Source: a virus
DNA length: 27,067 nucleotides
Virus record (IMG/VR): IMGVR_UViG_3300049827_000149
Location: 1-27,067 of that record
Reading direction: 5' to 3' (one strand)
Shown here: in pieces, positions 1 to 27,067 of the stretch
Position numbering within the stretch: the first letter of the stretch is position 1
Layout: every line of letters starts with the position of its first letter
Made by a program: the position numbers and the translations under genes
Notes under the pieces: generated by a model
Seen by the model: the letters and a program-made list of their open reading frames with translations, nothing else
Told to the model about the DNA's origin: nothing
The model's database searches: none

Positions 1-2
1 GT

Positions 3-539
3 CCCGACATTGGCGACCAATCCACCGCCGTGATCCAAGTCCTCGATCCTGTGACGAAGAAAGCGGCAGGTGTCCACATAATCAAGGGAACTGAGTGCCA
101 CACTCGCAATGACGAAATCCGCATCGGCAAAGTCCTCGGCGCATCAAAGAACCCTGAGAACGGACAAAACGCATGGGACACTTTGGACATCGAGATTAAC
201 GGAACGCTGGTCAACTTCGCGCACCATATCTCTGCAACGTCCCGCCCTTATCTGGAAGCTAGTGCGCATAGCATCGCCCTGGGTGTGATCACTCATTCCC
301 GCGCACGGGTCGGCAAGCGTGTCCCATCGGTCATCTGTCGAGCGCATCGGCACCGTCACGGCATTTGGTCGGACGGCAACCAAGCATCGCTCATAACTGG
401 CGCGTGGCAGGGGCTTACACGCCATGGCTACAAGGTGGTGCCAGACGCTATCACGGAGCCATCCTGCATCATTCTGGACGCAAGAACGACCGATAAAGGC
501 GACTTGCCTCTATTTCACCAACGCAAATACATACCATAA
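3..539 (+). CDS. Phage calcineurin-like metallophosphoesterase-like protein, 5'-truncated by window edge
   Basis: The frame is open from base 3, so the gene starts outside the window; the first internal start (GTG at 30) is only a lower bound. What is visible is the C-terminal two thirds of a phage phosphoesterase-like protein. It shows a KGTECH segment where these proteins have a GN(H/D)- or GTxxH-type metal motif, then LGA, then a VNFAHHIS double-histidine motif, and finally RAHRHRHG in place of the family's GHxH motif. Those histidines would bind a two-metal centre that hydrolyses phosphodiesters. The substrate is unknown. The protein ends in FHQRKYIP and its TAA overlaps the next gene's ATG by one base (TAATG), so the two are co-transcribed. 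The family assignment comes from motif order remembered for phage proteins, not from a search. Without the N-terminal metal motifs, activity cannot be judged. Confidence 0.6.
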   Translation, partial: PDIGDQSTAVIQVLDPVTKKAAGVHIIKGTECHTRNDEIRIGKVLGASKNPENGQNAWDTLDIEINGTLVNFAHHISATSRPYLEASAHSIALGVITHSRARVGKRVPSVICRAHRHRHGIWSDGNQASLITGAWQGLTRHGYKVVPDAITEPSCIILDARTTDKGDLPLFHQRKYIP

Positions 540-778
540 TGGCAAAGAGCATCCCAAAAGTAACAGGCATGGAAGCAATCGTGAGCAGATACCTTTACGA
601 ACCCATGTCTCCTGATGAGTTCGATTCGAACATGTTTGCTAAGCGGCTAAAGGTTTCCGCAAGCGCAGCCCGTGGGCGACTCAACAGGCTGGAAGAAGAA
701 GGCGTGATCGTCAGTCGTCGAGTGCTGAAGGATGGGCGAAGCACTAAGATTTACAAGTGCCTCGCCCCAGGTAGTTAA
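539..778 (+). CDS. Small winged-helix DNA-binding protein
   Basis: A 79-residue protein that fits a winged helix-turn-helix. The helical segment around residues 22-40 (FDSNMFAKRLKVSASAARGR) is followed by LNRLEEEGVIVSRRVLKDGR, the usual recognition helix plus beta-wing pattern in which 'L..LEEEGVI' leads into the wing. It probably binds DNA as a small transcription regulator, but no target is visible. Its ATG overlaps the stop of the phosphoesterase by one base, making it the last gene of that rightward unit. Its stop is in a TTAA shared with the stop of the leftward gene at 775-969, so no intergenic terminator fits between the converging units. Confidence 0.7.
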   Translation: MAKSIPKVTGMEAIVSRYLYEPMSPDEFDSNMFAKRLKVSASAARGRLNRLEEEGVIVSRRVLKDGRSTKIYKCLAPGS

Positions 779-969
779 ATCTCGTCAGGGATTTTCTCCT
801 CGTCGTGGAAATCATAGACCTCATGGATACGCTCCATGATCGCGGTGTAAACCGCCGCCTCGATTTGTTCGTATGATGGGTCTTCTGTGTGCTTGTGCGC
901 ACGGGAGACTCCGTATCGGCATCCTTCTTCGATGCAATTGCTAAGTATGACGTAGTGTTTTGCTCTCAT
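775..969 (-). CDS. Small hypothetical protein, last gene of the leftward array
   Basis: A 64-residue acidic, mostly helical protein with two cysteines near the N-terminus (NCIEEGCRYG) and a C-terminal acidic stretch ending DEEKIPDEI. No family was recognised. The ATG is preceded by AAAAAACCAATATG, a leader of the AACCA type seen before many early genes here, with no Shine-Dalgarno match. It is the promoter-distal end of the leftward array and converges on the rightward winged-helix gene, sharing the TTAA at 775-778. Confidence 0.6.
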   Translation of the reverse strand: MRAKHYVILSNCIEEGCRYGVSRAHKHTEDPSYEQIEAAVYTAIMERIHEVYDFHDEEKIPDEI

Positions 970-981
970 ATTGGTTTTTTG

Positions 982-1194
982 TTACGATGATCTTGCTGCC
1001 GTAAGCGCAACAAGTAAAGTGTCAAGTTCCTCCCATCGCAGGGAAGCAGCGCAGCGCAGCGGCATGGCCTTCCCGTCTTGGTGGATCATGAAGGAGCATC
1101 CCTCAAGATTGCCCCACTGATAGACGGTCACGCTTATGCCGTTGCCTTGGACATAGGTTTCTTTTGTGTCGACTTGGAATGTTTGTAGTTTCAT
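982..1194 (-). CDS. Small hypothetical protein
   Basis: A 70-residue protein with alternating hydrophobic residues in its first half (TFQVDTKETYVQ, ISVTVYQWG), suggesting a small beta-sheet, followed by a helix (LRWEELDTLLVALTAAR). No known motif was seen. Its start overlaps the stop of the DnaC-like gene by 4 bp (ATGA), so it is translated from the same message and lies just downstream of the helicase loader. Function unknown. Confidence 0.65.
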   Translation of the reverse strand: MKLQTFQVDTKETYVQGNGISVTVYQWGNLEGCSFMIHQDGKAMPLRCAASLRWEELDTLLVALTAARSS

Positions 1195-1772
1195 GATTTT
1201 CTTCTGAATGAGTCCCAGTTAAATGCTAGTTTTGCACCGTTCTCCTCCACCCTGTCAAGCACCGCTGGGGACAGTGTTGACGCTAACTTCTCCCATGAGT
1301 AGTTGGTGATGAGGATTGTCGGCATGTCGGCGGCATATCTTGCGTCGATGATGGACGTAAGTTGACGGTCTTCGTATTGCGTCTCCCCTCGCTCCTGCAC
1401 CTCGTCGATGACAAGCAAAGCTGCTTCTGTGTAGTCGGATACCACTTCCTTCTCGGACTTCTTTGTCCCCGCTGTGTAAGTGGACTTAATCGTCGAGAAC
1501 AGATTGACGGCGGTAGTGTAGATGAACGGTCGTTTGCGGTAGCTAGTTGACCATCCCTGCTCTGCCGTGGCAATCTGTGGGTTTCTGGATTTATGCGCAC
1601 GGGCAACCTCCCATGCCATCCTTGTCTTGCCTGTGCCGTAACCGCCATAGAGAATGGTGATTCCTCCAGCATCGGTGGTGGCTAAGGCTTTGGCGTAGTT
1701 GGCAAGCCATCCATCGCCGCTGGCAGGTGGCGCGTTTTCGTATCGTTTTGGAAATCCTCTTAGTGGGTTCAT
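1191..1772 (-). CDS. DnaC/DnaI-like AAA+ ATPase (replicative helicase loader)
   Basis: A 193-residue AAA+ ATPase of the helicase-loader type. Walker A is GGYGTGKT at residues 43-50, Walker B is LLVIDE at 119-124, a sensor-1 segment ILITN lies at 153-157, and LSPAVLDRVEE (around 168-177) carries the arginine typical of the family's last helix. DnaC-type loaders place the hexameric replicative helicase onto DNA. This one is slightly shorter than usual and lacks a large N-terminal helicase-binding domain. No helicase or DNA polymerase gene was recognised in the window, so it may load the host helicase or one encoded beyond the edges. The start ATG overlaps the stop of the upstream gene (ATGA). 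The first codons (MNPLR) match the start of that neighbour. Confidence 0.85.
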   Translation of the reverse strand: MNPLRGFPKRYENAPPASGDGWLANYAKALATTDAGGITILYGGYGTGKTRMAWEVARAHKSRNPQIATAEQGWSTSYRKRPFIYTTAVNLFSTIKSTYTAGTKKSEKEVVSDYTEAALLVIDEVQERGETQYEDRQLTSIIDARYAADMPTILITNYSWEKLASTLSPAVLDRVEENGAKLAFNWDSFRRKS

Positions 1773-2017
1773 AGCTGTTTGTATTTTTCGATTGCCTCGT
1801 CAAGTGTCCTGTATGTCCAACCTTTGCACCCCCATTGCTCAGAGCTTGGTGGATATTCCGAAGGTGGTATCTCGTTTCCCGCGATAATTCGCCCTTGATG
1901 AGATTGAATGATGATTACTTCAAAATCATGCTTGCCAGAAGCAATGGCGACATTGTTTCTTCTGTGAGTTATTCTGCGCGTTATTCCGTGTCTGGTGTAT
2001 TCTCGTAGTGGGTTCAT
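1769..2017 (-). CDS. Hypothetical protein sharing an MNPLR N-terminus with the helicase loader
   Basis: An 82-residue basic protein from the ATG at 2017. A longer reading upstream exists but would begin inside the untranslated gap, and MNPLR matches the start of the adjacent loader gene. The middle contains a beta-rich segment (DFEVIIIQSHQGRIIAGNEI) and the C-terminus GWTYRTLDEAIEKYKQ looks like a strand plus helix, which is common in small phage proteins that modify or present a peptide. No family was recognised. It precedes and overlaps the loader gene by 4 bp, so a linked role in replication is possible but not shown. Confidence 0.6.
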   Translation of the reverse strand: MNPLREYTRHGITRRITHRRNNVAIASGKHDFEVIIIQSHQGRIIAGNEIPPSEYPPSSEQWGCKGWTYRTLDEAIEKYKQL

Positions 2018-2061
2018 GGTGTATAATGCTGTGTAATTTATTTTTGTTTTATAGTTTTTGT

Positions 2062-2937
2062 TTAGACGCCGCACATCCCATCGCATTCCGCTTTGAAATC
2101 CCAAGTCATCTGCCCTTTTTGCTCATCGCTGTCAAAGTCTATTTCTGAGAGTGGCTTGCAGGAGCGATGCAGAAACACATCCATTTTGTGAACTGGATCT
2201 TTCTTGAATTGCTCTCTAATTGCCAAGTCAAAATCAATAGCTCTCTGAAATTCTTGTGGCTCATCATCGCGCAATCTTCGCCATTCATCATTGCTGTGAA
2301 ATGGGCAATAAACACAAGCCGACCTTGGTGGTTCTGGATATTCATTGCCCCTCATCCATTGCAAACATTGCTGGCGCGTCATGCGTTTTTCAATGAGTGG
2401 ATGTCGTAATTGTGACCACGGTTGGCGCGATTCTTTCATTCTTTGCAATTCATCCCATGATATTCCAATCCATTGGGTTACCGTGCAGTCTCTTTGCCCC
2501 CTTTTAATCTTGCAGATGCTTTTGATTTTAGCCTCAATAGCTTTAATTTTGTAGTCCACGGTGCAGCTTCTGCCGATAGCAGCGACAACCTCTCCGTTTT
2601 TCAATCGCCCAAACAAAGGTATGATTTTGCGAACGTATAACATCCCCTGCTTGTGATTTTTGCAATCTTTTTTAATCGTGCGAATTTGCAGGGAATCCTT
2701 AGTCAGATCTCCTTTAGTGACCCGATAAACTGGGAATGGAAGCTGCTCTTCTAGCCAATCAAGCCACTTGTAAACGCTTTGAGGCTCTGCTTGAGTATCA
2801 GCAAATACCGCAAAGTCTGGCATTGGTGTGATCTCGCCTTTTGCAGCCATCAGCGCAAGGCATGATGATTGCACTCCTGCTCCTAAATTCAGAACAGTGT
2901 ATTTTGTTTCAGGTGGTGGTGTAAATAAGTTTGTCAT
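2062..2937 (-). CDS. PP-loop ATP-pyrophosphatase / PAPS-reductase-like phage protein
   Basis: A 291-residue member of the adenine-nucleotide alpha-hydrolase (PP-loop) superfamily. LGAGVQSS at residues 18-25 is the SGGxDS-like phosphate loop, and DFAVFADTQAEP follows at 41-52 as in PAPS reductases. Near the C-terminus SACVYCPFHSNDEW supplies C208 and C211, and two more cysteines (C285, C289) close the protein, so a metal or iron-sulphur site is possible. The family activates a substrate with ATP. Known members reduce PAPS, thiolate tRNA, or modify bases, and phage members mostly have unknown substrates. The start was chosen at the ATG whose first four bases overlap the previous stop (ATGA at 2937-2934); a longer N-terminal extension is possible but is low-complexity and encoded over the neighbouring gene. 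Confidence 0.8.
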   Translation of the reverse strand: MTNLFTPPPETKYTVLNLGAGVQSSCLALMAAKGEITPMPDFAVFADTQAEPQSVYKWLDWLEEQLPFPVYRVTKGDLTKDSLQIRTIKKDCKNHKQGMLYVRKIIPLFGRLKNGEVVAAIGRSCTVDYKIKAIEAKIKSICKIKRGQRDCTVTQWIGISWDELQRMKESRQPWSQLRHPLIEKRMTRQQCLQWMRGNEYPEPPRSACVYCPFHSNDEWRRLRDDEPQEFQRAIDFDLAIREQFKKDPVHKMDVFLHRSCKPLSEIDFDSDEQKGQMTWDFKAECDGMCGV

Positions 2938-3185
2938 GGTGTGTTTAGTATCTGTGTTACTGAGTAGCTGTTGCGTTTGTTTAATAGGTGGGAGTAGTCC
3001 ACTGGCATCGTCGGTTCGATCTTCTCCGACTCTAGTGTTCGTATGAGTAGCTCTGTTGCCTGACTGATGCTGCATCGTCTCTTGCTGGCAAGTCGTCGGA
3101 TGCGCTGGTATGTCTCTTGCTCTAGGCGTAAGACCACGACCGCTTTCTGCTCCCATGGCTTCTTGCGCTTGCGTCCGACGATCAT
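2934..3185 (-). CDS. Ribbon-helix-helix (CopG/Arc-like) DNA-binding protein
   Basis: An 83-residue basic protein. After a basic N-terminus (VGRKRKKPWEQ) comes a beta-strand AVVVLRL, helix QETYQRIRRLASKR, a turn, and helix SISQATELLIRTLESEK. This is the strand-helix-helix order of CopG/Arc-type repressors, which dimerise and insert the strand into the major groove. It probably represses transcription locally. The ATG at 3185 was preferred because AAAGGA precedes it at suitable spacing; an upstream ATG at 3212 (adding MRANDKGFS) overlaps the previous gene and has no such site. The stop overlaps the start of the PP-loop gene by 4 bp. Confidence 0.7.
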   Translation of the reverse strand: MIVGRKRKKPWEQKAVVVLRLEQETYQRIRRLASKRRCSISQATELLIRTLESEKIEPTMPVDYSHLLNKRNSYSVTQILNTP

Positions 3186-3198
3186 GCTGAATCCTTTG

Positions 3199-3408
3199 TC
3201 ATTTGCTCTCATAGTGATACTGCGCGAATGTTTTCCCGTTGCGGGTGATTGGTGTTGTGCGGATGTCGAGTCCTTCGTTGCGAAGCTCCAGAATCCGTGC
3301 CGATAGCCTCATGCATCCCCACTTTTCGAGGGCTTGCAGAGGGGTGATCTTGCGCCCCGCGAGGAGCCATGATTTGATTTTCTTTGTTGTGCTTGGCTGT
3401 TTGTTCAT
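3199..3408 (-). CDS. Small helix-turn-helix protein (HTH_39-like)
   Basis: A 69-residue protein with the pattern KIKSWLLAGRKITPLQALEKWGCMRLSA... continuing into ILELRNEGLDIRT, and ending GKTFAQYHYE. This matches the small phage helix-turn-helix family in which 'ITPLeAL..wGc.RLaaRI..LR..G..I.T' forms the DNA-binding helices and a short wing follows. It is likely a local regulator. The ATG lies in an 18-bp leader that is repeated exactly before the next upstream gene (3612-3629). No Shine-Dalgarno site is present. Confidence 0.75.
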   Translation of the reverse strand: MNKQPSTTKKIKSWLLAGRKITPLQALEKWGCMRLSARILELRNEGLDIRTTPITRNGKTFAQYHYESK

Positions 3409-3415
3409 TGCTGTA

Positions 3416-3616
3416 TTAGTTTGTTGGTCTTTCTGTTTGGCATTTTACCACCTCGCAGGAGATTTTCGGGCGAAGTATGCTTTCCAGGTCCTCCAAAGCC
3501 TTCTTGTCGAAGTAGTCATTGCCAGTAAGTAATTCTGCTGCGTTAGCCCACTTTTCGCAGATTACATTGCCGTTCTCATCCGTGTAGCGGAATAATACCC
3601 ATTGTTCTGTTTTCAT
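3416..3616 (-). CDS. Small hypothetical protein
   Basis: A 66-residue protein starting MKTEQWVLFRYTDENGN. It looks like a small beta-rich fold (WVLFRY, NVICEKW) followed by a helix with NDYFDKKALEDLESILRP. No family was recognised. The ATG at 3616 was chosen over an ATG-like codon seven residues upstream because it sits in the AACTAATACAGCAATGAA block shared with the start at 3408. Confidence 0.6.
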   Translation of the reverse strand: MKTEQWVLFRYTDENGNVICEKWANAAELLTGNDYFDKKALEDLESILRPKISCEVVKCQTERPTN

Positions 3617-3627
3617 TGCTGTATTAG

Positions 3628-3831
3628 TTACCAGCACTCGCTGGGTAAGATTACTGCTTTGCGGATATCCTCAGGCGTTGCCCCTGTCGGAAGAACGGCA
3701 TGGTATTCTGCGTCATCTACCAGCGTAGGACTCCATCCTTGCATGGACTCCGTGTGGATGGTGACACCGTATTCCTCGCAAAGATTAGCGAGGCTTTCCA
3801 TGAATAGCGTGATGCGCTGGGCTTCAGTCAT
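3628..3831 (-). CDS. Small hypothetical protein
   Basis: A 67-residue protein: helix AQRITLFMESLANLCEEYG, strand VTIHTES, and a second half DAEYHAVLPTGATPEDIRKAVILPSEC. The C-terminal 'T..DIRKAV' segment suggests a small alpha/beta fold. No family was recognised. It has one of the clearest ribosome-binding sites in the early region, AAAGGAGG six bases before the ATG, inside the end of the upstream gene, which it overlaps by 4 bp. Confidence 0.65.
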   Translation of the reverse strand: MTEAQRITLFMESLANLCEEYGVTIHTESMQGWSPTLVDDAEYHAVLPTGATPEDIRKAVILPSECW

Positions 3832-4088
3832 GCGCCCTCCTTTCTGGCTGCGAGCATTGCGTCGGCGATGGCGAAAGACCCGTCAACAAGCTGGATAAGT
3901 GCCTTTTGGGGGTCTCGCCCGTATTTTTGCGCGTCAGCAAAAACGTTTGGCGCAAGGCTTTGCATCGCCGCCGCCGCAAAGTAATCGCGCAGGGTCATGC
4001 CTTCTTGAGGCTCGAAGAACATATTGGGGTTGTTTGTTTCGGTCGCTGCTCTGGGGAAAGCATATCCCCCATCGTCAATCTTGCTCAT
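3828..4088 (-). CDS. Conserved small phage protein of unknown function (MTLRDYFAA motif)
   Basis: An 86-residue protein with the recurring phage pattern GGYAFP near the N-terminus, then GMTLRDYFAAAAMQSL, and a C-terminal FAIADAMLAARK. Proteins with this 'GMTLRDyfA.kAm...DAmLaaR' architecture occur in many unrelated tailed phages and prophages. Their function is unknown to me. The gene has a strong ribosome-binding site (AAAGGAGG, seven bases before the ATG) and overlaps its neighbours on both sides by 4 bp. Confidence 0.75.
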   Translation of the reverse strand: MSKIDDGGYAFPRAATETNNPNMFFEPQEGMTLRDYFAAAAMQSLAPNVFADAQKYGRDPQKALIQLVDGSFAIADAMLAARKEGA

Positions 4089-4435
4089 TTGTCACCTCCT
4101 TTCACGACAGCTATGGCTTGTTCAAGCTGCTCAATAGTTTTGGTTGATACCGCTCCACGCTTGGCGTGTTCGATTGTGTATTTATTCGCTGCATCTGCCA
4201 GCGTGTCGCGTTGATTCCGCACCTCGGCAAGCTCATCAACAATTCTCATGGCGGCAAGTCTAGGACCTTCGTGTTCTTTAGCAATCACACGGCAAACATC
4301 GTCAATCGTCATTCGCGCCTCGGCAAGTTCGCGTTCGAGTTGATTGATTTTGCAAAACGGACACGTTGACGGACTCCATCCATGCGTGATTGTTTCATCC
4401 TCGCATTTTGGGCAGATTTCGTGATAGCTGCTCAC
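4085..4435 (-). CDS. Zinc-ribbon and coiled-coil protein, GTG start
   Basis: A 116-residue protein. Its N-terminus holds two CxxC pairs (CPKC at about residues 8-11 and CPFC at about 25-28), a likely zinc ribbon. A long charged helix follows (INQLERELAEAR through LAEVRNQRDTL), probably a coiled coil. It starts with GTG at 4435, with AAGGAGGT five bases upstream. The GTG overlaps the stop of the small membrane protein gene upstream (GTGA). The pairing of zinc ribbon and coiled coil suggests a protein- or nucleic-acid-binding scaffold; no precise role can be assigned. Confidence 0.7.
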   Translation of the reverse strand: MSSYHEICPKCEDETITHGWSPSTCPFCKINQLERELAEARMTIDDVCRVIAKEHEGPRLAAMRIVDELAEVRNQRDTLADAANKYTIEHAKRGAVSTKTIEQLEQAIAVVKGGDK

Positions 4436-4590
4436 GCCTCACCTCCTTCCAGTTTGGATTCCATAGTTTTCTCCTCGGTATCGGCATTTCGGCACAATTT
4501 CAGGAGCTTGCAGATGGCGATAGACAGCACCAAAGAGGTGGCGAATATGCCGATTAGGACAATTATGTCTAGTAGTAGTAGTGTTTTCAT
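4432..4590 (-). CDS. Small single-span membrane protein (52 aa)
   Basis: A 52-residue gene that is easily missed because of its size. It begins MKTLLLLDIIVLIGIF, continues through a hydrophobic stretch of about 28 residues ending near SIAICKLLKL, then has a polar, acidic tail ending EGGEA. One transmembrane helix with a cytoplasmic tail is the simplest reading. It is bounded by a 4-bp overlap at each end (ATGA with the winged-helix gene upstream, GTGA with the zinc-ribbon gene downstream), which strongly supports it as real. The role is unknown; small phage membrane proteins include holins, spanin parts and superinfection-exclusion factors, none of which can be singled out here. Confidence 0.75.
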   Translation of the reverse strand: MKTLLLLDIIVLIGIFATSLVLSIAICKLLKLCRNADTEEKTMESKLEGGEA

Positions 4591-4892
4591 TTTTGGTTCA
4601 GTAGGTTAGTAATCAATTTTTCGCTTTTCGGGGAGATTTTCCAGTTGGTGAATCGCTTGGTGTTCGTAAACTCCGCGCGACATTCATCGGCTTGCAGATA
4701 CCCTGCTGCTTTCAGTCTGTGCATCGAGTTCCGTGCATTGATTTCACCAGTTATGTTCATTACTTCAGCGGATTCGCATTGACGTTTCATGCTGATTTTT
4801 GCAACGCATAGGATGATTCGCAGGTCGCGGAAGTTCACATCATGATCGCGTAATGTCTTGCCAACGTGCAGGAGGAAGTCAATCTTGTTCAT
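4587..4892 (-). CDS. Winged-helix-like DNA-binding protein
   Basis: A 101-residue protein whose middle reads DLRIILCVAKISMKRQ, then SAEVMNITGEINARNSMHRLKAAGYLQ. The second part matches a winged-helix pattern: a helix, a turn, a recognition helix with N/S/R residues, then LKAAGYL leading into a wing (FTNTKRFTNWKISPKS). It resembles small MarR- or phage-type regulators. The N-terminus (MNKIDFLLHVGKTL) is helical. The stop overlaps the 52-aa membrane gene start by 4 bp. Confidence 0.6.
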   Translation of the reverse strand: MNKIDFLLHVGKTLRDHDVNFRDLRIILCVAKISMKRQCESAEVMNITGEINARNSMHRLKAAGYLQADECRAEFTNTKRFTNWKISPKSEKLITNLLNQK

Positions 4893-4901
4893 GTCGTAAT
4901 G

Positions 4902-5117
4902 TCAGATTTCGTCTCGGTTTGAGATATTCAACAAAATATCAAAGACCATGCCTTTTGCTTGATCCCACGTTGAGGTGGTAGCCATGAGCTTGCCGTTTTT
5001 TAGCACGTCGAAAACTTTTTCCTCTTCGATATGCGTTTCTCCCATGGCATAAAATGCGCCGCAAGGTTGGTTGCGTGGAACTATTTCTATCCCGTTTCTG
5101 AATTTGTAAGTCTTCAT
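4902..5117 (-). CDS. Small hypothetical protein
   Basis: A 71-residue protein beginning MKTYKFRNGIEIVPRN. It alternates short beta-strand segments (VFDVLKNGKLMATT) with a C-terminal helix (WDQAKGMVFDILLNI). No motif or family was recognised. Its start lies inside the end of the upstream gene (4-bp overlap), so it is co-translated with it. Confidence 0.6.
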   Translation of the reverse strand: MKTYKFRNGIEIVPRNQPCGAFYAMGETHIEEEKVFDVLKNGKLMATTSTWDQAKGMVFDILLNISNRDEI

Positions 5118-5308
5118 TTCTTCTTCGCCGCTTTCTTCGCCTTCCTTTCTCTCGATAGTCTCTGCTTCTCTGCTTGATGCTCATGGAATGGCTTCCATCC
5201 TTCGATGCGCTCTTGGCAGAACTTGTCGCAAGCTCGGTTCATGCTGGCAATCCATCCGTTTGGGATTCCGTAGGCTTCTTCGTCTAGTTGTAGGCTGTCT
5301 GTGCTCAT
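5114..5308 (-). CDS. Small hypothetical protein with lysine-rich tail
   Basis: A 64-residue protein: acidic N-terminus (STDSLQLDEEAYG), a middle helix with two cysteine/phenylalanine positions (MNRACDKFCQERIEGW), and a strongly basic tail (RLSRERKAKKAAKKK). The tail could contact nucleic acid. No family was recognised. The ATG is preceded by AATAACCAGAACACAATG, one of the AACCA-type leaders, and lacks a Shine-Dalgarno match. Confidence 0.6.
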   Translation of the reverse strand: MSTDSLQLDEEAYGIPNGWIASMNRACDKFCQERIEGWKPFHEHQAEKQRLSRERKAKKAAKKK

Positions 5309-5318
5309 TGTGTTCTGG

Positions 5319-5594
5319 TTATTCTGTTGCGTCGATTAGTTTAACATTCGCGGTGATTTCAAGTTTCACCGTCCGAACGGCTTTCGCGATGATGAGAGGC
5401 TTGCACCAATCAGTATCGTTTCCGTTCTTCAAGCATGTGCAGGAATCTTCCCACAGTTGCTTGTGATCTCGCTTGATGCGATCCTCTGCCGTTTTTTGGG
5501 TTGGATATGGACCATAGACAGTGTGAGTGCCTCGGCTTTGTCCTTCTTCGCCTGTGTCGATGACCCAGTATTCTTCTTTCTGTGCTGTTTTCAT
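5319..5594 (-). CDS. Hypothetical phage protein
   Basis: A 91-residue protein. The N-terminal part EYWVIDTG and VYGPYPTQKTAEDRIKRD look like a strand followed by an amphipathic helix, a layout seen in small phage proteins. A three-cysteine cluster (DSCTCLKNGNDTDWC) lies in the middle and a beta-strand pair follows (TVKLEITANVKLIDA). No specific family can be named. The start has the leader AACAATAACCACAATG instead of a ribosome-binding site. Confidence 0.6.
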   Translation of the reverse strand: MKTAQKEEYWVIDTGEEGQSRGTHTVYGPYPTQKTAEDRIKRDHKQLWEDSCTCLKNGNDTDWCKPLIIAKAVRTVKLEITANVKLIDATE

Positions 5595-5599
5595 TGTGG

Positions 5600-6034
5600 T
5601 TATTGTTGTGTTCCGTATTTCGCTATCAGCAAAGCGTCAGCTATCGCGTGAGTCACTTTGATGCTAGGGAAAAGCTCTTGTGCGCGTTGCTTGGTAATGT
5701 TCTTATCACCTTTCGTCAAACATCCAAGCTCTTTTTGCCAAATTTGTGGGCGAACTCTGGTGAATGGAATCCCCGCTGCGGTGAGTGCCATTTCGAGATG
5801 CCCGAATCCGTTGCCGAATGTGAACGCTGACTTCACGCCCTGCTGCGGGGAGGAATAAACCTGCTCAAGATATGCGTGAATCCCCGTGCCGCCGCCTCCA
5901 GCGTTCAGACTGATGGAGACGATCAACTCCCACAAGTCTTGCAGGGTATCAGGAATTTTCTCGGCGCATGGTTTCCCGTCTGTGATCCATGCGATGCCTC
6001 CGTTTGTGCCTGGGTCGAGTCCGATGATTGTCAT
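5600..6034 (-). CDS. ruvC: RuvC-like Holliday junction resolvase
   Basis: A 144-residue RNase H-fold nuclease of the RuvC type. The acidic residues are in the expected order: D7 in IGLDPGTNGG, E57 in AYLEQV, and H129/D133 in THAIADALLIA. SSPQQGVKSAFTFGNGFGHLEMAL follows the glutamate as in phage RuvC proteins. RuvC enzymes cut four-way junctions symmetrically. In phages they resolve branched replicating DNA before packaging. The ATG at 6034 was chosen because GGAAAG precedes it and it overlaps the previous stop (ATGA). A TTG nine bases upstream is less likely. The length is at the short end for RuvC. The exonuclease and ERF genes lie about 1-2 kb upstream in the same array. Confidence 0.85.
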   Translation of the reverse strand: MTIIGLDPGTNGGIAWITDGKPCAEKIPDTLQDLWELIVSISLNAGGGGTGIHAYLEQVYSSPQQGVKSAFTFGNGFGHLEMALTAAGIPFTRVRPQIWQKELGCLTKGDKNITKQRAQELFPSIKVTHAIADALLIAKYGTQQ

Positions 6035-6234
6035 TCTTTCCAAAGTTTGATTTTGAGTTTCTTTGCAAGTCCGACAACTGCGTCGATCTCGTTTTCGTGG
6101 GTAAAGTTATGCTGCGTTCCGCTTTTGTATGCGACCCATTGATCGTCTTTCTTCATAAGCGTTTTAATGTTGCGCTCCTTCATCCATTTGAGCCGTGGCG
6201 ATTCGTCTTCTGGCAGGTCGGGGAACAGGTTCAT
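6031..6234 (-). CDS. Small hypothetical protein upstream of the resolvase
   Basis: A 67-residue basic protein from the ATG at 6234, which overlaps the previous stop by 4 bp. A longer reading from 6291 is possible but would overlap the upstream gene by about 60 bp. The sequence has a helix SPRLKWMKERNIKTLMKK, then QWVAYKSGTQHNFTHENEIDAVVGLAKKL. The 'K.DDqWvAy' and 'ihTg..E.eAvvgLakk' parts look like a small alpha-beta fold. The same layout recurs in phages next to replication genes, but no function is known to me. Confidence 0.6.
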   Translation of the reverse strand: MNLFPDLPEDESPRLKWMKERNIKTLMKKDDQWVAYKSGTQHNFTHENEIDAVVGLAKKLKIKLWKE

Positions 6235-6431
6235 AACAGTTCTGATTTGAGTCTCCCCACTTCCACTCCCCTGCCCGTCTCGATCAGGCAATGAGCAACT
6301 CCCTGCATGTCTCTCAGCACGTTTGCGAGAAACTTCTGGTCGGTTGGGCTGCCGTTAGCGTAAGGGATTGTGATGGATTGAAAGCCTTTGGCTTCCGCTT
6401 CTTTAATTGTGTATGTCGGTGGTTGTTTCAT
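6231..6431 (-). CDS. Small hypothetical protein
   Basis: A 66-residue protein: TYTIKEAEAKGFQSITIPYA suggests a strand-helix-strand, and DQKFLANVLRDMQGVAHCLIET a long helix followed by a short strand. No family was recognised. Its stop overlaps the chosen start of the next gene. The start is 58 bp from the end of the previous gene, which is one of the larger gaps in this part of the array. Confidence 0.6.
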   Translation of the reverse strand: MKQPPTYTIKEAEAKGFQSITIPYANGSPTDQKFLANVLRDMQGVAHCLIETGRGVEVGRLKSELL

Positions 6432-6489
6432 GTTGGAAAGTGCGCCCTGTTGCGATTCTCAGGGCTTGAGGATTGTTTACTGTCGCAAC

Positions 6490-6732
6490 TCAGTCTGTTC
6501 TTACTCGGAAATAGCGGGTGTTGTAGCTGTTTCCTGGTTTCGATTCGCGGAACTCCACCCCTTCCAGCAAGCTGCTGCCGTGATCTCGTTCCACCTTTTC
6601 TCTGGATAGCCAGAGTTCTTTGTTTTCGTCCAGCGCGACGAGATACTTCTGCGCCTCGGCATCCCATCCCTTGATGGTTTTGTTCCAGTATTGGGTGCCG
6701 ATTTCCAGAGGTGTGTCATCGAATAGTCCCAT
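6490..6732 (-). CDS. Small hypothetical protein
   Basis: An 80-residue protein with beta-rich segments: IGTQYWNKTIKGWDAEAQKYLVALDENKELWLS, then VEFRESKPGNSYNTRYFRVR. The pattern suggests a small beta-barrel, possibly OB-like. It sits directly downstream of another small beta-rich gene and close to the exonuclease and ERF genes, so a role alongside single-stranded DNA is conceivable, but no motif shows this. A competing frame at 6428-6667 (79 codons) was rejected as it is arginine- and glutamine-rich noise. Confidence 0.6.
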   Translation of the reverse strand: MGLFDDTPLEIGTQYWNKTIKGWDAEAQKYLVALDENKELWLSREKVERDHGSSLLEGVEFRESKPGNSYNTRYFRVRTD

Positions 6733-6733
6733 A

Positions 6734-6964
6734 TTAGAAAGGAGGTTCTTCTTCTGGTGCTAATGCCCCACCGTAGGGCTTCGGCTCGTAGAACGAGATC
6801 CACCCACTCCAATCTGGGGACACTGGCACCCCGTCGAGCTTCAGGGATAGCTTGCCGCCTTCGCCTTCAAAGACTGCGCCAATCGTGAGATAGCGTTTCT
6901 TTTCTGTTCCGTCCTTTGCCGTGTATTTGCCCACGGTAGCAACTGCATCGTATTTCTTTTTCAT
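6734..6964 (-). CDS. Small conserved phage protein, beta-rich (possible ssDNA-related)
   Basis: A 76-residue protein reading YDAVATVGKYTAKDGTEKKR, then YLTIGAVFEGEGGKLSLKLDGVPVSP and WSGWISFYEP. It belongs to a small beta-rich family I recognise from phage and plasmid replication regions ('AvaTvGkYt..dG.eK.RY..IG.vFe...G.lslkLd..Pv.....GwisfyeP'), whose function is unknown to me. Its acidic tail EEEPPF resembles single-stranded DNA-binding protein tails. That similarity, and its position next to the exonuclease and ERF genes, suggest a role with single-stranded DNA. The leader is AATTTAACCAATATG. Confidence 0.6.
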   Translation of the reverse strand: MKKKYDAVATVGKYTAKDGTEKKRYLTIGAVFEGEGGKLSLKLDGVPVSPDWSGWISFYEPKPYGGALAPEEEPPF

Positions 6965-7006
6965 ATTGGTTAAATTATGCGTGTAGGATGCGCATCCCCC
7001 ATGGTT

Positions 7007-7813
7007 TTACAGATAAGCTGGTTTTTCGATTGTCGTGATTCCCTCATGCTGGCGCGGCCAGTAATCAGTCGCGCAACATGCTTGCCATTTAGCGAGCGCG
7101 TTCATGTAACCGATGCGCCCCTCGATGATAAGCTCAGGGGAAATCTCCACCCATGCCGTCTCATGCGGTGCCTCCACCTCGATGAAGCAAATGACAAAAC
7201 GTGTGCGCTTCTCGCCGCTGGCTGCGTTCCAGAGGTCGAGATACAATGCTGCTTGCCAGTGGTAGCCACGATCAACGATTGTATTTGTGATGCTCCGAAG
7301 ACTCCCGATTTTCGCCGTGGTCTTCAGGTCAACAAGCAAATCAAGATTGTCAGGAACGAGGTCAATCATTCCCTTGATCTCGGTCGCTCCGATCGTGGCA
7401 AAAACCGCAACCTCGGACTTGTAGCCACCTGCGAACCGTTGCGCGTAGTCCTCGGAAAAGACTGCCTCGCATCCTGACGCTGCGCGAATGTCAGCATCGG
7501 TCGCAATCATCTTGCCCATAGCCCGTGCATCGTCGCGCCATTCCTGCGCTGCCTTCGTTCGGAAGTCAGAGTAGGGTGACACCGCTGCAATCTCGTCTAG
7601 GGGCAAATTTGGCTCAAGAATAGCGGCGTGAATGAGCGTTCCAAGCTCCATCGCCTTCGTCGTCTCCTTCTCCACTCCGTGCCGCCACTTGTAGGGCGAT
7701 TGGTTGAACTCCCATAAGAGGGATTTCGACACAGGCGCGGAGAGGTTGCGGGGATTGGCAGAGCGCATGTAATACGCCTTGCCAAGATTGTATTCGATTG
7801 TTGCGTTTTTCAT
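7007..7813 (-). CDS. PDDEXK-family exonuclease (RecE/YqaJ-like, DUF3799 type)
   Basis: A 268-residue protein with the phage exonuclease VIII-like motif order. H62 sits in GTLIHAAILEP, E134 in SEVAVF, D151 in IKGMIDLVP, D162 and K164 in LVDLKTT, then Q187 and Y191 in YHWQAALYLD. These are the PDDEXK metal and catalytic residues (D-x-K core plus Q..Y helix). Such enzymes resect 5' ends to leave 3' single strands for an annealing protein, which here is the ERF gene immediately upstream (2 bp between them). ATG 7813 was preferred; an in-frame TTG two codons earlier overlaps the ERF stop. No clear ribosome-binding site is visible, so translation may be coupled. Confidence 0.85.
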   Translation of the reverse strand: MKNATIEYNLGKAYYMRSANPRNLSAPVSKSLLWEFNQSPYKWRHGVEKETTKAMELGTLIHAAILEPNLPLDEIAAVSPYSDFRTKAAQEWRDDARAMGKMIATDADIRAASGCEAVFSEDYAQRFAGGYKSEVAVFATIGATEIKGMIDLVPDNLDLLVDLKTTAKIGSLRSITNTIVDRGYHWQAALYLDLWNAASGEKRTRFVICFIEVEAPHETAWVEISPELIIEGRIGYMNALAKWQACCATDYWPRQHEGITTIEKPAYL

Positions 7814-7815
7814 AT

Positions 7816-8415
7816 TCAAGCGTTCGTTTGATTTTGTGGCGCAACTTTCGACTTCGCTGCAAATGCTCGGTCAATTGCTGGGATTTTATCGGTCGTCAAC
7901 TGCCCAATGCTCTTGACCCCGTAGTGTTTCAGAAATGCTTCTTGGTCAATCGCGAGGGTTTCGATTGCTTCCTTGATGCGAGTCACTTCTGCGCTGGTGA
8001 TAAGCGGGTGAACGATAGCTGGCTTGTTATGCGCCGCCGTGTTCCCATCGTCATCCTCCTGGGCGATGCCACAAACTGCCGCGAGGCTGTAACGTCTCAG
8101 GTAGGTTGTTGCCGCTCCGATGCCTTGCCCGTCCTGTTTAGCAGGAACACACGACATCGTTCCGTAGATGTAACCGCCGCCGCTGTGGGCAATGGTCGTC
8201 GTAACGTGTGCCACTGTGCCGTCGAATGAGGGCGATTGCACCACGGACAATCCGTTTGCCGCTAATACTGGGCGAACGGTGTTGAGGACTTCCGCAAGGT
8301 CTGCGTATCGGGATTTGAAATGGGGATTAACGCTCCCCTTCGTTGCGTTTTCCACTTCGCCTTGCATCTTGGCTAGGGCGGTGAAAAGCTCTGGTGTGCT
8401 GTGTTCTAGGTTCAT
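7816..8415 (-). CDS. erf: ERF-family single-strand annealing protein
   Basis: A 199-residue ERF recombinase. The core begins KMQGEVENATKGSVNPHFKS and RYADLAEVLNTVRPVLAANGL, and the diagnostic segment GQGIGAATTYLRRYSLAAVCGIAQEDDD lies at about residues 96-123. The C-terminal part (about 125-199) is variable, as usual. ERF proteins anneal complementary single strands and help circularise or recombine phage DNA. The exonuclease follows 2 bp downstream, so the two form an end-resection and annealing pair like other phage two-component recombination systems. The ATG is at 8415. Confidence 0.9.
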   Translation of the reverse strand: MNLEHSTPELFTALAKMQGEVENATKGSVNPHFKSRYADLAEVLNTVRPVLAANGLSVVQSPSFDGTVAHVTTTIAHSGGGYIYGTMSCVPAKQDGQGIGAATTYLRRYSLAAVCGIAQEDDDGNTAAHNKPAIVHPLITSAEVTRIKEAIETLAIDQEAFLKHYGVKSIGQLTTDKIPAIDRAFAAKSKVAPQNQTNA

Positions 8416-8418
8416 ATG

Positions 8419-8829
8419 TTATTTTTGGGTGAATGAGAGGAGTGCTTTTGCGTGGAGCATTGCGGCTTCTTTGGTGAGGTGGATGAGTCCTTTATTAAGA
8501 GTGTCGAAATCCATAGGCCCGCCATCCCATGAGTATTCAACAACACTCTCCATGGAGCCGATGGATACATCATAATACTTTTGATAATCCTGCAAAGGCT
8601 CTCGCACAGGCTCAGGCACCTCGAAACCGTTGATGTTGATTGTGCGGGGTTTGCGGCGGTATTCGGTAAGAGAAATCCATGTTGGACTCATTTCCAACTG
8701 CTTCCATTTACTGCTTAGCGCGGAAAACCATTCCCACCGCTCCCACGGCTTGTCGGTTTCCATTGCGTCTTGCGCATACTGCGCCATCAATTCTGCGTGT
8801 TTGTGTTTCATGCTTCTTTTATGTTTCAT
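8419..8829 (-). CDS. Conserved phage protein with KPWERWE and YRRKP motifs
   Basis: A 136-residue protein from the ATG at 8829; a second ATG at 8811 (MKHKHAELM) is equally possible, and both have A-rich, GAA-containing leaders. The N-terminal part reads KHAELMAQYAQDAMETDKPWERWEW and ends in EYRRKPR. I recognise this module from many phages, often repeated in related proteins: a helix, then KPWE.WE, a variable linker, a tryptophan, and YRRKP. Its function is unknown to me. The second half has VREPLQDYQKYYDV and a helix TLNKGLIHLTKEAAMLHAKALL. It sits 4 bp upstream of the ERF gene. Confidence 0.7.
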   Translation of the reverse strand: MKHKRSMKHKHAELMAQYAQDAMETDKPWERWEWFSALSSKWKQLEMSPTWISLTEYRRKPRTININGFEVPEPVREPLQDYQKYYDVSIGSMESVVEYSWDGGPMDFDTLNKGLIHLTKEAAMLHAKALLSFTQK

Positions 8830-8884
8830 ATTTCTTTCTGTGTTTGGATGATTTGCGGTGGTTTCACGCCTCACCAAAATTTTT

Positions 8885-9094
8885 TTATGCTTTTTCCTGC
8901 TCCTCGGCAAGAATAATTTCTGAATATTTTTCCAATATCATTTTTTCAGCTTCGCTCTGTTGAACTAGCCCGAACAATTGGCGAATGTCCCGCGCCATTT
9001 GATGTGGCCACTCGCCTGTGGTGCTGATGTCGCAATCTTCAAGCAGGTCGATCAACCAATCTGCCTCGGTTCTGGTTAGTGTTAATTTTTTCAT
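8885..9094 (-). CDS. Small hypothetical protein
   Basis: A 69-residue helical protein from the ATG at 9094, which overlaps the DnaA-domain gene's stop by 4 bp. Its sequence starts MKKLTLTRTEADWLIDLLEDC, then MARDIRQLFGLVQQSEAEKMILEKYS, and ends in an acidic tail EEQEKA. No family was recognised. It may work with the DnaA-like protein because they are translationally coupled. There are about 55 bp between this gene and the next one downstream. Confidence 0.6.
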   Translation of the reverse strand: MKKLTLTRTEADWLIDLLEDCDISTTGEWPHQMARDIRQLFGLVQQSEAEKMILEKYSEIILAEEQEKA

Positions 9095-9399
9095 TGTGCT
9101 GATTCGTTTGTAATTTCTGCGTATCGCTTGAGGATCTTGCGCATCCGTTCCTTGGTTGCCTGGCAATACTGCAATTTGTCATAAATCACCCTCCGCGCAT
9201 AGTGTGCAACTGTGTGGTTGCTTCGCCCGACTACCTCGCTTGAGTCCTGGAGGCTGTGCGAGTCGCTCCAGATAGCCATGACCATCTGCCTTGCCAGCAC
9301 CTCTGCTTGCTTGCGGCGTTTGCCTGTGATGTCCTCAGGGTCTACCTTCAGCACCTCGGCGGCGGCTCGGATGAGGGCTTGCGCGTTGTCAACTAACAT
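9091..9399 (-). CDS. Stand-alone DnaA domain IV-like DNA-binding protein
   Basis: A 102-residue protein that matches the C-terminal DNA-binding domain of DnaA without the ATPase domain. It reads LIRAAAEVLKVDPEDITGKRRKQAEVLARQMVMAIW, continues to SSEVVGRSNHTVAHYARRV at residues 53-71, and ends with a long basic helix. This corresponds to DnaA's basic-loop region and the GR(D/S)H(T/S)TV-like signature, with SNHTV replacing the usual residues. DnaA domain IV binds DnaA boxes at origins. A lone domain would compete with DnaA or direct replication at a phage origin. A strong ribosome-binding site (AAAGGAGG, four bases before the ATG) is present. Family assignment is by eye. Confidence 0.75.
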   Translation of the reverse strand: MLVDNAQALIRAAAEVLKVDPEDITGKRRKQAEVLARQMVMAIWSDSHSLQDSSEVVGRSNHTVAHYARRVIYDKLQYCQATKERMRKILKRYAEITNESAQ

Positions 9400-9686
9400 C
9401 CTGCCTCCTTTCTCCAGTAACGGATGAGCTTGGCTACGTCTTTGCGATCAACGGTCAGATATGGCTCGTTTGTGAATCGCTGAAGCATCATTGCAAATCT
9501 GAACGGGTGGCGCGACGTAATGATGGTGCGGGTTTCCGTGCGGTAAATTCTCCCCCCGTGTGATGGGCGATGAGTAACAAACGGCATCGGCTTGCGCTTG
9601 CTCGGCTCTGGCTCTGGGCGATCCATTGCTGGGTCGTATTCTGGTTTCGGTGGCATAGGTTCTTCTGCGTGTTCGTAAAGGCTCAT
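9393..9686 (-). CDS. Basic hypothetical protein
   Basis: A 97-residue protein. The N-terminus is proline-rich and acidic (EEPMPPKPEYDPAMDRPEPEPS). The second half is basic: RPSHGGRIYRTETRTIITSR, then RFAMMLQRFTNEPYLTVDRKDVAKLIRYWRKE. A disordered N-terminal part and a small folded C-terminal part, possibly nucleic-acid binding, is the most economical reading. No family was recognised. It overlaps the start of the DnaA-like gene by 7 bp, which places that gene's ribosome-binding site inside this gene. Confidence 0.6.
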   Translation of the reverse strand: MSLYEHAEEPMPPKPEYDPAMDRPEPEPSKRKPMPFVTHRPSHGGRIYRTETRTIITSRHPFRFAMMLQRFTNEPYLTVDRKDVAKLIRYWRKEAGC

Positions 9687-9829
9687 TGTTTTGATATGGT
9701 TAGGCGTTGGTCGAGTAATTCGTTGATCTTCTCCATCCAGTATGCTTTGCGCTCTGGCTTGGCATCCATCCAGCTTTCGCGCAGGATGGCTAGCTTTTCG
9801 TCGATTTGTTTTAGTAACTGGTCTTTCAT
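9683..9829 (-). CDS. Small charged helical protein (48 aa)
   Basis: A 48-residue gene: MKDQLLKQIDEKLAILRES, then WMDAKPERKAYWMEKINELL, ending QRLTISKQ. It is almost entirely amphipathic helix. Both ends overlap neighbours (ATGA with the downstream gene, TGATG with the upstream membrane gene), which supports it as real in spite of its size. No family was recognised; a coiled-coil adaptor is plausible but unproven. Confidence 0.7.
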   Translation of the reverse strand: MKDQLLKQIDEKLAILRESWMDAKPERKAYWMEKINELLDQRLTISKQ

Positions 9830-9978
9830 CAAAATGCGAGGGTGAAAAATAAAATGCTAATCATGAAACCAAAGGTCATGCCTAGCGCGAAAATCATGAC
9901 TAGGGCAATAACGCCGACAATCGGCTGGTCTGCGCCCTGGGAATAATTGTATTGTGTGTTGTGGTAGTTTGCTTTCAT
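9829..9978 (-). CDS. Small membrane protein (49 aa)
   Basis: A 49-residue protein: about 18 polar residues (MKANYHNTQYNYSQGADQ) followed by about 31 hydrophobic residues, PIVGVIALVMIFALGMTFGF and ISILFFTLAF. The hydrophobic part is long enough for one long span or a tight hairpin. The start overlaps the previous stop (ATGA) and the stop overlaps the next start (TGATG). A holin, antiholin or membrane anchor would have this size, but nothing in the sequence decides; no lysis enzyme was recognised nearby. Confidence 0.7.
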   Translation of the reverse strand: MKANYHNTQYNYSQGADQPIVGVIALVMIFALGMTFGFMISILFFTLAF

Positions 9979-10340
9979 AGGTTTTGCATCAATTCGTTGG
10001 TTCGTTGTTCGATTTGGATGAGGATTTCTTTCGCGTTATCTAGGCGCAAACGCAGGATGCTTGAGCTTCCTGTCTTTTTGCAGTATTTAGCCGCTTCAAT
10101 CGCGTTGTAGAACTTGTATCCAAGTTTAGATAGCTCTGGGTCTTTTGGTTCGTCCGTGGAATTATGAGTGCCTCGTGGCAATGCTTTACATAATTGACCA
10201 CAAGCGCAAGTCACCCAGTTGGAAGCTAGCTTCTCTGCTTCAGTTAATGCTTTCAAGCTGATGTCATCTACTGGTTGAGCTAAGAACAGGAACCAATTAA
10301 AGTCTTTTTTCGTTGGGTCGTGTGATCTTTTGTTTTTCAT
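9975..10340 (-). CDS. Hypothetical protein
   Basis: A 121-residue protein. Visible parts are a basic N-terminus, then KDFNWFLFLAQPVDDISLKALTEAEKLASNWVTCACGQLCKALPRGT with three cysteines in CACGQLC, and a C-terminal helix KEILIQIEQRTNELM. The cysteine cluster could bind a metal. Phage proteins with 'LtEAEkLAsnWVTCACGQLCkalPR' appear to form a recurring family of unknown function. It has an AACCA-rich leader (AACTAACCACAACCACCATG) and is followed within 4 bp by the small membrane gene. Confidence 0.65.
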   Translation of the reverse strand: MKNKRSHDPTKKDFNWFLFLAQPVDDISLKALTEAEKLASNWVTCACGQLCKALPRGTHNSTDEPKDPELSKLGYKFYNAIEAAKYCKKTGSSSILRLRLDNAKEILIQIEQRTNELMQNL

Positions 10341-10351
10341 GGTGGTTGTGG

Positions 10352-10576
10352 TTAGTTGAGCATTTCAAGAGCGGCGTTGCGTAGATACGCTGGCACGTTC
10401 GGGCTGTTCAAGTCCGCTTCTTCGATCGTTTGACGTTCGCCCCTGATGAACTCCCCCACGCGTTGCGCTGGGTTGTCTGTGGGTTCGTATGGTGCCGCTA
10501 TGGGCATGTCTCCGATGATGGACATGCCTCCGATTCCGACGATAAGGGCTAGTGTTACAAGTATTTTATCTTTCAT
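10352..10576 (-). CDS. Small protein with N-terminal membrane/signal segment
   Basis: A 74-residue protein. The first 22 residues (KDKILVTLALIVGIGGMSII) form a hydrophobic segment preceded by a charged start, suitable as a membrane anchor or uncleaved signal. The remaining 50 residues are acidic and proline-rich (PYEPTDNPAQRVGEF, then EADLNSPNVPAYLRNAALEML) and would be outside. No recognised family. The leader before the ATG is a run of AACCA/ACAAACC repeats rather than a ribosome-binding site. Confidence 0.6.
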   Translation of the reverse strand: MKDKILVTLALIVGIGGMSIIGDMPIAAPYEPTDNPAQRVGEFIRGERQTIEEADLNSPNVPAYLRNAALEMLN

Positions 10577-10611
10577 TTGGTTTGTGGTTTGTGGTTTGCG
10601 GCTGTTTTCAC

Positions 10612-10648
10612 CGCCCTATGCTCTCCCTATAAGAGAGAGCAACGGGCG
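10612..10648. other. Extended imperfect stem-loop between two early genes
   Basis: CGCCC (10612-10616) pairs with GGGCG (10644-10648), then a 2x2 mismatch, then TGCTCTC (10619-10625) pairs with GAGAGCA (10635-10641), closing a 9-nt loop. The stem totals 12 base pairs. It lies in the 78-bp gap between the leftward genes ending at 10655 and starting at 10576. No clear U-run follows on the leftward RNA, so a simple intrinsic terminator is unlikely. An attenuator, RNase site or protein-binding element are alternatives. Confidence 0.55.
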
Positions 10649-10654
10649 ATCAAA

Positions 10655-11107
10655 TCAATCGCAATTGCAATAAACTAGCGCGTCAGAGTAACTGCATCCC
10701 CACTCCTCAGCGAGTTCTGCGGCGTGATCTCCTGGGCGGTCGCTTGCGACATCTGGTAAGCTGACAAACGCCTTGGCGATCATCCTTGCCGCTTGAGACA
10801 AAGCACGAGCTTGAGCATCAAGCCATGTCTCAGAGCTGTTTGGTTGACGTTCGCCGCCCTTGGTGCGTTTAAGCTCCGATGGACTGCAAAGCCGCTCTGC
10901 TATGTCTGCGTCATAGATGAGCGAGCACCCCCCGCAGGAGTAAGCTCTCCAGCTCTCCGCGCCGTTCAAGAGCTTTGCGGCGGTGTAATCGCCCTCTAAC
11001 TCCTCCAATAGCTCAAGAGCGTATTCTTTCACGCCTTTTTTCCATGCGGATTTTGCGGGGCTGTTTTTGATGATTTCGATTACGTTTTTGGTTGCTGTAG
11101 TTGTCAT
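10655..11107 (-). CDS. Conserved protein of unknown function (GGCSLIYDADIAERLCSPSE family)
   Basis: A 150-residue protein. The N-terminal part SAWKKGVKEYALELLEELEG and LLNGAESWRAYSCGGCSLIY, then DADIAERLCSPSELKRTKGG, and ERQPNSSETWLDAQARALSQ, match a family I recall from gut Firmicutes and phages ('W.kGV..YA..Lle.l....lLnGA..W..yS.GGCsLIYd.dIAeRLCtPSElkrt..G...PN..E.WLdvQARAL.qA'). Its function is unknown. The C-terminal 50 residues (KAFVSLPDVASDRPGDHAAE onward) are less conserved, with C146 and C149 at the end. Presence in a phage outside the usual gut setting suggests wide exchange. The leader is AACCACAAAAGAAAATG. Confidence 0.75.
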   Translation of the reverse strand: MTTTATKNVIEIIKNSPAKSAWKKGVKEYALELLEELEGDYTAAKLLNGAESWRAYSCGGCSLIYDADIAERLCSPSELKRTKGGERQPNSSETWLDAQARALSQAARMIAKAFVSLPDVASDRPGDHAAELAEEWGCSYSDALVYCNCD

Positions 11108-11161
11108 TTTCTTTTGTGGTTTGGTTGATTGGCAATGCCAGACCCCGAAGGGTTTCGTCCC

Positions 11162-11404
11162 TTAGCCTAGGGACTCGTCAGTGGCGGTTTGGAGCGATGC
11201 AATTAGAGCGTTAGCTTTGGTCACATAGCACTTGCGCTGTGGGAATATGCTTGGACCGCAACAATCGTAAACTAGCGCAACGCCCTCGTAATTTAGCTCT
11301 GCAACCGCTTCGCCTGCGCTGTTTAGGACTTGGATGCATACCATGCGCGCGCCATTGGATGCAACGAAATTAGATGCGATGTGTAATTTGATTTCTTTTT
11401 TCAT
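11162..11404 (-). CDS. Small hypothetical protein
   Basis: An 80-residue protein with beta-hairpin-like segments (IKLHIASNFVASNGARMVCI, then VLNSAGEAVAELNYEGVALV) followed by PQRKCYVTKANALIASLQTAT. It resembles a small beta-alpha fold. No family was recognised. The leader is CTAACCAGAACACAGCATG, very similar to that before the gene at 5308. Confidence 0.6.
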   Translation of the reverse strand: MKKEIKLHIASNFVASNGARMVCIQVLNSAGEAVAELNYEGVALVYDCCGPSIFPQRKCYVTKANALIASLQTATDESLG

Positions 11405-11435
11405 GCTGTGTTCTGGTTAGTGGTTTGCTGGCGGC

Positions 11436-11579
11436 TTAGAACTCTTCGGAAAGGATTACTTCCATTTCATCCACGCTCACTTGCTCACGCAATGCCGTGA
11501 GGACACGGTCATTTTCGAGGGCAAGCGAGGGTGAAACGTAGAGCATGGCGCAGAGGCTGATGAATTCGGTTTTGGTCAT
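11436..11579 (-). CDS. Small hypothetical protein (47 aa)
   Basis: A 47-residue gene on the leftward strand: MTKTEFISLCAMLYVSPS, then LALENDRVLTALREQVS, ending in an acidic VDEMEVILSEEF. The helical pattern is regular and the codon usage is like its neighbours. No family was recognised. Leader ACCAACCACCCAAACCAATG. It is one of two tiny genes at the start of the leftward array. Confidence 0.6.
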   Translation of the reverse strand: MTKTEFISLCAMLYVSPSLALENDRVLTALREQVSVDEMEVILSEEF

Positions 11580-11599
11580 TGGTTTGGGTGGTTGGTGGT

Positions 11600-11752
11600 T
11601 TAGTTATTGCAAGACATGGCTAGCGCAATTTCTGCTCTTCTCGCCTCTCCCATTGCGATATGGTTTGCAGTCATCAATCTCATGACGTTTTTAGAGCGAG
11701 GGAGCTTTGCGAGTCTAATTGCGCGGCGTGCATAGTAATTAGTGTTTTTCAT
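11600..11752 (-). CDS. Small basic protein (50 aa), first gene of the leftward array
   Basis: A 50-residue basic protein, MKNTNYYARRAIRLAKLPR, then SKNVMRLMTANHIAMGEARRA, ending EIALAMSCNN. It is rich in arginine, lysine and helix-forming residues, so it could bind nucleic acid. It is the promoter-proximal leftward gene next to the repeat-rich region. An AACCA-rich leader precedes the ATG. No family was recognised. Confidence 0.6.
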   Translation of the reverse strand: MKNTNYYARRAIRLAKLPRSKNVMRLMTANHIAMGEARRAEIALAMSCNN

Positions 11753-11935
11753 TTTGCTGATTTGGTTATTGGTTTCGCGCTAGGCGATGCAAGAAAAATG
11801 CCAGACCATCAGAAAATGTCAAAATTATTTTCATTTATTTTCAATAAATCGTATTTTCTCTTATTCTACAAGGGATTGAGAGCCATGGGAAACGCTCGCG
11901 AGATGGAAAATTTACGGCTGAACGGGAGCAAAAGC

Positions 11936-11981
11936 AATTACTAGGAGCATAGTATCATGAATTACTAGGAGCATAGTATCA
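11936..11981. repeat. Tandem direct repeat, 22-bp unit, 24-bp period
   Basis: Two exact copies of a 22-bp unit that starts AATTACTAGGAGCATAG and ends TATCA, at 11936-11957 and 11960-11981, separated by TG. The period is 24 bp. The unit contains TACTAGGAGCATAGTA, an imperfect dyad (TACTA at one end, TAGTA at the other). Two tandem dyads at about 24 bp could be operators for one protein binding side by side. The nearby leftward genes start at 11752. Confidence 0.85.
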
Positions 11982-11992
11982 AATCAATCGCC

Positions 11993-12207
11993 AAGCAAGC
12001 AATGCACGATCATCGGTCAGTGTACAAAGCGAAGCGGACGATTACTAAGTACGAACGCACAAGACCAAAGCAAGCAATCAACAATACACGCTGAAAGGCA
12101 TTTATTTATTTTGATTGAGTCAGTCAGTGAGTTATGAATGAATCAAAGCAAGCAAGCTAAGCAAGCAAGGATGTAAATAAGCAAGCAAGCAAGAAAGAGA
12201 AGCAAGG
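11993..12207. repeat. AAGC tetranucleotide repeat cluster
   Basis: The unit AAGC recurs in short tandem runs of two to three and a half copies: 11993-12002, 12068-12077, 12146-12157, 12159-12170 and 12179-12193. Isolated copies lie around them. Other four-base periods interleave: TTTATTTATT (about 12101), GTCAGTCAGT (about 12119) and GAATGAAT (about 12136). The spacing is irregular, so these are not classical iterons, but the density is far above chance. They fall inside the inverted repeat pair at 12021-12308. Confidence 0.75.
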
Positions 12208-12308
12208 CAGAAGAATATCCATTCACTCTCTCTAAAAAATAACACCAACAATCGCAATTCATCAGCGATCACTAAGCGTAGTTGACGACCGCTTCGCTTA
12301 TATGTACA
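12021..12308. repeat. Long-range inverted repeat (TGTACA + AAGCGAAGCGG)
   Basis: AAGCGAAGCGG at 12027-12037 is the exact reverse complement of CCGCTTCGCTT at 12289-12299, about 250 bp apart. Each arm also has TGTACA immediately outside it (12021-12026 and 12303-12308). The arms therefore form a palindromic pair with a small insertion (TAT) in the right arm. The AAGC repeats lie between. A protein binding both arms, a looping site, or the boundary of an origin are possible readings. Confidence 0.75.
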
Positions 12309-12450
12309 TTATACAGACACGCCAAAACATGTCAAGCAAAAAATTTGATTTGTCTCACTTTATGCGGGTTACAGCTCTCCCGCGTTTTTCGCTCATGCGG
12401 ATTTAAAACACACGTTGTTAACAAAGTGCGCACAGCACGACATGCCAGGG

Positions 12451-12531
12451 CATCGCCAAGCTCGATCATCGCCACATGACCGGCACCGACTCTAGGATGA
12501 CATGACCGGCACCGGCACAGCATCGCCAAGC
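12451..12531. repeat. Direct repeats CATCGCCAAGC and ACATGACCGGCACCG
   Basis: CATCGCCAAGC occurs at 12451-12461 and 12521-12531 (70 bp apart). ACATGACCGGCACCG occurs at 12474-12488 and 12500-12514 (26 bp apart), nested between them. A further close copy (AATCGCCAAGC) lies near 11986. Repeated non-coding words at fixed spacing are typical of protein binding sites in phage control regions. A role cannot be assigned from sequence alone. Confidence 0.7.
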
Positions 12532-12689
12532 AAACGATTGTTTCATGCAAGCGTTCCATCGGCGCGGACTGGGTGTGTTCATGCGAGTAGTGTTCGGGTG
12601 AGCAGGGGGGAGGGGGTCGCGCGCGCGGATGGGGCGAAATTACTATTGGATTCCCCGCCCAACAAAAAAATAGCCAAAGGGGAAACTAC

Positions 12690-12717
12690 TTGACATCCCC
12701 CCACAATCTGCTACAAC
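12690..12717 (+). promoter_or_regulatory. Candidate sigma-70-type late promoter, possibly giving a leaderless mRNA
   Basis: TTGACA at 12690-12695 matches the -35 consensus. TACAAC at 12712-12717, after a 16-bp spacer, is a four-of-six match to TATAAT. A start about seven bases after the -10 box would fall at about 12724, which is the A of the first late ATG. The transcript would then be leaderless. No ribosome-binding site lies between the promoter and the ATG, which agrees with that reading. Confidence 0.6.
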
Positions 12718-12723
12718 TTGCGT

Positions 12724-12978
12724 ATGGCTAACCCATATTCATATGACCTGCAAGGACAAGGCGGGGGTCGCGTTATCACCTCTGCTAGTGGCGCGGTGAC
12801 TGGCACTTTTCGTTGGATTCAAGTTGTGACCGACACGGTATTTAGTGCCTTGTCGTCGTCCAATGTTGCTAATGCGAGTGCGCTGCAAACGGTTACTATT
12901 CCTGCTGGTGTGGGTCTTGGTGGTCGATTTGAGTCGATTACGGTTACTAGCGGCGTTGTGATTGCGTATAACATCTGA
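12724..12978 (+). CDS. Small virion-associated protein, first late gene
   Basis: An 84-residue protein: polar, glycine-rich start (MANPYSYDLQGQGGGRVITS), then regular beta-strands (GTFRWIQVVTDTVFSALSSS, then LQTVTIPAGVGLGGRFESIT) ending SGVVIAYN. The pattern resembles small phage virion or head-decoration proteins with a compact beta fold; the exact role is not known. The start ATG (12724) was chosen because the frame's earlier TTG lies in the promoter's -10 region. It overlaps the nozzle gene's start by one base (TGATG), so they are co-translated. Confidence 0.65.
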   Translation: MANPYSYDLQGQGGGRVITSASGAVTGTFRWIQVVTDTVFSALSSSNVANASALQTVTIPAGVGLGGRFESITVTSGVVIAYNI

Positions 12979-15422
12979 TGAGTCAATTTGCACAGAGTGG
13001 CAGTGCGATGGACGATGCCCAATCCTCTGATGGGGATGTTGGGTTTATCGGCGTGAATCAGCGACTACAGCTGAATCAGTTGCAAGCTGGTGAGGTGCGT
13101 GAGTCGTTGAATGGTAGGATTGAGGGGTTCTGGAAACCTCGGCGTGGTATTGTTGAAAAGACAAGCGCGTTTACTACTGGTAGTTCTCCTTTGGCATTGC
13201 CGTTCTATTTGATTGATACTCCGAAGACAATTTCTGCGGCGACTGTTCCTGTTGCTGGCACTGTTCGGATTACCGTTACTGGTCATGGATTTGGTGCTGG
13301 TTCACAAGGGTGGGCACGGATTTCTGGTCTGGATGCTGCGGTGAGCGGGGATTACTTGCTGACCCGTGTTGATGCTAATACCTTAGAGTATTCTGTGGCT
13401 GGCGTTACTTCGATTGTCGATGGTGTCGGGACATTGCAGCAAATGCCGATTAACGATGCCGCTAATGCCAACGTCCGTGCGTCATGCTTGTTCAGTGATC
13501 CAAATACCAATGACAAAGAGTATGTGATTATTGCGCTTGATTCCGTGGCGAAGAAGGTGGATTTGGAGACATTCGTGGCTACGGACATTCCTTATCCTAC
13601 TGGGCAATCACTTGGAGCGAAGACCGACATGATCCAAGTCTTTGACAAGGTCATGCTTTTCCGTGATGGCAAACAAGCGTTTGAATGGTATCCGAATGGT
13701 CGCCCTGTGTTGGCGGCTTCTAAGAGTGGATCTACGACTGTGACGATGCGCGTGGTCAAGCATGGATTGCTGGCAGGTGCTTCTGTGACGATTGCTGGAT
13801 TGACTGGCACGTCTGCTCCGAACGGGACGTATGTGGTGGCAAGCGTGGTTGACCAAGATACATTTACCTTCGTTGCGTCTCCTAGCCAGACGATTGCCTA
13901 CGGCGTTGCAAATGCGACAATGACCGACGGATTTACTTTGTCCCCTGGTGGAACTTATGTTCAGCCCCAAACTTTCAACGCAAATGGCAGCAACATAACA
14001 TCCACTGGGGGACTTGTTTCCATGACCGTTTCTGGCAACGTCACGCTAAATGCTGGTGATGTTGTTGTGGTCTATGAGTGCAGCATCCCTGAGTTTTCTT
14101 CGCTTGTTGGGAAAGAGTTTGTTCTGACAAATGCGACAACGACCTTGTTGCAATTCTACGCGCCTGTGCCTAATGTGAGCAGCGGATCTAGCTCCGTGTC
14201 AATCGAGGTGGGTGGGCAGTTTAGCGTGGGTGCTGGATTCATGCACCAGCCTGGTGCGCCATGGGGTGTTTACTTTCAACGCAGATTGTGGGTGCCGTTC
14301 TACTACGATCAAAGCGGTGCTTACAATGCGGTGACGTTCACGAGCCGTGGAATCACTGACGAGATTGCTGCATCGGACATTTTGGATACGACCACGTTCG
14401 ACCAGATTGCCAATCAGTTCCGAATCTCTGGTGGAACTGCGGATCATGTAGTGGCGATGCACGGATTCTATGATGATTCGTTGATTGTTCTGAATCGTAA
14501 CAGCTTGCACCTTGTGGCAGGAACGCAGGGAGGTCTAAGCGATACCGTGGTGAAAGAGCTTACATCGGAAGTCGGGTGCTTAGCTCGGAAAACTGTGGTG
14601 ATGAAAGGGAACGCGATGTTCTTTTTGTCCGACGATGGCGTTTATGCGGTGGAGTTCATCGAGCAATACAACCTTCGGGGCGCAGATGAGCCTATTTCCA
14701 AGAACATCCAGCCATACATTGACCGAATCAATCGTGATTTGGCTGGTGGCGCGGTGGCTACGCTGTATGAAAACCGCTATTACCTAGCTGTTCCTCTTGA
14801 TTCTGTAGTGGGTGCTGGTGATGCGCGTGGAAATAACGCAATTTTGGTGTTCAACTTCCTGAATAAAGCATGGGAGTCGCTTGATACCTTTGGCGATAGC
14901 CGCTTTTTGATCGAGGACTTCATCGTTGGTAGCGCAGCGGATCGGAATAACATCTATGCCGTGACCTCAAATGGTGGATTGCACCAGTTGGAAGCAGATG
15001 AAACGTCAAACGATCGTTTCAACGTGTCCAACGTAGGCAGTTCTTTGGTGACCGTGCCGATAAATGCCAAGCTTACCACCCGTGGATACAGCTTTAACAA
15101 CCTTGATCGTAAGCGGTTCACAGATGTTCAAGTGAACATCCAAGCATTGCAAGGGCAACAAGCGGAATACAACCTCCAATTTGCTGCGGAAGACCCTGAT
15201 GCCGCCGAAGAGATTGGCACGACTACGCAATTCCTTGGTGGTGAGGTTCTTTCTCCTAGCGGCAGCAACGAATCCGAGACTGCCAGCATCCGTTGCCGGC
15301 TTGGTGGCGTGCGAGGCTTCACAGGCACTATGATCTTGACAAGAACAATCGGTTCCCCTAGGGTGAACTCAGTTAAAGTCACAGGTAGCATTACCAATAG
15401 ACAAATCATTTCTCAGAAATAA
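12978..15422 (+). CDS. Tail nozzle / DNA stabilisation-type structural protein
   Basis: An 814-residue structural protein. The N-terminus QLNQLQAGEVRESLNGRIEG and FWKPRRGIVEK is typical of podovirus stabilisation/nozzle proteins (P22 gp10 or T7 gp12-like role), which close the tail tube below the portal and connector. Two beta-modules are inserted at about residues 95-150 and 253-320, each carrying an HG(F/L)..G..(V/A).I.GL pattern. The C-terminal two thirds carry beta-propeller-like segments (QRRLWVPFYYDQSG, then ILVFNFLNKAWESLDTFGDS). This is a call by layout and context, as it lies in front of fibre and ejection genes. The exact family is not confirmed. Confidence 0.7.
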   Translation: MSQFAQSGSAMDDAQSSDGDVGFIGVNQRLQLNQLQAGEVRESLNGRIEGFWKPRRGIVEKTSAFTTGSSPLALPFYLIDTPKTISAATVPVAGTVRITVTGHGFGAGSQGWARISGLDAAVSGDYLLTRVDANTLEYSVAGVTSIVDGVGTLQQMPINDAANANVRASCLFSDPNTNDKEYVIIALDSVAKKVDLETFVATDIPYPTGQSLGAKTDMIQVFDKVMLFRDGKQAFEWYPNGRPVLAASKSGSTTVTMRVVKHGLLAGASVTIAGLTGTSAPNGTYVVASVVDQDTFTFVASPSQTIAYGVANATMTDGFTLSPGGTYVQPQTFNANGSNITSTGGLVSMTVSGNVTLNAGDVVVVYECSIPEFSSLVGKEFVLTNATTTLLQFYAPVPNVSSGSSSVSIEVGGQFSVGAGFMHQPGAPWGVYFQRRLWVPFYYDQSGAYNAVTFTSRGITDEIAASDILDTTTFDQIANQFRISGGTADHVVAMHGFYDDSLIVLNRNSLHLVAGTQGGLSDTVVKELTSEVGCLARKTVVMKGNAMFFLSDDGVYAVEFIEQYNLRGADEPISKNIQPYIDRINRDLAGGAVATLYENRYYLAVPLDSVVGAGDARGNNAILVFNFLNKAWESLDTFGDSRFLIEDFIVGSAADRNNIYAVTSNGGLHQLEADETSNDRFNVSNVGSSLVTVPINAKLTTRGYSFNNLDRKRFTDVQVNIQALQGQQAEYNLQFAAEDPDAAEEIGTTTQFLGGEVLSPSGSNESETASIRCRLGGVRGFTGTMILTRTIGSPRVNSVKVTGSITNRQIISQK

Positions 15423-15426
15423 CGCC

Positions 15427-16407
15427 ATGGGAGCCGTTGACACCACATACACCTTTACCCCGACCGATACCATCACTAGCACGAAGATGAATAACATCAT
15501 CGACGAGACAGTGATGACTTCTGATGCCATTATTGGCACGACATTGGAGATTAGCTCTGGCAAGTTGCGGATTCGTAGCGGAGGAATCACGTCAAACGAG
15601 ATGGGAGCAAACTCCGTTACTGCAAGCGCAATTACGGATGGAACTATTACAGACGTGGAGATCAGTGGGACTGCTGCAATCTCATTGTCCAAGCTGGCAA
15701 CAGGTGCTTTGCCTACTGCGATTACTATTGCAACAGCCAATCTAGTTGATGCAAACGTAACAACTCCCAAGATTGCGGATGCAAATGTTACAGCGGCAAA
15801 ACTTAGTGGGGCGCAAACGGGAACTGCTCCGATTTTTGGAGTAAGAGCATGGGCTAATTTCAATGCTCAAAGCAATACTGATGTCGCTGGAACGTTTTCT
15901 CGCTCTGGCACGACTGTCACCGTGACAGTTACTGGGCATGGATTAATTGTGGGAAACTTGATCTTTATTGACTTCACAGCAGGAACGGGAACGGTTGCTC
16001 CTGACGGTCTTTATGTTGTAGCAAGTGTGACTGACGCAAATGTATTTACCGTTACAAGTGCCGCATCTGCTACTGGAACTGGAACTGTTACTTTAAAAAG
16101 AAAAACAATTCGTGCAAGTGGCAACATTTCTTGTATTTCTGCTTCCCCAGAAAACCCTGTAATCCCGCCAACGTCCTCTGCTTTTCAGGATGATGGATTT
16201 TACATAGCCAATTTTTCAGTCGCTATGCCCGACTCCAACTTTGCAGTCTTTGGAAGCTGTAATGAAGGCTTTCCCTTTACTGCTGCTAGTGGAAATGACA
16301 TTCTATCTGGTGCTGCATACAACGCCCAATGCGCAAGAGTATTGACAATTAGTGGAGGTGGGACGGCAGTTGATTGTGTTTTCAATAGTTTTTCCGTTGT
16401 TGGATGA
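15427..16407 (+). CDS. Tail fibre-like protein with collagen-free beta repeats
   Basis: A 326-residue protein. The first part reads FTPTDTITSTKMNNIIDETV and then a repeated 'a.aITDGTITD.EISGTAAISLSKL' and 'LVDANVTTPKIADANVTAAKLSG' segment, the pattern of trimeric phage fibre shafts. A module at about residues 161-225 (TVTVTGHGLIVGNLIFID, then DGLYVVASVTDANVFTV) matches two modules in the upstream nozzle protein. The C-terminus is a beta-rich head (FYIANFSVAMPDSNFAVFGS). A receptor-binding fibre attached to the nozzle is the likely role. No chaperone domain is visible. There is no ribosome-binding site before its ATG, which lies 5 bp from the previous stop. Confidence 0.7.
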   Translation: MGAVDTTYTFTPTDTITSTKMNNIIDETVMTSDAIIGTTLEISSGKLRIRSGGITSNEMGANSVTASAITDGTITDVEISGTAAISLSKLATGALPTAITIATANLVDANVTTPKIADANVTAAKLSGAQTGTAPIFGVRAWANFNAQSNTDVAGTFSRSGTTVTVTVTGHGLIVGNLIFIDFTAGTGTVAPDGLYVVASVTDANVFTVTSAASATGTGTVTLKRKTIRASGNISCISASPENPVIPPTSSAFQDDGFYIANFSVAMPDSNFAVFGSCNEGFPFTAASGNDILSGAAYNAQCARVLTISGGGTAVDCVFNSFSVVG

Positions 16408-16736
16408 ATCCTTACCTCCACAAAGTAATTGAACTCTATGAAGAACACAACATCGACCTCCAGTCCGTTATCGGTTGGCACTTGTGCTACGGAATCGTCG
16501 TTTCTACACCAACGGTGTTTGCTTTGTTCTTTCCTTCTTGCAGTAATGAACCTGAAATGGCTGTCGTTAATGAAGAAGCCGACACTCTCTACGCTACAAT
16601 GTGTTGCGGAAACATGCGGGATTCGTTGTCATTGCTTAAAGACCAATACGCATACGTTGCGTTTCGGAGAGAACTCAAAGGATCGAGCAGGGTTCGCTTG
16701 CTAAATATGAAAAAATTCTACTCAAAACTCAAATAA
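16404..16736 (+). CDS. Conserved small phage protein next to tail fibre
   Basis: A 110-residue protein that overlaps the fibre gene by 4 bp (ATGA). It reads YLHKVIELYEEHNIDLQSVI, then GWHLCYGIVVSTPTVFALFF, and ends QYAYVAFRRELKGSSRVRLL. The 'W.L.yG.v.s.p..F.L..' segment, a variable centre, and 'yvaF.R..kGssrvRl' are a layout I recall from small phage proteins close to tail or fibre genes. Their function is unknown to me. It could assist fibre folding or be a virion component, from its place. Confidence 0.65.
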   Translation: MNPYLHKVIELYEEHNIDLQSVIGWHLCYGIVVSTPTVFALFFPSCSNEPEMAVVNEEADTLYATMCCGNMRDSLSLLKDQYAYVAFRRELKGSSRVRLLNMKKFYSKLK

Positions 16737-16737
16737 T

Positions 16738-17784
16738 ATGGGAGCTATTACATCAATTTTTAAATCACCTCCAAAAGTGAAGGCACCTAAAATGGATATC
16801 GCCAAAGACATTCAGAGCTATGTCTCTGGCATGTCGGCTTCCTTGCCGCAAATGCTTCAGCAGGAGCAACAGTTTCGTCCACAATTCCAAGGGCTAAACC
16901 TGAACGACATCCAGTCATTCCTTAGCGGCACACAAGGGCAACAAGGTCTATTTGGTCTAAGTCGCACCGCAGCTCAAGAAGCTGGCATGGGATTGGGTCA
17001 AGCGCGTGAAGCAGAATTGCAGCAAATGACTGGGCAAACTGGTCTCGCGCGTGGTCTTTTGCAAGCGTTATCGCCTGAGCAAGCTGGCGTAATGCAGAAT
17101 TTCAGCAATGAAGCAAGCCGCGCACTGGCATCTTCTCAGATGGTGAGTCCTGAAGAGCGCAGAGCATATCAACAAACTGCCCGTGAAGCTGCTGCTGCTG
17201 CTGGTAGGCTTGGTGGAAACGCTGCAATTGCTTCGGAAGTAATGGGGCGTGAAGATTTGATGGCGCGGAAACGTGCGGAAGCAATGCAAGCGCAACAGAA
17301 TGTGTTCAATGCCGCTCAAGGATTCTATACACAACCAGGCTTACAGTTGCTAAGTTCCGCTCCACTGTCTTTCCAGCAAGGGCAAAACTTTGTTCAGTCT
17401 GGACTTGGCGCAATTGGCGCGGGAACTCCACAATTGTTTGACCCTGCAGTAGGGTTAAACCTTGGTGCAGCACAACGATCGAATCAGTTGCAAGCAGCAT
17501 CCGCTACCGCTCAAAACAAAGCTGCTCACAATGCGGCAATGATGCAAATGATTGGCAGTTTTGCAGGTGCAGCAGGAACTGCTAAGGCATCTGATCGCCG
17601 CCTCAAAACCGACATTAAGAAAGTCGGCAAGACGGATTCTGGTCTTTCGGTCTACACCTACAAATACAAAGGCGAGAACAAAACTCACATGGGAGTCATG
17701 GCGCAGGAAGTCGAAGAAGTATTTCCTGAAGCAGTTACTGAAATTGATGGCTACAAAGCTGTTTACTACGATCTAATCAAATAA
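16738..17784 (+). CDS. Internal virion (ejection) protein with C-terminal S74-type chaperone domain
   Basis: A 348-residue protein. The first 280 residues are glutamine- and alanine-rich helix (TAAQEAGMGLGQAREAELQQ, then ARQQAQ-type runs and MMQMIGSFAGAAGTAK), as in podovirus ejection proteins. The last 64 residues (285-348) are a short peptidase S74 / intramolecular chaperone domain: SDRRLKTDIKKVG, then YTYKYKGENKTHMGVMAQEV, then FPEAVTEIDGYKAVYYDL. In full-length S74 domains the serine of SDxRLK starts autocleavage. Here the domain is short, so folding without cleavage is equally possible. It is followed by two more internal virion genes. Confidence 0.75.
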   Translation: MGAITSIFKSPPKVKAPKMDIAKDIQSYVSGMSASLPQMLQQEQQFRPQFQGLNLNDIQSFLSGTQGQQGLFGLSRTAAQEAGMGLGQAREAELQQMTGQTGLARGLLQALSPEQAGVMQNFSNEASRALASSQMVSPEERRAYQQTAREAAAAAGRLGGNAAIASEVMGREDLMARKRAEAMQAQQNVFNAAQGFYTQPGLQLLSSAPLSFQQGQNFVQSGLGAIGAGTPQLFDPAVGLNLGAAQRSNQLQAASATAQNKAAHNAAMMQMIGSFAGAAGTAKASDRRLKTDIKKVGKTDSGLSVYTYKYKGENKTHMGVMAQEVEEVFPEAVTEIDGYKAVYYDLIK

Positions 17785-17785
17785 T

Positions 17786-19312
17786 ATGGCACCTTACGGA
17801 AGAGGACAAACACTTGGGTCAGGCATCAATCCTGAATCGTTCAAGCAGGATTACAGCGGATTTGCGCGAGCTGCTCAAATGCAAGCGCAGGGGATGGCGA
17901 ATCTTGGAGAAAGCATAGGGCAAGCGACTGGCGATTATTTCAAGCAACAGAACGAGAAGAAGAAGGCGGTCAAGCAAGCCAGCACACAGATTGATGCTGC
18001 TTTGAAGCTGTTTCCTGACCTTGCTCCTACTTTTGGCGATGTGCAAAACAGATTGCGTGATGACGACATTCCTCTAAGCGAACGTGCTGCGGAAGCTGAA
18101 ACGATTGCTGGGATGATTAATATGGGTGTTAGCGAGATGCGCAACAGAGCCGAAATGGCGTTACAGCGTGAAAAAATGTATGCTGGCGGTGGTGGTGGCG
18201 TATCGGCTCCTGATTTGCAGATGAGCGAGATCGAAGAGGTCATTGATGGAAAGCGTTACAAGGTTCCCGTGATTTTTAACAAGCAAACGGGAGCAATGAT
18301 GAGACCTGATGGAACGCTTGTGGGGCAACCCAATGTTGCGGCATCGTCTATTGATTCCGCTCTAAACATGGGCGGCGGCTCTCAAGGAGGCATGAACGCA
18401 CAAGCTGCTGCAATTAACAATGCTTTGCCATTGCCTGATGAGGTGCTTTACACTGATGACACGAGCCAGCTTCCACCTCTTAATACTGGTGTAGGTGAGC
18501 AAATAGCATCTGTTCTTCCTAGCGTTAGTAACGATGGCTTTAACCCTCCACCAATTAATCCTGTTCCTGTTGGCAGCGGTGCAAGCGCACGGACTCAAGC
18601 AGTTCCTTCGTATGCGGTTCCTGTTGATGAAAAAAACGTTGAGGTAAAAACATTAACAGCAGAGCAAAAAAGATCCATGGGATTACCTGATGGGGATTAT
18701 GTTGGACGATTTGTCAATGGTGAGCTTACATCGCCACCTACGGTAATTCCTCCAAAAACAAACGACATTGATTCTACTCGCCAAAAAGCATTGGATGCTC
18801 CGAATATCGCTTACATTCAAAAGGCTCAAGATTCTGGTCAAAAACTATCTGCGCTGAACGCCGCTTACAAACTTCTTGATAGCGAAGCGGTAAAAACTGG
18901 TGCTTTTGCTAACTACAAAACAGAAGCGAAAAGGATTTTGGGCAAAGATGTAGCAAATGAGGAGCAATTTAATTCATTGGTTGGCAATTTGGCAATGGAG
19001 GCTATCGACATGACCAAAGGTGCCATCTCTGACAGAGAGATGCAATACTTCACAGAGGTTCTTGCTCCAAACATCAGTAAGTCAGTTGAAGGAAACAAGA
19101 AAATCTTGCAATTCAAAATTAACATGGCTAGGCGCGATGTTAAAATTGGAGACAAGGTGCGAGAAATGTTTGAAAAAAATGCATCTCCTGCTGAAATTCA
19201 AACAGAAGTTTCAAAAATTATGGAGCAAAATCCGCTTGATGGAACGCTTCGAGCAAAAATTGTTCCTGCAAGCGAATCACAAAGCATTTACGAGAAATAC
19301 AACATCAAATGA
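17786..19312 (+). CDS. Probable internal virion / ejection protein
   Basis: A 508-residue protein. The N-terminus is glycine-rich (GRGQTLGSGINPESFKQDYS) followed by helical stretches (AARAAQMQAQGMANLGESIG-like, then QQNEKKKAVKQASTQIDAAL) and a glycine run (about residues 132-136). The middle is proline- and serine-rich, low in order, and the C-terminal 170 residues (LSALNAAYKLLDSEAVKTGA, then LAMEAIDMTKGAISDREMQY) are helical. This is the mixed composition of podovirus internal virion proteins, which are ejected and help DNA cross the cell envelope. The function is inferred mainly from composition and position between two other ejection-type genes. It overlaps the next gene by 4 bp. Confidence 0.6.
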   Translation: MAPYGRGQTLGSGINPESFKQDYSGFARAAQMQAQGMANLGESIGQATGDYFKQQNEKKKAVKQASTQIDAALKLFPDLAPTFGDVQNRLRDDDIPLSERAAEAETIAGMINMGVSEMRNRAEMALQREKMYAGGGGGVSAPDLQMSEIEEVIDGKRYKVPVIFNKQTGAMMRPDGTLVGQPNVAASSIDSALNMGGGSQGGMNAQAAAINNALPLPDEVLYTDDTSQLPPLNTGVGEQIASVLPSVSNDGFNPPPINPVPVGSGASARTQAVPSYAVPVDEKNVEVKTLTAEQKRSMGLPDGDYVGRFVNGELTSPPTVIPPKTNDIDSTRQKALDAPNIAYIQKAQDSGQKLSALNAAYKLLDSEAVKTGAFANYKTEAKRILGKDVANEEQFNSLVGNLAMEAIDMTKGAISDREMQYFTEVLAPNISKSVEGNKKILQFKINMARRDVKIGDKVREMFEKNASPAEIQTEVSKIMEQNPLDGTLRAKIVPASESQSIYEKYNIK

Positions 19313-22300
19313 GCGAAATTAGCGCAAAAAAAGCGGAGATCGAAGCCGAATTCAAAAAAATCACCAAGACCAATCAAGAAATTGATCGGAGGATTGGTGA
19401 GGCGAAGTCCGCTGGAGACGAAGAAACTTTTCAATCTTTATTGAGCGACTTGCGCACGATGAAGGATCGAGAAGACATGCTTCAAGCGCAATACTCTGAT
19501 TTGATGGCTCAAGAGGAAAGACCGAAACTTGAGAAAATCCAAAAATTAGGAGAGGAGTTGCGGCAACCCACTATTTTGCCGATTCCGAACTACATGGGCA
19601 TGTATGGATTGCCTAATCAGCCAATGCCTGACATGTCAAATGTTCCTAGTGTAGAAAGCCAAGAGGCGAGGAAGCGCGAAATTATTGGTGAACTTTACAA
19701 CGCCCCAGTTGGAGCAGGTGGAACTGCCGCCGAGCAAATGCCTTCAAATGTAAGAGGGGGGATTGGTGCGTTGCCGACACCTGAGTCTGAGCTTGAATAC
19801 ATTAAGCGGACTTATCCAAACGCAAACATTACCCCAATTACTGTTGGGGGGGATACTGAGTTTTTGGTTAAAGACGCAAATGGCAAGGTTTTAACAACTC
19901 TCGACAAAGGTATTGCTGGGGCAGCAGGTATGCTTGCTGTTGAAGCACCTGTTCAAGCAATTGAAACCGCTGCAACCCTTGGAACTCTTGGTTTTACAAA
20001 AAGTCCCATGGTAGCTACTGTTGCTGGTGCGGGAGCAAGGCTTGCCGCAGGAACTGTTGCGGATGTTATCACAAGGGAGGTTCTCGATATGCCTCGAAGC
20101 ATTGGTGAAAATCTTCAGAGGCGTGGAATAGAAGCAGTTATTGGTGCTGGGTTAGGAGTTGCCACCGATGTTATTCCTGCATCTGTTGTCGCTGCTAGAA
20201 AGCCTGGCAATTTCAGCAATGAATTTTTCAAGGCTTACCAACAATCAGTTAAAAATCTTGGTTTGCCACCATCGACTGTTCCTGCTGGTGCGCAATTCGG
20301 ACCACAGGGTCTCCGTGCTGGTCAAGAGCTTGCTGGAGAATTCCCAAGATCAAGTGTAGCAAGCGCAATGCGTTCAGCACAAGAAAGCGTAAGAAATCTT
20401 TTTGACACATGGAAAAGCAAGGCTCCTGTTACTCCAAATGATTTTAGTGGCATTGCTGTAAATCTTGAAGGGCAACGTAGGGCATTAACCAATAGCATCA
20501 AACAGGCAAATAATGTAAACGAGCGAGTTGTTGAAGGTGCGCTTAACAGATTGCTACAACCACCTGCAAAAGCAAACATTGACGAGCTTGGTAACATCCT
20601 CCAGAACACGATAAAAAATGCCGAGGACCAAGCAATCAAAGCTACTAACGATCAATATGCGGCACTGTCTGAAATTGCTGACAATGCTGGATTCCAGATT
20701 ACAGCATCAGAGCTTTTAGATAAGCTGCCAGCAATCAAAACAAAAGTGAACCCTTCTGGCGCGTTTGACGACTCCGCAGTCAAAGGAGTGGTGAAAAGGC
20801 TTGAGCGCAGAGCGGATGCGCCGTTTCTTATTGAGGAGCTAGACAGGAAACTAAGCGGATTAAAGAAAATGTCCGCAAAAGTTACTAATCCACAACAAAA
20901 AGCAAGACTGGAAAGCCGTATCAGAAAAATGGACGGTGAGTTGCAAGAGCTTAATGCTATTAACAAGCCGCTGAATTTCAATGAGTTTGACCAATTCATT
21001 CGGGCGTTTAACGACGCGCGACCTGATGGTGGTGCAGTTGGAGGCACGACAAAAGACGTTTTTGGTGCGGGGATTTCCTCTGAGCTTTCGGCGTTACGTC
21101 GAGAGATTTACAGCAATTACAACGCAGCCATGCCAGACGGCACGGTGAAAAACCTTGGTGACGAGTTTCAAAAAGCATCCGAGCTAGTGAGAGCAAGAGG
21201 AGCTTTTGAGAAAAATACACTAGGAGCTATTCTAAAAGAAGCTGCTGGGGAGCAAGCAACAACGCCGAGGGCTATTGTCAATGCGGCTATGAAAGAGCCA
21301 TTTACAATCAACAGAGTATTGCAAGCGGCAAAAGAACTAGAGGCATCAGATCCAGCTCAAGCAGAAGTTGCTCAAAAACTTCAAAACATGATGCGAGTGC
21401 AGTATTTTGACAATATCGGCATGAGTCCCAGCAAAGGAACAGCGCGTTTGAATTACGATGCAAATATGCTTGGTGCGCTTTACGGTGCTGACGCTCCCAA
21501 AGTGGCAAGAAGCCTTGATAGCTTAAACGAGCAACTTAAACTGCTTCGCGGTGCCGAATTGCCAAAAATGAGTCTTACCGACTTGAATCAATTGTCGTCA
21601 GCACTAAGCAAGGAAGAAAGAGACGCTGTTGCTAAGGGTATTATTAAGAGAAATCAACTAGAGAGGCAGGAAGAAAATCTTGTAAGGTCTGAAATTTTTA
21701 AGGCAGCCAAAAAAGGCGACTTCAAAAACATTGATCCTGATGTTTTGTCTGCTTCAATACTGTCTGACAAGGCAACCATTAGGGACGTTGAGATTGCGAT
21801 GGCGCAGCTAAGCAAGCTGTCACCAGAATCAAGGAATCTTTTCAAAGACGATTTTAGAAGAAGCATCCTTAATCGTTATCCTGGCGGAGAACCTTCTGTT
21901 GCGGCTCCTTACACACCATTGTTTGATGCTGAACAATTAATAAAAGACTACAATCCTGGAACTGGGCTAACCCCGCTAGGGCAAAAAATTAAATCAGTTC
22001 TAGGCGAAGAAGATGCCAATTACTTGTTTGATTTGGCAAAAGTTTATGAAGGAAACACCATCAGGACTGCTGCCGCAAACAATGTTTCGGCGCGAGCTAT
22101 TACTACGCCATCTGGTCCAACAGTGGTTCTTCCGTTGAGCCAAGTTGCTGGCTCCATCAGAAGACGATACCTTGCCGCTTTGCTTGGTAAAGGGTCTGAA
22201 AAGCACGGATTAAAGAAAGCACTTGCTAAGAACGCATTGCCTGGAGACGTTAATGATGCTTACAATAGAATGTTCAGAAACGCCTTCCTAACGAGACAAG

Positions 22301-22413
22301 GTTTGACCTCATTGGCTCATCAAGCATCAAGTGATTCTGAGTTTTCTGCCGAGCTTGTAAGAGCCGCTAGAGAATTTGAAGAAAAAGAAGGCTTGAACTT
22401 GAGCGGACAATAG
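19309..22413 (+). CDS. Large internal virion / ejection protein
   Basis: A 1034-residue protein. Residues 1-75 are a charged coiled coil (KKAEIEAEFKKITKTNQEID). A hydrophobic, glycine-alanine-rich region lies at about residues 200-260 (DKGIAGAAGMLAVEAPVQAI, then MVATVAGAGARLAAGTVADV), long enough for a membrane-inserting part. The rest is long helices (NEFFKAYQQSVKNL, then EDQAIKATNDQYAALSEIAD). A long helical protein with one hydrophobic patch fits the biggest ejection protein of podoviruses, such as T7 gp16 or P22 gp16/20. No lytic transglycosylase motif was seen. It lies at the end of the injection-protein set, just before the terminase genes. Confidence 0.65.
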   Translation: MSEISAKKAEIEAEFKKITKTNQEIDRRIGEAKSAGDEETFQSLLSDLRTMKDREDMLQAQYSDLMAQEERPKLEKIQKLGEELRQPTILPIPNYMGMYGLPNQPMPDMSNVPSVESQEARKREIIGELYNAPVGAGGTAAEQMPSNVRGGIGALPTPESELEYIKRTYPNANITPITVGGDTEFLVKDANGKVLTTLDKGIAGAAGMLAVEAPVQAIETAATLGTLGFTKSPMVATVAGAGARLAAGTVADVITREVLDMPRSIGENLQRRGIEAVIGAGLGVATDVIPASVVAARKPGNFSNEFFKAYQQSVKNLGLPPSTVPAGAQFGPQGLRAGQELAGEFPRSSVASAMRSAQESVRNLFDTWKSKAPVTPNDFSGIAVNLEGQRRALTNSIKQANNVNERVVEGALNRLLQPPAKANIDELGNILQNTIKNAEDQAIKATNDQYAALSEIADNAGFQITASELLDKLPAIKTKVNPSGAFDDSAVKGVVKRLERRADAPFLIEELDRKLSGLKKMSAKVTNPQQKARLESRIRKMDGELQELNAINKPLNFNEFDQFIRAFNDARPDGGAVGGTTKDVFGAGISSELSALRREIYSNYNAAMPDGTVKNLGDEFQKASELVRARGAFEKNTLGAILKEAAGEQATTPRAIVNAAMKEPFTINRVLQAAKELEASDPAQAEVAQKLQNMMRVQYFDNIGMSPSKGTARLNYDANMLGALYGADAPKVARSLDSLNEQLKLLRGAELPKMSLTDLNQLSSALSKEERDAVAKGIIKRNQLERQEENLVRSEIFKAAKKGDFKNIDPDVLSASILSDKATIRDVEIAMAQLSKLSPESRNLFKDDFRRSILNRYPGGEPSVAAPYTPLFDAEQLIKDYNPGTGLTPLGQKIKSVLGEEDANYLFDLAKVYEGNTIRTAAANNVSARAITTPSGPTVVLPLSQVAGSIRRRYLAALLGKGSEKHGLKKALAKNALPGDVNDAYNRMFRNAFLTRQGLTSLAHQASSDSEFSAELVRAAREFEEKEGLNLSGQ

Positions 22414-22442
22414 CGTCTAATCATGCCGACACAGGCAAACTT

Positions 22443-23024
22443 ATGAGCGAAGAACAACTCAAGAAGCTAAAAGAGAACTATTACGACGAGCAATCGGACA
22501 AGAGCGAATGGTTTCTAGAGGTGCGCGAACGTGCGAAGAACTTCCCCCGCAATAGCATCGAGCATTACGCCCCGCACAAAGCGGCGTTTGCTTTGCATTT
22601 GCTGGCTCAAGGCGCGAGGATTTCCGACATTGCCAAGAAGACTGGCATCAGTCGAGCATCCATTCGCACGTTGGAATGGCGGCATAACGACACGCTGGAA
22701 ACGAAGCGCAAGGAATTTTCGATGCGATATGCTATTGCCGCGCAGGAATACACCGACTTGCTGTTTGAGCGAGCGGAGCAGCTGTTCGATGATCCTGATG
22801 CGCTTGCTAAAATCTCGCCTGAGAAGTTAGCGATTACGGTGGGTGTGCTTACGGACAAAGCTGCCCAGCTTACAGGCATGGCGACTACGGTGGTGGAGCA
22901 TCGGAAGGGTGCAAGCATTGATGATGCTGCAAGGATGATTTCTGAGGCAAAAGCTAGGATTGCAAGCAAGATAAAAGAAAGCGCAATCGACGTTGAATTT
23001 GTTGACGTTTCGAAGGATTCTTGA
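22443..23024 (+). CDS. Putative small terminase subunit
   Basis: A 193-residue protein. A helix-turn-helix is at about residues 45-75 (AFALHLLAQGARISDIAKKT, then GISRASIRTLEWRHND), followed by long helices (YAIAAQEYTDLLFERAEQLF, then LAITVGVLTDKAAQLTGMAT). Small terminases combine an N-terminal HTH that recognises the packaging site with a helical oligomerisation domain, and this gene lies just upstream of terL. The assignment rests on layout and position. No Shine-Dalgarno match is evident before the ATG. A homing endonuclease gene now separates it from terL. Confidence 0.7.
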   Translation: MSEEQLKKLKENYYDEQSDKSEWFLEVRERAKNFPRNSIEHYAPHKAAFALHLLAQGARISDIAKKTGISRASIRTLEWRHNDTLETKRKEFSMRYAIAAQEYTDLLFERAEQLFDDPDALAKISPEKLAITVGVLTDKAAQLTGMATTVVEHRKGASIDDAARMISEAKARIASKIKESAIDVEFVDVSKDS

Positions 23025-23031
23025 TAAAAAC

Positions 23032-23066
23032 AAGCGTCAACCAGATGCGTGGTCTAGTTGACGCTT
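23032..23066 (+). other. 10-bp perfect inverted repeat between putative terS and the HNH gene
   Basis: AAGCGTCAAC (23032-23041) pairs with GTTGACGCTT (23057-23066), with a 15-nt loop. The stem is followed by TTTAAC, too short a U-run for a typical intrinsic terminator. It lies 8 bp after the putative terS stop and 15 bp before the HNH start. It could be a weak terminator, an RNA processing site, or the insertion boundary of the mobile gene. Confidence 0.55.
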
Positions 23067-23081
23067 TAACACGATACATAA

Positions 23082-23606
23082 ATGAGTATGAAAAGTGCTG
23101 AGAAAAATAAGTCAGAAGAATTGCTTGATGTCAATAGCATATTCAAATATTTGGACTACAATCCAGAGTCTGGAGTTTTTGTTTGGAAAGTAAAAACAAA
23201 AACAAGCAATGTTGGAGACATAGCTGGAAACACAAATTGGCGTGGATACACTTCAATATGGATTAATGGAACGCAGTATTACGCGCATCGACTAGCGTGG
23301 GCTTTTTCTCACGGATGCTGGCCTTCTGGAGATATTGACCATATCAATGAAAACAAGTCTGACAACAGGATTGCAAATTTAAGACCTGCAAGTCGGTCCG
23401 AGAACATGTTCAATCGAGGAAAGAACAAGAATAACACTTCTGGAATCAAGGGCGTTGTTTTTTGCAAAGCTACAAATAAATGGCGTGCGCAAATCATGAT
23501 TGACAGAAAGAGCGTTAATATCGGAAGATTCAAAACAAAGGAAGAAGCAGCTAATGCTTACATGATGAAAGCCAAAGAACTTAGAGGGGAGTTTGCAAAA
23601 TGCTAA
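23082..23606 (+). CDS. HNH homing endonuclease with AP2 DNA-binding domain
   Basis: A 174-residue selfish endonuclease. The HNH core runs from YAHRLAWAFSHGCWPSG (about residues 67-83) through DIDHINENKSDNRIANLRPA (84-103), with H69, D86/H87, N99 and N108 in the usual order. Residues 118-174 are an AP2 domain: NTSGIKGVVFCKATNKWRAQ, then SVNIGRFKTKEEAANAYMMK. HNH-AP2 genes cut a site in phage DNA and spread by repair. The gene sits between putative terS and terL, a common homing position, and its stop overlaps the terL ATG by 7 bp. Its base composition is more AT-rich than terL. Confidence 0.9.
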   Translation: MSMKSAEKNKSEELLDVNSIFKYLDYNPESGVFVWKVKTKTSNVGDIAGNTNWRGYTSIWINGTQYYAHRLAWAFSHGCWPSGDIDHINENKSDNRIANLRPASRSENMFNRGKNKNNTSGIKGVVFCKATNKWRAQIMIDRKSVNIGRFKTKEEAANAYMMKAKELRGEFAKC

Positions 23607-25201
23607 AATGGACAGAACACCCAGTTCTCCCCGTTCCGACCGATGAGGAGATTTGCTTGATGACTCCAGAGGAGTTGATCGAGATGCACCAGATTCGCGA
23701 AGAAGCTATCCGCAATTCCATTAAAGACCCGTTCCGATATGGGTGGAAGTTTGAGAACTGGCGTAAGCTAGAGAAATGCCTTGAAACGCGCAACGAAGCA
23801 CTTATTAGCGGCGGGAATCGGTCATCGAAAACGCAGGTGGGAGCTTACTTTGTTGTAAAAGCAGCAATCGAAAACCCTAATTCTGACATTTTCTGCTTTG
23901 CACAAAACGCTGAAGTGTCAATCCGACAACAACAAGCAGCAGTTTACGACTGGATGCCAGCAGAGTTCAAGAGCAAGCAGACAAGTCAAAACACTTATCT
24001 TTCCTACTCTAGGAAAAACGGATGGACTGACAACTCCTTGATTCTCCCAAACGGATCACGAATCTCATTCAAGACCTACGCTGCATTTGCCAACAACCAA
24101 ACAATCTTGGAAGGTGCTGAGCTTGGATCTAAGGAGGCGACATGGCTTAACATTGGCGCATGGTGCGACGAGATGCTTGGTGGTCCTGAGCTAGTTGACA
24201 CTTTACGGTTTCGTCTCGCCACAAGAAACAGCAAGTTAATGCTTACGTTCACGCCTATTTTTGGCTACACTGAGCTAATCAAGCAATATCTTGATGGCGC
24301 GAAAGTATTGGAAAGCAGGGAGGCTGAACTACTTGGTGGTGAAATGGTGCCGACAATCCTTGAGTGTAAAAACATCAAGGGGACGGTGCATTACTTCCAT
24401 TCGCAAGATAACCCTTTTGGTGGTTATGAGCGTATCAAGCAAACTCTCGCAGGAAAAACTAGGGAAGAAATCCTGATTCGTGCTTATGGCATCCCCACAA
24501 AAGCAGCCGCCACCAAGTTCCCGAAATTCAACAAGGTAGTGAACGTAGTCGAACCAGACAAAATCCCCAAGCACAACGTCACAAGATACCATATCATCGA
24601 CCCTGCTGGCTCAAAGAACTGGTTCATGTGTTGGATTGCAGTGGACGAGACTGGAACGATGTGGGTGTATCGCGAATGGCCTGGGGTGGACGTTGGCGAC
24701 TGGGCAGAGTGGAAAGGCGGCAAGTGGGTTCCTGGAGAGGGTGCCAAAGGTCAAGGCTACGGCATCCGAGATTACGTCGATCTCATTCAAGAAATGGAAG
24801 GCGAGGAGGAAATCTTTGAGCGACTAATCGACCCGCGCCTAGGTGCTGCGAAATACCAAGTGCAAGATGGATCATCGTCCATCATCGAAGACCTAAACGA
24901 AATCGGCATGGTATGCATCCCTGCTCCAGGTCTCGACATTGACGATGGCTTGCAAGCTCTCATCGGGAAAATGGCATGGGATACATCCAAGCCGTTGGAT
25001 TCCGTCAATCGTCCGCATTTCTACGTCAGTTCCGAGTGCGAGAACATCATCCAAGCGTTGTCAGAATACACGGGCGAAGGTGGATTGAAGGAAGCGTGGA
25101 AAGACCCTGTCGACGTTCTTCGCTATGCAGCAATCTCAGGGATAGATCATGTTGACAATTCCGTCAGTTTTGTTACAACTCAAGGAAGTGGAGGTTACTA
25201 A
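23600..25201 (+). CDS. terL: Terminase large subunit
   Basis: A 533-residue packaging motor. The N-terminal ATPase has Walker A SGGNRSSKT at residues 70-78, Walker B GAWCDE at 185-190 (D189, E190), and the coupling motif TFTP at 215-218. The C-terminal RNase H-fold nuclease has the metal-binding aspartates in DPAGS (D333), LIDPRLG (D410) and DPVDVLRYA (501-509). The ATPase pumps DNA into the capsid and the nuclease cuts concatemers. It starts at ATG 23600 inside the end of the HNH gene. That ATG lacks a clear ribosome-binding site, so translation may be coupled. Packaging partners are terS upstream and the portal downstream. Confidence 0.93.
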   Translation: MLKWTEHPVLPVPTDEEICLMTPEELIEMHQIREEAIRNSIKDPFRYGWKFENWRKLEKCLETRNEALISGGNRSSKTQVGAYFVVKAAIENPNSDIFCFAQNAEVSIRQQQAAVYDWMPAEFKSKQTSQNTYLSYSRKNGWTDNSLILPNGSRISFKTYAAFANNQTILEGAELGSKEATWLNIGAWCDEMLGGPELVDTLRFRLATRNSKLMLTFTPIFGYTELIKQYLDGAKVLESREAELLGGEMVPTILECKNIKGTVHYFHSQDNPFGGYERIKQTLAGKTREEILIRAYGIPTKAAATKFPKFNKVVNVVEPDKIPKHNVTRYHIIDPAGSKNWFMCWIAVDETGTMWVYREWPGVDVGDWAEWKGGKWVPGEGAKGQGYGIRDYVDLIQEMEGEEEIFERLIDPRLGAAKYQVQDGSSSIIEDLNEIGMVCIPAPGLDIDDGLQALIGKMAWDTSKPLDSVNRPHFYVSSECENIIQALSEYTGEGGLKEAWKDPVDVLRYAAISGIDHVDNSVSFVTTQGSGGY

Positions 25202-25202
25202 T

Positions 25203-25463
25203 ATGGCAGACGAAAAAAAACCAAAGAAACGTGGGCGACCAGCCAAGGTTGTCGCGAGCATCATCGAAGACATTTCAAACGAGCGTTTAAGAGTGAGGAT
25301 CACAGGATTATGTCCGAATCCCTCATGGGCAAGGGCTAGAGTTGATGGATTAAGCATCAATGTTAAATGCCCAGCAAACATCTCAAAACGCTTGCTTGGA
25401 AAGGAAGTTGATGTTATTCTTGTCCATTCTGACCCCGAAGATTATTACCAGTATTTAGCATGA
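25203..25463 (+). CDS. Small basic protein between terL and portal
   Basis: An 86-residue protein from ATG 25203, preceded by GGAGG eight bases upstream. The N-terminus has an AT-hook-like KKRGRPAKV, and the rest is a small beta-rich domain (RLRVRITGLCPNPSWARARV, then SINVKCPANISKRLLGKEVD). The hook could bind A/T-rich DNA, and the rest resembles an RNA-binding or capsid-associated fold. No family was recognised. Its stop overlaps the portal start by 4 bp. Confidence 0.65.
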   Translation: MADEKKPKKRGRPAKVVASIIEDISNERLRVRITGLCPNPSWARARVDGLSINVKCPANISKRLLGKEVDVILVHSDPEDYYQYLA

Positions 25464-27067
25464 ACGACATTCAAGAAATGGAAGACGAGTCCCTAGTGTA
25501 TGTGGACAAGAAGCCTGACATCGGGGCGTTAGCTGATGCTTACGATACTTGTCTCGTTGACTTGGATTACTATTTTGAGTCGTGCTTGCGCTCCTACAAT
25601 GACCGCCGCAACATTTGGGATGGCAAGTCAGACGACCTGCGCAAGAACGGGGCGAACGCTTTCCCTTGGCAAGGTGCATCCGACCAAGAAGTGAACGTGG
25701 TTGGCGAGCGCATCGACATGTATGTCGCGCTGTTTGACCAAGCACTTTCTCGCTCGCACATCAAAGCGTTTCCCACCTCGATGGCGGCAATGCCTAAAGC
25801 CTCGGTGGTATCTAGCTTCCTGAAGTGGATGCGAGCATCTTACATTCCCGACTTTAAGCGGCAGATGGAACTTGCTGGCAACTACCTGATGGAAAAAGGC
25901 ATCATGGTCACCTACGTTGGTTGGAAGCGCGAGAAGCGCACATACCTCCAAAGCGTAAGCCTAGAAGAAATTGCCCAAGCGTCGCCTGACCTTGCAGAGA
26001 TGATCCTTAGCGAGCAAGACGACCAAATGCTTATCGACTTAATCCAAGAGTCATTCCCTGACCTTTCCGTCAAGCGAGCGAAGAAAGCAATCAAAGACCT
26101 GCGCAATCTAGGCGCGGCTGAGGTTCCTTTATCTCGCCAAACAGTTGATTGTCCAGTCGCCTATGCTTGCGCTCCCGATGGTGAAGTTCTTTTCCCCCCA
26201 TACATCTCCGATCCGCAACGCGCACCATACATGTTCTGGCGAACATTCCTCACGGCTCAAGAGCTAGAGAAGAAGGTGACAAGCGAAGGATGGGATCGCA
26301 AGTGGGTGGACAATGCAATCGAAACCCTGCGCGGGAAAGATTCCATGTATCTCGATGGCGAGAAAGTGAAGACTCAGACTCGCTTGCCGATCACAGACGA
26401 CAATGATCTTGTGATGGTTGTTTACGCATACCAACGATTGATCGACGAAGAAGATGGCTCCGAGGGTATCTATTGCACAGTGTTCCATCCGCAGACTGAT
26501 GGCTATGCCAAGCATGAATTGCTGAATGGCTACGACGACTATCCATTCGTGGTGACTCGCTTAGCAAATGACCAGAAGCGCATGTATGAGGTGCAGACAT
26601 TCTCTGACATTCTCCGTGGTCCGCAAATGCAAATTAAGACTGAGCGTGACAGCCGTATTGACCGTGCGTCATTGGCTACGCTTCCTCCGCTCATGCACCC
26701 TGCTGGTCGTCCTCCAGCGGATTGGGGTCCAGGTCGTCGAGTTGGCTATCGTCGCCTAGGCGAAATCACCTTCGGTCCTATCCCCCCTGCCGACAATGGT
26801 TCCGTGGAAAGCGAGATGTCAATGCGAGCGCAAGCAGACCGCGCCGTGGGGCTTGACCTCACAAATCCGCTATCGGCAGCGCGGCAGCAATACTATGTAG
26901 GCAAGTTCCTTGAGCATGTGAAAGACGTTCTCACGATGGCATGGAAGCTGTATCAGCGCATGGGACCAGATGAAGTGTTCTTCCAAGTGACTGGCAATCC
27001 CAATCCGCAAGTGATGACCAAGGGAAGTCCTGATGAGAACTTCTCAATCATGGTATCATTTGATTCC
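25460..27067 (+). CDS. Portal protein, 3'-truncated by window edge
   Basis: An open frame from ATG 25460 to the window edge (536 codons visible, no stop). The N-terminus reads ALADAYDTCLVDLDYYFESC, then GANAFPWQGASDQEVNVVGE, and further on FKRQMELAGNYLMEKGIMVT. The second half has KRMYEVQTFSDILRGPQMQI and DWGPGRRVGYRRLGEITFGP. The layout, an N-terminal helical part, beta domain and 'F.e.l..pQ...' helices, is that of P22-like portals, which form the dodecameric vertex through which DNA is packaged. The position right after terL strongly supports it. The gene overlaps the previous one by 4 bp (ATGA). Confidence 0.8.
   Translation, partial: MNDIQEMEDESLVYVDKKPDIGALADAYDTCLVDLDYYFESCLRSYNDRRNIWDGKSDDLRKNGANAFPWQGASDQEVNVVGERIDMYVALFDQALSRSHIKAFPTSMAAMPKASVVSSFLKWMRASYIPDFKRQMELAGNYLMEKGIMVTYVGWKREKRTYLQSVSLEEIAQASPDLAEMILSEQDDQMLIDLIQESFPDLSVKRAKKAIKDLRNLGAAEVPLSRQTVDCPVAYACAPDGEVLFPPYISDPQRAPYMFWRTFLTAQELEKKVTSEGWDRKWVDNAIETLRGKDSMYLDGEKVKTQTRLPITDDNDLVMVVYAYQRLIDEEDGSEGIYCTVFHPQTDGYAKHELLNGYDDYPFVVTRLANDQKRMYEVQTFSDILRGPQMQIKTERDSRIDRASLATLPPLMHPAGRPPADWGPGRRVGYRRLGEITFGPIPPADNGSVESEMSMRAQADRAVGLDLTNPLSAARQQYYVGKFLEHVKDVLTMAWKLYQRMGPDEVFFQVTGNPNPQVMTKGSPDENFSIMVSFDS

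Follow-up and report, generated by a model that had tools for sequence, protein, structure and literature searches.

In an uncultured phage, the gap at 11753-12723 (970 bases) separates two gene blocks of opposite direction; it likely combines divergent promoters with an array of operators and a probable packaging site. The window analyzed here is the whole 27,067-bp IMG/VR record of this phage. Support for this reading comes from the promoter sequences and their conservation, a palindrome array between the promoters, a two-block site with its spacing, and genome ends that lie between the same two blocks in other phages. The gap would then serve as the regulatory and packaging center of a podophage-type genome of about 36-38 kb. 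Host RNA polymerase (sigma70 type) would transcribe the early genes leftward from 12335-12308 and the late genes rightward from 12690-12717, with a dimeric phage regulator probably occupying the palindromes in between. Terminase would cut concatemers, or start packaging, at a G-run together with a block of the form CCCCGCCC / A-rich / CAAAGGGG. This would probably be a cos site, cut around 12652/12661 to leave a short overhang, so that the packaged genome would carry the late promoter about 30 bp from its left end and, at the opposite end, the operator array with the early promoter.

The leftward early genes (775-11752) encode, among others, a DnaC-like helicase loader, a PAPS reductase, a RuvC-like resolvase, an exonuclease VIII-like protein and Erf. 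Rightward genes run from 12724 to the end of the window and encode tail/fiber proteins, a TerS-like protein, an HNH protein, TerL and portal (Table 1). No convincing or conserved open reading frame fills 11753-12723, and the first rightward ATG is at 12724, in agreement with an earlier note on this DNA that had described the gap as non-coding sequence between opposing blocks. A search of the gap DNA against deposited phages gave no match, and the closest TerL in the phage collection, that of Phage C75C1, is 41% identical. Relatives were gathered with an Erf-based scan that returned 80 loci, about 50 of which also carry the first late gene. In a set of more distant relatives (L057-L078), Erf and the first late gene share one orientation, with about 8-10 kb between them; the wider group therefore does not have the divergent layout throughout.

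Table 1. Features of the window, ordered by position, with strand where assigned.
Feature	Position	Strand	Remarks
DnaC-like helicase loader	1191..1772	-	phrog_50, E 2.2e-36
Dispersed palindrome copy, Erf/Exo junction	7816..7831		same place in G001 and G002
Stand-alone DnaA domain IV (DNA-binding HTH) protein, 102 aa	9091..9399	-	PF08299, E 6.6e-9
First gene of leftward (early) block, function unknown	11600..11752	-	50 aa; 62-69% identical homologues in L003, L025 and L027
A+T-rich block (21% GC)	11808..11877		position next to first early gene conserved
24-bp-period tandem repeat	11936..11981		TRF score 92; 22-bp perfect copies; private to window genome
Long inverted repeat	arms 12027-12047 / 12279-12299		21 nt, 81%
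AAGC array	12129..12215		+ strand purine-rich; leftward transcript pyrimidine-rich
Conserved leader box (GTTGRTGATATTTWWTRGRG..GTGAATAGG), not coding	12213..12258	-	alignment of 24 leaders
Leftward (early) sigma70-type promoter, TTGACA-16-TATAAT	12308..12335	-	12/12 consensus
Two 16-bp palindromic operator-like sites, 13-bp phased	12530-12545, 12543-12558		PWM TCAARCGNNYGWTTGA, 16.3 and 11.8 bits
Two 15-bp direct repeats GTGTTCATGCGAGTA / GTGTTCGGGTGAGCA	12575..12604		adjoin G-run; ~7 copies in G006
G-run GGGGGGAGGGGGTCG, left block of probable cos/packaging site	12605..12619	+	linked to terminase/late genes
Right block of probable cos site	12648..12681	+	predicted 9-nt overhang 12653-12661 (CCCCGCCCA), then ACAAAAAAATAGCCAAAGGG
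Rightward (late) extended -10 promoter, TTGACA-N13-TGC-TACAAC	12690..12717	+	6 nt before ATG
First gene of rightward block, 84 aa	12724..12978	+	homologues in ~50 Erf loci and 298 viral contig stretches
TerS-like (22443-23024), HNH/AP2 (23082-23606), TerL (23600-25201)	22443..25201	+	

The two strong promoters of the gap are conserved back to back in relatives, each directed towards its own gene block. Counterparts of the early promoter were found in about 35 relatives, one per relative, as a TTGACA-N16/18-TATAAT-like sequence on the opposite strand to the late promoter and 300-540 bp away from it. The late layout, TTGACA-N13-TGN-TANNAN followed after 6 nt by ATG, recurs in more than 25 relatives; judged by this -10-to-ATG spacing, the first late gene appears to be leaderless. 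We regard the promoter part of our reading as strong. The earlier note had proposed a switch between early and late expression, and as anatomy this proposal stands, with conserved divergent promoters and operator-like palindromes between them; control of the promoters in time, and the mechanism of any such switch, we infer. Separately, four genomes (G006, G007, G002 and G001) carry a second conserved strong promoter, of the TTGACATCCGTCCACGTTCTGCTTTTAT type, within the late block. It lies 15.3-17.5 kb to the right of the G-run and near a GC-skew sign change at which gene direction is unchanged.

Between the promoters, relatives have several 16-bp palindromes of the form TCAARCGNNYGWTTGA, often phased by 13 bp. 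The motif was found by inspection and then used to seed a search, while an unrestrained EM motif search recovered base composition only. In the window, the better of the two sites has a score that was reached in 0.2% of shuffles. At a 10-bit threshold, 33 spacers (10.5 kb) contain about 143 palindromes, and nine whole genomes (342 kb, gaps included) about 115. This enrichment is partly by construction because the motif was learned from the same spacers. Stronger support comes from the 13-bp phasing and from the lower frequency of the palindromes elsewhere in the genomes. The word TTCAAGCG is also strictly oriented, occurring 30 times on the + strand and never on the - strand of 24 spacers. On these sequence features the array probably binds a regulator. 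Divergent early control regions of the lambda type are built in a similar way, with repeated operators between back-to-back promoters, but in the window no CI/Cro-like gene was found and one of the two promoters serves the late structural genes. Outside the gap, in or between genes, the palindrome recurs in near-perfect form (7816-7831, 13669-13684, 15006-15021 and 25275-25290), much like dispersed repressor sites.

Replication is a second function that could be attributed to the gap, which the earlier note had put forward as a candidate origin. The domain IV protein of the early block might bind the repeats, the A+T-rich block might melt, and the DnaC-like loader might bring in host DnaB. The domain IV protein is conserved in 74 loci and matches PDB 3pvp/1j1v by profile and fold, and a helicase loader is encoded nearby. 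It shares with bacterial DnaA the domain IV fold and an invariant arginine and histidine of the DNA-contacting parts. Unlike bacterial DnaA it has no AAA+ domain, and its contact residues are changed in part relative to E. coli DnaA, so it may recognize something other than a DnaA box. A DnaA-box-like word, TTGTCYANA, occurs in the leaders of 17 of 24 relatives, mostly beside the A+T-rich block, and the phased repeats are iteron-like; the window gap, however, has neither a DnaA box cluster nor TTGTCYANA, and the TTWTNCACA box is absent from it, as the earlier note had seen by eye. The palindromes, moreover, fit a dimer better than a monomeric domain IV, and initiator sites are frequently located inside initiator genes. 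The GC-skew comparison that had been suggested gave a divided answer across nine genomes. The detrended minimum falls within about 1 kb of the G-run in two distant relatives, but 4-5 kb to its left, inside the early genes, in six, and about 11 kb away in G017. Skew was dropped as proof of an origin, being off-center and confounded by transcription direction, since gene direction changes at the same gap. With no DnaA box in the gap, TTGTCYANA present only in the leaders of relatives, and a skew that is both off-center and confounded, we consider an additional origin possible but doubtful.

The G-rich/CG stretch of the gap begins at 12605. The earlier note had listed this stretch among the repeats and overlooked its probable best-conserved function, that of a cos-like DNA-packaging site. 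A G-run is present in 26 of the 26 spacers compared, nearly always as G6-10[A/C]G5, and it is the first part of a fixed order: GGGGGGAGGGGGTCG is followed at 42-46 nt by a C-rich core, beyond which lie an A/T block and CAAAGGGG. A position weight matrix of cos ends was built from 25 actinophage sites with the anchor letters excluded, and with this matrix position 12648 of the window ranks 2 of 54,068 positions. The best local match lies 42-46 nt from the start of the G-run in all 11 window-type genomes (43 nt in the window), although its genome-wide rank ranges from 1 to 759 and is poor in some relatives (759 in G002 and 511 in G011). The contig of the nearest relative, L359 (99% in the first late gene), stops at the base that matches window position 12656, within the predicted overhang. 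As one contig end among about 56 sites, with about 0.1 expected by chance, this is support for a packaging end and not proof of one. Taken as sequence, the G-run and right block are probably a packaging site (cos, possibly pac or a direct terminal repeat), and we consider the case for packaging good but short of proof for the window clade; cutting by the window phage at this site, and the overhang it would leave, we infer.

The same arrangement is found well beyond this clade. A scan of viral contigs for GGGGGGNGGGGGTCG returned at least 120 stretches. Among the matches listed, 73 contigs have A or C at the N position of the G-run, and 44 of them have TerL, portal or the first late gene downstream on the same strand, compared to 1 of 46 contigs with T or G, which serve as a natural control; the p value of 1e-11 for this difference is optimistic because the contigs are partly related. 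An A/T block follows the A/C-type G-run at a median of 44 nt (IQR 42-47, again among the matches listed), and the two-block site precedes terminase genes in many uncultured phages. Genome ends place a boundary within this arrangement. One 43,659-bp IMG/VR contig (G021) ends with ...GGGGGGGAGGGGGTCGCCAAATCCACCCCCCCTGTGCAT and begins with CCTAAAAATTTCCCCGGGGGG; these terminal sequences are the left and right blocks, so the ends of the contig are formed by the two blocks. A protein encoded at its right end matches what Streptomyces, Gordonia and Arthrobacter phages encode in their right-end gene, and the records of four phages, HotFries, Schwartz33, Hankly and LibertyBell, end and begin between the same two blocks. 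A 9-nt 3′ overhang, CGCCGCCCT, has been published for HotFries (PMC6256688). The overhang of Gordonia phage Pherobrine has likewise been published, and that of Burley is CGCCGCTCT (PMC9753669).

The cos site of these phages (cluster BI Streptomyces, DJ Gordonia and related Arthrobacter phages) has a G5-7(A)G5T tract first, next a C-rich overhang core, and after these an A/T block and a G-rich end. The probable site of the window keeps this order with similar spacing, with CGCCGCCCT as the core in those phages and CCCCGCCCA in the window. The window differs in its longer spacing from G-run to core, and GCAT directly before the overhang is replaced by GGATT; in the window clade, the actinophage pre-cut GCAT and second GGGGG block are only partly kept. 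The window site is also flanked by the divergent early and late promoters, and tail genes spanning about 10 kb lie between it and terS. The window TerL has no BLAST similarity to that of HotFries, so close kinship of the terminases does not account for the common site. Either the terminases have diverged beyond the reach of BLAST, or something else underlies the sharing of the site. Our search for isolates with both a close TerL and mapped ends found none, the only whole-length match being C75C1 (OQ984151, a circular record). Like the window, C75C1 has in a divergent gap a G7AG5TC site followed by CCGCCCCTTAAAAATTT, but its gap is directly upstream of terminase genes rather than tail genes. 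Three distant TerL relatives that were checked (EBPR podovirus 1, CV-1-33 and ctKR88) do not have the G-run site, ctKR88 having a G-tract without the remainder. A literature search for a G-tract cos motif found nothing usable.

Instead of a short-overhang cos cut, the two-block site could mark the point where headful (pac) packaging starts or where a direct terminal repeat has its edge. Several features of the terminase fit such a mechanism, as TerS is weakly similar to Sf6-type (headful) TerS, TerL belongs to the Terminase_6N family, and a site-bearing TerL has Pseudomonas phage tf among its distant relatives. In most contigs of the window clade the sequence continues through the site without a break, and the complete contigs are circular assemblies whose ends are scattered. 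Read-through and circular assembly are expected for replicating DNA and also for headful packaging. Complete window-clade contigs were ruled out as a source of physical ends, since their end repeats of 127, 87 and 127 nt look like assembler k-mer overlaps and the genomes are thus circular assemblies. Against a pac start or terminal-repeat edge stand the fixed spacing and overhang-like core held in common with mapped cos ends, and the contig end within that core, which make this alternative somewhat unlikely in our judgment.

Mitochondrial CSB II, a transcription-coupled G-quadruplex/R-loop element that primes replication, has two G tracts around one A, and the G-run resembles it in this respect. 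A priming role of this kind for the G-run is highly improbable, as no convincing upstream rightward promoter was found that would give a G-rich RNA of the G-run, and packaging better fits the match with mapped phage ends and the linkage to terminase.

The repeats that first drew attention to the gap are all present: the 24-bp tandem repeat, the AAGC clusters, the inverted repeat with TGTACA outside its arms (at 12021 and 12303), the direct repeats (among them ACATGACCGGCACCG twice, at 12474 and 12500) and the G-rich/CG segment. Conservation of these words is mixed. The 24-mer occurs in none of the other viral contigs in which it was sought. AAGC is found 21 times in the gap, compared to 500 dinucleotide shuffles that gave 8.2 on average and never more than 15, and at the position of the array relatives carry other purine-rich repeat units (CTCTCTTG, TTCC and TTATATCC), so that composition is conserved there and sequence is not. 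The right arm of the inverted repeat, immediately downstream of the leftward promoter, showed no conservation in an alignment of 24 leaders. These most visible repeats (24-bp tandem, AAGC clusters and long inverted repeat) look private to the window genome, whereas the promoters, the palindrome array and the G-run are conserved. Relatives thus keep the flanking genes without the listed repeats, an outcome the earlier note had named, together with skew and start-site data pointing elsewhere, as counting against its reading of the gap, yet they have other organized repeats in the same place. Neutral tandem expansion in a non-coding spacer would account for the private 24-mer and AAGC units, but is already disfavored and very unlikely for the gap as a whole, given promoters, palindromes and G-run at fixed positions across wide divergence. 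The box at 12213-12258 was ruled out as a source of a conserved leader peptide because stops and a 1-nt deletion break the reading frame in several relatives.

The individual kinds of element in the gap are known; what is new is their combination and the spread of the cos signature to phages with dissimilar TerL. A more speculative extension, which we hold to be unlikely as it stands, is that a G-tract cos architecture common to phages with BLAST-dissimilar TerL is, in the window clade, embedded between the early and late promoters in such a way that genome joining licenses regulated late transcription. The late promoter would meet its upstream operator array only after circularization or concatenation, which, if true, would provide that license. 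The arrangement also offers a concrete way to test whether early/late control is linked to genome joining. The order G6-7[A/C]G5TCG, about 30 nt, C-rich core and A/T block offers a recognizable signature for probable packaging ends in many uncultured phages, by which genome ends could be predicted from metagenomic contigs. A further point of interest is the phage family itself, whose members encode a DnaA domain IV protein that stands alone.

Several observations concern RNA. Rfam families gave nothing in the gap but one miRNA hit at chance level. Between two early genes, window positions 11135-11187 (- strand) contain a type I hammerhead ribozyme core (CUGACGAG...GAAAC...GUC), with a match of 27.4 bits, under the Rfam gathering score of 34, and an E value of 0.007 over the whole window; in eight relatives scanned, no hammerhead scored above gathering. 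The abiF RNA (RF03085) is found above its gathering score in two related phages, at 10453-10489 (- strand) of L025 and 13870-13906 (- strand) of L037.
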